From a virus: DNA of 64,000 bases. The notes beneath the pieces are model-generated. The model had not been told where the DNA came from and did not search any database. It was given only the letters and a program-made list of their open reading frames with translations. The first letter of the stretch is position 1, and the number at the start of each line of letters is the position of its first letter. Both the position numbers and the translations under genes were made by a program. Below are positions 1-64,000 of this stretch, one piece after another. The stretch spans positions 19,463-83,462 of IMG/VR virus record IMGVR_UViG_3300026488_000246; one strand, 5' to 3'.

Positions 1-650
1 TGAAACTTACACAAGAATTCTACACACCAAGAGAAGTAGCTGAATTGATTGGTGTTTCACCAGATACAATTAGAATCTGGATTAACAATGGAACTATTTC
101 GAGTGAGCATGTTATTCGGTTAAAAACTGGGAGAATCAAGATTACACGACAAGGGGTAATGAATCTTCTATCACAAAAAGGTATTGATGTTGAAAAGAAA
201 ACTGTAGTTTATGCAAGAGAAAGGTCCTCTCATCAGAAAGAAAGTTTAAAGAAGCAAGTAGATGCTTTAATAGATTGGGCAAATCATAACGGATATCGAG
301 TTGATGAAGTCATAACAGATTTAGCATCAGGCATGAATTTCAATAGACCTGGATTGCATAAACTTATTGATATGGCAGAAAAAGGTGAATTGCGTTATGT
401 AATCATAGCTTATAAAGACAGACTAGCTAGATTTGGATTTGAATTCATACAATGGTTGCTCAACAAACATGGATGTGAAGTTATAATTGTCAATCAGTTA
501 GAAGACAAACCAAATTCTCAATCTGAGATCGTAGAAGATATGATTGCTATCATTCATTATTTTGCAATGAAATTATATGGAGCAAGAAGTTATAAAAGAA
601 AAGCAAAAACCATTGAGGAGTGTATACTCAATGAAGCTAAGAAGAGTTGA
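1..650 (+). CDS. tnpA: IS607-family serine recombinase transposase TnpA (first base of start codon outside window)
   Basis: This protein should excise and insert the element through a serine-recombinase mechanism. The reading frame is open from position 3, and the window begins with TG followed by AAA CTT ACA, so the ATG starts one base upstream of the window and the protein is about 216 aa. Residues 1-60 hold a MerR-like helix-turn-helix (TPREVAELIGVSPDTIRIW). Next comes the resolvase catalytic start (VYARERSSHQKESLKKQ), where one of the two serines is the expected nucleophile, and then the DRLARFGFE segment typical of IS607 TnpA. The end overlaps the start of tnpB, so the two are probably translationally coupled. 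Confidence 0.9.
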   Translation, partial: KLTQEFYTPREVAELIGVSPDTIRIWINNGTISSEHVIRLKTGRIKITRQGVMNLLSQKGIDVEKKTVVYARERSSHQKESLKKQVDALIDWANHNGYRVDEVITDLASGMNFNRPGLHKLIDMAEKGELRYVIIAYKDRLARFGFEFIQWLLNKHGCEVIIVNQLEDKPNSQSEIVEDMIAIIHYFAMKLYGARSYKRKAKTIEECILNEAKKS

Positions 651-2010
651 TAAATTCAGGATTAAGTACAATGAGTTACAACATGCATATTTTACTACAG
701 TTGCTAAACGTTATACATTTTGCTTAAACCTTTTATCCGAATGGTTGTACTTCTACATCAATAAGAGGAATCAAGAATGGTTTGATTTGCTTGAATATAA
801 AATATTTAGAAACGATTATTCAATGATGAAAGGTTTTCCTTACAAGCTTTATATGCATTTCAAGAATCAGCTACCTACTTCAATGAATCAGAATCTGTTT
901 CGAGAAGCATTACAGATTGCTAGATCCAGGAGATCAATGGACAAAATCTATCATTCTAGAATTTCCTATTTTGGCTTTACCTATACGAATATAAGTAAAT
1001 CTAACTCTAATGTGTTTCTACTTCCAAGATCCAAATATCTTCGTAAATGCTTTCCAAAGGTTTATCTAACAATACCTCAATCCGTTATAAACCATCTTAA
1101 ATCCGAAACGAATAGATACCATTTTCAGTTTCGTTTCATCAATGGCCAATGGTGGTGTTATATTAACAAGCAAATCAATGTGCAACATGATAATACCACA
1201 AAAGAACGAATATTTGCTGCTATAGATCTGAATATGAATGATATTGCATTTATTGATGAAGTTACAAAACAACCAGTTCTTCTGTCTTTAAAGCATATCA
1301 TATGGAAATCGATAAAACTTTTCAAGAAGTATCAAAAGGCTCAATCATGCAATAACAACAAACTTTCAAAGGTTTACAGATACAAAATTAAACGTCTCTT
1401 TGAGGAGACATTCAAACTTTATGCAATACGCATCATTCAACATTGTAAATCTGTTGGTGTAAACAGATTGGCTATCGGAAGTGTAAAACCTACATTATCA
1501 AAGAAGGAACTTTCCAGAATGTTAAGACGTCTTTGGAATATGATTCCATGGACATACTTTATTGACTATCTGAAACATTATGGAGAGAAATTTGGGATCT
1601 TTGTTTACAAAATTAATGAGGCTTATACATCCAAAGCATCAGCTCTTGATAATGATCCTCTTCCAGAAAGAAAGTCTTCAATAAGTTTTTCAGGTAGAAG
1701 AATTTCTCGTGGTTTGTACCAGACATCTGATGGTACTGTCATTCATGCAGATGTCAATGCATCCGCAAATATTCTCAGAAGGGCTGCACAAAGATTCAAT
1801 AAAGCTATTACTTTTACAAAGAACCAACTCTCTGCAGTCAGGAGAGTTGGTTGTCAGTTGTTGAATCAAATGAAACTTTCAGAAGCAATTGAATTTAAGA
1901 AACTCAAAGATTACATAGCCAACCCAGGCAAGTTCTATACAGAACTTGTCAGGTTGGTAAAGAGCAGTCACCGCGTACCTGCATTCCAGAACTTCATGCT
2001 TTCTAATTGA
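631..2010 (+). CDS. tnpB: TnpB-type RNA-guided nuclease (IS200/IS605/IS607 OrfB family)
   Basis: TnpB is an ancestor-like relative of Cas12: guided by an omega RNA from the element's 3' end, it cuts DNA and favours retention of the element. The ATG at 631 is preceded by GAGGAG at 615-620 and gives 459 aa, a usual TnpB length; an upstream in-frame ATG at 577 lies deep inside tnpA and is less likely. RuvC motifs are visible as AAIDLNMND (motif I Asp), NEAYTSKASALDNDPLP (carrying the likely catalytic Glu) and HADVNASANI (motif III Asp). The usual Cys4 zinc ribbon is absent and is replaced by FSGRRISRGLY, as in a known TnpB subgroup with the Glu placed just before YTSKAS. The catalytic residues appear intact. 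Confidence 0.9.
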   Translation: MKLRRVDKFRIKYNELQHAYFTTVAKRYTFCLNLLSEWLYFYINKRNQEWFDLLEYKIFRNDYSMMKGFPYKLYMHFKNQLPTSMNQNLFREALQIARSRRSMDKIYHSRISYFGFTYTNISKSNSNVFLLPRSKYLRKCFPKVYLTIPQSVINHLKSETNRYHFQFRFINGQWWCYINKQINVQHDNTTKERIFAAIDLNMNDIAFIDEVTKQPVLLSLKHIIWKSIKLFKKYQKAQSCNNNKLSKVYRYKIKRLFEETFKLYAIRIIQHCKSVGVNRLAIGSVKPTLSKKELSRMLRRLWNMIPWTYFIDYLKHYGEKFGIFVYKINEAYTSKASALDNDPLPERKSSISFSGRRISRGLYQTSDGTVIHADVNASANILRRAAQRFNKAITFTKNQLSAVRRVGCQLLNQMKLSEAIEFKKLKDYIANPGKFYTELVRLVKSSHRVPAFQNFMLSN

Positions 2011-2050
2011 AATTCTGGTTTAAGGTACGCATATCTAGGTCAACCTGTGA
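1820..2050 (+). ncRNA. Predicted omega RNA of TnpB, with guide reading into the flanking phage DNA
   Basis: The last ~190 nt of the element fold into hairpins that overlap the 3' end of tnpB. They are CCAACTCTC/GAGAGTTGG (1825-1851), CCAACC...GGTTGG (1919-1924/1952-1957) enclosing CAAGTTCT/AGAACTTG (1929-1936/1941-1948), and a terminal stem GCGTACCT/AGGTACGC (1973-1980/2023-2030) enclosing CCAGAA/TTCTGG (1986-1991/2013-2018). In characterised TnpB systems the scaffold RNA ends at the element's right end and the adjoining ~16-20 nt act as guide. The guide here would then be 2031 to about 2050. The stems are seen directly; the function is inferred from the family. Confidence 0.6.
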
Positions 2051-2589
2051 ATGCAGATCTTCAAGAGACTATTGTAGGAATTTTCTTTGTAGCTCTTTTT
2101 TCATCTCCATTGTTAATGGGTATAATATTTTACGATGAAGGGATAAGTCATTTACGACGTGATAGGCTGAAACTTTTCAAAGGTATATTTCAACATAAAG
2201 ATATTATTGATGTTATTGTCAGACTTGCAAAACTTTCTGATGAAATTAGAGTAAACATAGATGACGATATCATATCAATTGTTGAGACACCTGAATTCAT
2301 AGATCCATTCCTTGCTAAATTCGATAAACTGCTCCCATACATTTTGAGAGATATGGATCTGCAGGATGATTGTCCAGTGATGTTAAATGACAAAGAAAAG
2401 AAGTCAGTTTTAGTAAATTGGATTTTGTATTGGATCATGCCTATGAATCATCCTAATCTTCCTGAATTTAGGGAGAAGATACACAGCATAATTGAGCAGG
2501 CTCATAGAAGATACATAAAAAGCATATGCAGAAACTCTTGGAAAGTTCGGGAAAATCATAGAGATAAGTTAAAGAAACTAGCACAGTAA
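2047..2589 (+). CDS. Membrane-anchored phage protein, possibly 5'-truncated by the IS
   Basis: I do not recognise a family. Residues 7-28 form a hydrophobic, probably membrane-spanning segment; the rest is a soluble domain that is clearly paralogous to the end of the next gene. Both share the blocks IVE.P.FI.PFL..FD.LLPYIL.DM and NWILYWI. The start used is GTG at 2047, without a good ribosome binding site. The frame is open upstream from 2011, straight across the predicted IS end, so the insertion may have removed the native start. The gene is followed after 23 bases by its paralogue. Confidence 0.6.
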   Translation: MNADLQETIVGIFFVALFSSPLLMGIIFYDEGISHLRRDRLKLFKGIFQHKDIIDVIVRLAKLSDEIRVNIDDDIISIVETPEFIDPFLAKFDKLLPYILRDMDLQDDCPVMLNDKEKKSVLVNWILYWIMPMNHPNLPEFREKIHSIIEQAHRRYIKSICRNSWKVRENHRDKLKKLAQ

Positions 2590-2612
2590 GTTTTTCGCAG
2601 AAGGAGGTTGAA

Positions 2613-3368
2613 ATGGAATCTCCGTCTTTCATTTCTATATTGATTAAGACAGGGATTGTTATTCTTCTACTCGATATTTTTCATCTGTATGTGTTAAAAT
2701 CTAGACTATCATCTATAAAAAGCTTCATTTTTCATCCAAATCGCCTTTTGTATGCTTTACTTGCAGTTATGTTGTCACCGGTAATTTATCTTAGCTGGTG
2801 TTTCATACAGAATAAACAAGAAAAATCTGTTATGTTTCTAGGTTATCCTATGAATGTAAGTATGGCTGAGATGATGATAGTGATAAGCTTTACTATGACT
2901 ACAATACTGTTATGCATATTGATGTATGTAGAAGAATTAGAAGAAACTTATCTACATCTTGATAGATTGAATCTTCTTAGAAAACTATCGCATTCAAGTC
3001 AGATCATTGATAAACTCGTAGAACTCGCCGAAATGGATGCGGATATTAAAGATATTACGCATATTGTTGAGAAACCGTTGTTTATAGGTCCATTTCTTAC
3101 AAATTTTGACAGATTACTTCCATACATCCTTGTCGATATGGGATTTAGTAAGGATTATCCTGTCTTATTAGAAGATGAAGAAAAGAGACCAATTCTGATA
3201 AACTGGATCTTGTATTGGATCTCATACCCTCGGTCAGAATGTTCCAAATTCTCTGAGAAAATTCAATCCTTAATCAAGAGAGCTAATGAAAGATATAAGA
3301 AGAAATACGTACATGAAATAACAAATCAACTGGAATCTCAAAGAGATAATCTGAAGAGATTGACGTAG
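2613..3368 (+). CDS. Multi-pass membrane protein, paralogue of the preceding gene
   Basis: This is an unrecognised 251-aa protein with three hydrophobic segments (about residues 8-28, 41-62 and 85-108). A C-terminal domain resembles the protein encoded at 2047-2589 over about 110 residues, including VEKPLFIGPFLTNFDRLLPYIL and NWILYWIS. AAGGAGG at 2601-2607 precedes the ATG. The paired arrangement suggests tandem duplication with divergence of the membrane part. No catalytic motif is visible. Confidence 0.75.
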   Translation: MESPSFISILIKTGIVILLLDIFHLYVLKSRLSSIKSFIFHPNRLLYALLAVMLSPVIYLSWCFIQNKQEKSVMFLGYPMNVSMAEMMIVISFTMTTILLCILMYVEELEETYLHLDRLNLLRKLSHSSQIIDKLVELAEMDADIKDITHIVEKPLFIGPFLTNFDRLLPYILVDMGFSKDYPVLLEDEEKRPILINWILYWISYPRSECSKFSEKIQSLIKRANERYKKKYVHEITNQLESQRDNLKRLT

Positions 3369-3397
3369 AGAACCACAAACTTTAGCAGGAGGTCAAT

Positions 3398-3949
3398 ATG
3401 GTTGAATTAGAGAGTACTAAATGGTACAAACAGAAACTTGAAGAGCTTACTAACAATGAAAATGATGAGAATAACGATGATACACGTAACGTACCCATAA
3501 ATGATACATCCATTTATAACATCAGAGAGTCTTATGAACTCTATAGAAAACATGTACTTGAACCTTTAGTTGAAATATGTAATGAATTGCTCGAAACATT
3601 CAAAGTTGAATTAATTGAAACGTTTAGGCGTGATATTGATAAGTTTGCATGTAGAGATATGAGTTTATCGTCCAATGATGCAAGACTTCTCGAGATGTAC
3701 TACCAATGTAAACCTAAGATACAAGCTATAAATGATTCGCTTATGTTCATTTGGAAACACGATGTCTTTACTGATCTTATTGATTTCGTTATAATTAGAC
3801 CGAAATTCATACCAGATTTCATTAGAGTTTTGAGAAACAATTTCATGGGCCTTATTCCAGGAATTGAGAAACGACTTGATGAAATAGCCGATTACGCCAG
3901 AAGTTTACGCAAGGTTAAAGATGGTAAACGGAATCAGCAAGGTAAGTAG
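3398..3949 (+). CDS. Unknown soluble helical protein
   Basis: This is a 183-aa protein of unknown function, with AGGAGG ten bases before the ATG. It begins with an acidic, Asn/Asp-rich linker (about residues 18-35) and continues as a predicted helical protein. No membrane segment or known motif was seen. It shares the operon with the two membrane proteins upstream. Confidence 0.7.
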   Translation: MVELESTKWYKQKLEELTNNENDENNDDTRNVPINDTSIYNIRESYELYRKHVLEPLVEICNELLETFKVELIETFRRDIDKFACRDMSLSSNDARLLEMYYQCKPKIQAINDSLMFIWKHDVFTDLIDFVIIRPKFIPDFIRVLRNNFMGLIPGIEKRLDEIADYARSLRKVKDGKRNQQGK

Positions 3950-4016
3950 ACAGCGTCATCTTACGTGAATGATAGATTTCAATCTCTAGCAAAATCTCAA
4001 TACAAGGAGATGTAGT

Positions 4017-4142
4017 ATGTGTGGAATAGTTGGTTGTTTCACAAGAGAAGGTGCAGTTGATAAGGATGTTATCAGAATCTTATTCAAACACAATGAAAAA
4101 AGAGGAAGAGATGGTTGGGGTTACGTAGTTTGTGATACATAA
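4017..4142 (+). pseudogene. Truncated copy of the class II glutamine amidotransferase (first 41 codons)
   Basis: AAGGAG at 4004-4009 precedes an ATG whose product begins MCGIVGCFTREG, nearly identical to the intact amidotransferase at 4831. Similarity stops abruptly at 4138, after the bases GATAC. The following bases match the 3' end of the 2047-2589 gene instead, and a TAA at 4140-4142 closes the frame. The fragment keeps the catalytic Cys2 but lacks nearly all of the domain, so it is most likely a dead remnant, though it could still be translated into a 41-aa peptide. Confidence 0.85.
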
Positions 4143-4240
4143 AAAAGTATATGCAGAAACTCTTGGAAAATTCGGGGAACCATAAAGATAAGTTAAAGAA
4201 ACTAGCACAGTAAGTTTTCGTAAGAGAGGTATGAAATGCT
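4134..4240 (+). repeat. Duplicated 3' end and leader, copy of about 2511-2617
   Basis: This stretch closely matches the last ~26 codons of the 2047-2589 gene, its stop codon, the intergenic bases and the ribosome-binding leader of the following gene. Shared blocks include ATGCAGAAACTCTTGGAAA and AAGTTAAAGAAACTAGCA. It was joined to the amidotransferase fragment at a five-base microhomology (GATAC). It now supplies the leader of the gene at 4236. Confidence 0.85.
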
Positions 4241-4673
4241 GGTTGCGATAGATTTGATTCGTATTATGGTCGATAAACTACGCGAAGATTATAAAGAGCG
4301 CGAATTGACTATGTTGTTAGGTCTATCCTACATAGTAGGCTGTTTAATCGGATTGGCAATCCTCGTTTTAGTTAGCATACTCTCAAACTATAGTCCTATG
4401 ATGGGTATTATGGAAGTTTTCCTGTTTGGGTTTTGCGTATCCATAATTACCTTCCCTCATATATTGGACGATATGGAATTGATGCCCAACAGCCTTTTGG
4501 AACCACTATTGGTTTCAGGTATTATCGGGACTTTCGCTGGAATAACAGCTTTCGGTTTTGAGATAGGTTGGTTTATTTGTAGACTATGTACAAAACTGTA
4601 TCGTGGATTAGAAATGAGTCTTCGTAGAGAAGAATCTAATAAGGAAAAGTTAAGTAATCTCTCCGATAAATGA
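4236..4673 (+). CDS. Small membrane protein
   Basis: This is an unrecognised 145-aa protein with three probable transmembrane segments (about residues 28-50, 55-75 and 88-115) and a short charged cytoplasmic tail. GAGAGG lies 6 bases before the ATG, in a leader duplicated from the region before 2613. It resembles the neighbouring membrane proteins in size and topology, but I see no clear sequence relationship. Confidence 0.7.
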   Translation: MLVAIDLIRIMVDKLREDYKERELTMLLGLSYIVGCLIGLAILVLVSILSNYSPMMGIMEVFLFGFCVSIITFPHILDDMELMPNSLLEPLLVSGIIGTFAGITAFGFEIGWFICRLCTKLYRGLEMSLRREESNKEKLSNLSDK

Positions 4674-4830
4674 GGGATGGTTAAACTTGAAGGATGTTTC
4701 AGCAGGATTTGTCACTAATTCATCACGGGCTGCTATATACACTTTCTTGAAGAGGCTGAGCTTTACTTAAGACAGCTTTAAGAATGCTAAATTTATAAAC
4801 CAATGAATTCTTCTGACCGAGGTGATGTAC

Positions 4831-5589
4831 ATGTGTGGAATAGTTGGTTGTTTCACAAGAGAAGGTGTAGTTGACAAGGATGTCATTAAAATCCTATTCA
4901 AGCATAACGAAAAAAGAGGCAGAGATGGTTGGGGATATGCTGTTTGTGATACTGTTACAGGAAATATTATGCAATGGTACAAGACTGCTAAAGCATTTTC
5001 TGAAGATAGAGTGGAAGATGCCTTACCAGACACCTTATATCATAGACAATTATTGATCGGTATATGCAGGGCTAAACCGGAAACAGAAGTTGAAACAAGA
5101 GAAGAAGATCTTGATAGAACTATGCAACCAATAATCAGAGATGATTGCATACTAGTTCACAATGGTTCAATTAACACTTACTATGATAATTGCGAATCTT
5201 GGAAAGAAACAGATATAGATTCTGAATGTATCATCTATCAATACAGAAAGAGAGGATTTCCAAAGTTTGTAGAGCATATACCAGGTGGATTTGCATTCAT
5301 TCTATTTGACCAGATATCAAGGCAATTAGTAGTAGGCGTTAATCACATGCCTCTATATCACATGTATATCAAAGGAATTGGTTACTTTATTTCATCAGTC
5401 AAAGAAGCTTTGGATGAAATACTTGATTACTATTACCATGTAAAACATGATGGTTTGAATCTTTGGGAAGCTTGGTATCACACAGAAGTTACAGCATTTA
5501 CGGTAAGGCAGATTGATTTAGATTCTGGAATGGATAAGTGGCATACATTCAAACCACTGTATCTTCTACCTAATGAAAAGATTAGCTAA
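4831..5589 (+). CDS. Class II glutamine amidotransferase, stand-alone domain
   Basis: The protein should hydrolyse glutamine to release ammonia for an unidentified acceptor. After removal of Met1, Cys2 becomes the N-terminal nucleophile (MCGIVGCF). Family motifs follow: RGRDGWGY, GICRAKPETE, DDCILVHNGSINTYYDN and GGFAFILFDQ. At 252 aa it is only the GATase domain, with no synthetase or isomerase partner fused or adjacent. ATG 4831 is chosen because the family requires MCG and GAGGTGA lies just upstream. A broken second copy at 4017 shows that the gene was once duplicated. Confidence 0.9.
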   Translation: MCGIVGCFTREGVVDKDVIKILFKHNEKRGRDGWGYAVCDTVTGNIMQWYKTAKAFSEDRVEDALPDTLYHRQLLIGICRAKPETEVETREEDLDRTMQPIIRDDCILVHNGSINTYYDNCESWKETDIDSECIIYQYRKRGFPKFVEHIPGGFAFILFDQISRQLVVGVNHMPLYHMYIKGIGYFISSVKEALDEILDYYYHVKHDGLNLWEAWYHTEVTAFTVRQIDLDSGMDKWHTFKPLYLLPNEKIS

Positions 5590-5617
5590 TGAAAACAACT
5601 TCAAAAGGAGGTATGAG

Positions 5618-6364
5618 ATGTCAAAGGTCTATACGGTTAAAGGATTCAAAGAAAACGATTTCGTAACACTTACTTTTGTACCAGATTTAGGGCTTTCACT
5701 TTTAGCTAGTATCGGAAACTTTTCAGCAACTAAAACTATGGTTAGTCAACCACAACCATTGGAAAGCTTAATTATCGAAGCTGATGAAAATCGTTATGAG
5801 CTTGTAAAGAATGCTTCACCTCATGGTGTTTCGCGAAATGTGATTAGGAAAGTTGTAGAAGCAATAGGCAATCTTGATGGATTGCTTAATCCAGATTTCA
5901 AAAGGTTATCCGGATTAAGGGAGTTAGTAAAGAACGATTTAGAACCTTCAGATATTACAACACATCAACTACTGAAAGTAGCATATTTTGATGAGCGTAG
6001 CAAAAAGTATGCTACTGTTACATTTCGAGTTCCAACTTTTCCGAAATGTTATGAAATCATAGAGAAAGTTGCAAATGATGTCTATGAATTCCAACTACCA
6101 AATGGAGAAATAAACATACCTCATCCAGTTGTGTATGCATTAGCTACAAACAGTCTATTTAATGCAGAAACTTCAAATACAGAAAAATTATCGGTGACGT
6201 TTACAAACGAACAAACAGTCATGCTTCATTCAGACTCAGAGCAAACATTCCCAAGGCGAATTCAAGATATAGTTATCACTGGAAATGCAATACTTTATGC
6301 AAACTATGAGTTTGTTACTAGTTGGAGAGTTTCACCAACAGATCGGTGGGTATATATCAAGTAA
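5618..6364 (+). CDS. Unknown phage protein
   Basis: This is a 248-aa protein that I cannot assign. The ATG at 5618 is chosen because AAAGGAGG lies at 5604-5611; an earlier in-frame ATG would overlap the amidotransferase. The sequence is mixed alpha/beta, with no membrane segment. Two segments (KGFKENDFVTLTFVP and KVAYFDERSKKYATVTFRVP) resemble each other and may mark an internal duplication. Confidence 0.7.
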   Translation: MSKVYTVKGFKENDFVTLTFVPDLGLSLLASIGNFSATKTMVSQPQPLESLIIEADENRYELVKNASPHGVSRNVIRKVVEAIGNLDGLLNPDFKRLSGLRELVKNDLEPSDITTHQLLKVAYFDERSKKYATVTFRVPTFPKCYEIIEKVANDVYEFQLPNGEINIPHPVVYALATNSLFNAETSNTEKLSVTFTNEQTVMLHSDSEQTFPRRIQDIVITGNAILYANYEFVTSWRVSPTDRWVYIK

Positions 6365-6380
6365 GTTAAAGAGGTCATGA

Positions 6381-6599
6381 ATGAAATTCGTTTTGGTTTA
6401 TGATGAGTATGGGAACGACAGTCTTGAGACATGGACTCTTTATGCTACCAAGATTCCACAATTACCAGATGAAATAGACGATAACTTTATCGATGAGCAT
6501 TTTGTTAGAATAGTAGAATCTCAATGCTCTATGGACGGAAATATTGATGCTTGTTATGAACGATTTAGTGATGATTCTAAATACCATAGAGTATACTAG
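6381..6599 (+). CDS. Small acidic unknown protein
   Basis: This is a 72-aa acidic protein without a recognised family. GAGGT lies at 6371-6375 ahead of the ATG, and the gene sits 16 bases after its neighbour and directly before a strong hairpin, so it is the last gene of the operon. Confidence 0.6.
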   Translation: MKFVLVYDEYGNDSLETWTLYATKIPQLPDEIDDNFIDEHFVRIVESQCSMDGNIDACYERFSDDSKYHRVY

Positions 6600-6605
6600 T
6601 ATCAT

Positions 6606-6636
6606 GGGGACTAGGTCGTTCTTAGGCCTAGTCCCC
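6606..6636 (+). terminator. Intergenic hairpin without U-tract
   Basis: A perfect 10-bp stem GGGGACTAGG/CCTAGTCCCC has an 11-nt loop. No T-run follows, so it is either an unusual terminator or a transcript-end stabiliser. Confidence 0.55.
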
Positions 6637-6668
6637 AATAAACTAATTCAATTCCCTAAGGAGTTGCG

Positions 6669-7112
6669 ATGAGTGCACAACCTGAAAAACACGAAATCTT
6701 TGATTGGGAGCTACCTTTCAAATTTGGTGAGAATGAATTTGAAACTGAAAGATGGTGTGTCTTAGAAGAGTTTCATATGCCGTTACTTTTCATATCTGAG
6801 AGTGGAAACTTGCTATTGCTTCTAGAAGAAGGAGATGACTACGAAGATGAATGGTTGTTAATTAAGTGTCCTATAGCTTTAGCTATTCAATATTTAGCTG
6901 GTTCAAAAAGCTTACATGATTTGATTTTCAATTCAGCAACAGATGTTTATCGTGTGCTTTGGAACGTTAACAAAGATCACCTTGATGTTGTAGAGAAAAT
7001 TTCTTCAGACAAACGTTTGGAGTATCTTATAGCAGGGCTTGACTTAACCTCAAAAATTTATAGGACCAACAAAACAGAATCTCTTTTGAAGTTTTTCACT
7101 CAAGAGGTTTAG
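6669..7112 (+). CDS. Unknown acidic protein
   Basis: This is a 147-aa acidic protein of unknown function, flanked by two hairpins and therefore probably its own transcription unit. TAAGGAG precedes the ATG. There is no membrane segment or recognised motif. Confidence 0.65.
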   Translation: MSAQPEKHEIFDWELPFKFGENEFETERWCVLEEFHMPLLFISESGNLLLLLEEGDDYEDEWLLIKCPIALAIQYLAGSKSLHDLIFNSATDVYRVLWNVNKDHLDVVEKISSDKRLEYLIAGLDLTSKIYRTNKTESLLKFFTQEV

Positions 7113-7147
7113 TTTCGAGTAAAGATTCATTTATATTTTATCAGAAA

Positions 7148-7184
7148 GAGGATCAGACAGTTTCTCTTGCTTAGCCTGATCCTC
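7148..7184 (+). terminator. Intergenic hairpin without U-tract
   Basis: The stem GAGGATCAG/CTGATCCTC (9 bp, large loop) stands between two genes. No T-run follows. Confidence 0.5.
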
Positions 7185-7210
7185 GAAGAAACTTTAAAAG
7201 GAGGTACAGC

Positions 7211-7780
7211 ATGATGAAAATCAAAGAGAAAATGGAGAGGATCTGGGAGAATCGTCTTAAACTTGCTCTCTCCCTATTTGGAGTAAAGGAGCTAGAGGGT
7301 GAAAGACCTTTCCAACCTCATTCTGAAGAGGAGAGAAAGGTAATAGAATTTGTCAAGAAACAAGATCCAGATGTTAAGATTGTTGAAGTTCCAGGTCTAT
7401 CAGCTTTAGGTATTGTAGGTTTCTATGATGCACGCCATCACAAAGTCTTCATTGAATCTGAACTTTGTGGTTCAGCTCGCATCGGAGCATTACTACACGA
7501 ACTGGGTCACGCCTTAGACAGAGACTACTTCCTAACTAAAGCTGCTGATTATCCTGTAGATGTTGCTCGTCAGATTGGTGAACTAAGGGTTATCAAGAAG
7601 GCTTTCGAACTTGCTGAGGAAGCAGGTGTAAAGTTAACAAGACCAGTAGCAGCTGTCATTATAACAGACCCTGCTTACAAGCTTGGAGTAGCTCGTTATC
7701 TACTACCAATTGCAATCAAAGAAGGATTGAAAACTGTTTGGGGCTTATACAAATGGTTCTTCAATCCTTCTAAAGACTGA
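7211..7780 (+). CDS. HExxH zinc metalloprotein, probable peptidase
   Basis: The protein carries GALLHELGHALD near residue 97, the zinc-binding HExxH signature of metallopeptidases. It is 189 aa, with a basic N-terminal helix and an amphipathic C-terminal region rich in Leu/Trp. No signal peptide is evident, so it probably acts in the cytoplasm or virion. AAAAGGAGG six bases upstream supports the ATG at 7211. It opens the operon that continues with a TelA-like protein. The third zinc ligand is not identified, so peptidase activity is inference. Confidence 0.7.
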   Translation: MMKIKEKMERIWENRLKLALSLFGVKELEGERPFQPHSEEERKVIEFVKKQDPDVKIVEVPGLSALGIVGFYDARHHKVFIESELCGSARIGALLHELGHALDRDYFLTKAADYPVDVARQIGELRVIKKAFELAEEAGVKLTRPVAAVIITDPAYKLGVARYLLPIAIKEGLKTVWGLYKWFFNPSKD

Positions 7781-7800
7781 GGCCTTATGGCCTCATTTTT
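7778..7800 (+). terminator. Rho-independent terminator
   Basis: The stem TGAGGCC/GGCCTCA with a TTAT loop is followed immediately by five Ts. It overlaps the stop codon of the metalloprotein gene. Confidence 0.85.
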
Positions 7801-7852
7801 CTTATTAACAATGTATTTTATTCAACTTTGCAAACTAGAAAAGGAGGTAGAC

Positions 7853-8965
7853 ATGGAAAGAAAGACACAACCTGTAACAACCACATCAAATCAAACGGTA
7901 GCATCAACTGCAGTTGATCAGAAAACATTACAGAATCTTACAACTTTGAATGCTGATGACAAAATCAAAGTAGGAGAAGATGAGATTCAAAGGATTCTCA
8001 AGGATCCAGAAACATATGCTAAAGATCTACAAGAAACTATAGCTGCTGATGTTGCAATTATGAGATCCAAAACAATTCAGATTGCTGGCAAAGAATCTGA
8101 AGCTTTACAAAGAAATCTTGATGAATTACTTACAACATTAGACAACATTAAGCATAGCAATGATCCATGGTTTAAACAAGCTTTCAGGAAATGGTTTGGA
8201 ATTTTTAAGAAGACTGTTGAAGGTCCTGCAAGTCCTCAAGAAATTGTTGAGAAAATCAAAGAGGATCTTCTTCTACATAGAAAAAATGTGGAAGAAGTAA
8301 CAATTGACCTTATTCAGTTTGTGGAGAATGCTAAAATAGCAGATCAGAAACTAGAAAAAGCTATTCATGCTCTTTCAATAGCTGAGCAAAGAGCCACTCA
8401 TGCCTTAGATAACATTCCAAAAGATTCACCTCAAAGGATGATAGCAGAATCTAAACTTCATGCTATTCGTACTAGATTGCAAGATTTACATACTACTAAA
8501 GGAGTTGTTAATCAAGCAGAACTCACAGCATTACAAATCATTGAAACCAATAGGAAACTTATTGATGCTGTTGATAGGACTTTACATGTTGGAATGATTG
8601 CATTACAAGTATCATTAGCTATCACAGCTTCTCTGGATCAACAACAAAAAGCAATTGAAGCTGTAGCTGCAACAAGAGAATTCACTAATAGGTTGATTGA
8701 AAACAATGCTAGATTACTCAAGGAACAAACAAGAAGAACAGGAGAGCTTTACAAACAAGCACCTGTTGATCCTAAGAGACTTGAAAAGGCACTCAAGGAT
8801 ATTGTTAGCGCACAAGAGCAACTCAAGAAGATTAAGAAGGAAGCTTTACAGTTATCTAAGCAAAACATAGAGATTCTTGAGACTCTTGGGAAGAAGATAG
8901 ATCATTATAAAGGACCAATGAGAGAATCTGTGCTTGGGAACAATGATGAAATTACAATGGAGTAG
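7853..8965 (+). CDS. TelA-like coiled-coil protein (toxic anion resistance family)
   Basis: This 370-aa protein is almost wholly helical. Its C-terminal half matches the TelA family pattern, with IETNRKLIDAVDRTLHVG, then SLDQQQKAIEAVAATREF and TNRLIENNARLLKEQT. TelA proteins accompany tellurite/stress-response (Ter) genes in bacteria; their molecular role is unclear. The ATG at 7853 is preceded by AAAGGAGG at 7840-7847, while earlier in-frame codons overlap the terminator. The gene is flanked by terminators at both ends. The assignment is by pattern and should be checked by profile search. Confidence 0.65.
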   Translation: MERKTQPVTTTSNQTVASTAVDQKTLQNLTTLNADDKIKVGEDEIQRILKDPETYAKDLQETIAADVAIMRSKTIQIAGKESEALQRNLDELLTTLDNIKHSNDPWFKQAFRKWFGIFKKTVEGPASPQEIVEKIKEDLLLHRKNVEEVTIDLIQFVENAKIADQKLEKAIHALSIAEQRATHALDNIPKDSPQRMIAESKLHAIRTRLQDLHTTKGVVNQAELTALQIIETNRKLIDAVDRTLHVGMIALQVSLAITASLDQQQKAIEAVAATREFTNRLIENNARLLKEQTRRTGELYKQAPVDPKRLEKALKDIVSAQEQLKKIKKEALQLSKQNIEILETLGKKIDHYKGPMRESVLGNNDEITME

Positions 8966-8971
8966 ATTGTT

Positions 8972-8996
8972 AGGGGCCTTTTTGGTCCCTGTTTTT
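8972..8996 (+). terminator. Rho-independent terminator
   Basis: The stem AGGGGCC/GGTCCCT (one G:U pair) is followed by GTTTTT. Confidence 0.75.
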
Positions 8997-9015
8997 CAAC
9001 AAAGGGAGGTTCCAA

Positions 9016-9774
9016 ATGAAGACTTTAGTATATGACGAAAAGCAAGTTGAACGATTCTTGGATGAAATTCTTTACAATCCTAACTTTGGTTCAGCAGATA
9101 AGAAACAAATTGAGCTAGAAAATCAGGTTTTCTGTATGTGTTTCACAGCACGCACAAAATACCTTGATGGCAGAGAATCATACAACCTCAAAAACAATGA
9201 GCAATTCTATAAAGCTTTTATTAGACATAAAGACAGGTTCCTTAGAAAACTTTATGAACGAAACCTTGACACAGTATTTGATAGAGATGGAAAACAACTA
9301 CCTATAGAGTGTATGGCTGTCTACATAACTATTAATCCAAGAGATACTTATCAGGCTTTATTCAAGCTGCAAAAGTACTGTCTAGATATAGCTTATAGAA
9401 ATGATACTGCAACAATGAAAAGATTAGATTCTTTAGCATTCAAAAGCTATCATACATCACCGTTAAAACTTGATAGAGTTGTTATTGATTTTGATATAAC
9501 AGAGAAGAATCCGAAATCAGAATCTCGTATGCTGGATCTCTTGAATCCTATTGCTAATTGTCTTTCATGTATTGTTGAAACAAGAGGTGGTTTCCATGTT
9601 TATTTGGACATAAGCAAAGCTGAACCACATGACAAGAAGTATATCTTTCAAGATCTTAGAAAAATTCAATCAGAAGACTTCAAAGAAATTCAAGTTCAAA
9701 CAGACGCAATGGTTGTGATTCCAGGTACTTTACAAGGTGGATTTAAAGTACGGTTCAGAGATGATTTGATTTAA
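9016..9774 (+). CDS. Archaeo-eukaryotic-primase-like (AEP-like) protein
   Basis: The C-terminal ~100 residues show, in order, three motifs like those of AEP-superfamily primases and polymerases: RVVIDFDI (two Asp at about 158 and 160), ETRGGFHVYLD (the s-x-H motif, near 190) and VIPGTLQGGFKVRF (near 236). The first ~150 residues are unassigned and could be an accessory domain. At 252 aa it is short and has no helicase or zinc-binding domain. It starts a four-gene operon with small helical proteins, separate from the main polymerase. The fold is inferred from motifs; activity is uncertain. Confidence 0.5.
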   Translation: MKTLVYDEKQVERFLDEILYNPNFGSADKKQIELENQVFCMCFTARTKYLDGRESYNLKNNEQFYKAFIRHKDRFLRKLYERNLDTVFDRDGKQLPIECMAVYITINPRDTYQALFKLQKYCLDIAYRNDTATMKRLDSLAFKSYHTSPLKLDRVVIDFDITEKNPKSESRMLDLLNPIANCLSCIVETRGGFHVYLDISKAEPHDKKYIFQDLRKIQSEDFKEIQVQTDAMVVIPGTLQGGFKVRFRDDLI

Positions 9775-9786
9775 CGGGGGTTCCAA

Positions 9787-10308
9787 ATGATTTTCAAAGA
9801 TATACAATACTTGCTAAAAAATCCAACAGGAAAGATTTCTGATTTACCTGAAAGAATTCGTCAAGAAATCAACAAGTTCAAACATCTTAGTGTGCTTAAG
9901 ATTCGTGGTGAATACTACGAAGCTAACACAGAATATCTTAAGACAATTCAACAGATTAGACAGCAAATGGATAAAATGGAAGTTGTAGCAGAAGGTGTGG
10001 CTTTTGAAGTTTTTGATGAATTCTATGGAGATATGTATAATCAACTTAAGAATGTATTTGAGAAAAACGTCAATGGTATAAAGAATGCTGGTGGTGGGGA
10101 GCTACTTAAAACTTGGATCAGGCTATCTGAATTTGTAGTGCAAGCTGAATCTATTATTCCTTTGAAAGTTTTTGGACGTTTCTGGGCCTTATCTGTTAAC
10201 GACTTCACAATCTATTTGAAACAAGTTAGACTTGATAAAGCTTCAGAGGTTCTACAGGAACTATATCGTCTTGTGGAATCTTACATTCCGAAGTTGGAGG
10301 AGGTATGA
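9787..10308 (+). CDS. Unknown helical protein
   Basis: This is a 173-aa, predominantly helical protein without a recognised family. It starts 13 bases after the AEP-like gene with a GGGGG-type ribosome site. Its stop codon overlaps the next start (ATGA), which suggests coupled translation and possibly a shared complex. Confidence 0.65.
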   Translation: MIFKDIQYLLKNPTGKISDLPERIRQEINKFKHLSVLKIRGEYYEANTEYLKTIQQIRQQMDKMEVVAEGVAFEVFDEFYGDMYNQLKNVFEKNVNGIKNAGGGELLKTWIRLSEFVVQAESIIPLKVFGRFWALSVNDFTIYLKQVRLDKASEVLQELYRLVESYIPKLEEV

Positions 10309-10832
10309 TTTATGAAAAACTTGAAACTATTAGTGTGGATCTCCAAAGCATCGAGAATCACATAAATGAGTTTAAGAGGATTACTGATGATACTTTGTTT
10401 GAAAAGATACTGAAGAGACTTTCACCTTCTAAATATCTTAAAAGAAAAGCTGAACGGTTGAAATCCATCAGATTGAAACTTAAATACATGTTTGTTCGAT
10501 TGATGATTTATGATAGACAACTAGATTGGTTGATTAAGTATCTTGAGCATGATATGACTCAAACTAAAGATATTGATGTACAAAGCATATCATCAGAAAG
10601 AGATCAGTTGATTGTCAAAGCTGTTAAAGATCAGGCAGATCAATCTATTCAGATTATGTATGAAAATGCAAAACTTATCAAAGAATCTATAAACGTTACA
10701 TTACAAGTATCCTACAGAGTTCTTAAAGAATTCGTATTTACAGAAGAAGAGATTGAGCATTTAGCACATTTTGATCCACCTAAAATTCCAGAACAGGAAT
10801 TAGAAAACTTAACTTACAAGGAGGTATCATGA
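10305..10832 (+). CDS. Unknown coiled-coil protein
   Basis: This is a 175-aa helical and probably coiled-coil protein of unknown function. ATGA overlaps join it to both the preceding and the following gene, and GGAGGAGG precedes the start. A basic stretch (KRLSPSKYLKRKAERLK, near residues 31-47) could bind nucleic acid or membrane; that is a guess. Confidence 0.65.
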   Translation: MIYEKLETISVDLQSIENHINEFKRITDDTLFEKILKRLSPSKYLKRKAERLKSIRLKLKYMFVRLMIYDRQLDWLIKYLEHDMTQTKDIDVQSISSERDQLIVKAVKDQADQSIQIMYENAKLIKESINVTLQVSYRVLKEFVFTEEEIEHLAHFDPPKIPEQELENLTYKEVS

Positions 10833-11200
10833 GCAACAGAAAGAAACTTGAAGAACTGGCTAATCAACTAAAAAGATTAAACAAGGAAAGAGAGTTTGAT
10901 CCAACACCAAACATTGATTTATTCAAGACTAGTACACAAAGATTTCTTGAATTACTTAAGGAGGCTACTTTTGTGCTAAAAGAAACATTTGAAGAACTTA
11001 AGGAGAAAGCTACGATCAAAAGGAAGTATTACGAAATTGAACTTGGGGATGATCTTATACCTGATGATGCAGGTGTTATTGCTATTAAGAATTCAAAAGG
11101 GCAAACAGTAGGTTACATTGTACCGTCTGAACTTGATGATCTTTATGGTGAAGCTTTGGTAACAGCAATCAAAACTTATGTTGACCAACTTAAGAAATAA
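10829..11200 (+). CDS. Unknown small protein ending the AEP-like operon
   Basis: This is a 123-aa protein with a helical N-terminal part and a short beta-rich C-terminal part (GVIAIKNSKGQTVGYIVP). AAGGAGG and an ATGA overlap with the previous gene support the start. A strong terminator follows directly. No family was recognised. Confidence 0.65.
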   Translation: MSNRKKLEELANQLKRLNKEREFDPTPNIDLFKTSTQRFLELLKEATFVLKETFEELKEKATIKRKYYEIELGDDLIPDDAGVIAIKNSKGQTVGYIVPSELDDLYGEALVTAIKTYVDQLKK

Positions 11201-11206
11201 GATGTA

Positions 11207-11239
11207 GGTCCTGGAGCCTCGAAGGCTCTGGGGCCTTTT
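11207..11239 (+). terminator. Strong terminator ending the 9-11.2 kb operon
   Basis: The 12-bp stem GGTCCTGGAGCC/GGCTCTGGGGCC is followed by TTTTC and, 11 bases on, by a run of T. Confidence 0.8.
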
Positions 11240-11272
11240 CTGATATTCATTTTTTTTTTGCTCTTTCTTGAA

Positions 11273-11321
11273 ACCTAACCTAATAACCTTATACAACTTT
11301 ATTACAAAATGAAACGTTTCC
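11273..11321 (+). promoter_or_regulatory. 49-nt repeated upstream element, copy 1 (class I)
   Basis: The element runs from ACCTAACCTAATAACC through TTATACAACTTTATTACA to AAATGAAACGTTTCC and is followed at once by AAAGGAGGG and the start of the hub gene. Seven class I copies of exactly the same length lie just upstream of genes in this window, so it is probably a promoter plus the first bases of the transcript. Confidence 0.75.
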
Positions 11322-11337
11322 AAAGGAGGGTCGTTCA

Positions 11338-12213
11338 ATGATACAACTAGCATTACCACAATCAGAAATCATTCTTCCTGTAACTGGTAAAGCTCTGAGA
11401 GTATTACCTCTGACAGTTAAGCATAAACTTCAAATTGCTGAATCTGAATTGCTTACTATGTCATCCAGACTTAAATTCATATCTGAATTAGCATTTGACA
11501 GAATTGTTGATAAAGATGTTTTTCAAGAAAACTATGAAACATTTCTAAGAAACGTATATGAGCCAGATATAGAAGCAATATACTATGGAGTTATGCAAGC
11601 TACATATAGGAAACCAATACCATTCATCATAACTTGTCCAAAATGTGGTCATGTCAATGAGGTTGAAGTACCTGTTGAGCAACTAATCAAAACTTTGAGA
11701 ATTAATCAAGGTGGACAAGATAAATACTATCTAGAACAGCATAAAGTTGAAATTTCAGAATATGGACTAACATTTGTACTTAAACTTCCATCATTGTACG
11801 ACATCATCAAAGTCTTCAAGTTTGCTGAGCAAAACAATTTCAACTTCCTTAAAGAATCTGTTAAAGCAGAATCATTTGAGGATTTGATGCTTAAACTATC
11901 ACCTTATGCTATACTATCTGGTTTGATTATGATTCAAACCTCAGATGGACAAGTAGTAAAGAATGATACATCAAGTATTGCTCTAATGAATGAATGTCTT
12001 GAAGTTTTGCTCAGTCTAACGGAAGATATTCTATCGGAAGTGCATGAATTTCTAGTTAAACTCAAAGGTAAGTATGCTTATGAGTTTGGATTCCAATATA
12101 TCTGTCAAAATCCAAATTGTGAATCATTTAACAATAGAGAATATCAAGAAGCTACTGTCGACATCCTGAACCAGTTTTTTCCTATCCCCATTGAAAAGTT
12201 ATTACAAGAGTAA
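11338..12213 (+). CDS. Baseplate hub/assembly protein (T4 gp26/gp28-like) with zinc ribbon
   Basis: This 291-aa protein has the layout of the T4-type baseplate hub family: an N-terminal 'LPVTGKALRVLPLT.KHKLQ' type segment and then a CPKCGH knuckle near residue 100. A second pair (CQNPNC) near 260 could complete a zinc site. It heads the tail operon directly after a 49-nt promoter-like element. Its 3' end overlaps the next frame over a T6 run (see the 12175 site), the arrangement expected of tail chaperone frameshift genes. The family assignment is moderate. Confidence 0.5.
   Translation: MIQLALPQSEIILPVTGKALRVLPLTVKHKLQIAESELLTMSSRLKFISELAFDRIVDKDVFQENYETFLRNVYEPDIEAIYYGVMQATYRKPIPFIITCPKCGHVNEVEVPVEQLIKTLRINQGGQDKYYLEQHKVEISEYGLTFVLKLPSLYDIIKVFKFAEQNNFNFLKESVKAESFEDLMLKLSPYAILSGLIMIQTSDGQVVKNDTSSIALMNECLEVLLSLTEDILSEVHEFLVKLKGKYAYEFGFQYICQNPNCESFNNREYQEATVDILNQFFPIPIEKLLQE
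12175..12190 (+). promoter_or_regulatory. Candidate programmed frameshift site (T6 run)
   Basis: The hub gene reads CAG TTT TTT CCT here. A -2 slip (or +1) on the six Ts would enter the overlapping frame, which is open from 12170 to 12490. The downstream frame has no ATG or Shine-Dalgarno near its beginning, only a TTG at 12191. Confidence 0.4.
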
Positions 12214-12490
12214 TGAATTAAGAACCACCATTCTTCAGCTTGTATACTTCTTATCTGTTGAACCTAAATTCATCTATGAATTAACAATGGACCAACTAAC
12301 AGATCTTATGGAAGGTATAAAGGATTTAGAAGAACAGTATGGTATCATTGCTAAAAAAGTAGATGAGCATAAGATTAAGGAAAAATCAAGCAAACTTACT
12401 ATAGATCATAGAAACGCTGAGCATATGATTGATGCTGTTAAAGGTATAGCTGAAACATATGAGCATGCAAAGAAAACGAGGAAACTATAA
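12191..12490 (+). CDS. Small helical tail protein, possible frameshift extension of the hub gene
   Basis: The frame encodes about 99 aa from a TTG and overlaps the previous gene by 23 bases. The only early start is TTG without a ribosome site, so the product is probably made by ribosomal frameshifting or by termination-reinitiation. The protein is helical (MDQLTDLMEGIKDLEEQYG) and of a size like the C-terminal extensions of tail-assembly chaperones. TAATG links it to the next gene. Confidence 0.6.
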   Translation: MKSYYKSNELRTTILQLVYFLSVEPKFIYELTMDQLTDLMEGIKDLEEQYGIIAKKVDEHKIKEKSSKLTIDHRNAEHMIDAVKGIAETYEHAKKTRKL

Positions 12491-12906
12491 TGAGTGAAAT
12501 ATTTGATTACGGTTTTTCTCCTCAGGAGGATGTGAGAGGATTATCGCCTACCACCTCTCCTCCTCCACTTTGTATTTTCACTCAAGGTTTAGATCTGCTC
12601 TATGACAAGATAATGAATGTACTCATGCAAAGGTCAACAGGTATATTCTATGATAGAAACTTCAAATCAGAATTAGAATCTGTTCCATTTGAGCAAGATT
12701 CTGATGAAACTAAAGAGCAGATCAAAAACATTATCTATACATCATTGACAACTAACATTGAAAATCTTACAATCGATAATATCAACATCATAGCAGAAAA
12801 ACGAGATTTTGGTGTTGTTTATACAATTGAGATAAGAATAAGATACAATCAAAAACTACAAACTTTGAAGCTTAAGCTTGATAAATATGGTCTTACGGTA
12901 GGTTAG
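12490..12906 (+). CDS. Baseplate wedge protein, T4 gp25/GPW-like
   Basis: This 138-aa protein matches the gp25 pattern: TGIFYDRNFKSELESVPFEQ, then a helix with acidic residues (ETKEQIKNIIYTSLTTNIENL) and a final beta-hairpin (YTIEIRIRYNQKLQTLKLKL). In T4, gp25 is the wedge component that seeds sheath assembly. The start TAATG overlaps the previous stop. A hairpin lies inside codons 12-26. Confidence 0.7.
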   Translation: MSEIFDYGFSPQEDVRGLSPTTSPPPLCIFTQGLDLLYDKIMNVLMQRSTGIFYDRNFKSELESVPFEQDSDETKEQIKNIIYTSLTTNIENLTIDNINIIAEKRDFGVVYTIEIRIRYNQKLQTLKLKLDKYGLTVG

Positions 12907-12911
12907 AAGTT

Positions 12912-13862
12912 ATGATATATCGAACAATCTACGGAAGTAACCTTATATCCGAATATCTTGATTTAGTTTACAATAGATACATACTCACTCAGCCAGGAAT
13001 CTTAACAAACTATTACAATTTTGATCCAGATAATTCTATCTATGATGAAACCAATCAGGTTACTTATGGAACACCTGGTGGAGAATTGAGTGGTATCAAA
13101 TATACATTAATTCATAATCTTTATCTCCCATTTGGTATGAGGACTCAAAAACAAGAAATTGACAATCAAGAGAAAGGTGTCAATGCATATGATACTAACT
13201 TTCAAATATTTCTACCATCAGTTTATCATATAAGACCATTCAGGTATGATTTAGTAGCTTTTAGACCAGACCCACAAGGTGATACTCAGGTATTTCAAGT
13301 TGCTGGTATTGAAGAATCAACTCTTTCCAATAATCCGAGAAACTTTGGGTGGTATCTAAATCTTAAACCAACCTACCTTAAAGAAGACCAAATTCATATA
13401 AGCAAAGAAAAAGCTTTCGATATTACAACCAATACGATTCAAGATATCGATGTATACAACAAAAGGTTGAAACTTTTCATATTAGCAGACAAACTAAACA
13501 AGAAATTAAGGTCATATTACAATGAAATAGTTAATAGCTTCATTGATGAAATGAATCAAATCTACAAAGGTTTTGAAAATCTGATTATAGACGTCAGACC
13601 TTACATACAGAAATATTTTGTGGATCAAAACTGGCTTTATTTTTCTAAGAAAGATTCAAACTTTGATAAGAATTGGCAAACATTTTTGCTCACTAAGAAT
13701 CCAGAGGTTCTTGGATTGGATAAAAGTACACCTTTTGATCCAACAAACATTGAAACTAAAACACCTCCAGAACCAGAAATGGTTGATACTTTATCATTGC
13801 TAGATACATTCATTTTCGTATACAAACTAAAACATTGGTTAGAGGGAGAATATGATGAATAA
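12912..13862 (+). CDS. Virion structural protein, probable baseplate wedge component
   Basis: This is a 316-aa protein of unknown family placed between gp25-like and other tail genes, so a baseplate role is inferred from position only. It has an N-terminal beta-rich part and a helical part (about residues 190-240). No enzyme motif was seen. Confidence 0.6.
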   Translation: MIYRTIYGSNLISEYLDLVYNRYILTQPGILTNYYNFDPDNSIYDETNQVTYGTPGGELSGIKYTLIHNLYLPFGMRTQKQEIDNQEKGVNAYDTNFQIFLPSVYHIRPFRYDLVAFRPDPQGDTQVFQVAGIEESTLSNNPRNFGWYLNLKPTYLKEDQIHISKEKAFDITTNTIQDIDVYNKRLKLFILADKLNKKLRSYYNEIVNSFIDEMNQIYKGFENLIIDVRPYIQKYFVDQNWLYFSKKDSNFDKNWQTFLLTKNPEVLGLDKSTPFDPTNIETKTPPEPEMVDTLSLLDTFIFVYKLKHWLEGEYDE

Positions 13863-14496
13863 GGAAGTTAGAAAGGTGAAAATTTTTGATAGACAACTAA
13901 ACAAAGATAAAATGAAATCTTTAGCTGGTGAAGTTCATATTAAGGTTATCGATAAAGATGGTAACATTATTGATACTAAGAAACAAAACACTGTTGTAAT
14001 AGCTGGTAGAAATGCTATGATGCAAAAAATGACCGGTATTACTTACACTATTCAAGATGATGCTGGAAATAACATAACCGATGCAAAAGACTATGTATTG
14101 AATTTCTTTGCAGTTGGTTCAGGTGGTGCTCCAACTTCTGATCCATTTAATCCTACATCCCCTAATCAGAATGATTACAAGCTTGCAAACTATGTATATA
14201 TTTCTGACCCAAATGAACATGTAGCTAATGATAAGATTCATAAGCTTATTGATAGCAAGACATTCAAGAATTCTACAACATTACTTGTTGCTTTTACACT
14301 AGATTTCAATGAAGCAAATCCAAAACAAGCTGGAAATGGTGACAGAGTTTTCATAAATGAAGCTGGATTATTTCTAACTACAACAACAGATACAACTTCT
14401 GTAGATTCGTTCATTATGCTTACAAGAGCTACTTTTTCAACGGTGGAGAAAACACCTGATAGGAAGTTGGAGTTTGAATGGTTCATCTATTTCTAA
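13855..14496 (+). CDS. Tail/baseplate structural protein
   Basis: This protein has the general layout of phage wedge/collar proteins: VVIAGRNAM early on, LNFFAVGSGGAP, an INEAGLFL motif and a final FSTVEKTPDRKLEFEWFIYF strand. Such proteins decorate or connect baseplate and fibres. ATG 13855 is preferred to 13852 for spacing from AGGGAGA; it overlaps the previous stop. Length is about 213 aa. Confidence 0.6.
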   Translation: MNKEVRKVKIFDRQLNKDKMKSLAGEVHIKVIDKDGNIIDTKKQNTVVIAGRNAMMQKMTGITYTIQDDAGNNITDAKDYVLNFFAVGSGGAPTSDPFNPTSPNQNDYKLANYVYISDPNEHVANDKIHKLIDSKTFKNSTTLLVAFTLDFNEANPKQAGNGDRVFINEAGLFLTTTTDTTSVDSFIMLTRATFSTVEKTPDRKLEFEWFIYF

Positions 14497-14508
14497 GAGG
14501 GTTTACAA

Positions 14509-17265
14509 ATGAAATTCGATAAGGATATACTGCATCTCTATGAGAAACTAATACGGGATCCTAGTTTGGATCCCGTATTCGAATCACTTTATCTTTCTGC
14601 AAAAGGTAAGTTTCAAGATCTTTTTGATAAAGTGTTTACTATAGATCATTACGAAGATGTTTCAGAGTCTTATAGAAAACTCAAAGAATTTTTCATAGAT
14701 AGGTATGCTAAACTCTATGCTCTTGCTTCTTATACAAATAGAAAGCATACACCTTTAATGCAACTTCCAGAATTTGCAGTTGACTCAATCTTTGAAACAT
14801 TAGGGTTCTCTTTTCATAAGCAATTGAAATACGATGATAAGAAGTTAATTGTTCAGAGTATTGTTGAATTAATTCAAACCAAAGGAAGTAAGAGTCTTGA
14901 ATATGTATTGCAAATACTTCTTAGATATACGGACATAGAGCTCATAGATCTTGATTTAGTATTAGATTCAAATGGTAACTGGAACTTAATCAATCCGAAA
15001 ACAGGTTTTAGATATAGAATTCATCAAATACAAGATAACCATTGGTTAACGGATCTGGAGTTACTAAAGAAAAGAGTTAAATCTCAATCTCTTCCCTCTC
15101 AGTTTAGAACACCATTCTTTACATTAACAGCAAACAAAGTTAACCCTGATGATGTGACTACCATAATCTTATTCATCAATATACTTGTAAGAAATGAACT
15201 GCGAGAGTATTTGAAAACTGGAACATTCAGAAGCCAAATCTTTCTAGATGCATTTGACATAGCCATATCTTTAACTGAATTATGGTTGTTTGTTGTCAGT
15301 ATGTATTCAACATACATTAAGCTTACAGTTGGTGAAGATTATCTAGCTTCCCATCCTGACAGTTTAGTCGTTTTTGATGAAGATATAGAAACTAAAACTG
15401 ATGTATTTAATGCAGTCTCACAGATATCAAATCAACAGCTAAAAGAACTGACTTATGAATTTTTCATGAAAAACTATGATAGACTTGAAGATGTAACTTA
15501 TGAAGAATTTGATTCTTATCTAGCTTCCACATGGGATGATTATTATGCTCTTGAAGAAGGAGTTAGAAAATCTTACATAGGTTCAGCATTTTTCTATCTG
15601 AAACTTAGTAAACACAAAATGGCTCAGTTTTACATAGAGCATCTTTGGAAACAATTGACACGTCTTCCTAAAGACTACATCGAGAAATATGTTTCATGTT
15701 TGGAAGACCCGTCAAAAGGTCTACTATACGTATTTTATGACCATTTTACAAAGAATTGGAACGATAAATCTTCAGAAATTGTGCAAAAAATCATCAAAAA
15801 TGCTGAAGGTCAACTAAGCTTAATCAATCCTAAGCTTGTTAAGTTCAAAGATAAGATTGTTGAAAAGTATAATGATGGTGAAATAACAGCCGATGATATA
15901 CAGAAACTCATAGCTTATTTTTTGCTAAAGCTTGCTGAATATCTTTTCAAACAATATGTCATAAAGTTTCCAATTGACATATATTTTGGTATTGCTTTAA
16001 ACTTCTATACTAAGGACATATTAGAAAGGACAATAGACGAGTTAAAGCCAGCATATGCAAGACCTGTCTTTGGTACTAATGTAACAAAGTTTGAGTACGA
16101 TAATCCTCTTCTAGAATCGATTAGATATCTTTTAGAAGACTTAATGGTTCTACTTCAGAAGTTATATGATGCACAAAAGTTTTCAGAATCAACCAAAATA
16201 ACACTTAAGTTTGTATTTGCTGATTTGCTAAACAACTTTAGTCATGTTTATAAGTTTTTTGACCCAAATTTTGCTACAAATATATTGAATCAAGGAAAGG
16301 TTATTAAAGTTAACTGTTGTAATACTCTAGATCCATATTGTTTATCAACTTACAAAGATTTACGAGATAAATGGTTATGCTGTAATGATGAAAGAGTTAC
16401 ATCCTGTAATTGGTGTCTGTCAGAAGAAGAGGAAAAACGTCTTGCATTTTACAACCAATCTGTTTATGAAGAAGCTATCTGCAATATGCTTCCTGAATCA
16501 GATATACAGTTTAAGAAAGTAATAGCTGAAAACCCAAGATGCATACAAAACTGTATGTATGATGGAGTTTACAATAAGAGTACTTATAACGAATCTGTTT
16601 ACGATACATCTTCAAGTTCATCTGAAGATTGCAATCAAAACTACATACATGACGGTTCTCTCATACAAACAATGAGATATTGGACACAGAAGAATCTTCC
16701 AATACATGACACATACAATGAAGCTATCTTTGATTACTCACTTTATAACAATGATAAAACAAAAGAAAACAAAATCAAGATCTATGGTTACGTAGAACTA
16801 TCAACCTTAGAATATACAGATTTCGTTTATGACTATTCTGATGATAAATATCATCCATTCAATACAACATACTTTGATAAGTATGAAATCCTTCTGAATG
16901 ATGAAATCGAAAATTGGTTATTGGATGCAATACAAGATAGACCATCCTATTCAGTCCTTAACATAATAGATGATCTTAAGAATCACCCAATCCTATCATA
17001 TCTTATGGTTCATGGAGAAATCCTTAATCAAATAGTAAAACAGAAGTTTCAAGAAACACTTACATACAACGATAAGTGCACTATCGTTAACCAGTTAATA
17101 AGATTCAAAAGTATCTTTGCATATACAGAGAAGCAGCAAATTCTATTAAATGGTTTACTTTCCGATAAAGTCCAAACTAACGACTATCTTTGGATATATG
17201 GCGTAGGACAAGGACTCTATGACGACTTAGCATCACGCTATGATATCGCGACTGTATATTCGTAG
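14509..17265 (+). CDS. Large baseplate wedge-like protein with Cys cluster and Tyr-rich repeats
   Basis: This is a 918-aa virion protein. The N-terminal region holds LIQTKGSKSLEYVLQILL, similar to the K-GT/S-K-S segment of tail protein I-type wedge proteins. Around residues 600-640 lie seven Cys (CC, C, CC, C, C in VNCC..YC..LCC..SC.WC), possibly a metal site. Residues about 645-745 carry repeated Tyr-Asn-x-Ser/Ala units (FYNQSVYEEAI, VYNKSTYNESVYDTS, DTYNEAIFDYSLYN). A 12-bp hairpin sits at 14550-14579 within codons 14-24. Baseplate function is inferred from position. Confidence 0.55.
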   Translation: MKFDKDILHLYEKLIRDPSLDPVFESLYLSAKGKFQDLFDKVFTIDHYEDVSESYRKLKEFFIDRYAKLYALASYTNRKHTPLMQLPEFAVDSIFETLGFSFHKQLKYDDKKLIVQSIVELIQTKGSKSLEYVLQILLRYTDIELIDLDLVLDSNGNWNLINPKTGFRYRIHQIQDNHWLTDLELLKKRVKSQSLPSQFRTPFFTLTANKVNPDDVTTIILFINILVRNELREYLKTGTFRSQIFLDAFDIAISLTELWLFVVSMYSTYIKLTVGEDYLASHPDSLVVFDEDIETKTDVFNAVSQISNQQLKELTYEFFMKNYDRLEDVTYEEFDSYLASTWDDYYALEEGVRKSYIGSAFFYLKLSKHKMAQFYIEHLWKQLTRLPKDYIEKYVSCLEDPSKGLLYVFYDHFTKNWNDKSSEIVQKIIKNAEGQLSLINPKLVKFKDKIVEKYNDGEITADDIQKLIAYFLLKLAEYLFKQYVIKFPIDIYFGIALNFYTKDILERTIDELKPAYARPVFGTNVTKFEYDNPLLESIRYLLEDLMVLLQKLYDAQKFSESTKITLKFVFADLLNNFSHVYKFFDPNFATNILNQGKVIKVNCCNTLDPYCLSTYKDLRDKWLCCNDERVTSCNWCLSEEEEKRLAFYNQSVYEEAICNMLPESDIQFKKVIAENPRCIQNCMYDGVYNKSTYNESVYDTSSSSSEDCNQNYIHDGSLIQTMRYWTQKNLPIHDTYNEAIFDYSLYNNDKTKENKIKIYGYVELSTLEYTDFVYDYSDDKYHPFNTTYFDKYEILLNDEIENWLLDAIQDRPSYSVLNIIDDLKNHPILSYLMVHGEILNQIVKQKFQETLTYNDKCTIVNQLIRFKSIFAYTEKQQILLNGLLSDKVQTNDYLWIYGVGQGLYDDLASRYDIATVYS
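14550..14579 (+). other. Intragenic hairpin near the start of a structural gene
   Basis: A 12-bp perfect stem (AATACGGGATCC/GGATCCCGTATT) with a 6-nt loop begins 41 nt into the 918-aa gene. It looks like the intergenic hairpins but is coding. Confidence 0.8.
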
Positions 17266-17314
17266 AACAAGTTAATAGACTTTAATCGTTAACTCTGTGG
17301 AGGAACAGATCAAA

Positions 17315-19213
17315 ATGATAGTTGGAAATACGGCAGGAGTTTTCAGACAAATCATAGACCAATCTCAATATCCAGAATCTATAGGAGTTAGCACATCAGC
17401 TGCTATTGCATTTACATCAGAAAGAGGAATTGACAACACATGGGTTCTGATTTCTGGTGGACCAAAAGAGTTGCTTGAGACATTTGGACAGTTAGATGTA
17501 GTAAAAGAAGGACAAGCTTACCTCAATGCATATAGATTCAGCTCTGTTTCTGGCGCTCTCTATGCTATGAGAGTACTTCCAAACGCTGATGATTCAGGCA
17601 TTACAAACCCTGCAAAATTTGCTCATATAGTGCTAACAATTGCAAAAGATGCAGATCATAGTGAAATTCAAACTGTGCTTCCAATCTACTATAACAAAGA
17701 TAAAACAACATCCAATACCGTAAATGATGACAAAAGAAAAGATGCCCCTACAAGATTTACGTCTTTAAAATTCACATTGCCAGACGGTTCTACAACTAAC
17801 ACTAATATTTATGAGTATATTGCATCAAACTTCACATTAGATGATACTGAGAAGTCAGACATACAGAATGATACAAACCTGAAAGCTGCATTTCTTGACC
17901 CAAAAGGAATAAGCGAGTTAGACCCAACCTTGATTCCATTCACCATATTCTATGCAATTGGTAGAGGTGATTGGTATAACAAGATAGGACTAAGAATAAC
18001 AGCAGTTCCTAATGAACCTGAGGTATTCTTACTAGAAGTATATGTTAACACTGATAATGGACCTATGACTGTTGAATCATTTTACGTTTCTTGGAATCCA
18101 TCCATTGTAGATGGAACAGGAGAAACTAAGTTTGTTGATCATGTAGTTAACACATACTCAAGATATATTAGATGTATGACAAACAAAGATCTTCTTCCTA
18201 TATTGAATGCTCCATCTTCCACAACTGTAGATGGTAGAACTCTCACAGTAATAGAAGATATCCTAAGAAATACAGCTTTTGCTATCGATACGTACAATAC
18301 ATCTAGCCCATTGTATGATTTTCAACTCATGTATGGAACTGATGGTGATCTTTATCAGAACGGAATTCTTAACAGGACTGTTTACACTCAATGTCTTCTT
18401 AATGCTTATAATGGATCATATGATGGTAGTATCTTGAATAAAGAAGAAATCGTAATTGACTTACTTATAGATGCAAATCATGATATATCTGTAAAACAAG
18501 CAATGGTAAATCTTGCAAAGAAGCGTGGAGATTGTTTCGTCGTTCTTGATTTACTACCTGCAGGAGATGTTAATGGAATACTAGATACAATGAAGACTAA
18601 GTTTGGTTGGCTCAATACTTGGATGGCTGCTATTTATGCTCCATTTACAATCATTAAAGATCCTACAACTGGTCAAGAGATTAAAGCATCTCCATCTTAT
18701 CATGCATGTTACATCTATCCATTAAATGATCAAGCTGGATTCTGGAAAGCCCCTGCAGGTTTAAACAGAGGAACACTCACAGATGTTGTAAGACCTGTAG
18801 TTGACATACCAGCATTACCAGATGTGCTTGAAAAACTATACAACAATAGGATTAACCCAATCGTTAAGAAACGTGGAGTCTATGTATTCTATGGTAATGA
18901 AACAACACAAAGAATTTCCTCTGCATTATCAGATATTAATGTTGTAAGGACACTCTTAAAGTTAGACAGAGATATTAGCAAATTCTGTGATGAATTCATT
19001 TTCGAAGATAACACACCTGATACCTGGTTGAAAATCGAAGAAGGCATAAGAGAGATACTTGCTAGATATAAGAAAGAAGGAGCTCTTTACTGGTACGACT
19101 TAGAAGTAGGTGCTACAGAATACGAAATCAAACATCATATCGTTCATGTAAACGTTTATGTTAAGGTCGTAAAAACAATCAAAGCTGTAAACCTTGTTTA
19201 CACAGTTAAGTAA
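17315..19213 (+). CDS. Contractile tail sheath protein
   Basis: The sheath subunit forms the contracting outer tail tube. The 632-aa length, the N-terminal VFRQIIDQSQYP.SIGVSTSAA and the C-terminal domain typical of sheaths (GFWKAPAGLNRGTLTDVV; INPIVKKRGVYVFYGNETT; ISKFCDEFIFEDNTPDTW) support this. The ATG at 17315 follows TGGAGGAA; an in-frame GTG at 17297 overlaps that ribosome site. A terminator hairpin follows, so this gene ends a transcription unit before the tube paralogues. Confidence 0.9.
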   Translation: MIVGNTAGVFRQIIDQSQYPESIGVSTSAAIAFTSERGIDNTWVLISGGPKELLETFGQLDVVKEGQAYLNAYRFSSVSGALYAMRVLPNADDSGITNPAKFAHIVLTIAKDADHSEIQTVLPIYYNKDKTTSNTVNDDKRKDAPTRFTSLKFTLPDGSTTNTNIYEYIASNFTLDDTEKSDIQNDTNLKAAFLDPKGISELDPTLIPFTIFYAIGRGDWYNKIGLRITAVPNEPEVFLLEVYVNTDNGPMTVESFYVSWNPSIVDGTGETKFVDHVVNTYSRYIRCMTNKDLLPILNAPSSTTVDGRTLTVIEDILRNTAFAIDTYNTSSPLYDFQLMYGTDGDLYQNGILNRTVYTQCLLNAYNGSYDGSILNKEEIVIDLLIDANHDISVKQAMVNLAKKRGDCFVVLDLLPAGDVNGILDTMKTKFGWLNTWMAAIYAPFTIIKDPTTGQEIKASPSYHACYIYPLNDQAGFWKAPAGLNRGTLTDVVRPVVDIPALPDVLEKLYNNRINPIVKKRGVYVFYGNETTQRISSALSDINVVRTLLKLDRDISKFCDEFIFEDNTPDTWLKIEEGIREILARYKKEGALYWYDLEVGATEYEIKHHIVHVNVYVKVVKTIKAVNLVYTVK

Positions 19214-19220
19214 ACAATGA

Positions 19221-19254
19221 TGGAGACCTAGGTGAATAGCTGCCTAGGTCTCCA
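19221..19254 (+). terminator. Strong hairpin after the sheath gene
   Basis: A perfect 12-bp stem TGGAGACCTAGG/CCTAGGTCTCCA with a 10-nt loop is followed by TATCCTTTT. Confidence 0.7.
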
Positions 19255-19279
19255 TATCCTTTTATCGAGGGTGGTTAAA

Positions 19280-20011
19280 ATGTTTATCTCTTATCTCTCA
19301 CATGGTGCACCCAAGATTGACCAAGATTCAGATAAACTTATATATGCTCATGATCCAGCAATACTTGGTTACTTTGGTGTTTACTTTGAAGGAATTAGAA
19401 ACCTAGATTCAAGAATATTTGATAACACTGTAAATCAATATGCAATTGAAACTAATTCTGATATACGAAATCCAAAATTAGTTGAAGATTCTCTAATGGC
19501 TTATTGTACATCTGTTGAAATACCAGAATTAAGTTTGAAAATTATCGACAAACAAACAGTACAATATTTTTCCATAAAGATACCATCAACCATTGACTAT
19601 GGTTCTCAGAATGTGACATTCAGATTCTATGATACATCATCTGGTATAGTTTCAAGATTCATAAGAAACTGGTTCTTTGCTTTGAGGAGACCAGACAAAC
19701 ATTTTCCAAAGAAGTATGTTACTAGACAGAAGATTCAAGGAAAAATGATGCTTAAATGCAACGCCATACTATTTGCTACTGATCCATCTTTATCTGAAGT
19801 AACCTTTGCCTGTGGTTTCTTAGGTTTAATGCCTACAAACTTACCAATAGCACAGTATGCTTCTGATGTGCAAACAAGAACTTTTGCTATACTTTCACAA
19901 ACATTTTCTTTTGACAAAATAGTTGTTGATGATCACATATACAATTTTGCTTACAATAAACTCCTTCCAACATTAGCTTCTCATGATGGAGTTGTACAAT
20001 GGTCAACATAA
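19280..20011 (+). CDS. Tail-tube-fold protein, paralogue A
   Basis: This 243-aa protein is related in layout to the three following proteins: an N-terminal 'gyfgvYFEGIR' strand, CTSVEIPELSLKI, SIKIPSTIDYGSQNVTFRFYDTSSG (the central DT motif), a helix with NWFFALRRP and a late 'CGFLGLMPTNLP' loop. These features fit the gp19/gp54 tube superfamily. The ATG at 19280 is used because the upstream in-frame start lies in the terminator stem. It overlaps the next gene by 13 bases. Confidence 0.65.
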   Translation: MFISYLSHGAPKIDQDSDKLIYAHDPAILGYFGVYFEGIRNLDSRIFDNTVNQYAIETNSDIRNPKLVEDSLMAYCTSVEIPELSLKIIDKQTVQYFSIKIPSTIDYGSQNVTFRFYDTSSGIVSRFIRNWFFALRRPDKHFPKKYVTRQKIQGKMMLKCNAILFATDPSLSEVTFACGFLGLMPTNLPIAQYASDVQTRTFAILSQTFSFDKIVVDDHIYNFAYNKLLPTLASHDGVVQWST

Positions 20012-20817
20012 ATCAATCATTGAAGAATGCATTTAAAAGTGCAGAATCTTATGCCTCCAATTTCGTGTCAACAGCTAAAGATATGTTTTCAAATCTTGTT
20101 AACCCGGAAGTAAATGCAGAAATATTAGGTACATTTGCTGAAAACCTATTATCAACTAAACTTGAAGAAATTAAGAGTAAACTTGAAAATAAGATACAAC
20201 GGATTGATAAGTCATTTTCAACATACATCAAAATGATAGAAAGTAATTTTGGAGTTTTTACAGTAGCCTTCAGTGGTAATGGAGAATGTGATTATCCACC
20301 TCATCTACTTCAAGATCCTTATATTACAGGCTATTATTACGTAACCATAGATCCCCCATCTAGCATCGTAAAACAAGTTAAATTTGATACAGTAAAGTTT
20401 AGGCAGAAACTTGGTTTTCTTTGTAGAGAAACTCAACTACCAACATTAACAATGAATCATGTTGAAAAGGTTGGTTATGGAGGTGTTAAGCAACAAGTTG
20501 TAGCTAATGTAGATTATGAAAGAACTGTAAGCTTAACATTTTATGATACATATAACCTAGAAGTGTATAAGTTTTTCAAAGCATGGTTTCTGTCTATCTC
20601 TGATTTGAAAACAGGACTACATCTTTACAAAAATCAATCAGATTTTAAAACTTCAATTGTTGTAGTACATGCTGATCCAAAAATGACAACTATTGATTTA
20701 GATGTATTTGTAGGTGCACATCCATCTCAGCTTCCTTTAGTGTCACAATCTAGAGATCTTGCAATTAGAGAGATTCAAGTAACTTTCCAGTTTGATATGT
20801 GGTTACCAACCAAGTAA
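19999..20817 (+). CDS. Tail-tube-fold protein, paralogue B
   Basis: This is a 272-aa member of the tube paralogue set with an extra N-terminal helical part (~90 residues). Core motifs are PYITGYYYVTIDPP, RETQLPTLTMNHVEKVGYGG, ERTVSLTFYDTYNLEVYKFFKAWF and VFVGAHPSQLPL. A tube-terminating or baseplate-tube adaptor role is likely. It overlaps paralogue A, and its stop codon lies inside a 49-nt element. Confidence 0.7.
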   Translation: MVNINQSLKNAFKSAESYASNFVSTAKDMFSNLVNPEVNAEILGTFAENLLSTKLEEIKSKLENKIQRIDKSFSTYIKMIESNFGVFTVAFSGNGECDYPPHLLQDPYITGYYYVTIDPPSSIVKQVKFDTVKFRQKLGFLCRETQLPTLTMNHVEKVGYGGVKQQVVANVDYERTVSLTFYDTYNLEVYKFFKAWFLSISDLKTGLHLYKNQSDFKTSIVVVHADPKMTTIDLDVFVGAHPSQLPLVSQSRDLAIREIQVTFQFDMWLPTK

Positions 20818-20865
20818 CCTAACCTAATAACCATATACAACTTTATTACAAAATGAAACGCTTCC
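20817..20865 (+). promoter_or_regulatory. 49-nt repeated upstream element, copy 2 (class I)
   Basis: It shares its first base with the stop codon of the preceding gene and ends in TGAAACGCTTCC, 27 bases before the next ATG. One difference from copy 1 is CCATATAC in place of CCTTATAC. Confidence 0.75.
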
Positions 20866-20892
20866 ACTCATTTAATAGGAGGAACTTCATTT

Positions 20893-21507
20893 ATGGCGAG
20901 CCTTAAGGATTTTCTAAGAAATGGACTTACAGGTACATGTGAAAACACCTATCAATATGATCCATTTATCAAAGGTACATTCTTTGCATTTATCAGATTA
21001 CCAGAAATACTTGATTTATCAGATTTTGAAGATCTATTTCCAAGAACAGTTTTAGCTGTGACTCTTCCAACACCTACTATTACAGAATTAGAAGCTATTG
21101 GTTTAGGTGGATTAAGAACACTTCATCCTGGACAACTTAGCTTAGGAAATGACCTTCCTATAAGATTAAGAGATACTTATGAGCTTAAAGTAATCAAAGC
21201 AATTGGAAAATGGCATGATAGCATTAGAAGCTATAGTACAGGACTTGCACAAATTGAACCGAGGTCTTCTAATTACAAAGGAACACTTGATCTAATTATT
21301 ACATCACCAAGTGGAAAATATGCACCATTTGGAGTCACATTCATAGGTGTTTGGCCTACAACGAATCCTCTTAATGCTCTTGGTGCAGATATCAATGATG
21401 TTGCAATTGCTGAAGTTGATGCAACATTTAAATTCGATTTGATTTGCAAGATGGACCCTACAAAGGTTAAGAAGTATATTCAAGAAATAGATATTGTTGA
21501 CTTCTAA
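20893..21507 (+). CDS. Major tail tube protein candidate, paralogue C (gp19-like)
   Basis: At 204 aa this is the shortest and most T4 gp19-like of the four paralogues, so it is the best candidate for the main tube subunit. Motifs include PFIKGTFFAFIRLPE, TLPTPTITELEAIGLGG, LPIRLRDTYELKVIKAIGKW and FIGVWPTTNP. It has its own 49-nt promoter-like element, an AGGAGGAA ribosome site and a terminator, as expected for a protein needed in many copies. Confidence 0.75.
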   Translation: MASLKDFLRNGLTGTCENTYQYDPFIKGTFFAFIRLPEILDLSDFEDLFPRTVLAVTLPTPTITELEAIGLGGLRTLHPGQLSLGNDLPIRLRDTYELKVIKAIGKWHDSIRSYSTGLAQIEPRSSNYKGTLDLIITSPSGKYAPFGVTFIGVWPTTNPLNALGADINDVAIAEVDATFKFDLICKMDPTKVKKYIQEIDIVDF

Positions 21508-21512
21508 GAAAT

Positions 21513-21543
21513 AGGCAAGGGATCAAATTCTGGTCCCTTGCCT
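21513..21543 (+). terminator. Terminator hairpin after the tube gene
   Basis: The 10-bp stem AGGCAAGGGA/TCCCTTGCCT is followed by TTAA. Confidence 0.65.
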
Positions 21544-21572
21544 TTAACATTGTTTTAGAGAGGATGCATAAT

Positions 21573-22334
21573 ATGATAGATAAAGTAATCACAAGAAAAG
21601 CTGGATTTGATGTAAGTGAAACTGGAAGCATAACATACGATAACACACCACTTGTTTCAGGTTATACTTTTATTCACATACGAGTTCCTGAGTGTGTAAA
21701 AAGAATAGTAACCAATTATGAAGAATTGGAGTATGTATTAGCTGCAAATGCACAAGCCAGCGATTTACCTTCTAATACGATTACATATGAACCAAGAGAG
21801 CATGGACGTGGTTTAAGAACTATGGTTCCAATGGGAGAAGACGCTGGACATGAATTTTCTATCAGATTTTATGAGAATGTCCAGTTTGATGTATTCAACA
21901 TCTTAAGCATTTGGTATTCATGTATTCTAAATCCAGCTACATATAGACCTCTACTAAAGAAAAACTTTGGTGAATCTTGGTTAGAGTTAATTAAAACAAC
22001 TGTTACTGTCTACATTCTTCCTCAAGATTTCTTAAACAACCCAGATTCATTACTGATTTATAAAGCTTATGGTGCATCAATTGCTTCTTTGAATAACTCT
22101 GATTTTCAACCTGATGTTTCTCAGAATAATATAGTTGTCCTTAATGCTACATTCCAATCTGATAGGTTCATACCGTTAACAAAATCCTTAGCTGATTTGT
22201 ATGGTCTAAGTAAAGTTTATGCTAAATCAGTAAGAGATTTACATGTAGGACTTAAAGAACTAACAGATTATGCATATGATACACTCATTAAAGCTTTGTT
22301 AGATCTTGAAACCAGTATCAATAAGCAAACCTAA
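21573..22334 (+). CDS. Tail-tube-fold protein, paralogue D
   Basis: This 253-aa protein shares the tube-set motifs GYTFIHIRVPE, LPSNTITYEPREHGRGLRTM, EFSIRFYENVQFDVFNILSIW and a late YKAYGASIASL segment, with an added C-terminal helix. ATG 21573 fits GAGAGG at 21558-21563 better than ATG 21564. The final codons and stop lie within the 49-nt element that serves the next gene. Confidence 0.65.
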   Translation: MIDKVITRKAGFDVSETGSITYDNTPLVSGYTFIHIRVPECVKRIVTNYEELEYVLAANAQASDLPSNTITYEPREHGRGLRTMVPMGEDAGHEFSIRFYENVQFDVFNILSIWYSCILNPATYRPLLKKNFGESWLELIKTTVTVYILPQDFLNNPDSLLIYKAYGASIASLNNSDFQPDVSQNNIVVLNATFQSDRFIPLTKSLADLYGLSKVYAKSVRDLHVGLKELTDYAYDTLIKALLDLETSINKQT

Positions 22335-22377
22335 CCTAATAACCTTATACAACTTTATTACAAAATGAAACGCTTCC
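22329..22377 (+). promoter_or_regulatory. 49-nt repeated upstream element, copy 3 (class I)
   Basis: It is identical to copy 1 except for GCTTCC at the end. It overlaps the last codons of the tube paralogue and precedes a TGGAGG ribosome site and a TTG start. Confidence 0.75.
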
Positions 22378-22398
22378 GCGATATGGAGGTTTAGAGAT

Positions 22399-24711
22399 TT
22401 GATTTCAAGAGATCAAATACTACAAACATTGCTAAATGAATTCAAATCAAAGTTTGGATTTCAGATTGACTTTGATAATCCCAACCTTGAAACTTGGTTG
22501 GTTCAGACATTAAGCATTCTTGATGAAAATCAACTTATGTACCTTTCATTGCTTATGAATGAATCCTTTTTATCGACAGCTGTATTACCGAGCACAATCA
22601 AGAAATTTGCAATAGATTATGGTTACAGATACAAGACAGTTCAACCAGCTACAGGTTATGTGGACTTGTATATAGCTTACAATAATTCAACTAACATTGA
22701 TGCTATAATCGATTATGATACAGAATTTCAAACAGATGATGGAATTACTTATATTCCACAATACAAAGTTTACATTACATATTCAAAACATACAAACATA
22801 GCCAATATAATAGCTTATGATGTTGCTGGTAATAAGTTTGTGCTTCCTTATACTTATGAAGTCATAAGCAAAGATGACACATACTATAACGTTATACATT
22901 TCCAACTTCCAGTAATACAAGCAAAAAGAGAAATCTTATCTTTCATCGTAAGTCCCTCTGATGTAGTAAACTACAAGTTTCCAACCTATACAATTCCATT
23001 TCCAACAGAAGGGCAATTAAGTAATCTTAATGTTTATGTTTCTGGAGTTCCTGCAGAAAGAAAATCCTTCTTATTTGAATTGGACCCGGACAAATATTCC
23101 TTTGTGCTTCTTGAAGCTGCAGATGGATATCAACTCATTTTTGGTAATGGTTTGATTGGAAAAAACCCAAATCCTGGGGATACGATTACAGTTGAATTAC
23201 TTACTTCTCTTGGTTCTAAAGGAAATGTTTATGCAAACACATTAAGCCTTACACAATCCATAATAAACAAAGCTACTGGGAATCCATTAAACATTATAGT
23301 ACATCATCCAGATATCCTTAATGGACAAGATGCAGAGAACCCAAATGATATAAGGCTTAATACAATCAAACAGCTTCATAAGAATGACAGATTGGTTACT
23401 CATAAAGATTTTGAATTCTTAGCAAAGGATAAGCTTCCTTTTCAAGATGTAAAAACTATATTCACAGTTTCTGATTTATTTGTGAATGAAATATGCATGT
23501 TTGGATTCTTCACATATAAAGGTAAACTTGTTAAAAGTTTAACAGGTAAGCTTACAACTGAGAGTGTTAAAGTCAAACAGTTTACACCTGTTTATCAAAA
23601 CAACCTTGAAAGTGTTGATTTATCAGAAACTAAAGAGAATGAAGATGCACTAGAGTTTGTAGTACCATTTGAAATAGATATCAATACAGACACTATGGTA
23701 GGTATTGTTTACTATTATCCACATATGTCAAACATAAACTTCAAAGTTGTCCAGGAAAGTTATTACTCTGTAGATCATCAATCATATGCAAAACTAAACC
23801 AAGCTTTATTTGTATATGACAAAAAGGATAGACAACCAAAACTGAGACTTAACTATCTCTTAAACGTTAACGAATTTATGAGCCCTGAGGATAACATTCA
23901 ACTTGAAGTAAATCTTACACAATCAGGTAAGACTTATAATCTTTCGTATAACAAAGCTTCATTTGATACAGTTAGCAACATATTAACAATTGATGTCGAT
24001 TTACCTGACACTCTAACAGAAGATTTCATTACAGGTACAATTGCCCTTAAGTATAAGTATGCAACGCAAACAGAATATGAAATGATAAACTATGTAGAAT
24101 TGTCACCATTCTATGCAAAATACAACATTTCAGCTTATACACCAATCAAAGTGAAATTTGAAGATAAGAAATACATAGTTTATGGTGTTCCTGCTATAGA
24201 ATACATTGAGGATATTATCGAGCATCTTAATCAACTTTACATATCAGGAGTATCTTACATAGAAGAAAGAAAAATGTTAACCAATAAAGTTGCAATAGCT
24301 TTTGGCAAAACCGTTGGATTGCTTATGAATAGCAATCTATCAAGATCTCCTCTCAATTCTGCAAAACCTGGACAATTTGAGATTCCTGTTAAGTTGCATA
24401 TCAAAGCATATGTGCATACAATGGAAACATCTAGTGCTATACAACAGAGAATCAAGAAACTTGTAATGTCATTCATACAACCAAGTTTTGATATAGATAT
24501 CATCAGAAGTACAATTGTTAAGATGCTCTATGATAATCTTGATTATCTAAAGGATGTGGAAGTTTACATTGTAGACAAGAATGGAAATCTTACAGAAGAA
24601 GATATAAGCATTCATATAGATTCTTACGATATTCCAAAAGATCAGGTTCTAACTTTTGTACCAGAAATTATTGGTCTACAAGAACCAGAAGTTGAAGTTA
24701 TCTATGTTTAA
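22399..24711 (+). CDS. Baseplate wedge protein, gp6/baseplate-J-like
   Basis: This 770-aa protein has the J/gp6 layout: an N-terminal helical part (NLETWLVQTLSILDENQLMY), then YKTVQPATGYVDLY, and the hallmark FGNGLIGKNPNPGDTITVEL followed by LGSKGNV. These proteins form the wedge ring of the baseplate. It starts at an unusual TTG at 22399, 10 bases after TGGAGG, and a dedicated 49-nt element lies immediately upstream. Confidence 0.75.
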   Translation: MISRDQILQTLLNEFKSKFGFQIDFDNPNLETWLVQTLSILDENQLMYLSLLMNESFLSTAVLPSTIKKFAIDYGYRYKTVQPATGYVDLYIAYNNSTNIDAIIDYDTEFQTDDGITYIPQYKVYITYSKHTNIANIIAYDVAGNKFVLPYTYEVISKDDTYYNVIHFQLPVIQAKREILSFIVSPSDVVNYKFPTYTIPFPTEGQLSNLNVYVSGVPAERKSFLFELDPDKYSFVLLEAADGYQLIFGNGLIGKNPNPGDTITVELLTSLGSKGNVYANTLSLTQSIINKATGNPLNIIVHHPDILNGQDAENPNDIRLNTIKQLHKNDRLVTHKDFEFLAKDKLPFQDVKTIFTVSDLFVNEICMFGFFTYKGKLVKSLTGKLTTESVKVKQFTPVYQNNLESVDLSETKENEDALEFVVPFEIDINTDTMVGIVYYYPHMSNINFKVVQESYYSVDHQSYAKLNQALFVYDKKDRQPKLRLNYLLNVNEFMSPEDNIQLEVNLTQSGKTYNLSYNKASFDTVSNILTIDVDLPDTLTEDFITGTIALKYKYATQTEYEMINYVELSPFYAKYNISAYTPIKVKFEDKKYIVYGVPAIEYIEDIIEHLNQLYISGVSYIEERKMLTNKVAIAFGKTVGLLMNSNLSRSPLNSAKPGQFEIPVKLHIKAYVHTMETSSAIQQRIKKLVMSFIQPSFDIDIIRSTIVKMLYDNLDYLKDVEVYIVDKNGNLTEEDISIHIDSYDIPKDQVLTFVPEIIGLQEPEVEVIYV

Positions 24712-24722
24712 GGAGATATGAG

Positions 24723-26837
24723 ATGAAAGAAAGACTTTCATTTAGATTCATAAGCAATGTTTATGTATCAAATCCAACCAACTTCAAGGATAGATTTTTC
24801 TTCACGTTTAATGAAGAAAAACACAAAACATACTTAGAGTTATACAGACAACAAATAGTATCAGAAACTATGAAAACATTGATGACAAACTTCAATCAGA
24901 AGGTGCCTGCTTTATTGGCACCTTCTGTAGTTTACCTTCGTGAATTCGAATATCAGTTTACAGAAATGTTTTGGAGAAATGTACTAGAGAAAGATCTTCT
25001 ATTGCATAATGTAACTATATCATGTGGTGGTTGTATTGATTGTATCATTGACCAACTTTTTACGAATGTATGGAATCAGCAAACATTAGAGACTATAGGA
25101 TCTCTTGTTAATGAGTGTGTTTCTAATGGTTCTCCATTAGATCGTGATAAGGCTGGACTGTTTGCAATAATGTACAATATGGGATACAGACCAATAGATT
25201 TTGCAGTCACAAACTTCCATGACTATCAAGCAAGTTGGATTTCTTTATCATCTTATGTAGCAAATGCAGTATTCTATAGTTTGCTTGTATTTCTAGATTC
25301 ATACATCACATTAGATAAGCTTAACTTACAAGTTCCTGATGCTTGGTATGATATTATCAAGAAAATGATTGCTTCAAAATTTGAAAGCAACATATATGAT
25401 GAGGATTCGTTAAAGAAGTTTCTTATAGCTAAAAAGATTGTTGCAAGTATACAACCTTACATCCGTTACCTGTTTGATGTCTTGAATCCTGATGATTCAT
25501 GGGAATACTCATATTTTGCAAAAATAGCTTTGCATAAGACTTTGATTGACTTAGTAAATCAAGTAGTTAACTCCTCTGATATAAAATCTGCTATTGAGTC
25601 GTTTGATTTTAATACTTCATTCACAAATCATTATGCTAAGATTAAGGATGAAGTAGAATGGCAACTCAAGAGATTTGATAAGACGAAAATACAAGATTAC
25701 TTCAATCAAGTTATCAATGAATCTACAGAAGATAAACATATTCATCCTGCATTATACCCTGTTTTTCAAGTAATCTGTGAAGGACAAGATATTCATTCTA
25801 AAGATGATTTTAGCTATAGTTACAATAGTTTAAGAGCTATACAAGAACTTTCTAACTTTGATAATGTTAACATCGATGACTATGTATTAGATAGTATTAC
25901 ACATAGCTATGATACGCCAAACAAAGATGCATGGTTGTCATTCATAAGAAACGATTTGTTGAATTATGTCAACAACCAGTTATCCAAGGATATTGAAAAA
26001 CATCAAGCTGAAGATTGGTTCTTTGAAATCTATAATAACGTATACAAGATAGTTGTAGATACACTTGCAACAAGTTTTACAATTCTTACTCAACCACTAA
26101 TATCTGAATTAAGAAACAAATATAATCTATCAGCTATTGAAGAATTAGAGCAAACGATTAACAGTGCAGTTTACGTTGTTTTATACCAACATGCACAATC
26201 AAGCATTCCTAAAATCACTCAAGCATTTCTTAAGGCAAGAGAAGGTGTTGACATATCTCATGAATTAGATAATCTTGCAAATGGTGATAGCCTTCATTTA
26301 ACAAAAATACTCCAAGAAACATTCTCAAAAGCTATTGATGGATATAGACGTTACATTGACCTCAATGAACCAAAATATGAAATTAAGCAATCTATAGCGA
26401 ATGTGCTCTATAACTTTGCAGGAAATACTCAATTGTTATTCGATACTCTTGCTGGTAATCTAGATTTTCTTCAAAGGTTTGATCATTATTATGGCCAATT
26501 TGAAAATGCATTTTTCAATAAGCTTAAGTATGATCTGAAAAAGTTTTATCATCAGTTAGAGCATGCATATATAGGTCATTTCTACCTTAAGCTTGTTGAA
26601 CTAGATTCAATATCGTATGTAATGTTTCCTGTAATTGATCTGTACAAAGAATACAAACTGATGGAATACATACTTATAGGTACAATTAATCTTGATACTT
26701 TAAGATATCACGCTATCAATACAACAGAATTTCCAATACATCTTAAGACAAATTACATAATGCATAATAAGCTTAATGAAGATATGTTGCATAAAGAAGA
26801 CTATAGAAGAATGATGTTGTCAATGATTCACACCTAG
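24723..26837 (+). CDS. Large virion structural protein (probable baseplate)
   Basis: This is a 704-aa, mostly helical protein that I cannot assign. It follows the gp6/J-like gene by 11 bases, the position where a gp7-like wedge partner would be expected, but that is only positional inference. A small Cys motif (CGGCIDC, near residue 100) could bind metal. A strong hairpin lies inside the gene at 24897-24927. Confidence 0.6.
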   Translation: MKERLSFRFISNVYVSNPTNFKDRFFFTFNEEKHKTYLELYRQQIVSETMKTLMTNFNQKVPALLAPSVVYLREFEYQFTEMFWRNVLEKDLLLHNVTISCGGCIDCIIDQLFTNVWNQQTLETIGSLVNECVSNGSPLDRDKAGLFAIMYNMGYRPIDFAVTNFHDYQASWISLSSYVANAVFYSLLVFLDSYITLDKLNLQVPDAWYDIIKKMIASKFESNIYDEDSLKKFLIAKKIVASIQPYIRYLFDVLNPDDSWEYSYFAKIALHKTLIDLVNQVVNSSDIKSAIESFDFNTSFTNHYAKIKDEVEWQLKRFDKTKIQDYFNQVINESTEDKHIHPALYPVFQVICEGQDIHSKDDFSYSYNSLRAIQELSNFDNVNIDDYVLDSITHSYDTPNKDAWLSFIRNDLLNYVNNQLSKDIEKHQAEDWFFEIYNNVYKIVVDTLATSFTILTQPLISELRNKYNLSAIEELEQTINSAVYVVLYQHAQSSIPKITQAFLKAREGVDISHELDNLANGDSLHLTKILQETFSKAIDGYRRYIDLNEPKYEIKQSIANVLYNFAGNTQLLFDTLAGNLDFLQRFDHYYGQFENAFFNKLKYDLKKFYHQLEHAYIGHFYLKLVELDSISYVMFPVIDLYKEYKLMEYILIGTINLDTLRYHAINTTEFPIHLKTNYIMHNKLNEDMLHKEDYRRMMLSMIHT
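24897..24927 (+). other. Intragenic hairpin in a structural gene
   Basis: The 11-bp perfect stem CAGAAGGTGCC/GGCACCTTCTG with a 9-nt loop lies 174 nt into the coding sequence. Confidence 0.8.
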
Positions 26838-26848
26838 TTCAATTGGTA

Positions 26849-26897
26849 ACCTAACCTTATAACCATATACAACTTTATTACATTTAGAAACGCTTCC
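26849..26897 (+). promoter_or_regulatory. 49-nt repeated upstream element, copy 4 (class I, variant)
   Basis: It has the same length and frame as the other copies but carries CATTTAGAAACGCTTCC in place of CAAAATGAAACGCTTCC. GAGGA and the next ATG follow within 14 bases. Confidence 0.75.
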
Positions 26898-26910
26898 GAG
26901 GATTTTCACT

Positions 26911-27393
26911 ATGAAGTATTTTGTACAGAGCTTGATACATCCTTATGCATACCTTAATAATCTGGAAATTGAATTATTCAAAGGTTTGAATCTAGACTAT
27001 GATACCAAACAACAAGCTTTAAACTTTCTAGTGTTGAATGTCTGGTTCGATAATTTTGAAAAACAGATTGTTGACTTAGGTTTAGCATATTATACAGTTA
27101 AACAATATTTTGAAAACAATGATGATTTTATCATTGTTGTTGATCCAGAATTTACACTTAGAGAAGAAGCTTTAGCGCACATAACAAGATTCTTTCCATC
27201 TCTAGAACTCAAGATACCATTTTATACGAAATCACCTCCCAAAGATCGAATAATTCAATCATTTGAAGATTTCAAAGATGGTTCAAAGATACTCAATACA
27301 GCTTTGTATCTAACCTTGAAGTACTGCAAACCTAACCTACAAACAATAGCATATAATTTCGAGCAAGTTAAACAAGTAGGGAGAGTGCTATAA
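26911..27393 (+). CDS. Unknown tail-module protein
   Basis: This is a 160-aa protein of unknown family, first in a unit headed by a 49-nt element. It is mostly helical and acidic/aromatic. A TAATG overlap couples it to the next gene. Confidence 0.6.
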   Translation: MKYFVQSLIHPYAYLNNLEIELFKGLNLDYDTKQQALNFLVLNVWFDNFEKQIVDLGLAYYTVKQYFENNDDFIIVVDPEFTLREEALAHITRFFPSLELKIPFYTKSPPKDRIIQSFEDFKDGSKILNTALYLTLKYCKPNLQTIAYNFEQVKQVGRVL

Positions 27394-27746
27394 TGTTTGA
27401 CTATGTAGAAGCTGTTAAGCAAACTTACAACAACTTTCTTACTAAACAACAGGATTATATGGCTATCACATTGATTAACGATACAACCATTGATACATAT
27501 ATGACATCAATCAATAACCTGTATCTACTGAAGTTTGATCCTCAGTATCAACTAAGGACTATTGAATTCATTCCTCCTGATTTCCCTGAGGAGATTTCTG
27601 TATTTCAAGGAAACCTTTTAGCTCTGTTTGATAAGCAAGAAGATATTCCATATGTTAAACGATTCCTTGTTGAGTTAGACAATATGAGTAGATTATATCC
27701 AGCATTACAATCGTTGTTTAACATTGCTTTATTTAGGAAGGAGTAA
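27393..27746 (+). CDS. Unknown small tail-module protein
   Basis: This is a 117-aa protein of unknown function, overlapping the upstream stop (TAATG) and followed after 6 bases by a tube-associated gene. No motif was recognised. Confidence 0.6.
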   Translation: MFDYVEAVKQTYNNFLTKQQDYMAITLINDTTIDTYMTSINNLYLLKFDPQYQLRTIEFIPPDFPEEISVFQGNLLALFDKQEDIPYVKRFLVELDNMSRLYPALQSLFNIALFRKE

Positions 27747-27752
27747 GAAGTT

Positions 27753-29090
27753 ATGGAACTGATAAAATCTGTGAAAAGTTTTCTGAGAAACTCTCCTTAT
27801 GTTGCTAAAGGAAAAGAGATATTACACAGGACAACCAAGAGTGTTTTAGCTCCTATAATGAGAACGACAACATACAAATACTTCAAGAAGATATTAACGG
27901 GTTCATTACCAAACTTTCCACCTTCTTTTATTCCAGGAGCTTCTATTCCACCTACAGTTTGGAATTCACAAGTAAGAAAGATACTTAAACCTGTTGGTGG
28001 GATTTTAAGAAGGCCTACGTTTCAAATCTATAATCCACCTCAAGCAGCTATTGTGGGTGATCTAGTTTTTGGTGTACCACCTGAATATCTATATCCAACA
28101 ACATTAGCAGGAAAAGAATACATAGACAATCCAGAAGAGCTATTCAGATTCTTTATTATTAAAGATGTTGGTCAGATTCAGCTACCAGAAGAATTGAAAG
28201 GTGGTAAATCATTCTGGCAATTTGAATTTGAATCAAAATGGGATGATTTTGCAGAATTAGTAAACTTTATACTTGCAAGTGGTCAAGTATATGATAGAGT
28301 ATACCAGCTTGGTGATAAGAAACCAATCAAATTTGCTATTGATAACAATGAATTCCAATTTAGTTTTAGCAATAGCTATACAGACACATTTCTTGAAAGA
28401 ATGAATAATGTGTTATCTCAACCAGCAAGACAAATAGCCTATATGTATGGTGGTACATTACAATCGGCTATTAAGCAATTTGGTGATTGGGTGAAACAAC
28501 TAGGTAATAGCTCTGTACTATTAGCTCCTTTAACTGGAATGTGGAATGCTGCAGAAAAAATTGCTAGTTCAATGTCAAATGCAAACGTCCCAGAAGGTGT
28601 AAGACAATTCTTCACAGCGTTGAATACAGGTTCTAGAATTGTCTTTCCTAAAATTTGGCAAGGTTCAAACTTTAGTAATCAATTTACAATAAGGACAACA
28701 TTGTTTGCTTTATCTGATGATCAAGATGAGATAAGCAAAAGAATTCTTGTACCATTAGCAATAATTCTTGTATTATCAACACCTTTAGAACCTGAAAAAG
28801 ATGGTAGTGGTGGATACTTTTATAGGTTTCCGTTTGTAATCAGATGTGAAATCGAAGGTGTTAGAGAAATAGAAGCTGCTGTAATTACTAACTTAAGAAT
28901 TGGTTTAGGAGGAGAAAGATCATTTTATGATGTTGAAAAACGATATTTAGCAGTAGATGTTGAATTCGAAGTGATGGACGTATATGATACAATGATTACG
29001 ACAAGAACTGGACAACATCCTTCTATTGTACCTACAACATCTAAATGGTTCCAATATTTATCAAACTTCATTAGAGGAACAAAAACTTAA
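27753..29090 (+). CDS. Baseplate tube-initiator-like protein (gp48/gp54 type)
   Basis: This 445-aa protein has an N-terminal basic region followed by a tube-like C-terminal domain, with FTIRTTLFALSDDQDEISKR, a LAIILVLSTPLEP segment, YFYRFPFVIRCEIEGVREIE and a final YLAVDVEFEVMDVYDTMITT. A role in capping the hub and starting tube growth is inferred. The start has a GAAGGAG-type site. Confidence 0.55.
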   Translation: MELIKSVKSFLRNSPYVAKGKEILHRTTKSVLAPIMRTTTYKYFKKILTGSLPNFPPSFIPGASIPPTVWNSQVRKILKPVGGILRRPTFQIYNPPQAAIVGDLVFGVPPEYLYPTTLAGKEYIDNPEELFRFFIIKDVGQIQLPEELKGGKSFWQFEFESKWDDFAELVNFILASGQVYDRVYQLGDKKPIKFAIDNNEFQFSFSNSYTDTFLERMNNVLSQPARQIAYMYGGTLQSAIKQFGDWVKQLGNSSVLLAPLTGMWNAAEKIASSMSNANVPEGVRQFFTALNTGSRIVFPKIWQGSNFSNQFTIRTTLFALSDDQDEISKRILVPLAIILVLSTPLEPEKDGSGGYFYRFPFVIRCEIEGVREIEAAVITNLRIGLGGERSFYDVEKRYLAVDVEFEVMDVYDTMITTRTGQHPSIVPTTSKWFQYLSNFIRGTKT

Positions 29091-29142
29091 GTTTGGTTCT
29101 TTTAATCCTTACATACCAATAATGGTATAAGGGAGGTAGACT

Positions 29143-30273
29143 ATGGCTGATGTACAATTCCACTATGTTGATGGTCCAATGATTTTTGTAACAACACCTT
29201 TATATCAGCTTGAAAAGAATCCAAGACAAACTTGGATGGGATTACAACACACTTTAAGAATCTGTTATTGGAATGATATTGAAGATTACGAATTACTATT
29301 ACATTTCATTGTGACAGATCAAATCGATATTAGATCAAGAAGAGATTCATTTAGATCTGAATTCAAGTTTCTTCTAAACTATGAAGAAGTTGTCACATTT
29401 GCAAGTGATATAAGGGAGGTTGTGCCTCAAATTATGCAACCTTTAAGCGCTGGACAAACCACTTCAGTATTCATGATACCTGTTAAGAATAGAAACTTTA
29501 AAATACAGGGTTTTATCGACCCTGCAGGACGAGTTAGAGTTGGTATAGAGCTTGAAAAGCCTCATGATAATCTAAAAGCAAGATTTTCAATGAGTCTTAA
29601 CAAATTCAGAGAATTTATAGCTGCTGTTAATGCTTGTGTTAATAACTGGCATAATACTCTAACTTTGTCCTATTATCAGTTTTCAAGATTAGGGAAAGGT
29701 ATTGTCCACATTGAGAAAACCTTATCACAAAGAATTGCTCAATTGGAATCTAAACTGGAATCTTTAACCACAAGCAATAACATCATAACAAACATAGATG
29801 TTAAAGCAACTGATTCATCGACAGTTAATACTCAAGAAATAACAACGGAAAATACCAAAGAACATGAAGAAATCTTTGAAATAGATGTATCACAACAAAT
29901 GATGAATATTAATACAGATAAAGTTAAAGAGAACGAGCAAAAAGTTATAGACAAAATTGATGAAATATTTAGCAATAAGATTCAGAAGAAACTACAAGAA
30001 ACTAAACTACCTTTGAGTCTGATAGATCACATTTCACAACTTAAACCATATATACTTGAAACAGATAATCTTTTTGGATTTGTTGCATCTAATCAAGAAA
30101 AGCTTAAGGAAGTATTACTTAAGTGTGGTGTATCTGAAACCTACATTGACTCACAGAGTAAACTAATAGCTTTTATGTATTCTCTTCGTGATCTTCTAAA
30201 AGGAAAGGAACCAAAGAGTCCTCTTGAATTCTTCATTCAAGAATTACTTCATAACAAGGAGGTAAGTGCATAA
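29143..30273 (+). CDS. Unknown virion-module protein with coiled coil
   Basis: This is a 376-aa protein. The N-terminal half is mixed alpha/beta; residues about 190-215 form a coiled coil (IEKTLSQRIAQLESKLESL), followed by a Thr/Asn-rich linker and a helical C-terminal domain. GGGAGG precedes the ATG, and a TAATG overlap joins it to the next gene. No family was recognised. Confidence 0.6.
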   Translation: MADVQFHYVDGPMIFVTTPLYQLEKNPRQTWMGLQHTLRICYWNDIEDYELLLHFIVTDQIDIRSRRDSFRSEFKFLLNYEEVVTFASDIREVVPQIMQPLSAGQTTSVFMIPVKNRNFKIQGFIDPAGRVRVGIELEKPHDNLKARFSMSLNKFREFIAAVNACVNNWHNTLTLSYYQFSRLGKGIVHIEKTLSQRIAQLESKLESLTTSNNIITNIDVKATDSSTVNTQEITTENTKEHEEIFEIDVSQQMMNINTDKVKENEQKVIDKIDEIFSNKIQKKLQETKLPLSLIDHISQLKPYILETDNLFGFVASNQEKLKEVLLKCGVSETYIDSQSKLIAFMYSLRDLLKGKEPKSPLEFFIQELLHNKEVSA

Positions 30274-30791
30274 TGTCAAGAGTACAATCTCCAAACTTTA
30301 AGTATATTCCATCAAGATGCTATACATTGAAACTTAAACTATGGAATACTCCTACTAAAATTGTTGTATGTGCTAACAAAGTTGAACCAGAAATAGAATA
30401 TGTGATCATCAAGACAAAACATCCAGAAATTGATATGTTTCAGATACATGATGAAGAAACATTAAAAGCTTTCTATAAACTCTTTGGTATCAAGTATAAC
30501 AATTATCGTTCATCAAAACTTGATATAAGAATGCAATTTCTAGGACATATAACGAATCCCAAGAGTAAACTTGTCTTCAATGAATCTATCATATACAATT
30601 GCTATAAACCAAGTAAGAATGTTATAATCCGGAACAAAACAACTCATTATGGAATATGGAACGAAGAATATGAAACACTTTTCTTGATAATTGAAAGACA
30701 GATGTTTAAGGATAATAGAAAGGTAGCCAGAAGTATTGGATGTCTAATTTCAAAACGAGATACAATCGTAACTCTTTGGAATGTTATTTAG
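30273..30791 (+). CDS. Unknown protein in tail module
   Basis: This is a 172-aa basic protein with no recognised motif, translationally coupled to the previous gene. It is rich in beta-forming residues and Lys/Arg/Tyr. A structural role is possible from context only. Confidence 0.55.
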   Translation: MSRVQSPNFKYIPSRCYTLKLKLWNTPTKIVVCANKVEPEIEYVIIKTKHPEIDMFQIHDEETLKAFYKLFGIKYNNYRSSKLDIRMQFLGHITNPKSKLVFNESIIYNCYKPSKNVIIRNKTTHYGIWNEEYETLFLIIERQMFKDNRKVARSIGCLISKRDTIVTLWNVI

Positions 30792-30803
30792 AGGAGGCAA
30801 GTA

Positions 30804-31706
30804 ATGTATCTATTTGCTAATGAACTACCATCTCTGATAGTTATGGATATCTTAACGTCTATTGCTGTTAAAGTTAAAGATCACCTATATCATAAACCAA
30901 AACATGTGATACTTGGTCATTCAACAGCCGTACTTAGACAATGGCAACAAATGAAACTTTATGAGAATGACGAAGAGAGGGAGAGAGAACTTACGTCTCC
31001 CTCTCTTCCTATTCTTTCCATTGTACCTAACGATTTACAACCAGATCAAGCACCATTTGCATGGCATAGAGATTTAGCATCCATAAATAGAAGAATGGGA
31101 TTTTGCATTATTAGGACGGATGATTTCATGATTAAATACGTTCCTTATTTGTATACTATCAGGTTCAGCATGATATTCACAGGAAGAAGTTTCCCTGATG
31201 TAACTGATGCCAAGATAGCTGTAGAAGAATTATTCTCTACAAGGCAGATGAATGAGTATGAAATCACAAGCCTTATAGCTCTACCAGTTTCATCTATTGA
31301 AAGTGTTGTAGATCCATCTATATTAACTTCAATTCAGGCCTACATACCGAAATCAATGATTAAACTCATTGGAGAAGAAAGATACACTATTCCATTTCAA
31401 CTTAGGTATTTCTTAAGATGTATGGGGCAATCTGAGAATTCACAACTGTTTGGTGAGCAAGGTTTACCAAACTATTCTGTTAGTTTTGATTTTGAATTGA
31501 TAGTAAACCTTCCAACAAAAGTCTATATGGAGTATGCAGGAAAAATTTTGCAGATTGATTGTAAGTTACATACAAATACAGATTATGAAAGTGAATCTGA
31601 GAAAGAAGGACTAAGCAAGGATGATATTACTATAGTTGAACAAAAGGATTTAAAAGTAGATAGTGAAACAGGAAGTTTTATCATATATACGATACTATTC
31701 TGTTAG
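30804..31706 (+). CDS. Virion structural protein with a recombined C-terminus
   Basis: This is a 300-aa protein preceded by GAGGAGG. The final ~75 codons contain an 88-nt stretch repeated exactly just downstream, and its last residues (GSFIIYTILFC) end where the second copy begins. The downstream remnant encodes a related but different tail (GSFIIHTILKAEEQ). The present C-terminus is therefore probably a recent replacement. The central part (PYLYTIRFSMIFTGR; YTIPFQLRYFLRC) is beta-rich. An intragenic hairpin lies at 30972-31008. Confidence 0.65.
   Translation: MYLFANELPSLIVMDILTSIAVKVKDHLYHKPKHVILGHSTAVLRQWQQMKLYENDEERERELTSPSLPILSIVPNDLQPDQAPFAWHRDLASINRRMGFCIIRTDDFMIKYVPYLYTIRFSMIFTGRSFPDVTDAKIAVEELFSTRQMNEYEITSLIALPVSSIESVVDPSILTSIQAYIPKSMIKLIGEERYTIPFQLRYFLRCMGQSENSQLFGEQGLPNYSVSFDFELIVNLPTKVYMEYAGKILQIDCKLHTNTDYESESEKEGLSKDDITIVEQKDLKVDSETGSFIIYTILFC
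30972..31008 (+). other. Intragenic hairpin in a structural gene
   Basis: The 13-bp perfect stem GAAGAGAGGGAGA/TCTCCCTCTCTTC with an 11-nt loop begins 168 nt into the coding sequence. Confidence 0.8.
31471..31558 (+). repeat. 88-nt direct repeat, copy 1 (inside the gene)
   Basis: It is identical over 88 bases to 31694-31781 and encodes NYSVSFDFELIVNLPTKVY onward in the intact gene. Confidence 0.9.
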
Positions 31707-31891
31707 TTTTGATTTTGAATTGATAGTAAACCTTCCAACAAAAGTCTATATGGAGTATGCAGGAAAAATTTTGCAGATTGAAAGAAGACAATAAGGATGA
31801 TGCTGTCATAATTGAGCAAAGAGATCCAGAAATAGATGATAAAACTGGAAGCTTTATCATTCATACGATTCTTAAAGCGGAAGAACAATAA
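31694..31891 (+). pseudogene. Remnant 3' end of the 30804 gene (88-nt repeat copy 2 plus diverged tail)
   Basis: Bases 31694-31781 repeat 31471-31558 exactly; bases 31781-31891 are a diverged version of 31600-31690. The two parts are out of frame with each other, because about 45 bases present in the first copy are missing at the joint. No start codon or ribosome site is present. It is best read as the displaced old 3' end of the upstream gene. Confidence 0.8.
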
Positions 31892-31924
31892 TTAGCTAAT
31901 TTCATCAATGGAGGTTTAGAATCA

Positions 31925-32566
31925 ATGTCTTTAGAAGCTCTTACAGAACTGCTTGAATCTTCCAAACAGCAACTAGAAAGCGATGAAAAGGATCTAACAG
32001 TTAAAGATACTAAAACTGGTATATATCTTGCTTTAAGAAGGAAAAACTTCAATGATGAGAATGAAGAAAAGAGATTCTTCAAAGCTGCTGAAAGAATTAT
32101 CAGAGGTTCTTTAGAATACAGAGAGTGGGTATCTTTTGTAAAAGATACATTACAACTTGATGTTTGTGCATTCACAGGTGAAACAGATGAAGAAACTAAC
32201 GATATAGAGATACATCATCATCCGTTTACATTATATGATATAGTGCAAATGGTTACAGATACATATATCATGAATGATAAAGAATTCTGTTCTTTCGATA
32301 TAGCACAAGAAGTGTTAGATTTGCATTACAAACTTAAGGTTGGCTTTGTTCCCCTAATCAGATCACTGCATAAGAAATTTCACAATGGCTATCTTGATAT
32401 ACCTATTGAGCTTGTGCACGGAGATTACGAATATCTCAAGAAAACGTACTTTATCAGACCAGAAACTCTTGAGAAGGTTGAAAAATACGAGAAAATAAAG
32501 CTTGAGCATGTTGGTCTTTACAAATGGGCTAAAGATAGATACAACATTCAAGAAGGTGAGAAGTAA
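31925..32566 (+). CDS. HNH-like protein of unknown role
   Basis: This 213-aa protein contains CAFTGETDEETNDIEIHHHP and, about 50 residues later, RSLHKKFHNG, a spacing that recalls the beta-beta-alpha metal (HNH) fold with D/E-HHH...H...H. It could be a nuclease or a structural relative that kept only the fold. It lies between virion genes and is coupled to the next gene by TAATG. Confidence 0.5.
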   Translation: MSLEALTELLESSKQQLESDEKDLTVKDTKTGIYLALRRKNFNDENEEKRFFKAAERIIRGSLEYREWVSFVKDTLQLDVCAFTGETDEETNDIEIHHHPFTLYDIVQMVTDTYIMNDKEFCSFDIAQEVLDLHYKLKVGFVPLIRSLHKKFHNGYLDIPIELVHGDYEYLKKTYFIRPETLEKVEKYEKIKLEHVGLYKWAKDRYNIQEGEK

Positions 32567-33042
32567 TGTATACAACCAAGTTGGACTATCTTGTTCATGA
32601 AATAGATAATGACTTGTATAATCATAAGCATTATAGACCCATAGTTGTTATTGATGGTGTAGAACTCCATCATTTGATTATCCCTGATGTAAGCTTATAT
32701 ATCTTTAACTTTTTCTTTGATTCATCTAAACAACCGATTAATGATGAGTCTGTTGATATTGATATACAATCCAAATCTAAGTATGGTTCACCTTATGCAT
32801 ATCCTTTGCTATTGTTTATCAATGGTCAAACTGGACTGCAAGATATACCTGGGAAAACAATGTATTTCCCAAATGCTTTGAATGAATTTGCAAACAAGTT
32901 TAAGGATAAGTACTCCAATCATAAAGAAATAGCTATTGAGCATGATTATGTTGAATTTGTAAAGGAACTGCAGATTGATACTGTAGGTTCTACATATGAA
33001 GATGTAAAAAGCAAATTTGGACCAATCTTTGCGGAGGCATAA
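32566..33042 (+). CDS. Unknown tail-module protein
   Basis: This is a 158-aa protein without a recognised family, coupled to the previous gene. Its N-terminal half is beta-rich (HYRPIVVIDGVELHHLIIPD). Position suggests a virion component. Confidence 0.55.
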   Translation: MYTTKLDYLVHEIDNDLYNHKHYRPIVVIDGVELHHLIIPDVSLYIFNFFFDSSKQPINDESVDIDIQSKSKYGSPYAYPLLLFINGQTGLQDIPGKTMYFPNALNEFANKFKDKYSNHKEIAIEHDYVEFVKELQIDTVGSTYEDVKSKFGPIFAEA

Positions 33043-33048
33043 GAAATC

Positions 33049-33975
33049 ATGGAGATACATAACATTGACAAACTTCATCTAAAAGCAATGATTAGTTCAT
33101 ACAACATAGATGTACCAGACAAAGTGCAATGTATTCTTGATACATACAATCTTAAGCTTGTAGTTTTACATGAACCACAATTAGAAGATGAGTTAAAGTC
33201 TTTAATTGAAGAAACTAGGAACAGAAAAGATACATTTATGATCTTCGTAATCGATAGTGAACCAATGTTAAAACACGCTTTACAATTTACAGAAGAAAAG
33301 GGAGTTTCAGCAACAGCTACACAAACAATGGTTTATCTGATAGCTAGATCATATTACTTTTATGCTTTTTATTTCAACAAAGGTATGAGAGCTTATGCTT
33401 TAAACAATACAGAATTCATTAGAGCTATTGTATCTACATTGATTACATTAGTTGCAGTAAGTGCTAGAAAATCTTATATTGCATTAAGACCAGAAGATAT
33501 GTCTGATATCAAGATCATATGCACTATATTTGCTTTATATTGCATACTTGGTTTGCATAAGAAATCCGAAGTATTGAAAGCTTTAAATCATCTTGATATA
33601 GGTGTATTCAACAAATTCAGAGTGCTTATATTCTACAATCATTTCATAAAACATTCCAAGAGCTCCAAATCTTTAGCTCATATTTTAGGTGAAATTCAAG
33701 GTTGGAATAAAGTAGCTCAAGATACTCTGATAATCAACATAACTAGAATCTTAGGCCCTACACTTACTCGTATTCTTGTAACATGTGATGCATTTGAAGA
33801 TGAACTCATTACTTATGCGTGGAAGCTTTCAAATCTTTACTTCTATTACAAGATTGGTATGATTCATAAGGAAGCTAATGTTGGTTCTCTTAATAAGCTA
33901 ACACAATTTGAATTTGCTAAGATTCTTAAGAACCTTGATAAGTTTACTAAGATGATTCACTATGGTAGGTGTTGA
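33049..33975 (+). CDS. Unknown helical protein
   Basis: This is a 308-aa, mostly helical protein of unknown function with a GGAGG site. Hydrophobic helices around residues 125-140 and 150-165 are probably buried rather than membrane-spanning. It ends 10 bases before a 49-nt element, so it closes its operon without an obvious hairpin. Confidence 0.6.
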   Translation: MEIHNIDKLHLKAMISSYNIDVPDKVQCILDTYNLKLVVLHEPQLEDELKSLIEETRNRKDTFMIFVIDSEPMLKHALQFTEEKGVSATATQTMVYLIARSYYFYAFYFNKGMRAYALNNTEFIRAIVSTLITLVAVSARKSYIALRPEDMSDIKIICTIFALYCILGLHKKSEVLKALNHLDIGVFNKFRVLIFYNHFIKHSKSSKSLAHILGEIQGWNKVAQDTLIINITRILGPTLTRILVTCDAFEDELITYAWKLSNLYFYYKIGMIHKEANVGSLNKLTQFEFAKILKNLDKFTKMIHYGRC

Positions 33976-33984
33976 TACTAGAAA

Positions 33985-34033
33985 ACCTAACCTAATAACC
34001 TTATACAACTTTATTACAAAATGAAACGTTTCC
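33985..34033 (+). promoter_or_regulatory. 49-nt repeated upstream element, copy 5 (class I)
   Basis: It is identical to copy 1 over the full 49 bases. GAGG follows directly and the next ATG is 14 bases away, so a transcript from it must begin within or very close to the element. Confidence 0.8.
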
Positions 34034-34046
34034 GAGGTTTTCCAAT

Positions 34047-35120
34047 ATGGCTATCACATTTAAGGATGTCATACAAGATTTGGTAACCAAAAACAACTTT
34101 GCTTTGTTTTCAAATCTCAATGAGCGATACAAAGACTTGGTTAATGCAATACGAGAAAATGCAGATAATGAAATTCGTCTTTCAGATATTTCGAGTGGTT
34201 CATTTGCTTCTAGATTAAAGGCTCTTATATCTTTAGCAAGAGGAGCTAAACTTCTTGATAATTCTAGCAACGAAGTTAAACTTGGAATTCTGGATAGAAT
34301 AGGTCTGACATTCATGTTTATTGGTTCAGTACATATTCTTGCTGGATCAAGAGTGATACATTTCTTAAGAAATAAAGGTTGTGAGAACGCATCAACAGAG
34401 CAATTTCTCAAAGAAGGTGTTATTGCTACTGTACTAGGACGTGTAACTTTAATGATTGGTGAAAGAGCAGCACGTTTAATCTGTACTAAACCAAATCTTG
34501 GTGGATTTGGAATACTCGTAATGATTTCTGCTGGTATAGCATTTATGGATATTGGTTTTGCTCTCATAAGAAATGAAGAGTTACATAAAGCAATTCAGAG
34601 TTTCTATTTACCGTTTAAACAACAAGCAAAAGACTTTATAAATAGAGTAATACAACAAGCTGAAAAGCATAATGAATTATCAAGAGCCACAAGATTCTTC
34701 CTTTCAATGTATAAAGGACTAAAATTTACATATGCAAAGATAAGAGCAATAGTTACAGCTATTTCAGGATTACTTAGCAAAAATGAAAGCTATACAGCAA
34801 AAGATTATGTATTACTTCAAGAACAACTAGGTGCAGCAATATCAAGAATAGTCTCTGCTATCTTTAAAATAGCTGGTGTTGCAACTCTTCTTGCAGTTGG
34901 TATAAAGGTTCTTGATGAGTTATCAGGTGGACAATTACTTAAGAAACTTTCTAATGAAAACACTCCTTATAGTCCATTGTTTAGAAAACTAAAAGAATAT
35001 TATGATACAAAAGTTGATCCAGTAATCAATAAACTATTTGGGAAAGAGACTAACGCAGAGCAACAACCTAAAGAAAATCCACAATCCTCTGGTGAAGAAA
35101 GTAAAGAAGCTACAGCTTAA
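34047..35120 (+). CDS. Membrane-segment-containing virion-module protein
   Basis: This 357-aa protein has hydrophobic segments near residues 90-110, 150-172 and 270-290 and long amphipathic helices between them, with a hydrophilic, Glu/Gln-rich C-terminal tail. Such proteins in tail modules may be ejected or membrane-interacting components; this is inference. It is the first gene after the 49-nt element. Confidence 0.6.
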   Translation: MAITFKDVIQDLVTKNNFALFSNLNERYKDLVNAIRENADNEIRLSDISSGSFASRLKALISLARGAKLLDNSSNEVKLGILDRIGLTFMFIGSVHILAGSRVIHFLRNKGCENASTEQFLKEGVIATVLGRVTLMIGERAARLICTKPNLGGFGILVMISAGIAFMDIGFALIRNEELHKAIQSFYLPFKQQAKDFINRVIQQAEKHNELSRATRFFLSMYKGLKFTYAKIRAIVTAISGLLSKNESYTAKDYVLLQEQLGAAISRIVSAIFKIAGVATLLAVGIKVLDELSGGQLLKKLSNENTPYSPLFRKLKEYYDTKVDPVINKLFGKETNAEQQPKENPQSSGEESKEATA

Positions 35121-35132
35121 AGGAGCTAGATC

Positions 35133-35864
35133 ATGAATTTCCTTAATGTATTATGTGATATGTGGTTCATCAGAAATGGTGAGCAAAGATCATCTAAAGT
35201 ATATAGAGCTAAGGTTGTAGACAATAAAGATCCATTATCTCAAAACAGAGTTAAAGTTTACATACCAGAATTGATGAAGAGGGTATCTGGTGTTTGGGCC
35301 AGACCCTCTTATCATTTTCGTAAACAAGCCATTACTCCGCAAATAGGTGATGTAGTTCTTGTAGTTTTTGAAAATGGAAATTTTCAGTTGCCTGTTTATG
35401 TTGGTCATGTAAGGCTTACCTGTCCACAAGGTGATAAACATAATCATTGTGGTTATATTGAAGAAAAGATTAAGGACTATCAACATGCACCAGAAGATTA
35501 CTGGCTACTTGAAACGCCAGATAATAGAAGATTTAGAGCAAACGATTATAATAAGCAAATACAGATTGAATCATTTAACACTAAACGTATAATAGAAATA
35601 GATGACCAACATGACTACATTGAGATAAGATCTGAAAACACATCAAGAAGAATTAAGATTGATGATGATGCTAAAAAGATTGTAATAGAAACTCCGAAAA
35701 GTGTAATTGAAATTGATGATAATGAACCTCACATTGATGCAAGAATAGGTAATACGAAAGCTCACTTAACTCCAAAATCAGCTGATGTTTCATGTGGATC
35801 ATCTAACATCCATATAGATAATCATCAGATAAGAGCTAAAGCTTCTGTTATTATGCTCAACTAG
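35133..35864 (+). CDS. Baseplate central spike protein (gp5/gpV/VgrG-like)
   Basis: The spike pierces the cell envelope. The N-terminal ~90 residues form the characteristic OB fold (YRAKVVDNKDPLSQNRVKVY, then PQIGDVVLVVFENGNFQLPVYVG). The C-terminal half is a run of short repeated strands (IQIESFNTKRIIEID, DYIEIRSENTSRRIKIDDD, KSVIEIDDNEPHID), as expected for a triple-stranded beta-helix needle. At 243 aa it lacks the lysozyme domain of T4 gp5. A PAAR tip protein is encoded at 43283. Confidence 0.85.
   Translation: MNFLNVLCDMWFIRNGEQRSSKVYRAKVVDNKDPLSQNRVKVYIPELMKRVSGVWARPSYHFRKQAITPQIGDVVLVVFENGNFQLPVYVGHVRLTCPQGDKHNHCGYIEEKIKDYQHAPEDYWLLETPDNRRFRANDYNKQIQIESFNTKRIIEIDDQHDYIEIRSENTSRRIKIDDDAKKIVIETPKSVIEIDDNEPHIDARIGNTKAHLTPKSADVSCGSSNIHIDNHQIRAKASVIMLN
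35277..35310 (+). other. Intragenic hairpin in the spike gene
   Basis: The stem AAGAGGGT/ACCCTCTT continues after a 2-nt bulge with CTGG/CCAG and lies 144 nt into the coding sequence. Confidence 0.75.
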
Positions 35865-35880
35865 GTGAGAGGATAGTTTA

Positions 35881-36885
35881 ATGAAAACAAGTAATACTTT
35901 AGATAAAGCATTTGCTGCTTTAGCTTACAGGATTAACATCTACCTTCAAAGAGACCCAAGACAACTTGAAAGATTTTTTGAAAGGCAAAAAGAATTGCTC
36001 AATGAGAGACCTTTACTTAGAAAACTTTACAAAATGATGGTTCTACAGTACAAACTCTTACTAGAAACTGCATCTATACTTACATCATTGTTTCAAACTG
36101 CTAAAGCTGACCTTCCTGATGAATTGATGCCTATCTTTACTTCAGCTTTGAAAATTGAAAAACTCAAAGCAAACGCTATATCAGTTGTAAAACGTTACAA
36201 AGCCTTTGGTATTTCAACCAAAGTTATTGATGATAATGATACATTAGCTCAAGCTCTTGCTCATCAAGATGTAGCAAAACATGCTGCTTTAGGAGATAAG
36301 GATCTTCAAAAAGTCATCAAGAAATACTACGAGATAATTAAGAAACAGAGACAAGAAATGGAAGAAGTTAGGAAAGCTGTTAACATTGTAAGGAAAGAAT
36401 ATGAACAAAGATTGCAGCAACTTAAAACTAAGAAAGAATCTATTCAAGTAGAAGCATTTGAGAGCTTCAAAAAATTAATACGTAAACTAGTTGATAAAGT
36501 TATGTCTTTCCTTTACAAACTTTACAAACAGATTTCTATAGTAATTGGAACCGTTGATGCTTACATTCAAAAGCTTTTAGAAAAATATCAAGAAAAACTT
36601 ATATCTAAGGTAGCAGGAAATAACATAGCCGCTAGGATGGTATATTCTGTAATATTTGCTACATTAGTAGGAACTGTTGGCCAAAAAGCATGGACAAAGT
36701 TTATTTCAGCTTTACCTCTTGTTGGTCCAGTAGCTACAGTTGCAATCATTATTAAATTTGTGAAGTCTTTTTCTAGTATTGAAACTACCACCTACCAAAC
36801 AGCTAGTGCAGTTGTATCTATGGCAAGAGGTTTTGAATCTGTTATCGAGCAATTTGATCAAGAATTTCAAAGCTTGGACCTATAG
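35881..36885 (+). CDS. Coiled-coil and membrane-segment virion-module protein
   Basis: This 334-aa protein has a long charged helical region (about residues 135-215, with KKQRQEMEEVRKAVNIVRKE) followed by hydrophobic segments near 250-270 and 278-298. This organisation resembles small tape-measure or ejected proteins, but no tape-measure gene of the length expected for a long tail is visible. Its stop overlaps a terminator stem. Confidence 0.55.
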   Translation: MKTSNTLDKAFAALAYRINIYLQRDPRQLERFFERQKELLNERPLLRKLYKMMVLQYKLLLETASILTSLFQTAKADLPDELMPIFTSALKIEKLKANAISVVKRYKAFGISTKVIDDNDTLAQALAHQDVAKHAALGDKDLQKVIKKYYEIIKKQRQEMEEVRKAVNIVRKEYEQRLQQLKTKKESIQVEAFESFKKLIRKLVDKVMSFLYKLYKQISIVIGTVDAYIQKLLEKYQEKLISKVAGNNIAARMVYSVIFATLVGTVGQKAWTKFISALPLVGPVATVAIIIKFVKSFSSIETTTYQTASAVVSMARGFESVIEQFDQEFQSLDL

Positions 36886-36914
36886 GGTTATGGGTCAATT
36901 ATGGCCCATAACCC
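36885..36914 (+). terminator. Terminator hairpin
   Basis: The 10-bp perfect stem GGGTTATGGG/CCCATAACCC is followed by AGATCTTTTG. Confidence 0.65.
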
Positions 36915-36959
36915 AGATCTTTTGTCCTTCCAAAACAACATCAAAAGGAGGAGATAGTA

Positions 36960-38393
36960 ATGGGACAGTTCATCAAAACATGCAAAAGGACTGATGTAAG
37001 GCTAATGTTTGGGAATAATGAAGTTAGGTGGAAACCAACAGCTACCATTAGAAACAAGTTTTGCCAAGTGGTAGCTCCTGCAATTGAAAGAGTATTGAAT
37101 ATGGTATCTTCCAAACTTGCTCAAAGATACAAAGATCTTCTGTTTGCAATTTTAGTCAATAAAGATAAATCAAAGATTGATGAATGGATTGACACCATAA
37201 TTCAGATAACTGATCAAACATATGCTAAAATTGAGGAAGAAGATAAGATTGAATATCCTGATTTATCAAAGGACTTTGATGATCCTGTAACAGTAGAAGA
37301 ATTTAGACAGTTCCACAAACTTTCAATTGCATTAAGATTGGCAAGTTTCGTTGTGCATTATTATTGGGTGGACGAACTATCAATCAATACAAACTACATT
37401 GTCGATAGAATCGTAAGACATTACATTTCTAAACAAACGATGAAAAAGATTCTTGATTTTATTATTACTACTGTTAACAATTCTCTTTATGCTAGAGAAG
37501 CTATGTGGAAATATCTTACAGAAACAATTGGTATTACACCAGAAAGAAGAATTCAGATGGATCTCAACTACTTCTTTAAAGCTATGATGATATACTTTGA
37601 TGCATCTAAACAACCTAATGTGATGTCTTATTTAGCAGCATTTATCAATCAATCTTTATACTATTTGTATACTGATACTTATGAAAGAAGTATGCAATAC
37701 GTCAACATAATGAAGGTTAGATTCACAAAACATTATAACTTGATTAAACAACAAGCTGTGTTTTTAACTTTTGATCTCATTTCAAACCTTATGAAGAAAA
37801 TCTTTCCTACACCTGCTTTTATAGAAAGTGATTTGCTTTCCAAAACATACAACATTACACCTTATGATGTAGTGCAAAAAGGTAAGTTTGTCAATCCTGT
37901 AACAAAGTATGTAACCTATCCATTGCTTCAATTCATTTATGAAATTGATGCAAACTACTACTCAGAGTACAGAGATATCAGATATGTTGAACTTTATCTA
38001 TCATTGATTACTGAAAATGTATTGAAGCTCCCTTATCTTGCTAAGCTTATGAGATCTGTTGCAGTTGACAAACATAAGAGAAAAATCAAGATAGCTAGAC
38101 AAAAATACGAATTATTTGAAAAACTTAAGTTTTCTGAGAAGAGAATATTCGATAAAAAGAAGTTTTTCATCAACGTAATTCAAGAAACTAAAAATTACCT
38201 CTATTATGATCCAGTACTACATGATATATACATTGTTGACCCAGATCAGATGTCTGACGAATACTTACAATTCTATAGAATGCTTTTGATTGAAAAGGAT
38301 AGATTAAGTAAACTTGTTGACCCAATTAGAAAATGGTATAATGTACCAGAAGCATTGAAATCAAGAACTCTAGAGCTTGAAGCTATCTTCTAA
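36960..38393 (+). CDS. Large unknown virion-module protein
   Basis: This is a 477-aa helical protein, rich in Lys and Tyr, with AAAAGGAGGAG ahead of the ATG. No motif was recognised. It follows the spike/coiled-coil genes and precedes recombination genes, so it may be the last tail protein of the block. Confidence 0.6.
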   Translation: MGQFIKTCKRTDVRLMFGNNEVRWKPTATIRNKFCQVVAPAIERVLNMVSSKLAQRYKDLLFAILVNKDKSKIDEWIDTIIQITDQTYAKIEEEDKIEYPDLSKDFDDPVTVEEFRQFHKLSIALRLASFVVHYYWVDELSINTNYIVDRIVRHYISKQTMKKILDFIITTVNNSLYAREAMWKYLTETIGITPERRIQMDLNYFFKAMMIYFDASKQPNVMSYLAAFINQSLYYLYTDTYERSMQYVNIMKVRFTKHYNLIKQQAVFLTFDLISNLMKKIFPTPAFIESDLLSKTYNITPYDVVQKGKFVNPVTKYVTYPLLQFIYEIDANYYSEYRDIRYVELYLSLITENVLKLPYLAKLMRSVAVDKHKRKIKIARQKYELFEKLKFSEKRIFDKKKFFINVIQETKNYLYYDPVLHDIYIVDPDQMSDEYLQFYRMLLIEKDRLSKLVDPIRKWYNVPEALKSRTLELEAIF

Positions 38394-38409
38394 TAAAGGA
38401 GGAACAGTT

Positions 38410-38784
38410 ATGGGTGTTAAGATTTCAATGGATGACATTATTAACCAAATTGTAGAAGAGCAACAAAAACTTAAAGACAAAAAGGAACATGTTAAGAAAC
38501 TTATAGAGACTCTTGCAAGTAAGCTTGAAGATAACAATGATAAATCTTACAGAAAAATTTCTCAACACTTACAAGGTGAAATTATCAAATCACTTGTATC
38601 TGCTCATGATCTAGATATCAAGATAAGTAATACGTTACTGAAATCATATGAGCAACTAGCAAGACTACTTAGGGAGATGGAGACTCAATCAGAAGTATCT
38701 GGTGATGAAATTGCCATGATTCTTCAAGCACTTACAGGAAATATACCAGAAGATTCAAAAACTAAAATCAATGTTAAGGAGTAG
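38410..38784 (+). CDS. Small helical protein before recA-like gene
   Basis: This is a 124-aa helical protein of unknown function. The ATG at 38410 follows AAAGGAGGAA; an earlier in-frame ATG overlaps the previous gene. It ends 4 bases before the RecA-like start, so it may be an accessory factor of recombination, but this is inferred from position only. Confidence 0.6.
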   Translation: MGVKISMDDIINQIVEEQQKLKDKKEHVKKLIETLASKLEDNNDKSYRKISQHLQGEIIKSLVSAHDLDIKISNTLLKSYEQLARLLREMETQSEVSGDEIAMILQALTGNIPEDSKTKINVKE

Positions 38785-38788
38785 GTAG

Positions 38789-39895
38789 ATGAGTGATAAA
38801 AAGATAACTGGCATTAACATTGCTGAGAATCTTAAGGATATAGCAAAAGATATATTTGGTGAAAATGCATTACAAGCGATTACAGAAATCATTCCAACCG
38901 GTATTGATGTTTTAGACCTTTATGCTGGTGGTGGATTTGCTTTAGGTACATTTGATACGTTTGCTGGAATGCCACATTCAGGTAAATCAACATTGTCTAT
39001 TCAAGTAGCAGCTAATATTCAGAGGCAGAATGAAGATGCTGTTGTTATATATTTTGATACAGAGAATGCTGTAACTGAGCAACGTTTAGCTGAATTAGGT
39101 ATCGATAAAAACAGACTCGTATATATTTCTGGTGATGTAACAATAGAATCTATTTTCAGAACCATTGATAAATTTATTGCATACAAAGAGCAAAATGATT
39201 TAATAGAAACACCATTCATCATCATTTGGGATTCATTAGCCTTTACTCCTTCAGAAAGAGCTTTAGCTGGACAAGAAGTGCAAAATACAGATGGAATGAT
39301 AAGAGCAAAAGTAATTGCAGAATTGCTTCCCAGATATGAAGGTAAACTCAAGAAGTATAATATGGTTGTGCTAACCGTTAATCAACTTAGAGAAAAGATG
39401 CAACTGAATCCATATGCTGGTGGTGGAATAGCTATCAAGGGTATGGGTAACTTTACAATGCCTGGTGGAGCAATTGTGTACTATGCTTCATTTCATCTAT
39501 TGCTTATGAAATCTAAAGAAATACTTGATCCAAACCAGTATGGTTTTCAAGGATCAGTTGTAGAATGTACTTTTGTAAAGAATAAACTACAAAGACCTCT
39601 GAAACCATTCTTCTTAGTACTTGATGTTGATAAAGGTTTCAGCAACTTCTGGACATTCTACTACTATATGAAACAACTTAAAATACTGAAAACAGGAGCT
39701 TGGAATAGTTTACCAGGTTATGAAAAGAAATTCAGAACCAAAGAAGCTTATGAATTATATCAAACAGATGAATCTTTCAGAAATGCATTTCTAGATGCAT
39801 CAAAACTTGTGCTAGAAGAACTCAAGAAAGATTTGAAAAGTTCTGTTAGCAAGTTTGAATCTGTTGAAGTAATTGAAGAGGGACAAAGCTCTTAG
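38789..39895 (+). CDS. RecA/UvsX-family recombinase
   Basis: This protein should form filaments on single-stranded DNA and drive strand exchange in recombination-dependent replication. It is 368 aa. The Walker A motif is GMPHSGKST (about residues 59-67), Walker B is FIIIWDSLAF, and a loop PGGAIVYYAS follows NQLREKMQLNPYAGGG. The length and weak bacterial RecA similarity suit a phage UvsX-like enzyme. A hairpin overlapping the stop codon ends the transcript. Confidence 0.85.
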   Translation: MSDKKITGINIAENLKDIAKDIFGENALQAITEIIPTGIDVLDLYAGGGFALGTFDTFAGMPHSGKSTLSIQVAANIQRQNEDAVVIYFDTENAVTEQRLAELGIDKNRLVYISGDVTIESIFRTIDKFIAYKEQNDLIETPFIIIWDSLAFTPSERALAGQEVQNTDGMIRAKVIAELLPRYEGKLKKYNMVVLTVNQLREKMQLNPYAGGGIAIKGMGNFTMPGGAIVYYASFHLLLMKSKEILDPNQYGFQGSVVECTFVKNKLQRPLKPFFLVLDVDKGFSNFWTFYYYMKQLKILKTGAWNSLPGYEKKFRTKEAYELYQTDESFRNAFLDASKLVLEELKKDLKSSVSKFESVEVIEEGQSS

Positions 39896-39909
39896 ATGGG
39901 CTTTGTCCC
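39880..39909 (+). terminator. Terminator hairpin overlapping the recA-like stop codon
   Basis: The 10-bp perfect stem GGGACAAAGC/GCTTTGTCCC has the stop codon in its loop; ATTCTCTGTTTT follows. Confidence 0.65.
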
Positions 39910-39976
39910 ATTCTCTGTTTTCCGAACTGGAAGAAAACGAACATACATCAGTACTTAATATGAAGAGGTGCGTGAT

Positions 39977-40240
39977 GTGGGTGAAATCGAAATTCTCAAG
40001 CTATTGCAGGATTTTCCAGCCGTAATATTGTTTATTATTGGTCTCTATACTGGAAAGAAATTCTCAGAAAGCAGCGTTCAAATATTTGAGCAGAGGGTGG
40101 AGAAAATCGAGACCAAAGTTGATATGATACATAATGATATTTGTAAGGTCAACGATCAAGTTAGAGAGTTAACCAAAGTAGTACATCAAGTATATGGACA
40201 ACTTGGTGTAAACAAAGATTTTAAAGGAGGAGCCATATAA
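39977..40240 (+). CDS. Small membrane protein with coiled coil
   Basis: This is an 87-aa protein with an N-terminal membrane segment (FPAVILFIIGLYTGKKF) and a C-terminal coiled coil (FEQRVEKIETKVDMIHND). The GTG at 39977 fits GAAGAGG at 39962-39968; another in-frame GTG lies at 39968. The topology resembles some holin-like accessory proteins, but there is no lysis gene nearby to support that. Confidence 0.6.
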   Translation: MGEIEILKLLQDFPAVILFIIGLYTGKKFSESSVQIFEQRVEKIETKVDMIHNDICKVNDQVRELTKVVHQVYGQLGVNKDFKGGAI

Positions 40241-40242
40241 CA

Positions 40243-41034
40243 ATGGTAGAATACATAAAAACTAATCTACAAAAAGCATTGAAGTCACAACTTACATTTG
40301 CTATTGGAAATCTTGAACAATTACAAGAAAAGATTCCTAATGTTGATGTATATCGTTTAGCATCTACAAGTTATCGATTTCTTACAACATTATTACATGT
40401 TTACAGTGATCTTGTGGTTGAAATGATTGCATCACCTTATACTTACAAAGCTGTTACATTTTTCGTACTTGATACTAAATTTCTCGTTTGGAAAGCTTGG
40501 TTAGAAACTTTATCTGCTTTATATAGATTCTACTTACTAGATAAAAGCATCAACGGAAATTTCCCAAATATTGTTTTGGATCTTACAAAGTGTGCTAAAC
40601 TACTTTATGAAGATATGCTTAGAAAGAAACAACATGAGTTCGGTGAATATGGTGAATTGATTGACTACTTCCTAAAGTTGCATGATAAAACCTACAATAC
40701 TTTCTATGAAAGGTTATCGTCAATCGTATCTACTCCTATCAACAGTGAGATTGATGCATTCAATCAAATTCAGAAGATTGCTCAAGAAATTACTCTATGG
40801 ATGCAATATACTACACTTGAAATCATATCATTAGATCGTTGTTTGTATGGCGATAAATCTATTGTAGTAGGAGCAAGTACAATCACAGTTATATTCAAAA
40901 CTGGTCTTAATATGGTGAAAGAAATCAAAGAATTGCTTGGTATCGAGAACCCTATTATTAGATTTTCATCACCAGATCTTGCTAAATATGAGTATCTCTT
41001 TGCCGAGGAGGCTGTTGCTAATGAAATTGCATAA
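40243..41034 (+). CDS. Unknown helical protein
   Basis: This is a 263-aa helical protein, without recognised motif, preceded by AAAGGAGG. Its 3' end overlaps the next gene by 14 bases, indicating coupled translation. Confidence 0.6.
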   Translation: MVEYIKTNLQKALKSQLTFAIGNLEQLQEKIPNVDVYRLASTSYRFLTTLLHVYSDLVVEMIASPYTYKAVTFFVLDTKFLVWKAWLETLSALYRFYLLDKSINGNFPNIVLDLTKCAKLLYEDMLRKKQHEFGEYGELIDYFLKLHDKTYNTFYERLSSIVSTPINSEIDAFNQIQKIAQEITLWMQYTTLEIISLDRCLYGDKSIVVGASTITVIFKTGLNMVKEIKELLGIENPIIRFSSPDLAKYEYLFAEEAVANEIA

Positions 41035-41473
41035 TATTGTTGAGAGCTACCAATCTCTTATTGATGAACTTTCTAAACATCTTAAAGTTGTAAACAAATC
41101 AACATTCAAGTATATGCTTAAAGATGACCACAAAGCTGTGTTAGAATCCATCATCAAAGATCAAGAAACAGTAAATCTACTCACAGAAAGCACAAGCATG
41201 TTTAATAAAGATATCATATCAAACTTCATTGATATAGCAAAAACATCACTCAAGATTAAATCAGAAAATCTTAAGAAAGTTATTGCTGGAAAAGTTGGTA
41301 ATGGAACCAATATTGAGGAGAAAGTAGATCTTTATATTGATATAGCATTAATATATGAAGCAACAAGAATAGCTTTCAATGAGGAGGCAGCTAAAAAACT
41401 TGTAGAAGGTGTTGTCAGTGCTTACAAAAGAAGGCAGGCATCACTTAAGCATATTAAAGGTTATGTTGCATAA
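41021..41473 (+). CDS. Unknown helical protein
   Basis: This 150-aa protein starts at ATG 41021, within the end of the preceding gene, with GAGGAGG at 41005-41011. An earlier in-frame ATG would give an implausible overlap. It is helical throughout and of unknown function. Confidence 0.6.
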   Translation: MKLHNIVESYQSLIDELSKHLKVVNKSTFKYMLKDDHKAVLESIIKDQETVNLLTESTSMFNKDIISNFIDIAKTSLKIKSENLKKVIAGKVGNGTNIEEKVDLYIDIALIYEATRIAFNEEAAKKLVEGVVSAYKRRQASLKHIKGYVA

Positions 41474-41484
41474 TTATGGATGAA

Positions 41485-41520
41485 GGGTCTAGTCCTATTC
41501 ATTTATATCGGACTAGACCC
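41485..41520 (+). terminator. Intergenic hairpin without U-tract
   Basis: The 11-bp perfect stem GGGTCTAGTCC/GGACTAGACCC has a 14-nt loop; no T-run follows. Confidence 0.55.
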
Positions 41521-41552
41521 CGAACTACTTTTCACTCAAAAGGAGGTATGAT

Positions 41553-42503
41553 ATGGATTTCGCAGATCTTCTTGTAAAAGCTAAACTACCACAAGATGCC
41601 CCTCAACCAACAACTTCCAAGAAAAAGATTGTTAAATCTGAAACTATTACATCTTCTCAAAAAGACAATGTTACTAGGAAACAATCTGGTAGAATTTCTA
41701 CAGGGGATCTTGATGTTGAGCTAAACTCTGATGTATTTCTAAGCCTACTTAAAGAAGAATACAAGAAGAATCAGAAGGCGTCTATGTCTTACCAGAAGAA
41801 ATGGATTTCTCCTACCGATATATGCAACCTTTGTCCAAGAAAAGTTTATTATAGATTCACAAATGCTGATTATGAATTACAACTATTCTATCCTTATAGT
41901 GAAATCATTACTCATGTTGGTAATGCTGTACATGAATGGGTTCAATCATTGCTTGCAAAAGTATATAAAGATGTGCAATCAGAAGTAAAATTTGAAATTC
42001 CAGAAAAGAAACTTAAAGGTTACATTGACTTAGTATATAAAACAAACGAAGATAAAACTATTATTCTGGAAATCAAAACCATAGGTGATGAAATACATGA
42101 CAAACAATTCTATGGTAAGATTCCCCATTGGAAACAGTTAGCTACTTATTACTGGGTTTGGACAGAATTGCTAGGTAAACAATGTGATAGTGTGCAGTTA
42201 ATGTATCTAAAGAGGGATTTCAAACCCCTCAAATTACCAGATGGTACAAGAGACTTACCATTCAAGATTTTCACAGCTGATCCTGTTAAGTTATGGGAAA
42301 CTTACAAAAACGATATACTTTGGATGTATGAAACTATCCTTAATGCAATTGAAAAGAAACAAGTACCAGATATTCCACCTAATAGATTGCAAATCATTAA
42401 GAGGGATGAATGTGGATTCTGTCCATATCAAAAGATATGCTCAAAAGATGGTTTTGCTCATCAACAACAAAGAATTCAGAACTCTATTGAATGGATATTC
42501 TAA
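41553..42503 (+). CDS. Cas4/RecB-like PD-(D/E)XK nuclease with iron-sulfur cluster
   Basis: This 316-aa protein has the Cas4-type organisation: Cys pair CNLCPRK near residue 91, GNAVHEW with the early His, KGYIDLVY with the active Asp, IILEIKT with the E-x-K, QLATYYW with the conserved Gln, and three late Cys in CGFCPYQKIC near 287-296. The four-Cys arrangement indicates a 4Fe-4S cluster. A 5'-3' exonuclease role alongside the RecA-like recombinase is likely. No cas1/cas2 or CRISPR array is present. The first ~80 residues are a flexible extension. Confidence 0.85.
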   Translation: MDFADLLVKAKLPQDAPQPTTSKKKIVKSETITSSQKDNVTRKQSGRISTGDLDVELNSDVFLSLLKEEYKKNQKASMSYQKKWISPTDICNLCPRKVYYRFTNADYELQLFYPYSEIITHVGNAVHEWVQSLLAKVYKDVQSEVKFEIPEKKLKGYIDLVYKTNEDKTIILEIKTIGDEIHDKQFYGKIPHWKQLATYYWVWTELLGKQCDSVQLMYLKRDFKPLKLPDGTRDLPFKIFTADPVKLWETYKNDILWMYETILNAIEKKQVPDIPPNRLQIIKRDECGFCPYQKICSKDGFAHQQQRIQNSIEWIF

Positions 42504-42525
42504 ACAATAACAGAGGTCATAACCC

Positions 42526-43008
42526 ATGAAGAATGTATCTCATGTAATCTATATAGAGACCAAAGGTTCTTCAACAACATCTAAACCAGTAACTCCTACT
42601 TATGTACAATCCACACCTCCTACAGATGCTAGTGTTGGTGACTTATGGATTGATACATCCAAACAACCTCCAAAAGTATTAAGGTATGATGGAGCGACTT
42701 GGAAAGAAGTTGTAGCACTTGATCCCAATGTTTACATTGGGATAACAGAACCATCTGATCCTTATGATGGTTTAATCTGGTTGAAAAGTGATACGTTGAA
42801 ACTTTATGCTTACATCTCAGGTTCATGGCAAGAAATATCTGGTGGTTCATCAACAGTTTCAATCACAGGTGATGGTAAAACGATTAAGGTAGATGGAAAT
42901 AAAGTGTCTGTATTATTTAACAATAGTGAGAAGGATAATCCAGGCTACGTTTGGGATAATAAGAGAATACAGAAAGAAGCTCTAATCAAAGCATTAATAC
43001 TTGGCTAA
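42526..43008 (+). CDS. Fibre-like virion protein with two sugar-binding-type repeats
   Basis: This 160-aa protein contains two repeats of a motif common in phage fibre and receptor-binding proteins: PPTDASVGDLWIDTSKQPPK with GATWKEV, and EPSDPYDGLIWLKSDTLK with GSWQEI. The C-terminal part is polar. It is near the PAAR gene, consistent with baseplate or fibre attachment. A 9-bp hairpin (42722-42743) lies in the gene. Confidence 0.65.
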   Translation: MKNVSHVIYIETKGSSTTSKPVTPTYVQSTPPTDASVGDLWIDTSKQPPKVLRYDGATWKEVVALDPNVYIGITEPSDPYDGLIWLKSDTLKLYAYISGSWQEISGGSSTVSITGDGKTIKVDGNKVSVLFNNSEKDNPGYVWDNKRIQKEALIKALILG

Positions 43009-43020
43009 GAAGGAGGTAAC

Positions 43021-43212
43021 ATGGCGAAATTTCTTTCAATTGAAGATGAGAATACAGAAACTTTCATTAACTTAGATAATGTGTTATCCATCAAATTCTA
43101 TGAAGTTTACAACAGAATAGATTTTCTTTATGCTAATGGTCAGACATACACTCTCACTGCATCTGAAGAGCAATTCAAAGCTATTAGAGACTGCGTGAAG
43201 TCTTGCATGTAA
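43021..43212 (+). CDS. Small unknown protein
   Basis: This is a 63-aa protein with AAGGAGG seven bases upstream, 12 bases after the fibre-like gene and directly before a terminator. The composition (LDNVLSIKFYEVYNRIDFLY) is beta-rich. No family was recognised. Confidence 0.65.
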   Translation: MAKFLSIEDENTETFINLDNVLSIKFYEVYNRIDFLYANGQTYTLTASEEQFKAIRDCVKSCM

Positions 43213-43222
43213 TAACATTGTT

Positions 43223-43268
43223 GGTGGGTGGATCAGTTCTATGGTCCATCCACCATTCATTTTTTTTT
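43223..43268 (+). terminator. Rho-independent terminator
   Basis: A 13-bp stem with two G:U pairs (43223-43235/43242-43254) is followed by ATTCA and a run of nine or more Ts. Confidence 0.8.
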
Positions 43269-43282
43269 CGGAGGATTATGAG

Positions 43283-43582
43283 ATGCCTGGTGTAGCAAGA
43301 ATTGGTGATGTATTCAAAGCTGTTTGTTGTTGCCATAAAAGCTGTAAAAATGTGTCTGGTGTGATTGTATCAGGTTCTGCAAACGTATTAGCAAACAACA
43401 TAAGTATATCATTTTGTAGTGCTGTTGGTAAAGCAACATGTGGACATACTGCAATTATAGTCTCATGTAGTCCCAATGTACTAGTAAACGGAATTGGTTG
43501 TGCAAGATTAGGAGACACTGTTACAGGTTGTCCTAAAGGCGTGATTGTATCATCAAGTGCGAATGTTTTTGCTAATGGTTAA
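43283..43582 (+). CDS. PAAR-repeat spike tip protein, Cys-rich
   Basis: PAAR proteins form the sharpened, metal-holding tip on the gp5/VgrG spike. This 99-aa protein begins MPGVARIGD, matching the PAAR start, and contains the repeated GVIVSGSANVLAN/AIIVSCSPNVLVNG/GVIVSSSANVFANG units and CARLGD. It has nine Cys, including CCC and SC near residues 14-20, more than the few metal ligands usual for the family. The ATG at 43283 follows CGGAGG. The spike gene is 8 kb upstream. Confidence 0.85.
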   Translation: MPGVARIGDVFKAVCCCHKSCKNVSGVIVSGSANVLANNISISFCSAVGKATCGHTAIIVSCSPNVLVNGIGCARLGDTVTGCPKGVIVSSSANVFANG

Positions 43583-43606
43583 CTCAACAAAGAAAAGGAG
43601 GTCATG

Positions 43607-44473
43607 ATGAAACCTAAGAAAGCTTTAGTACTTCTAGTTTGTGAAGCAGCAACTAAGAAATTCTATCATTCGTTCAAACAAGAAAATCCAGAAACTATTA
43701 CAATTGACAGCTTCTATGAACCTACATGGAGGAAACTTATTGGCAAAGATTGGAAGAAACAAGCATTTGATGTTGCTAAAAAAGCCAGCGGATTCTTTAC
43801 AGTAAACGGTGAAAAGATTCAAATCAAAAGTGAAGATGTTGATCACCTTATCAGTTTAATTGAGCATAAAGGTAGAATGAAACCTTTCACATTGAAGCAG
43901 ATCAATAAAATCCTATCAGGAGAAAAACCACAACCTGATGAAATTATAGATGATCTAACAATACCAGAGCATCCTTTTTGGGAGGCAAGAGTAGCCACTT
44001 TAGCATTACACGTTTATCCATGCTATCATGATCCAGAAGAATTTACAAGATTAGTTTGGACTGTTAATGATATTCTATCATTTATGATTGGACAAAGACT
44101 TTGGGATGATCAAAGATTTGATGAGCAATTTGCATCTGCAATAACTGATTTGTATGAAGATAGTCCTAATGTTATAGAAAGTTTAGTTGTGCTTCTTATC
44201 CCAGAATTCCTCAATTACTATGAAGTTCAAAAAGGAAGTTGGACAAATAAGTATGAAGGTATGTATAATGAATTAGCATTTCTTCTGGAGCTATTAGATG
44301 GAGTAATCTTTAAGTTTGTATTGCTAGAACGTTGGTATAAAGAATTCAAAGAGCTTAATAAAACTCTGTTTCCAATGAATAACATTGAAGATCCATTATC
44401 CGAAGCATTAAGTGATGATTTTCGTCCTATGTTTGACTTGTTTGGTTCAGATGAATTACCACCACTTTTCTAA
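43607..44473 (+). CDS. Unknown protein
   Basis: This is a 288-aa soluble protein. The ATG at 43607 suits AAAGGAGG at 43594-43601 better than the ATG at 43604. The region ALVLLVCEAATKKFYHSF at the N-terminus and an acidic C-terminus (SDDFRPMFDLFGSDELPPLF) stand out, but no family was recognised. A strong hairpin follows. Confidence 0.65.
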   Translation: MKPKKALVLLVCEAATKKFYHSFKQENPETITIDSFYEPTWRKLIGKDWKKQAFDVAKKASGFFTVNGEKIQIKSEDVDHLISLIEHKGRMKPFTLKQINKILSGEKPQPDEIIDDLTIPEHPFWEARVATLALHVYPCYHDPEEFTRLVWTVNDILSFMIGQRLWDDQRFDEQFASAITDLYEDSPNVIESLVVLLIPEFLNYYEVQKGSWTNKYEGMYNELAFLLELLDGVIFKFVLLERWYKEFKELNKTLFPMNNIEDPLSEALSDDFRPMFDLFGSDELPPLF

Positions 44474-44482
44474 CAAAAATGT

Positions 44483-44514
44483 TGGGTCTAGGATCTGAGT
44501 TGATCCTAGACCCA
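44483..44514 (+). terminator. Intergenic hairpin without U-tract
   Basis: A perfect 13-bp stem TGGGTCTAGGATC/GATCCTAGACCCA has a 6-nt loop. Confidence 0.6.
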
Positions 44515-44793
44515 TAAAACTACTAAGTTTTTCATGAAACTTTCTTTAATAACTAACATTAACAAAGCTACATTTAAGGAGTAGAGTTTAGAACAAACTA
44601 ATAGCAAACAATTGTAAAGATTTGGGGTCATTCTTCAGGAGTTTGAAAGCTAATTCTAACAAGGTTGGGAAAGATAACGAGTTTACAAGGCTGGTCTACA
44701 CCAATAGAGATTGTATCGAATTAGTAGTTGGGGTCAGGCCCATCTTTGGACCCAACCCCATAATCAAGAAAACAAAAAACAAGGAGGTGAAAC
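44515..44793. other. Intergenic region with weak element-like and hairpin sequences
   Basis: No convincing gene is present. Bases 44521-44545 contain TACTAAG and TCATGAAACTTTC, which recall the ends of the 49-nt elements but at shortened spacing. Bases 44729-44760 form an imperfect hairpin (TGGGGT/ACCCCA). AAGGAGG at the end belongs to the next gene. Confidence 0.5.
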
Positions 44794-46566
44794 ATGAAAA
44801 TCACCAAAACATACAAAACACAAAAGATTGGAAAACTTATGACACCAAATCTTTACATCGATAAACCTAGGTCTGTGGCTATCTGGGAATCAATTGCTGC
44901 AGACCTTGATTTTAACTCATATGGTGTTCTTAAAGCACTTTCACAACATGAAGTTTATAAGTTTCTTGACATAGACATCAATGAAACGAATGGACATGCT
45001 CATGTCTTCTTAAACATCATTCCTTGTTTGTCTTTCAACTTCTTCGAAACAATGCTTATTGAAAGTTCCTATCTTAATAAAACTCTCCAACATTTCATCT
45101 CTAAGGTTGTTGATGAAAATGGACATCAAATCTCATTAGTTTATGATTCACTCGTAAAGATTGCTCATGAGTCATTCAACAAATTCTTGAAATCTGACAA
45201 AGCTACAGCATCAACAATTAACCATACATACAGAATACCAGTTAACATAGATCCTGAAGCATCCTATGAAGATTCAAAGACATATAAGAGAATCAAGCAA
45301 TCTAATCTGAAACGTGACATTTCACATATTCTTCTACACAAACAATCATACGATAGAATTATAGAAGACATCAAACAAAAGCTTATAAAGTATAAGCTTG
45401 TTGCAACTCTAAATTACCAAACAAAGAAGAAAGCTAAAGGGTTCACAAGAAAGTATGATATTCACAAAGGTCTAAGAATTCTCTTTAGTGAACCCGTATA
45501 TCAGGAAGGCCGCAGACAGGATATTTGTATGATTGCTACTGGCCTTCTAAAGCGTTACACAAATCTCGATTATGATCAAATTGCAAAAGTCATCCAGCAG
45601 TATGTTCCAAGAACAGATGAAGAATCTTCAAAAAGGCTTGATCCTGCTAAGTATGCAAAAACATACACAGGATTCTTACCAGGATACACAAAGTTCAGAA
45701 AACTTGTTAAAGAAGTCACAGGTGAAGATATTGATCTTGCTACAATTCAACAAACAACAAAAGATGGTTATATTATAGTTAGAAGAAAAGGAATTACAGA
45801 AAAATCAAGAGTCTTTGTTGAAGAAGTTGCACACGGTATTACAATCCTTATACTTGTGCTTGCTTACTTTGGACAAAAGGTTACAGATGTTGATTCTGAT
45901 ACTTTTACAGTTACGTTTAATTCAAAATCCGAAATTGCTAAACTACTGAAATACATGTGGAATAAACAAAATGGTCTTGATAGCAAAGTAATCAACAGAG
46001 CTTTGAAACTACTCAGAAAATCTGATATCTTTGAGTTCATTCATGAGTCATCAAGGAAAGTTTCATTCACAATATCCAAAAGCAATGCAGAAAACTTATT
46101 TAAAAGGCTCATGATTGATCTTGACAATGGAGATGTGATCTTATACCAATTCTACTCAATTCTTAAAGGAAAGAACGACATAGAATTCAAACCAGAAGAT
46201 GAAGAATTCAGACTCAAGAGTGGTGCTCTTTTATGCACATTGCTTATGTTTCAAATCCTTTCAAATTATGAGGAGTTTAGAAGACTTTTCACAGAAGCTA
46301 TACATGATTGGCTTTTATTTGGTCAGAATAAGCTAAATCGTTATGCTAAATTTCTTAATGCTTACAATGAGGTTATAAGATACTTCAAACAACAAAAGAT
46401 CTATAAAGCTTTTGACATACTCAAAATTGTTGATATAAGGAGATTCAAAGATCTTGCATTGCGTTACAAGAAAACTAGAAAGAAGCTTTTCTATAGAATC
46501 CTTTTTGACAATGTGAGATTCATTCATGATGCTATAAGACGGTTCTTTAGAAGTTACAAGATTTAG
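44794..46566 (+). CDS. Large unknown protein upstream of the repeat region
   Basis: This is a 590-aa protein with AAGGAGG ahead of the ATG. It is helical and basic, with a possible winged-helix-like part around residues 380-430 (FNSKSEIAKLLKYMW...RALKLLRKSDIFEFI). It lies directly before a 0.9-kb repeat-rich non-coding region, an arrangement that could fit a replication initiator or transcription protein; this is only positional inference. A 7-bp hairpin (45505-45547) lies within it. Confidence 0.6.
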   Translation: MKITKTYKTQKIGKLMTPNLYIDKPRSVAIWESIAADLDFNSYGVLKALSQHEVYKFLDIDINETNGHAHVFLNIIPCLSFNFFETMLIESSYLNKTLQHFISKVVDENGHQISLVYDSLVKIAHESFNKFLKSDKATASTINHTYRIPVNIDPEASYEDSKTYKRIKQSNLKRDISHILLHKQSYDRIIEDIKQKLIKYKLVATLNYQTKKKAKGFTRKYDIHKGLRILFSEPVYQEGRRQDICMIATGLLKRYTNLDYDQIAKVIQQYVPRTDEESSKRLDPAKYAKTYTGFLPGYTKFRKLVKEVTGEDIDLATIQQTTKDGYIIVRRKGITEKSRVFVEEVAHGITILILVLAYFGQKVTDVDSDTFTVTFNSKSEIAKLLKYMWNKQNGLDSKVINRALKLLRKSDIFEFIHESSRKVSFTISKSNAENLFKRLMIDLDNGDVILYQFYSILKGKNDIEFKPEDEEFRLKSGALLCTLLMFQILSNYEEFRRLFTEAIHDWLLFGQNKLNRYAKFLNAYNEVIRYFKQQKIYKAFDILKIVDIRRFKDLALRYKKTRKKLFYRILFDNVRFIHDAIRRFFRSYKI

Positions 46567-46760
46567 ACGTTGCTAAACTAGACATGCATATAGCACAGTT
46601 GTTTGCATATTTGATTTCAGAATTCTCAAACGTTCAAAAGAAACTGTCTATCATTTCGATTAAAGATTCTTTAAGCTATTTGAATTTTTTTTGCATATAG
46701 AAGTAAGCAAGGTATCTATGTTTCTTGTTGTCCATTTTGTTTTCAGATAATAGATAGCAC

Positions 46761-46809
46761 TACTAATTTTATATAGGTAATATTAGATTAACTATTTTGA
46801 AACGTTTCC
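46761..46809 (+). promoter_or_regulatory. 49-nt element, class II, copy A
   Basis: It runs TACTAATTTTATATAGG, TAATATTAGATTAACTATTT, TGAAACGTTTCC and has the same length and 3' anchor as the class I elements. Confidence 0.65.
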
Positions 46810-46892
46810 ACCCAATAGATAAACAAATCAATCAAGCTTTTCATACAGGATTGGAGAAGCTTTGCTAGATGGTGTTATTTCATTGATAAGTA

Positions 46893-46941
46893 GCTAGTTT
46901 ACATAAGCTATGTTGAAGATTACCTACTTTGAAACTCTTTC
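46893..46941 (+). promoter_or_regulatory. Degenerate class II element, copy B
   Basis: Only the 3' half (GAAGATTACCTACTTTGAAAC then TCTTTC) is clearly like the others. Confidence 0.35.
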
Positions 46942-47027
46942 TATATAAGCAAAAATGTCTTTATTAGCTTCAACTATTGGGTCAACAGAAGTATGTTAGA
47001 TCCATTTGCTTGGTGATAAGTTAGCTT

Positions 47028-47077
47028 TACTAATTTTATATAAACTCATAGTAATTCCGTTTTAATGAAACTCTTCC
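47028..47077 (+). promoter_or_regulatory. Degenerate class II element, copy C
   Basis: It begins TACTAATTTTATATA as in copy A and ends ATGAAACTCTTCC; the middle has diverged and is one base longer. Confidence 0.45.
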
Positions 47078-47182
47078 TGTATGATTCACCATACTATTTG
47101 AAGGTTCATTGAAGTTATAAAGGTTGTAAGATATAGCTAGCTATAAAAGCTCCTATTTTTGATTCTCAAGTATAGTAAGCAT

Positions 47183-47231
47183 TACTAATTTTATATAGCT
47201 AATATTAGATTAACTATTTTGAAACGTTTTC
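47183..47231 (+). promoter_or_regulatory. 49-nt element, class II, copy D
   Basis: It is nearly identical to copy A (ATATAGCTAATATTAG in the centre) and ends TGAAACGTTTTC. Confidence 0.65.
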
Positions 47232-47379
47232 GTGATTTTGTTTTAGAAGATTCTGTTAGCATGAATGGATAAGCATTTTAGACTCTTTTATTGTATGATA
47301 TTGCAAGCTATTAAGCAAAAGTTGGTAAGTTACTTGTGAAGATTGTTTGAGACATTGTTTTCTTGATATATGATAGCTT

Positions 47380-47428
47380 TACTAATTTTATATAGGTAAT
47401 ATTAGATTAACTATTTTGAAGCTCTTCC
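47380..47428 (+). promoter_or_regulatory. 49-nt element, class II, copy E
   Basis: It is nearly identical to copy A and ends TGAAGCTCTTCC. It is the copy nearest to the nuclease gene that starts at 47505. Confidence 0.65.
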
Positions 47429-47504
47429 ACAATATCACTTCATATTTACGTTGGTAGAAAGCATACGAAACATTTAATGACCTATCTCTTCTAAGGAGGT
47501 TATG

Positions 47505-48020
47505 ATGGCCAACAAAAACAAGAATAAAGGTAAGTATCTTGAAAATATCGTATCAAAAGCAATACAAGAAGCATGGAATCTTAATGAGTTTGAAGTACAT
47601 AGGAATCAAACATCAGGTATATTCCAAACAGAATTTGGTGACATATACTTCAAGAATCTAGATATCATAATAGAATGCAAAAATCAAGAATCATGGGACT
47701 TCAAACATATTCTCTTTTGGAGCAAACCTATTACAGACTTCTGGAAACAACTAATCAAAGATGCTGAGAAATTTAGAAAGAAACTTCAAAGAGAACCTCT
47801 TTATTTTCTTGTAGTTGGAAAATCCAGATATCCTAAGTTTGCAATCTTTGATATAGTGAATCTTCACGAAAATCGAGTGCTAACAAACTTCAATCTTGAT
47901 TTGTTTGTAAATCATATCAATTCATATACAATCATTAACCTACCTAATGAACCAAAACTTTGTTGTGAATTGCAAGAATCATTGAAAGCACTCAAATTAT
48001 TCATCAAGAGGAATGGATAA
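47505..48020 (+). CDS. PD-(D/E)XK-type nuclease (resolvase-like)
   Basis: This 171-aa protein shows a resolvase-like layout: a basic N-terminus with GKYLENIVSKAI, HRNQTSG, FGDIYFKNLDIIIECKNQ (Asp followed by the E-x-K), and a late LYFLVVGKSR strand. A Holliday-junction or repair nuclease role is plausible. The ATG at 47505 fits AAGGAGG at 47493-47499 better than the ATG three bases earlier. It is the first gene after the non-coding repeat region. Confidence 0.65.
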   Translation: MANKNKNKGKYLENIVSKAIQEAWNLNEFEVHRNQTSGIFQTEFGDIYFKNLDIIIECKNQESWDFKHILFWSKPITDFWKQLIKDAEKFRKKLQREPLYFLVVGKSRYPKFAIFDIVNLHENRVLTNFNLDLFVNHINSYTIINLPNEPKLCCELQESLKALKLFIKRNG

Positions 48021-48021
48021 G

Positions 48022-49494
48022 ATGCTTAATATTAGGTTATCAAATGAACGCGAAAAAAGAACCGTGATGATTTGTTTAGCTTTGTATGCTGCAAATTTCC
48101 TTGCTAACAGAATACCATCAAAAAAGATGGGAGTTATATATGGAGCTACAACAGCTGTAGCAGCTGTATTAACTGTAGCTTCAAGAATATCTGGTATTAA
48201 AGAAGCTCTTGGTGATTTATCTATTAAGTATAAGAGAAGCATGCCCTATGATATGGTTGCAGATTACATTAACAATACAATGCTTGAAAACTTAGTTTCA
48301 TATATGGTAAATATCATTGTGCAATCTTTCACTTTACAACCTTACAATACTAAAGCTCTAAAATCTATGATAAAAGATAAAACGAAACAAAGCACATACT
48401 TTGTTGTTGGATTCATTGTGGGTGTAATCATTGGATTGATTATCATAAAGAAGTATTACAAAGCTTTATCAGGTAAAGATATCAAGAAAATCATTCAAGA
48501 TTTACCTAAAGGAGTAGCATTAGCTCTTAATACAACCAAGAATAGTGTTTTTGTTGCATTAGTGCAGTTTATAGCTTTTGTATTTGTATCACTTGGTCTA
48601 ATACAGATAATAGTGGCATTTTTCAAAGCCTTAAAAGCAACCATCAAAGGAGAAAGAAATCTTGTTGATGCACTCAAGAAAGAATTCAAATTGAAACAGA
48701 TTTCAATATCGACAAACTATCTTAAACGTTTAGCTATGATTTACTATTACATTAAATTCAGAGGTGTTAAACCTAAACAAGCTCTAATGCAATTTAAACT
48801 TGTTAAAAGAAAATCAGCACTTAAAGATTTAAGAGAGCTTAAAAAGGAACCAAAAACACCAGAAGGTAAGAAACTTTATGAAGCAATACAGCTAGTAAAA
48901 GAAGCTTTAAAAAGAGCTGGAAAGAGACTTAATATCCCAATCTATGCAGCAAGATATCCATACTTTAATGCTTTCTTTGAACCTGTAGAAAGAATGATTG
49001 TTATACTTGTTGATAACCGTGAATTCAAGAAACTCACAGCAAGAGAAATTGCAGCTATACTCCTTCATGAGATTGGTCATGCAAATGAATTAGAATCTGT
49101 TTATGCAACAGCATTACTAGGTACAGCTGCTGTTGATGTCACTTTATCGTTACTTACAATACTTTTACTACCTTACTTTCTTAAACAAGATCCTGTTAGA
49201 AGATCTGTTAATGTAGTATTAGAATCTTTAGCTATTTCACAACTTGGTTTGGCTCTTGATTCATTTGGAAGACAAGAAGAAATGGCAGCTGATGCTTTTG
49301 CTACTGCTTTAGGATTTGGTACAGATTTAGCATCGGCGCTTGAAAAGTTACATGCAGACCATAATATAGATCCATCTGTTGAAATGATCTATGCTGCTGA
49401 CCCTCATGATATTCCACAAAGACGTATTAGAGTAATTCGTGAATTAGCATATGAATTGGCTAAACAAGAGAAAGACATAGTCAAATTTGCATAG
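48022..49494 (+). CDS. Membrane-bound M48-like zinc metalloprotease
   Basis: This 490-aa protein has several hydrophobic segments in its first ~220 residues (for example VVGFIVGVIIGLIIIK and ALVQFIAFVFVSLGLIQII), then a peptidase domain with AAILLHEIGHANE near residue 349 and, after further hydrophobic helices, QEEMAADAFA, the E-x-x-x-D type third-ligand helix of M48 (HtpX/Ste24) proteases. The ATG at 48022 is supported by GAGGA upstream. A strong hairpin ends the unit. Its substrate is unknown. Confidence 0.75.
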   Translation: MLNIRLSNEREKRTVMICLALYAANFLANRIPSKKMGVIYGATTAVAAVLTVASRISGIKEALGDLSIKYKRSMPYDMVADYINNTMLENLVSYMVNIIVQSFTLQPYNTKALKSMIKDKTKQSTYFVVGFIVGVIIGLIIIKKYYKALSGKDIKKIIQDLPKGVALALNTTKNSVFVALVQFIAFVFVSLGLIQIIVAFFKALKATIKGERNLVDALKKEFKLKQISISTNYLKRLAMIYYYIKFRGVKPKQALMQFKLVKRKSALKDLRELKKEPKTPEGKKLYEAIQLVKEALKRAGKRLNIPIYAARYPYFNAFFEPVERMIVILVDNREFKKLTAREIAAILLHEIGHANELESVYATALLGTAAVDVTLSLLTILLLPYFLKQDPVRRSVNVVLESLAISQLGLALDSFGRQEEMAADAFATALGFGTDLASALEKLHADHNIDPSVEMIYAADPHDIPQRRIRVIRELAYELAKQEKDIVKFA

Positions 49495-49498
49495 AAAA

Positions 49499-49531
49499 TG
49501 GGCCTGGAATCAGAAAATGGTTCCAGGCCCA
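49499..49531 (+). terminator. Intergenic hairpin without U-tract
   Basis: The 11-bp perfect stem TGGGCCTGGAA/TTCCAGGCCCA has an 11-nt loop. Confidence 0.6.
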
Positions 49532-49661
49532 ACACTTTCACCGAAAAATTTAGAATACTTCTTTTATTTAGTTTTGAAAAATGATGATGAATGACTCCAC
49601 TTTCGTAACAATTTTCATCCCATCTTTCCATTGTTTCGAAAAAACTACTGGAGGTTTCATA

Positions 49662-52124
49662 ATGCCTGGAGAAATTTATGTAATCAAAAGAGATGGAAGA
49701 AAGGAAACTTTCAACTTCAACAAAGTAATGAAGGTTGTTGACTTTGCATCCAAAGGTCTACAAGATGTTGATCTACAAGAATTCTATCAGGAATTTCAAT
49801 TCGTATTCAAAGTAGGTATAACAACAAAAGAATTACAACAGAAGTTGATCTCTACTGCAAACAAACTAACCGTTAAAGATGGACAAGTAAATCCTGATTA
49901 CTCAATATTTGCTAACAGGCTTTTCCTTATGGACTTTTGGAAAGAGTTTAAGCATAGAAGGGAAGAAGAATACAACACAATGACTGATGAATTTGGTTTT
50001 TTCAAGAACTCCGATAAATGGATTGAGCACCTTGAGAAGTATGTTGAATTAGGCATCTATGATGAGAGAATTTTGAAGATTTCAAAAGAAACCCTAAGGC
50101 ATCTCTATACATACGCAAAAAGGACTAACATAAAGTTTGATGATGGAACTCTAGGATGTGGCCATTTCATGTGGAATAACTTCTTTTATCAAACTTTGAA
50201 GTTCTACAAATCTTATCTCATTAGATATGAAGGTTTTCCAATTGAAAACTTTGATGAAGCTTTACTGCTTATAAGCATAATGGGGTTCTATCCTGATTAT
50301 AAGCAAGATAAGGATCTGTTCATCAAAAACGTCAAACAGTTTTATTGGCATTTGGTAAGCTATCATTTTGTGCCAGCTACTCCTCAACTATTAAACTTAA
50401 GGAGAAAGGATGGTAATCTTTCCTCTTGCAACATCTTTGATATGGATGATAATCTAGAATCTATAATGTATACAGCCTCCCAAGTAGCATTCATATCAAA
50501 AAGAGCTGGTGGTATTGGTGTTTATGGTGGTAGACTTAGACCTTCAGGCTCATATCTGATGGGTAATCCTGGTTTAGCAAATCATTTCAACATGTGGGGT
50601 AAGATCTTCAATGATGTTATTGTAGCTGTAAATCAAGGTGGTATAAGAAAAGGTTCCTGCACAATTGCTTTACCATGTTGGCATAAGGACATCATTGAAT
50701 TCATTAATTGCAAAAATCCATTAGGTGACCAAAGACTTAAACTATATGACATCTTCCCACAAATTATCTTGAATGATACATTTATGAAAGCAGTAGAAAA
50801 CAATGATGATTGGTATCTTGTAGATCATTACGAAATACAAAAGCTTGATCCCTCTATCAGCTTAATAGATGCAATAGGAAAAGAGTTTGAGCAACAATGG
50901 GAGAAAGTAAAGCAATACATTCAAGATGGTAAACTTAAGAACTACAAGAAAATCAAAGCCAGGTCTCTACTCATAGAAACTGGAAAAAATGTAACAGCAA
51001 CAGGTCTTCCTTATGTCTTCTTTGAAGATACAGCAAATAACTATTCCCCATTTAAAGAAAAGATTTACTGTGGTAACCTTTGTATGGAATCATTCAGTCC
51101 ATTCAAAAATACAAATCCTGAGCATAGGAAACTTCATGAATGTATCAAAGAAAATGAGCAAGGTTATGCACATTCATGTAATCTTTTCTCATTGAACCTA
51201 CCAAAGCTTTATGAAGATAGTATTCTATTTAACAATGAAAAGTTACAAAAGTTAATGTATCTTGTTGTTAGATATATGGACAATATTCTTGAAATGTCTG
51301 TACCACCTGTTGTGGAGATTAAAAATCATAATAAGCTTTACAGAACCGTTGGTATTGGATTCTTAGGATTAGCAGATCTATTTGTCAAGCTCTCATATGA
51401 TAGAAATACACTATACACCTATAGATTCACAACGAGAGGTATGTCTCAAGCAGATGAACTAAAACTTAAAACTCAAACATTGATAATGGAAATCTTTGGT
51501 CCTATCACATTTTATGGTATTAGAGCTTCTGTTGATTTAGCTAAAGAGAGAGGACATGCATCAGGATACAACAATACAAAATGGAAAGATGGTATAGCTT
51601 TAGGTCGGATTGATTTAAATAACATAGAGGATGCAGCTGAAAGTTTCCTTGTTGATGTAAGTAGCGTAAAACAGTTGAAAGAAGATTTGAAACTATATGG
51701 TATTCGTAATACCATGTTATTCAATTGTCCACCGAATACATCAACATCCATATATGCTGGTACCACTGCATCAATAATGCCTGCTTACGCACCATTCCAA
51801 ACAGAGTCTCAAAGGAATGCTACATACTTTGTCTTTCCTAGATACATCAAATATGGTCCTCTTATGTATGATTTCATTGTAACCTACGATGATAAGGATA
51901 CGTTGGATCTTGTAGATATCATAGCTACTATTCAAAGATATATAGATTCTGGAATCTCATTTGAATATCCAATCAACCATAAAAAGATCAAGAATGTACC
52001 TGTCTTCTTCTATCAGTTTCTCCACAAATGTTGGAAGTCAGGTATTAAGACCTTGTATTATGCAAGAAATATCACAATTCAAGGTTCACAGGAAAAGGAT
52101 GAATGTATTGGATGTGCAAACTAA
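49662..52124 (+). CDS. nrdA: Ribonucleoside-diphosphate reductase large (alpha) subunit, class I
   Basis: The enzyme converts ribonucleotides to deoxyribonucleotides for phage DNA synthesis. The 820-aa protein starts at ATG 49662 (GGAGG upstream) with an ATP-cone-like segment (YVIKRDGRKETFNFNKV). Active-site residues are visible: C256 (SSCNIFDMDD), N472/C474/E476 (GNLCMESF), C506 (HSCNLFSLNLP), a Tyr pair near the end (LYYARN) and a C-terminal thiol pair (CIGCAN). PPNTSTSIYAGTTASI is the phosphate-binding loop. nrdB follows after three small genes. Confidence 0.95.
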   Translation: MPGEIYVIKRDGRKETFNFNKVMKVVDFASKGLQDVDLQEFYQEFQFVFKVGITTKELQQKLISTANKLTVKDGQVNPDYSIFANRLFLMDFWKEFKHRREEEYNTMTDEFGFFKNSDKWIEHLEKYVELGIYDERILKISKETLRHLYTYAKRTNIKFDDGTLGCGHFMWNNFFYQTLKFYKSYLIRYEGFPIENFDEALLLISIMGFYPDYKQDKDLFIKNVKQFYWHLVSYHFVPATPQLLNLRRKDGNLSSCNIFDMDDNLESIMYTASQVAFISKRAGGIGVYGGRLRPSGSYLMGNPGLANHFNMWGKIFNDVIVAVNQGGIRKGSCTIALPCWHKDIIEFINCKNPLGDQRLKLYDIFPQIILNDTFMKAVENNDDWYLVDHYEIQKLDPSISLIDAIGKEFEQQWEKVKQYIQDGKLKNYKKIKARSLLIETGKNVTATGLPYVFFEDTANNYSPFKEKIYCGNLCMESFSPFKNTNPEHRKLHECIKENEQGYAHSCNLFSLNLPKLYEDSILFNNEKLQKLMYLVVRYMDNILEMSVPPVVEIKNHNKLYRTVGIGFLGLADLFVKLSYDRNTLYTYRFTTRGMSQADELKLKTQTLIMEIFGPITFYGIRASVDLAKERGHASGYNNTKWKDGIALGRIDLNNIEDAAESFLVDVSSVKQLKEDLKLYGIRNTMLFNCPPNTSTSIYAGTTASIMPAYAPFQTESQRNATYFVFPRYIKYGPLMYDFIVTYDDKDTLDLVDIIATIQRYIDSGISFEYPINHKKIKNVPVFFYQFLHKCWKSGIKTLYYARNITIQGSQEKDECIGCAN

Positions 52125-52149
52125 AAACTATGAATATATGAGGTGAATG

Positions 52150-52434
52150 ATGTCAACATTATATATAACTGTAGCAATTGTGATATTCGTTTTAACAACA
52201 ATTGGTATTCTTTATTCGATTTGCAAAGATTATGGAAAAGTTACTTTAAGCGATTTAGGTCTAACATTAACCATAACAGCTACTCTTTCATATTTCTGGC
52301 TACCTGTGTTATGTGGTTTGATTGCATTAGCTATTTTTGCATTAGTTTACTACATTGATGCAAAATATTTTGGTTTATTCGAGAAACTTTCGAAATGGAT
52401 GGATAAGTCAATTTTCACTTGCAAACTAAAATAG
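52150..52434 (+). CDS. Small membrane protein in the RNR operon
   Basis: This is a 94-aa protein with three hydrophobic segments (about residues 4-24, 34-50 and 52-72) and a short basic tail. GAGGTGA lies at 52140-52146. No family was recognised; an overlapping frame here lacks such coherent structure. Confidence 0.65.
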   Translation: MSTLYITVAIVIFVLTTIGILYSICKDYGKVTLSDLGLTLTITATLSYFWLPVLCGLIALAIFALVYYIDAKYFGLFEKLSKWMDKSIFTCKLK

Positions 52435-52448
52435 AAAAGGAGGGAACT

Positions 52449-52850
52449 ATGAAGTTTAACATTGAACGAGTATGTGTAAATGCTCTATCGGAAAAGAAGT
52501 TTGAGGAATCTCTTCAAAGAATCAAGTCTATCATTTTTGAATCGTCTAAAAATGTAAGCGTTATAGGCATCAACATCAAGAACGAGAAACAATTCATTAT
52601 CGAAGTTGCTGATGGTGATAAACTTGGTGAATTCGTAACCATGAAAAACATTGAAAGTATTCTTAGAAAAATGATTGAAACATCTTCTGTTAAGAGATTT
52701 GATGTTGATATTGTGATACCTGTTTCTTTTAGCCCAATTTCATTTAATACATGGGATAATAGAAAAATCCTATCCAAAACACCAGATCTTTGTAAGAAGA
52801 TTTCTGATTACGTTGTCAATCATGTAACGATTATTGCTGAAGAAGTTTAA
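52449..52850 (+). CDS. Unknown small protein in the RNR operon
   Basis: This is a 133-aa protein starting at ATG 52449 after AAGGAGGG. It is mixed alpha/beta and of unknown function. A hairpin follows. Confidence 0.6.
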   Translation: MKFNIERVCVNALSEKKFEESLQRIKSIIFESSKNVSVIGINIKNEKQFIIEVADGDKLGEFVTMKNIESILRKMIETSSVKRFDVDIVIPVSFSPISFNTWDNRKILSKTPDLCKKISDYVVNHVTIIAEEV

Positions 52851-52863
52851 CGAAGAAATAAAT

Positions 52864-52894
52864 AGGGAAGTGACCTAGTTTAGGTTGCTTCCCT
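52864..52894 (+). terminator. Intergenic hairpin
   Basis: The stem AGGGAAG/CTTCCCT with an inner GACCT/AGGTT pairing is followed by TATTTGG. Confidence 0.55.
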
Positions 52895-52910
52895 TATTTG
52901 GAGGATGATT

Positions 52911-53321
52911 ATGCTTAAGATTTATTGCTCAACACCTTTTAAACATTACAAAGAGATGGAAGATTTAGTTTATCTTGCATTATGCAAAAGTAAAACGGTT
53001 GACAATCATTGCAAATTCATACTACCACAATGTTTAGAATCTGAGTTAGAATCTTTTGTGTTTTCTGATTTAAAAATGCTTGAGGAATCTGATATACTTC
53101 TTATTCACATTCCAGAACCATCTGTAGGTGCTTGTGCAGAACTGGGATATTTTAAAGCATGTAATCCAACCAAGCCTATTATTGGTTACAAGTGCATGAT
53201 TCATCCTTGGATAAAACACCTATGTAATTTCCAGATTGATCATGTAGATCAATTGGTTGAAATCTTAGAAACAATGATTCTTGGGAAGAAAGAGATTTCA
53301 CCATACAAACAGGGAGGTTAG
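52911..53321 (+). CDS. Nucleoside 2-deoxyribosyltransferase-like protein
   Basis: This 136-aa protein fits the deoxyribosyltransferase fold: KIYCSTPF at the N-terminus, SDLKMLEESDILLIHIPEPS in the middle and GACAELGYFKAC, whose Glu matches the family's nucleophile position, then KPIIGYK. The family exchanges or removes bases of deoxynucleosides, and some members act on nucleotides. Placement between nrdA and nrdB suggests nucleotide-pool work. The ATG at 52911 has TGGAGG six bases upstream. Confidence 0.65.
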   Translation: MLKIYCSTPFKHYKEMEDLVYLALCKSKTVDNHCKFILPQCLESELESFVFSDLKMLEESDILLIHIPEPSVGACAELGYFKACNPTKPIIGYKCMIHPWIKHLCNFQIDHVDQLVEILETMILGKKEISPYKQGG

Positions 53322-53324
53322 CTA

Positions 53325-54416
53325 ATGAATCTTATACCACAATTCTTCAACAGGGACGGTAATGACGATGTTTCTCTAAGAGAATTGCTTTACTCAGATC
53401 AAGCTATTCAAAATAGCACAGGAACATGGAACCTTAACAAGTCTAAAAGAGGGTTTGCTGATAGATTCTTTGAAAGCCAATGGGCATTTTTATGGAGACC
53501 TGACGAAATTGATATGTCTCAAGATGCATCACAGTTTCATTCATTAGATCCAAGAATTCAATTTAGCATTGAAACTACATTATCCTTTCTTCAATACATA
53601 GAATCATGTGTGGCTGAAAACCTAATCTTAGTAAAACTAGTAACTAATGATTATGAAATCAAGAGAGCTTTAGCTTTACATGAAATGATAGAAGCTGGAA
53701 TCCATACAGAATCTTATCAAACTATACTTAAAGCTTTATGTGGTGAAGATGATAAAAGAATCAATGAAATCTATTACAGATTTAAAGATTTCAAACCATT
53801 AGCAGAAAGAAACTATCTAATTTCAAGAGAGTTTCAATCACTTAGAGATCTTGTATGGAATGGTTCGTTACATGCAGATGAAAAGAAATTCAAACAACAA
53901 GTATTTAGAGCTCTAGTACAAGATTACTTTATAGAAGGTGTAGTATTCTATGCTGGTTTCAATCTATTCCATTTTATGGAAGTGGAACATCAAATTCTAT
54001 CAGGAGCTAATAGGAATATAGTACTTATCAGAAGAGATGAAGAATTACACGTACCTCTATTTGCAAATATTATAAGTACATTCAAAGTTGAATATCCAGA
54101 ATTCTATCATGAAGATATCATCTATGAAATAGCTGAAAAATCTGCTAATGCTGATATCACATTCTATTCTGAAGCTTATGGTGATAACATACCAGGACTC
54201 ACAACAAAAGTCATTGAAACATATATTAGATTCTTAACAGATAAGAGATTAAAGCTACTTGGACTAAAACCATTATTCAATGTGGATAAGAACCCATTAG
54301 AGCATATCGAACTTATTGCAATGGGTTCTGAAACCAAGAAAGCTTCTTTTATGGAAACAGGTAATACAGATTACCAACATGTATCTGCAAATTGGGATGA
54401 AATTTTGAATCTATAG
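53325..54416 (+). CDS. nrdB: Ribonucleoside-diphosphate reductase small (beta) subunit
   Basis: This 363-aa subunit should generate the radical for NrdA. Recognisable residues are D63 (DEIDMSQD), H127 and the radical Tyr Y131 (GIHTESY), E204 (FIEGVVFY) and E239/H242 (RRDEELH). The first Glu ligand expected three residues before H127 (E-x-x-H) is replaced by Ala124, with a Glu one position earlier (E123), which is unusual. GGGAGG precedes the ATG, three bases after the transferase stop. Confidence 0.9.
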   Translation: MNLIPQFFNRDGNDDVSLRELLYSDQAIQNSTGTWNLNKSKRGFADRFFESQWAFLWRPDEIDMSQDASQFHSLDPRIQFSIETTLSFLQYIESCVAENLILVKLVTNDYEIKRALALHEMIEAGIHTESYQTILKALCGEDDKRINEIYYRFKDFKPLAERNYLISREFQSLRDLVWNGSLHADEKKFKQQVFRALVQDYFIEGVVFYAGFNLFHFMEVEHQILSGANRNIVLIRRDEELHVPLFANIISTFKVEYPEFYHEDIIYEIAEKSANADITFYSEAYGDNIPGLTTKVIETYIRFLTDKRLKLLGLKPLFNVDKNPLEHIELIAMGSETKKASFMETGNTDYQHVSANWDEILNL

Positions 54417-54430
54417 AAGGGGTTGTTAAA

Positions 54431-55093
54431 ATGGTAAACAAGAAACAAGTTGAGAAAGTTGTGGAAAAAGTTATCAGCGTATCTTTTGATCCTGAAAAGG
54501 TTTACAAGTTTGCATTGGAACTTCTTGAACCAAAAGGCAACATACAAATCGTACATACACTACGAGCAAAAGATCCAAAAGAACTTTATGCTAAACTTGT
54601 AAAAACTGTAGAAAACACGCTTCTCAAAGATGCTTCTGAAGATGAAAAGAAGAAAGCTGCTAAAATTGCATCTAACATAATTAAGAAGATACAACTTTCT
54701 CAAGTAAAACCTGCATATAAGCAAGAGATACAGAAATACAGAGATGCACTTCAAGTTGATGTAGCTAAGACATTAATTACTGGTATTGTGCTAGTTATAG
54801 TTGGTATTGCATTGACAAAGAAATTTGCAGAAACATTCAATCCTATAACAGCTGTTAAGAAACTAGTACAACAAGGGCAAAAATTTAAAGCTGCAGTATT
54901 GGCTATTATACTACTCTTTGGAATTGGATTGATTGTACTTGCATCTTATAGATACTACAAGAAGTACAAAGCTAAGAAAGAAGCAAAAGAAAAACTCTCT
55001 GAGATTGCTAAAGAAATTGCTAAAGATCTTCTATTCCAGAAAGGAAACAAGACAATCAAGACTGATTTTGAGATTAAGCTTGATAATGAATAG
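54431..55093 (+). CDS. Membrane protein of unknown function
   Basis: This 220-aa protein has a soluble N-terminal ~110 residues, two transmembrane segments (about 113-133 and 158-178) and a basic C-terminal tail. GAAGGGG precedes the ATG. It follows nrdB by 14 bases and is ended by two tandem hairpins. No family was recognised. Confidence 0.65.
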   Translation: MVNKKQVEKVVEKVISVSFDPEKVYKFALELLEPKGNIQIVHTLRAKDPKELYAKLVKTVENTLLKDASEDEKKKAAKIASNIIKKIQLSQVKPAYKQEIQKYRDALQVDVAKTLITGIVLVIVGIALTKKFAETFNPITAVKKLVQQGQKFKAAVLAIILLFGIGLIVLASYRYYKKYKAKKEAKEKLSEIAKEIAKDLLFQKGNKTIKTDFEIKLDNE

Positions 55094-55100
55094 TGTAGCA

Positions 55101-55135
55101 TTCCCGAGGATCTATTTTGCTTTGGTCCTCGGGAA
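55101..55135 (+). terminator. Intergenic hairpin 1 of a tandem pair
   Basis: The 10-bp perfect stem TTCCCGAGGA/TCCTCGGGAA has a 15-nt loop. Confidence 0.6.
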
Positions 55136-55174
55136 CACCAACTTTATGTTGAAAAAGCATTTATATTATACCGA

Positions 55175-55206
55175 TGGCTCTAGGATCATTTTTGGTCCTA
55201 GAGCCA
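55175..55206 (+). terminator. Intergenic hairpin 2 of a tandem pair
   Basis: A 13-bp stem TGGCTCTAGGATC/GGTCCTAGAGCCA (one G:U pair) stands 40 bases after the first hairpin, with ATTTTT in its loop. Confidence 0.6.
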
Positions 55207-55228
55207 ACCATTTCATTCGAGGTGTATT

Positions 55229-55714
55229 ATGAACAGAGAGAAACTTGAAGCACTTACAGATGAATCCAGAAGTAAACTTACAAATCGAATGAGAGAAATT
55301 CTTGAAGAATTAAAACTTAATGTGTCATTGGAAGAATTAGATATCATTATCAACGGATTCATAGAATTCGGCTTTCCAGAATACGTTAGCTGTGATAACA
55401 TTCCTCCATCACTTGAAGATTGTATGTCTGATCCTATTGTTTCTAAACTTATGGAGAAGGAATATAATCTGACTATCGCTTTTTATCTATTGATACTTTT
55501 AGCATTTGTATTTCCTCCTTTGGTAGTTCCACTCAGCTTTGCTTATGGTTGCAAACAAGATTCTTTAACAGAAGAATTATGTTTGAAAGTAGCATACACC
55601 TATCTTGTGTTAACAAAGAAATACAAGCTTAACAACGAAGAAGCTTTATTTGTTCTTCGAGATATTATTCAGGAAGAGCTGAAGTCTATAAAACAAGTTT
55701 ATCAACCCCTCTAA
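55229..55714 (+). CDS. Membrane protein of unknown function
   Basis: This 161-aa protein has a soluble N-terminal part, one or two membrane segments (about residues 83-110) and a soluble C-terminal helix pair. GAGG precedes the ATG. It is 12 bases upstream of the HNH gene. No family was recognised. Confidence 0.6.
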   Translation: MNREKLEALTDESRSKLTNRMREILEELKLNVSLEELDIIINGFIEFGFPEYVSCDNIPPSLEDCMSDPIVSKLMEKEYNLTIAFYLLILLAFVFPPLVVPLSFAYGCKQDSLTEELCLKVAYTYLVLTKKYKLNNEEALFVLRDIIQEELKSIKQVYQPL

Positions 55715-55726
55715 AAGAGGTACGAT

Positions 55727-56287
55727 ATGATCAAAACTGCATGTCTTGTATTGGATAAACGATGGTATCCAGCAATGATTCTGAATTATAGAAAAGCATT
55801 CACACTTTCGTTAAGAGATGGTGCAGATGTATTAGCAACTCATCCAATCCATAAACTTCATACCATAAACGAAACGTTCGACATTCCCATTGTTATACGA
55901 GTTAACGAAATTATTGAACCTCAAATGATCTATGTCAATCCATCAAGATTCATGATCTTCGTAAGAGACAATTGGACATGTCAATATTGTGGAAGATCAC
56001 TTTCAGAAAAAGAATGCACTATTGATCATGTTATACCTAAATCTCAAGGTGGCCCATGGTCTTGGACTAATCTTGTAACATGTTGTCCAGAATGTAATCA
56101 AAAGAAAGGTAATCAAATTTGGCAACCAATGCAAAAGCCTTACAGACCAGAACCAATTATTATTAGCCTGAGAAGAATTGTACTTCAACGTAAAGTTGAT
56201 GATATAACATTAGACATTTGGAAACAGTTCCTTCCATTGAAGACAAGAATAATGGTTAACAGATTACAACAAATTTGCTTTATCTGA
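55727..56287 (+). CDS. HNH endonuclease
   Basis: This 186-aa protein contains the complete HNH core: CQYCGRSLSEKECTIDHVIP, then SQGGPWSWTNLVTCCPECNQKKGN, with two CxxC knuckles for the structural zinc, the catalytic His and the Asn. The N-terminal ~80 residues (VLDKRWYPAMILNYRKAF) match a type of stand-alone HNH protein common in phages and bacteria. Whether it is a homing enzyme or a repair/packaging nuclease is unclear. It shows no disruption of a neighbouring gene. Confidence 0.9.
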   Translation: MIKTACLVLDKRWYPAMILNYRKAFTLSLRDGADVLATHPIHKLHTINETFDIPIVIRVNEIIEPQMIYVNPSRFMIFVRDNWTCQYCGRSLSEKECTIDHVIPKSQGGPWSWTNLVTCCPECNQKKGNQIWQPMQKPYRPEPIIISLRRIVLQRKVDDITLDIWKQFLPLKTRIMVNRLQQICFI

Positions 56288-56305
56288 TTTCTGTAGTTGA
56301 TGCAA

Positions 56306-56354
56306 ACCTATCCTAATAATCGTATACAATTTTATTACAAAATGAAACGATTCC
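56306..56354 (+). promoter_or_regulatory. 49-nt repeated upstream element, copy 6 (class I, variant)
   Basis: It has ACCTATCCTAATAATCG at the start and ATGAAACGATTCC at the end, with exactly 49 bases. GAAGAGGAG and an ATG follow. Confidence 0.75.
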
Positions 56355-56376
56355 GTTGTTTTTGAAGAGGAGAACC

Positions 56377-56847
56377 ATGGAACTAATTTTCAAAAATGCA
56401 AGTATTGTAGGAGTATCCAGGAAACCATCTAAGAAACTTTCTATTTGCAAAAACGAGGTACATCCAATCTTTCATATTGAGTGTAATCCTAATGAATGCT
56501 TTATGGGAATGTTTGTGCGTCGTAGTACATCAGGGTTAATATCCAAGGAAAAAGCACAAGCTTTCTGCAGTACCGAAGGAGTATCTGTTTTGTATATGGA
56601 CTTTATCAGTGAATTTTATAGCAAGATTCTCAAATCTGACTTCTTTATGGCGTTTCTTCTCTTGGAAGAGAATGCAGAATCAGCTATAGCTAAGGTATTC
56701 AAAAATGATGGAAGATACTTTTATACAAGATTCGATACATATCAACCAATGAGAATAATGAGTTTATTTTCACTGTATGAAGAATTCTGGAGTAAGTTTC
56801 TAAGTGCTGTGCATTTTATAAGCATTAACTCGAATAAGGAGATTTAG
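56377..56847 (+). CDS. Unknown protein
   Basis: This is a 156-aa protein, first after a 49-nt element, starting at ATG 56377 after GAGGAG. It contains several Cys and aromatic residues in its first half, but no clear metal motif. It ends at the start of the next gene. Confidence 0.6.
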   Translation: MELIFKNASIVGVSRKPSKKLSICKNEVHPIFHIECNPNECFMGMFVRRSTSGLISKEKAQAFCSTEGVSVLYMDFISEFYSKILKSDFFMAFLLLEENAESAIAKVFKNDGRYFYTRFDTYQPMRIMSLFSLYEEFWSKFLSAVHFISINSNKEI

Positions 56848-56849
56848 TG

Positions 56850-57485
56850 ATGGACAAAGGAAATTTCTTACTTGAATTAGCAAAGCATTTCTATACGGAT
56901 CTTGAAAATGTAACAACTCCGCCTAAAGAATTGCATAAGAAGGTAATTTATTGGTCATCAAAGGTCGTATTGAATCTAGAAGAGAATGCTTATGATTGGG
57001 AAACAAACCTTTATTATCTTTCCAGATATAGCTTAAGTCTTTTACTTGTCAAGTTTGCTAATGGATATAGAAACGATTTATTCAAACTTCTTGTGCAATT
57101 TTCCAAAACAAGCTTTAATGATGATGGAGTAACCTTAGCTCATAAGTTGGCCAGTCTTTATGATCATCCTGTATTTATAGCATGTTTGCCTGATCTTGTT
57201 GTAGAATTTACATCTCTTGATAAGTTTATTGATCTTTTACCCTACATAAAATCTTTGCATTATATACGAATCTTATATTGTAAAGATTCCTATCCCAAAC
57301 TATGGTTGTTGGATAATGCATATGTACCTGATACAGTCATTATTCATAAAGCTTTTGATGAGTTAGGTAAACAAGCAACATATGAAGTCATTCGTAATTA
57401 TTACTTGAAGCATCTACCTACTCAACCTAAATGTGAGGAATATAGATGTGAAAATCTACAAAGTAGATGTAACTCTAAAGAATGA
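56850..57485 (+). CDS. Unknown helical protein
   Basis: This is a 211-aa helical protein. ATG 56850 is chosen with AAGGAG at 56836-56841; a GTG at 56847 overlaps the previous stop. The last ~20 residues have three Cys (KCEEYRCENLQSRC). It overlaps the next gene by 38 bases. Confidence 0.6.
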   Translation: MDKGNFLLELAKHFYTDLENVTTPPKELHKKVIYWSSKVVLNLEENAYDWETNLYYLSRYSLSLLLVKFANGYRNDLFKLLVQFSKTSFNDDGVTLAHKLASLYDHPVFIACLPDLVVEFTSLDKFIDLLPYIKSLHYIRILYCKDSYPKLWLLDNAYVPDTVIIHKAFDELGKQATYEVIRNYYLKHLPTQPKCEEYRCENLQSRCNSKE

Positions 57486-57768
57486 AAAGATGGTAACAAG
57501 AATTTACGGTTATCAGTTCGAGAGTGATTGGTTAGATACTGTATCTTTTTTCTTATACGGAAATCTTTTGGAGATTATGGATGATGTATGTATCATTGAA
57601 ACAGAACTATGCCCATCATTCAGAGATCTAATTGAAGATCCTGCTGATTTCTTTAGACCTTTTAGACCATTTGCAAATGAAGTTAAATGGATTCTTAATG
57701 GTCAATCCTATTCAACATTTCATAGTTTTCTAGTTGACTTTTCAAGATTGTTTAAAACTCTTAAGTAA
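57448..57768 (+). CDS. Unknown small protein
   Basis: This is a 106-aa protein. The GTG at 57448 is eight bases after GAGGA inside the preceding gene; an in-frame GTG at 57433 lacks a ribosome site. It is acidic with many aromatic residues. No family was recognised. Confidence 0.55.
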   Translation: MKIYKVDVTLKNEKMVTRIYGYQFESDWLDTVSFFLYGNLLEIMDDVCIIETELCPSFRDLIEDPADFFRPFRPFANEVKWILNGQSYSTFHSFLVDFSRLFKTLK

Positions 57769-57783
57769 AACTATCATAGTAGT

Positions 57784-57832
57784 ACCTAACCTAATAACCG
57801 TATACAACTTTATTACAAAATGAAACGCTTCC
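57784..57832 (+). promoter_or_regulatory. 49-nt repeated upstream element, copy 7 (class I)
   Basis: It is nearly identical to copy 1 (CCGTATAC in place of CCTTATAC, GCTTCC at the end). GGAGG and the next ATG follow within 20 bases. Confidence 0.75.
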
Positions 57833-57851
57833 ATCATTTCTACGGAGGTTG

Positions 57852-58295
57852 ATGAAAAAAATGAGAGTGGTTCTTGAAAAACTTGGTGATATCTATAAGG
57901 CAACTATTCATCTATCGTCAAACGATCCAATCGACATACGTTTCTTGGTGTATGTGTTTGAGATTCGGCAGATTCATCCATTCACCAAAGAGCATCTTCT
58001 TAAGCTTGACGAAGAAACTAGGAACGAGATTGAGAAAATTCTTGAACAATTGAGATCGGTTGGTCATATACTAGTTATTCTTCCTAAAGATGTCTTTAGG
58101 ACTATGAGTGTCCAAATTAAGTTTGACAGCTATGTTTATGTTGAATCTGCACAGAAAGCTTTACAGTTGGCTGAAGCGTTAACAGAGATAGGTTTTCTAT
58201 GTCGGTCACTAATCACTGAATGTGATGTTGACTACACATATATCAATATCGATCCATCACATGTCAAACCTCTTCGCATGATATACGCCAGTTAA
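57852..58295 (+). CDS. Unknown protein
   Basis: This is a 147-aa alpha/beta protein, first gene of the unit that continues with nadD, glycosylase and polymerase. ATG 57852 follows CGGAGG. No motif was recognised. Confidence 0.6.
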   Translation: MKKMRVVLEKLGDIYKATIHLSSNDPIDIRFLVYVFEIRQIHPFTKEHLLKLDEETRNEIEKILEQLRSVGHILVILPKDVFRTMSVQIKFDSYVYVESAQKALQLAEALTEIGFLCRSLITECDVDYTYINIDPSHVKPLRMIYAS

Positions 58296-58315
58296 ACTGA
58301 TTTAGAGAGGTCGTA

Positions 58316-58780
58316 ATGAAGATAGGTCTTTTTGGAGGTTCATTTGATCCATTTCATGAAGGACATCTTGCAACAGCTTTGAATCTTCTTCAATATTTAG
58401 ATAGAATCATTTTCATACCAACATACCAGAATCCATTAAAGCAACACAAACCCATGTTTAGTAATGAAGAAAGACTTGAGTTGATTAAGCAAGTTTGTAA
58501 GTATTTTCCAGAATTCGATTATAACGACTATGATATTGTAACCGAAAATTGTTTTACTATCAATACAGTGAGACATCTCTCAAACCTTTATCATGATGCA
58601 GACTTATATTGGATTCTAGGAGATGACGCTTTCATCAAACTTCTTAGGTGGAAAGATTGGAAATCGTTATTCGATTACGTTAAACTGATTGTAGTTGAAA
58701 GAAATCAACCACTAGCTCATACTTTAAGATATGCAGATAACATTTGTAGACAACTCAATATAGAATTTTCACTAGGATGA
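58316..58780 (+). CDS. nadD: Nicotinate-nucleotide adenylyltransferase (NadD-like), interrupted by an in-frame TGA
   Basis: NadD makes the dinucleotide precursor of NAD from nicotinate mononucleotide and ATP. The N-terminal GLFGGSFDPFHEGH (residues 4-17) is the nucleotidyltransferase signature, followed by IIFIPTYQNPLK and WILGDDAF. The frame stops at TGA 58778-58780 after 154 aa. It continues in the same frame to 58945 with the missing C-terminal motif ISSTQIRKQL; the total of about 209 residues is the normal family length. Either readthrough makes the full enzyme, or this is a nonsense mutation or error. Confidence 0.8.
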   Translation: MKIGLFGGSFDPFHEGHLATALNLLQYLDRIIFIPTYQNPLKQHKPMFSNEERLELIKQVCKYFPEFDYNDYDIVTENCFTINTVRHLSNLYHDADLYWILGDDAFIKLLRWKDWKSLFDYVKLIVVERNQPLAHTLRYADNICRQLNIEFSLG

Positions 58781-58945
58781 TCTGAGAAGTTTCCTCTCAT
58801 TCTGATTTATGATATTGAAACTCCAAGTATTTCATCAACTCAAATAAGAAAGCAACTTAATAGCAAACATGATTATCTAAAACAGTTTGAATCCATTGTT
58901 AGGAGATATCATGAGCACACAAAAGAAAAAGCCTCATCCAAGTGA
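58781..58945 (+). pseudogene. C-terminal part of NadD beyond the in-frame stop
   Basis: These 54 codons encode the ATP-contacting ISSTQIR segment and the final helices of NadD, in frame with the upstream part. There is no suitable internal start or ribosome site. The last 35 bases overlap the start of the glycosylase gene, as expected for a compact operon in which the whole frame was once functional. Confidence 0.75.
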
Positions 58946-59915
58946 ATTGCTATGGAGGTGGTTCTTTGAATCTAATGATCCTGAACCACCTCCTGAACTT
59001 GTTGATAATCCACAACTTACACATGTAACAATCATTTCATGTTTCCCTATGAATCAACAACTTAATGCTCATCTTGTAAACAGGTTATCAGGATTTAATC
59101 TGTATAGTATATCTAAACGGGATTTACTTAAACGATTAAAAGAACTGATAAGACGGTTTAAGGTAAGTCCTTATGATTACTGGACACTAGCCCAAAAGAA
59201 ACCTCATCAAGATCCATTAGCCAAATGCTTATGGAGACACTATGAAATTAAACCACAAGATTTATCTTATGTGATTGAAGTATCTGGTGGAAGACAGGTT
59301 GTTGAATCGTTATGTGGTAAGGCTGTAAAGCTTAAGAAAAACCAAGATGAGAATGATGTATTTTCTCATCTTGCTAACTTGATTCAACAGCAAAGTAAAT
59401 CCAATGCTTCTAATTCAGGATTACAACAAACCTTAGAAGATTACAAACAATGGATTATAGATTTACTTTCCACTAAAACAACAGTATGCAATTATGAAGG
59501 ATGTAGAGATTGTCCTTTAAGAAATCAACCATTCGTACCCCCAGATTTCATAATCAATGATCCATCAAGGAATGAAGTTGATATCATGATAGTAGGTATG
59601 AATCCTTATGTAGATGAAGTTAAGCAAGGTAAACCATTTGTTGGGAGATCTGGAAAGAAACTTAGGGAAGTCCTTTCTAAGATCTTTGATAAGCATAATA
59701 TTGTAATCACAAATACTTGTATGTGCTTTGTGCCAGATAACAAAGATCCTGATAAACAATCGCAAGCTTGCTGTAAACCTTTACTACTTGAGCAGATCAA
59801 AAGAATTAAACCAAAGATTGTTGTACCTTTAGGAGGTTTAGCAGCTTCAAACTTACTGAATCAACCAGTATCTATAACCAAAATTGCTGGGCAAAAGTTT
59901 GAAATTGAAACCTAG
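58911..59915 (+). CDS. Uracil-DNA glycosylase (family 4-like), lacking its final motif
   Basis: This protein should remove uracil from DNA. Of its 334 residues, the first ~185 are unassigned. Then come iron-sulfur-type Cys (C193, C198, C201, C270/C272, C287/C288), the first catalytic motif GMNPYVDEVKQGKPFVGRSG (about 229-248), ITNTCMCFVP and PKIVVPLGG. It ends at ITKIAGQKFEIET, precisely before the place where family 4 enzymes have their HPS motif. That motif occurs at the start of the polymerase gene at 60297 in the same reading phase. ATG 58911 follows AGGAG. Confidence 0.8.
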   Translation: MSTQKKKPHPSELLWRWFFESNDPEPPPELVDNPQLTHVTIISCFPMNQQLNAHLVNRLSGFNLYSISKRDLLKRLKELIRRFKVSPYDYWTLAQKKPHQDPLAKCLWRHYEIKPQDLSYVIEVSGGRQVVESLCGKAVKLKKNQDENDVFSHLANLIQQQSKSNASNSGLQQTLEDYKQWIIDLLSTKTTVCNYEGCRDCPLRNQPFVPPDFIINDPSRNEVDIMIVGMNPYVDEVKQGKPFVGRSGKKLREVLSKIFDKHNIVITNTCMCFVPDNKDPDKQSQACCKPLLLEQIKRIKPKIVVPLGGLAASNLLNQPVSITKIAGQKFEIET

Positions 59916-59925
59916 GAGGTGAAGA

Positions 59926-60273
59926 ATGAATAGAAAGGAGCTAGTTAAAACTCTATTCTATCATACATCTGACTTTGTTAGAAACAAAGATCCTAAACTT
60001 GCAAAGGAAATAGTGCTAATTCTTACTGAGCTTAACGCTATGAAAGATGTCAAAACATTCATCGAACTAGCTAGAGAAGTGAATTTTGATTTAACAGATG
60101 ATATAGAATATGATACAATTGAGACACTAGGTTCTATCATTGATACGATAAGCATGTTTGATGATGAAGATGATGGAGACATATATTACCTTTATGCAAT
60201 GTCTTGTAAGTTAATGCATTACATAGAAGTTTTACTTGGAAAGAAGTTAGAAGAGATTGTCTTGCAATCCTAA
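59926..60273 (+). CDS. Small protein inserted between the two glycosylase parts
   Basis: This is a 115-aa, helical, acidic protein with AGGAGG seven bases before its ATG. It lies in a different reading phase, inside the 381-nt segment that separates the glycosylase body from its HPS motif. It has no HNH, GIY-YIG or LAGLIDADG motif and no recognised family. It could be an inserted gene that split the ancestral fusion. Confidence 0.65.
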   Translation: MNRKELVKTLFYHTSDFVRNKDPKLAKEIVLILTELNAMKDVKTFIELAREVNFDLTDDIEYDTIETLGSIIDTISMFDDEDDGDIYYLYAMSCKLMHYIEVLLGKKLEEIVLQS

Positions 60274-60296
60274 TCTGAAATTGTTAAGGGGGTCTA

Positions 60297-62621
60297 ATGA
60301 AAGTAACTGTTATTCCCAACCTACATCCATCAGCGGTAATTAGGAACACCAAACAATGGGAACCTTTATTTATTCATGCTTTTGAAAGAATTAAAGAGAA
60401 ACTAGCTATACATAATACTGCTGATTCTAAACCTGCGAAAAATGATACATTACCGAACCATACAAACAATATTATTCATTTGAATGATACGAATTTTGAA
60501 TCTATACTTAAGCAGTTAAAGGATGAAGGTTACGCGCTTATAGATGTGCAAAGATACAAGGATCTTTATGGTGATCAAGTTGTAGATCAAGGTATCTTTG
60601 CTGTTGTATCTAATGGAAAACAGAGAAAGTATTTGATGCTTAACAATGTTAGGCTTAAATACTATACATTGAGAAGAGGACAATCACCAGAACCTTTAAT
60701 GCCTTTCAATACTTTAAATCAAGAAATAGGTTCAACTTGTAAAGATATCGTTAAAGATAGATACAAAGCTATGCCAATGTATAAAGATCAAGTATACTAT
60801 AACTATGATTTTCCAATAGATGATTGGCTTGTATTACAAATAAGAGAAATCCTTGATAAGGACCCAACATACAACATTGCATTCTTTGACATAGAGGTTC
60901 ATGCAGAAGATGGTACATTCCCAGATGAAAGGCAGGCTAAATATCCTGTATCAACTATCTCTTTTGTTATAGGAAACGAATTCTATCAGCTTATAAACAA
61001 GAAACTTTTTCCGAATCTAAACGAGGAAAGAATTAAGGACCTAATCAAACAGAATGGAGTAACCATTGATAACCTGAATATCATTTACTATGATGATGAA
61101 GTTTCTATGCTAAAAGGATTTGCAAAACTTCTGAAGGATAAACAAGTAGATGTACTTACAGCTTGGAACATCTACTTCGATATTAACTATTTGGCTAATA
61201 GATGCAAAGTTATTGGTGTGGATACAGATATCTTCTCACCAATTGGAAAACCTATGTATCCTTCTGGTAAACTTGGTTTCCATATGATTCCTGGAATTAT
61301 CATAGCTGACTTACTTGAACTATACAAATCTTATGAGGGTAGAGAAACAAGATATAATCTAGATTACATTGTGGAGAAGAATCTTGGATTAAACAAAGTT
61401 AAATATGAAGGAACACTTGCAGAATTACTTCATAAAGATCCAGATTTGTACATAGCTTACTCTGCTGTTGATACCAAACTTATCCAAATGCTTGAAGATA
61501 AGAAAGGTGATCTTACACTACATTTACAACTAAAGGATCTGGCAAGAATCTCTTATCTAAACAGTTATTCAACACTAACCCAAATAGATGGACTTATGTA
61601 TCAGTATGCTAAAAAGAGAGGAATGGCTTTAAGGCAACGTCCTCTTAAAGCTGACAAATCTGGATCTTTCGTTGGTGCTTTTGTAAGGGAGCCAAGGAAA
61701 GGATACATTCCGTATGTAATTGACTTGGATGCATCATCCATGTATCCCTCAATTATGATTTCATTAAACATATCGCCAGAAACTTTTGTGGGATACATTG
61801 AAGAAGGTTCTAACCCAACATTTATGGAAAAGTTTCTGCTTACAAATGAAGTAGATGATGAAACTGTTACTGTGATAGTTAATCCTAATAAGAAAGGTTT
61901 TCTAGAAGAGCAAAGAATACAGATTAAAGTAAGAGATCTCAAGAATAAGGTCTATAGCAATAAACTTACAATTTCTCCTGCAGGGACGATATTTGATAGA
62001 TCTAAGAAAGGTTTCATTGAAGAGATTCTTGAAGACCTAATTACAAGAAGAAAAAGATTCAAGAAAGAGGCTTTGAAACTCCTTGAATCCTCCAATCCAG
62101 AAGATAAAGCCTTAGGTGCTAAATACAATGTAATACAGAAAGCTTTGAAAGTATTAGCTAACGCTATTTATGGTGCTATGGGTAACCAAGCATACAGATT
62201 CTTTGATACAAGAATTTCTGTAACAATTACTCTTACAGGACAATGGGAGATTAAGTTTGTATCTGGACTAACAGAGAAGTTCATACAACACATCATAGGA
62301 ACCGAAGAGATTTATCTTGAACCAGAATTAGATAGAGAGATTCTGAGAGAGGCAGAAGGTGAGCAACATTATGTATTCTATTCCGATACAGACTCATCAT
62401 TCATTGATATCTTTGAATTGTTAGTTAACGAGATTCCAAAAGTTATGCAAGAGCTTTCAGGACTTAGTCAGGTTACATTGGGTAACGAAGTAATCAAACT
62501 ACCTAATGATTTTGATGAAAAGTTAAAGATGTTAGTTGATGTGAAATACAAAGCATTAAAAGAAAAGCTTGAAACTGATTCCCCTATACATCCAATAGTA
62601 GCTAAAATGTTTGGAGAATGA
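60297..62621 (+). CDS. Family B DNA polymerase with an N-terminal glycosylase fragment
   Basis: This is the replicative polymerase (774 aa). The first ~40 residues (VTVIPNLHPSAVIRN, then a PLFIHAFERIKEKL helix) match the C-terminal end of family 4 uracil-DNA glycosylases, not a polymerase. Exonuclease motifs follow: FFDIEVH (D198, E200), TAWNIYFDINYL (D295), YSAVDTK (D392). Polymerase motifs are DLDASSMYPSI (D476), KVLANAIYGAMGN (about 618-630) and FYSDTDSS (D697, D699). The protein ends only 75 residues after the last motif, so the usual K-x-Y/thumb region is missing or encoded elsewhere. AAGGGGG precedes the ATG. Confidence 0.9.
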   Translation: MKVTVIPNLHPSAVIRNTKQWEPLFIHAFERIKEKLAIHNTADSKPAKNDTLPNHTNNIIHLNDTNFESILKQLKDEGYALIDVQRYKDLYGDQVVDQGIFAVVSNGKQRKYLMLNNVRLKYYTLRRGQSPEPLMPFNTLNQEIGSTCKDIVKDRYKAMPMYKDQVYYNYDFPIDDWLVLQIREILDKDPTYNIAFFDIEVHAEDGTFPDERQAKYPVSTISFVIGNEFYQLINKKLFPNLNEERIKDLIKQNGVTIDNLNIIYYDDEVSMLKGFAKLLKDKQVDVLTAWNIYFDINYLANRCKVIGVDTDIFSPIGKPMYPSGKLGFHMIPGIIIADLLELYKSYEGRETRYNLDYIVEKNLGLNKVKYEGTLAELLHKDPDLYIAYSAVDTKLIQMLEDKKGDLTLHLQLKDLARISYLNSYSTLTQIDGLMYQYAKKRGMALRQRPLKADKSGSFVGAFVREPRKGYIPYVIDLDASSMYPSIMISLNISPETFVGYIEEGSNPTFMEKFLLTNEVDDETVTVIVNPNKKGFLEEQRIQIKVRDLKNKVYSNKLTISPAGTIFDRSKKGFIEEILEDLITRRKRFKKEALKLLESSNPEDKALGAKYNVIQKALKVLANAIYGAMGNQAYRFFDTRISVTITLTGQWEIKFVSGLTEKFIQHIIGTEEIYLEPELDREILREAEGEQHYVFYSDTDSSFIDIFELLVNEIPKVMQELSGLSQVTLGNEVIKLPNDFDEKLKMLVDVKYKALKEKLETDSPIHPIVAKMFGE

Positions 62622-62626
62622 ACTAA

Positions 62627-62658
62627 AGGGATGGTAACCATTCTTGGTTACCATCCCT
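62627..62658 (+). terminator. Strong hairpin after the polymerase gene
   Basis: The 14-bp perfect stem AGGGATGGTAACCA/TGGTTACCATCCCT with a TTCT tetraloop is followed by AAACTGCTTTT. Confidence 0.75.
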
Positions 62659-62867
62659 AAACTGCTTTTATGGAGATGGAACGTCTAAGTTTCGATATTG
62701 TAGATTGTAGCGAAATCTCACTTTAGAGTGTTTCATATTCATTTATATTCAACTGAGGGGTCTAGGTTGTTTTTTCAACCTGAATCTGAAAAACAAACAA
62801 GAACCTAGGTAATCTCTAAGTTTTCAAAGATTACCTAGGCCTGGGAGAGTTAATCTCTCCCAATAAT
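62659..62867. other. Non-coding region with three further hairpins
   Basis: No ORF with a ribosome site is present. Hairpins occur at 62764-62781 (AGGTTG/CAACCT), 62804-62839 (CCTAGGTAATCT/AGATTACCTAGG, 12 bp) and 62842-62862 (TGGGAGAG/CTCTCCCA). Confidence 0.65.
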
Positions 62868-62976
62868 CTCCTACAATCGGCTTAATGCAGACTGTAGGAG
62901 CAGATTTCCATCTTTTCAATGAATTGAATGTTGTTTGCATAGCCTTTTGGCTATGTATGATTAGAAATCTTTTTAA
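62868..62976 (+). ncRNA. Candidate structured small RNA
   Basis: The hairpin CTCCTACA/TGTAGGAG (62868-62875/62893-62900) is followed by an outer stem AGATTTC/GAAATCT (62902-62908/62964-62970) that encloses CATAGCC/GGCTATG with a TTTT loop (62938-62955). The outer stem runs into TCTTTTTAAG, a U-tract like that of an intrinsic terminator. No protein is encoded. The fold is seen by eye; the RNA is a prediction. Confidence 0.45.
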
Positions 62977-63050
62977 GAGTCCCTTCATTTAACATTTATT
63001 TCAAATGTAAGTTCTATAACGTAAATTACAACCGTTTTAAGGAGGTGGAT

Positions 63051-63470
63051 ATGGAAGTAGTAATCAAATCTGTCAATGCAGATCCTATCAAAAATATACT
63101 AGCTTGGTTCAAAAGACGAATCGAGGAAGACTTTTATTCACACTTCAATCTTGTAGAGCAGTTGCATAGAACCATTCATGTTGCACCACATCCTGGAAAT
63201 ACACCTGATGTCTATGATGACTTTGCCGACGCTCTCGATTATGCTGACATCTTTTTCGAAAAAGAGTTTGCAAACTTTCTAGGATTAGCAATAAAGTATG
63301 GTGTAATTGATCGTGAAACTAACTTTGTGATACGATCTATATATGTAACGGATCATGATGTAAAACTAGTTGCGTTTATGAATTTGATAGCTAGAAAGGT
63401 TAACAATGGTAATGTAACGTTTACACTGAAGAGATTTGATGAGTTAGATCATGAAGAAACAATGTTGTAG
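63051..63470 (+). CDS. Unknown protein
   Basis: This is a 139-aa alpha/beta protein starting at ATG 63051 with AAGGAGG at 63039-63045. It contains HVAPHPGNTPDVYDDFADA and is acidic overall. No family was recognised. It is not the missing polymerase thumb by any visible motif. Confidence 0.6.
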   Translation: MEVVIKSVNADPIKNILAWFKRRIEEDFYSHFNLVEQLHRTIHVAPHPGNTPDVYDDFADALDYADIFFEKEFANFLGLAIKYGVIDRETNFVIRSIYVTDHDVKLVAFMNLIARKVNNGNVTFTLKRFDELDHEETML

Positions 63471-63474
63471 TTTT

Positions 63475-63496
63475 GGAGAGGTCTTTGAACCTCTCC
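63475..63496 (+). terminator. Short intergenic hairpin
   Basis: The 7-bp stem GGAGAGG/CCTCTCC with an 8-nt loop lies between two genes; no U-tract follows. Confidence 0.45.
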
Positions 63497-63521
63497 TCCA
63501 ATAACTGAAGGAGGTGGTGGT

Positions 63522-64000
63522 ATGATAAACCAAATGCTAAACGATTACAAATTCATCAAAGGTATAGCAGAACCACTTAACAACACCTTTCATGCTTACA
63601 AGAATGACCCTTCTAATGGTCTTTCTCCATACCATTTAGAAGGTTCTGTTTGGATGCATACTTTGATGACATTAACACATGCAGAAACAGAATTTGCTAA
63701 AATAGCGTTATTATTCCATGATAGTGGGAAGATGATGGTTTATGAGGATCTTGATAAGAAACGGTTTAGAAGGTTTAGCGGGCATGAAATTGCTTCTGGT
63801 AATATCTGGTTAGATTATGCATTACAAACGGATTTTATTAAGGATCAGCTTAGTAAGGAGGACATTTTCAATATTTACAAGCTTATTCAGACGCACCATA
63901 TGTACAAGTTAAACAAAGATAACCGGTTGTGGACTAAACTAGACATCCTAGATGTCTTATCTATCTGGAAAGATATACATTATGCTGATGTAAACGATAG
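63522..64000 (+). CDS. HD-domain phosphohydrolase-like protein (3' end outside window)
   Basis: At least 159 residues are present, open to the window edge. The HD signature appears as VWMHTLM, LLFHDSGK (the paired His-Asp), FSGHEIASG and QTHHMYKL, then IHYADVND. The layout (HDxGK...GHE) resembles the HD module of tRNA nucleotidyltransferases and related phage phosphohydrolases. A nucleotide or RNA 2',3'-phosphate substrate is possible. AAGGAGG lies ahead of the ATG. The C-terminus cannot be judged. Confidence 0.8.
   Translation, partial: MINQMLNDYKFIKGIAEPLNNTFHAYKNDPSNGLSPYHLEGSVWMHTLMTLTHAETEFAKIALLFHDSGKMMVYEDLDKKRFRRFSGHEIASGNIWLDYALQTDFIKDQLSKEDIFNIYKLIQTHHMYKLNKDNRLWTKLDILDVLSIWKDIHYADVND

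Follow-up and report, generated by a model that had tools for sequence, protein, structure and literature searches.

Introduction

Uracil-DNA glycosylase (UDG) domains front many phage polymerases, and the functional weight of this link is hard to test. In the continuous fusions, which include those of Thermus phage phiLo (PDB 9qhs), ctfzr933 and about 50 IMG/VR contigs, a complete family 4-type UDG precedes a polymerase within one chain, of family A where recognisable. A different arrangement is found in the vaccinia E9-A20-D4 holoenzyme (PMC3946371), where a complete UDG of another family (D4) is held on a family B replicase through the bridging protein A20, with no shared active site. Phages also possess split enzymes. 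Aeh1 NrdA and the gp43A/43B polymerases of the T4-related phages 25 and 44RR are each a single enzyme encoded by two ORFs, with a homing endonuclease or untranslated sequence as the insert; for Aeh1 NrdA and phage 25 gp43A/B, reassembly of the pieces and activity have been shown (PMC2988022).

Here we describe a phage locus in which a UDG is cut inside its fold, with the missing part located at the front of a family B DNA polymerase. The DNA analysed (the window) is a 64,000-nt stretch of an IMG/VR phage record of 147 kb, and was compared with a contig from a second phage, L007. We consider that the locus probably encodes a naturally split family 4-type UDG of two chains, tethered to the replicase and derived from a fusion. 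A literature search for split UDGs found no paper.

Results

The truncated glycosylase

The features of the locus are as follows.

58911..59915, + strand: chain 1, truncated uracil-DNA glycosylase, 334 aa (Pfam UDG match, model, L007 homologue 58% identical)
59502..59774, + strand: span of the four predicted Fe-S cysteine positions C198, C201, C272 and C288 (nearly invariant alignment columns)
59595..59609, + strand: motif A, GMNPY, residues 229-233 of chain 1 (from the alignment; GEAPG or GEGPG in intact relatives)
59637..59639, + strand: F243 of PFVG (nearly invariant alignment column)
59712..59714, + strand: N268 of ITN (nearly invariant alignment column)
59926..60273, + strand: small ORF in the break, 115 aa, in another phase (from the ORF list; no Pfam or PHROG family)
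60297..62621, + strand: chain 2, family B DNA polymerase, 774 aa, with exonuclease and palm/fingers and no thumb (phrog_262, Pfam)
60297..60431, + strand: polymerase residues 1-45, corresponding to the last strand, HPS loop and last helix of a UDG (Pfam gain, model, HMM ranking)
60324..60332, + strand: HPS, residues 10-12 of the polymerase, conserved in L007; motif B of the UDG, which includes an active-site histidine (H10)
60432..60470, + strand: linker predicted to be disordered, residues about 46-58, joining the UDG segment to the rest of the polymerase (pLDDT about 33-55)

The chain 1 ORF opens with an ATG at 58911 and finishes with ITKIAGQKFEIET and a TAG at 59913-59915. It scores 78.7 bits against the Pfam UDG profile (PF03167; curated cut-off 24.3), matching positions 7-101 of 141. 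Residues 1-190 constitute a helical accessory domain that is conserved in L007 and is extra relative to family 4 UDGs; the UDG core, which lacks its last strand, the HPS loop and the final helix, occupies residues 191-334. Whilst a family 4 domain resides in one polypeptide, here a stop codon cuts it short, as it also does in L007. Since chain 1 stops before the last strand and helix it is incomplete by itself, and the complete fold that would have spoken against the preliminary description of a split enzyme is thus not present.

The four Fe-S cysteine positions and the uracil-pocket residues are kept in both split phages, and an iron-sulphur cluster is predicted from the sequences. By analogy with family 4 UDGs, F243 presumably stacks on uracil and N268 is presumably a uracil-binding residue. 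The family 4 motif A, GE[AG]PG, is absent from both split members, each of which has GMNPY. For this reason we class chain 1 as family 4-like, not canonical family 4, and its chemistry may be altered or lost. KKPHPSELL, near residue 7 of chain 1, was considered as a permuted second HPS and rejected, as it is not conserved in L007. The NadD gene adjoining in the window contains an in-frame TGA.

The polymerase and its N-terminal segment

The second ORF begins MKVTVIPNLHPSAVIRN at 60297. It aligns with phrog_262 (E 1.2e-98, profile 90-630 of 856), has Pfam matches to DNA_pol_B and exo1, and displays the exonuclease and polymerase motifs FFDIEVH, YFDINY, DLDASSMYPSI, ANAIYGAMGN and YSDTDS. Its thumb domain is a separate 316-aa ORF about 12 kb downstream (phrog_1918 143-380, E 1.3e-8), relatives of which were found neither in phage records nor in the L007 contig. 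IS insertion was rejected as the reason for the short polymerase, given that the L007 polymerase ends at the identical place without a TnpB remnant. A possible decayed TnpB remnant lies after the window polymerase; use of the TnpB gene as a pointer to the phage host yielded nothing.

Family 4 motif B (HP[SA], then the last helix) is present, though carried by the polymerase chain. A counterpart of polymerase residues 1-80 was sought in 35 PolB relatives and was absent.

Conservation in a second phage

The UDG and polymerase of L007 are 58% and 65% identical, respectively, to the window proteins. The break recurs at the identical place, which excludes an assembly artefact, and the intervening genes differ. 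Synonymous sites are near-saturated between the two phages, and both reading frames are intact in each. Across polymerase codons 5-17, VIPNLHPSAVIRN is identical at 13/13 residues with 7 synonymous changes (pN 0); the surroundings of this segment are only 29-35% identical, and residues 46-80 share 35% identity with L007. The central claim of the preliminary description, that a glycosylase is split with its last motif on the polymerase, is therefore borne out in its frames, coordinates and sequences, and recurs in L007. Nor was this polymerase N-terminus encountered without a glycosylase upstream, the sole relative (L007) having the truncated one.

The split UDG is known in these two phages only, both of which are uncultured and related. 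A single-sequence UDG scan of viral contigs and a polymerase scan of genome contigs retrieved nothing, and no second UDG gene was found elsewhere in the record.

Predicted joint fold of the pieces

Joining polymerase residues 1-45 to chain 1 raised the Pfam UDG score to 91.3 bits and extended the match to profile positions 7-127, a gain of 12.6 bits. The L007 pieces behaved similarly, rising from 59.9 to 73.9 bits (profile 7-134, gain 14.0). After joining, the distance from PFVG to HP is 102 residues in both phages, within the 98-121 found in 66 intact UDGs. When the 1116 ORFs of both phages were ranked with a UDG C-terminal HMM, made from 64 intact viral UDGs and none of the split ones, the two polymerases took the top two places, with a best single-domain score of only 9-11.5 bits. 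Taken together, the Pfam gain, spacing and blind ranking uphold the earlier proposal that the pieces read as one family 4 C-terminus.

AlphaFold2 predictions were compared by pLDDT. With the pieces together, the UDG core reached 91-98 and the polymerase segment 94-98, with 27-46 in the gap; with the polymerase alone, the segment fell to 30-65 (residues 1-20, 30-43), a contrast due in part to alignment depth, as two sequences covered polymerase residues 1-80 in the polymerase-alone run. The best Foldseek match of the joint model was 4zbx, with 325 aligned columns spanning the gap.

The break and its ancestry

As previously described, a gap of 381 nt separates the two ORFs, which share a phase and flank a 115-aa ORF in another. 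The L007 pieces also share a reading phase, across a gap of 789 nt (263 codons). This shared phase means little, because each ORF possesses its own Shine-Dalgarno-like sequence and start codon. The last residues of chain 1 are GQKFEIET in the window and GQEFTISI in L007; chain 2 opens with the strand itself. The Shine-Dalgarno-like GGAGGTG of the 115-aa ORF overlaps the UDG stop codon. This ORF has weak similarity (E 0.002) to a 58-aa ORF of L007, and the two may be common by descent. A homing endonuclease was sought at the break, and the ORFs there match no family. In L007 the UDG gene is closely preceded by an HNH gene; in the window, an HNH gene lies 2.6 kb upstream of it.

In 79/79 other viral UDG loci the HPx motif lies within one ORF. 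About 50 of the 79 are unbroken UDG-polymerase fusions, of family A where the polymerase is recognisable; the window locus lacks such a continuous ORF, its two parts being separated by 381 nt (in L007, by 789 nt). In a UDG tree resting on only 170 columns, the split UDGs fall inside a clade of 19 fused, 2 split and 1 stand-alone UDG (support 96/86). This nesting, with the 35 PolB relatives devoid of residues 1-80, supports the suggestion of the preliminary description that the split UDG would have descended from a UDG-polymerase fusion. The search for continuous relatives thus succeeded for fusions as such; a continuous UDG-PolB form as ancestor was not found among the viral UDG loci. As the continuous fusions are of family A where recognisable, a polymerase swap is also implied.

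Alternative explanations

The pieces might dock without removing uracil and serve instead as a structural bridge or processivity factor. Such a role is suggested by the changed motif A in both phages, by the conserved extra helical domain of chain 1 and by the precedent of vaccinia D4, which with A20 is a polymerase cofactor (PMC3946371). However, retention of F243, N268 and the four cysteines, together with the identity of the HPS loop at 13/13 residues, argues against it, and we regard this reading as unlikely.

We judge it very unlikely that the break inactivated the UDG, leaving chain 1 and the polymerase segment as non-associating relics. Gene decay does occur here, as the TGA in NadD attests; yet frames are intact in two phages despite near-saturated synonymous sites, and the catalytic segment has not changed a single amino acid.

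RNA splicing, or bypass of the gap during translation, could in principle join the pieces into one chain, and the reading phase shared in both phages would suit such a mechanism. Nevertheless, an Rfam search with permissive thresholds included gave no intron match at E 1 for either gap. The gaps are unlike in length and content (381 vs 789 nt), the ORFs inside them have signals of their own, and each piece is equipped with a separate Shine-Dalgarno-like sequence and ATG. We therefore hold joining by RNA or bypass to be highly improbable. Protein trans-splicing by split inteins is more improbable again: the RNA polymerase genes of the window phage carry apparent split-intein halves, but none flanks the junction on either side in the window or in L007. 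Neither form of splicing raised in the preliminary description thus finds support. Finally, chance likeness between the polymerase N-terminus and a UDG C-terminus, conceivable for a short segment scoring so few bits, is excluded in practice by the blind HMM ranking (first of 1116 ORFs, downstream of a UDG missing exactly that part) and by exact spacing in two phages.

Discussion

A split UDG carried by two chains therefore best explains the locus. Chain 1 would supply the Fe-S site, the uracil-pocket residues and motif A, while the polymerase N-terminus would supply the last strand, the HPS loop with the active-site histidine and the last helix. Most likely, the chains come together to complete the UDG domain's central sheet, and the short flexible linker would tether the resulting glycosylase to the polymerase. 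Since the last piece of the UDG is the front end of the polymerase, the repair enzyme is probably completed only on the replication machine; its active site would exist solely on the replicase and, if catalytic, would act on uracil in or near DNA under replication. On balance, we slightly favour the stronger proposal of an obligate two-gene UDG-replicase, able to remove uracil only once the replicase is assembled and itself belonging to a replicase with three or more chains (UDG, polymerase and thumb).

As to the order of events, an ancestral fusion gene may have been interrupted, within a loop that varies in length, when a small gene inserted there and introduced new signals for translation stop, ribosome binding and start. 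Although evolution has cut the gene, two phages of about 60% identity have both retained the catalytic HPS segment on the polymerase. Should the chains reassemble, excision of uracil would be replicase-dependent by construction, offering a simple test of replicase-coupled uracil removal. The enzyme would then be a natural split glycosylase, with part of one enzyme's active site resident on another enzyme.

Among known systems, the locus resembles the UDG-family A polymerase fusions in that a family 4-type UDG fronts a replicase, and differs in its family B polymerase and in the cut inside the UDG fold. With family 4 UDGs (1ui0, 1vk2, 4zbx) it shares the fold, the cysteine positions and the PFVG, ITN and HPS motifs, and it departs from them in its GMNPY motif A, extra N-terminal helical domain and putative two-polypeptide active site. 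The polymerase has the exonuclease and polymerase motifs of T4-type family B phage polymerases (25-31% identity), unlike which it carries an extra 80-residue N-terminus and has its thumb in a separate ORF. As in Aeh1 NrdA and gp43A/43B, one enzyme is divided between two ORFs; here, however, one of the pieces belongs to a different enzyme, and no endonuclease is matched by the inserted ORFs. Like the vaccinia holoenzyme, the locus would hold a UDG on a family B replicase, in this case through a piece of the UDG itself rather than a bridging protein.

The broken glycosylase locus

The window spans positions 19463-83462 of an IMG/VR virus record of 147,462 bases and includes genes for ribonucleotide reductase, a RecA-like protein, structural proteins and polymerase; a host search via the TnpB gene gave no name. 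The preliminary description had placed a uracil-DNA glycosylase (UDG) in two pieces, the second at the start of the DNA polymerase, and its frames and coordinates were all borne out on re-reading the sequence:

58911-59915 (+): truncated UDG, 334 aa (chain 1)
59926-60273 (+): small ORF in the break, 115 aa
60297-62621 (+): family B DNA polymerase (PolB), 774 aa; residues 1-45 are the UDG C-terminal segment

Chain 1 terminates in GQKFEIET, followed by a TAG stop that overlaps the Shine-Dalgarno-like sequence of the 115-aa ORF. The polymerase begins MKVTVIPNLHPSAVIRN, its start preceded by its own G-rich sequence. Coverage of the Pfam UDG superfamily by chain 1 alone ends at profile position 101 of 141; with polymerase residues 1-45 appended, the match reaches 127, a gain of 12.6 bits. 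The split of the UDG, with its C-terminal segment on the polymerase, is real and conserved.

A NadD-like gene (58316-58923) contains an in-frame TGA at 58778 beyond which the frame continues; a read-through translation brings the Pfam score up from 84.1 to 95.7 bits, and a pseudogene, recoding and sequence error are candidate explanations. The region 3' of the polymerase (62622-63040) has hairpins and no long ORFs; its minus strand may retain part of a TnpB C-terminus. A repeated protein family of about 110-150 aa, with a common N-terminus of the kind M..S..F.TNSS, occurs at L002 11544 and 15975 and at L004 7337, 7812, 12245, 12661, 14376, 14854 and 19063.

The same break in a second phage

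The contig L007 (IMGVR_UViG_3300026512_000234), from a related phage, encodes a polymerase and a UDG chain 65% and 58% identical to those of the window. Its UDG ends in GQEFTISI and its polymerase begins MQIKVIPNLHPSAVIRN; joined likewise, the pieces extend the Pfam match to 134, gaining 14.0 bits. The L007 break holds two ORFs of 58 and 201 aa. The former may, on one sequence comparison (E 0.002), be related to the 115-aa ORF. The latter has a related gene in the window, located upstream of the UDG (56847-57485), and an HNH gene directly 5' of the UDG gene in L007 is found 2.6 kb upstream in the window. Thus, genes around the UDG come and go, whereas its internal break stays in place.

Across polymerase codons 5-17, the two phages differ by seven synonymous and no amino-acid changes; identity is 29% over codons 18-45 and 35% over codons 46-80. 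Substitution ratios are rough because synonymous sites are near saturation. The 13 conserved residues form the last UDG strand and the HPS loop.

Chain 1 residues 1-190 (58911-59480) constitute a helical N-terminal domain without a family match, which is kept in L007 (72% identity over residues 61-125) and could be a replisome contact. Both phages carry IS607-type serine recombinase/TnpB pairs (3-2010; L004 2820-4782; L007 545-2531 (-)).

Catalytic residues and predicted structure

Chain 1 residues F243 (PFVG), N268 (ITN) and Cys 198, 201, 272 and 288 occupy columns nearly invariant among intact UDGs, and the histidine is supplied by polymerase residue 10. Motif A reads GMNPY in place of the GEAPG found in relatives. 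SMUG1-type enzymes have GMNP as their motif, and the PY recalls family 1; on these sequence resemblances UDG activity is plausible, although its details may differ. Given the changed motif A, we file the protein as a family 4-like member of the UDG superfamily, not a canonical family 4 enzyme.

AlphaFold2 was supplied with the window's own DNA translated through the gap, stops as Gly and the 127 gap codons serving as linker, together with 66 other rows. In this read-through model the polymerase segment took up its place in the fold as last strand, HPS loop and final helix, with pLDDT of 91-98 for the UDG core, 94-98 for the polymerase segment and mostly 27-46 for the gap. The top Foldseek match was the family 4 UDG 4zbx, over 325 columns spanning the gap (TM 0.76 by target). 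When the polymerase was modelled alone, pLDDT was 30-43 at residues 1-20 and 49-65 for a helix at 18-37, order starting near residue 59. Alignment depth accounts for part of this contrast: in the polymerase-alone run, residues 1-80 were covered by just two sequences.

Distribution among viral glycosylases and polymerases

A viral scan with UDG cores retained 80 loci, L007 among them. The HP motif lies within the same ORF in all 79 others (HPS or HPA in 76, HPR or HPQ in three). In about 50 of the 79, an N-terminal UDG runs unbroken into a polymerase; the phage records ctfzr933 and phiLo (solved as PDB 9qhs) show the same arrangement. Every recognisable polymerase motif in these roughly 50 fusions was of family A, none of family B. 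In L072, a 1084-residue frame from 6755 is a UDG-PolA fusion whose polymerase domain appears to contain an intein (CLVPGTRVLAADLTWRTIETLKPGDV...AEGFLSHN).

The PFVG-to-HP distance is 98-121 in 66 intact UDGs, most commonly 101-102, and 102 in the joined split UDGs; the polymerase ORF starts within the variable-length loop preceding the last UDG strand. In a tree of 66 rows and 170 columns, the split UDGs form one branch (support 100/100) within a clade of 19 fused, two split and one stand-alone UDG (96/86). A profile of the UDG C-terminus, built with split members left out, ranked the two polymerases first and second among 1116 ORFs. None of 76 PolB ORFs examined had HPS near its start or an adjoining same-strand UDG ORF, and 35 PolB relatives lacked a counterpart of residues 1-80.

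A second split in the replicase

The replicase is split a second time. The 774-aa polymerase ORF terminates after motif C and the thumb is a separate 316-aa ORF (G000:C1:94190-95140), located outside the window, that contains KKKAYAQYIIEREG and matches phrog_1918 143-380 (E 1.3e-8). The L007 polymerase terminates at the same place; its contig stops short of where a thumb gene could show. Another PolB is split near motif C in L009, where pieces of 569 and 311 aa (6009-7718 and 8404-9339) flank two small ORFs.

Mechanism and origin

Each UDG/polymerase piece has its own translation signals, and neither introns nor intein halves were found at the break; two-chain reassembly is therefore the likeliest state, as known for split phage enzymes (PMC2988022). 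The UDG would thereby be tethered to the replicase by ~13 residues. Separately, the RNA polymerase genes of the window phage genome contain apparent split inteins: in L006, multisubunit beta and beta' pieces (2671-4719 (-), 5405-7936 (-) and 11579-13963 (+)) have termini that seem to be intein halves (for example ...CPVDSPE/CLHPDTIVYKYDS... and ...LFAIQNSKVLSHN/SQNIGAVQHF...).

We infer that the ancestor was a UDG-polymerase fusion, in which a family A polymerase would have been swapped for family B and a small gene inserted into the loop, bringing a stop, a ribosome-binding site and a start; either event could have come first.

Within the literature searched, the arrangement has no earlier description. 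It combines two known themes, the phage UDG-polymerase fusion and the split phage enzyme, with the result that one enzyme bears part of the active site of another.
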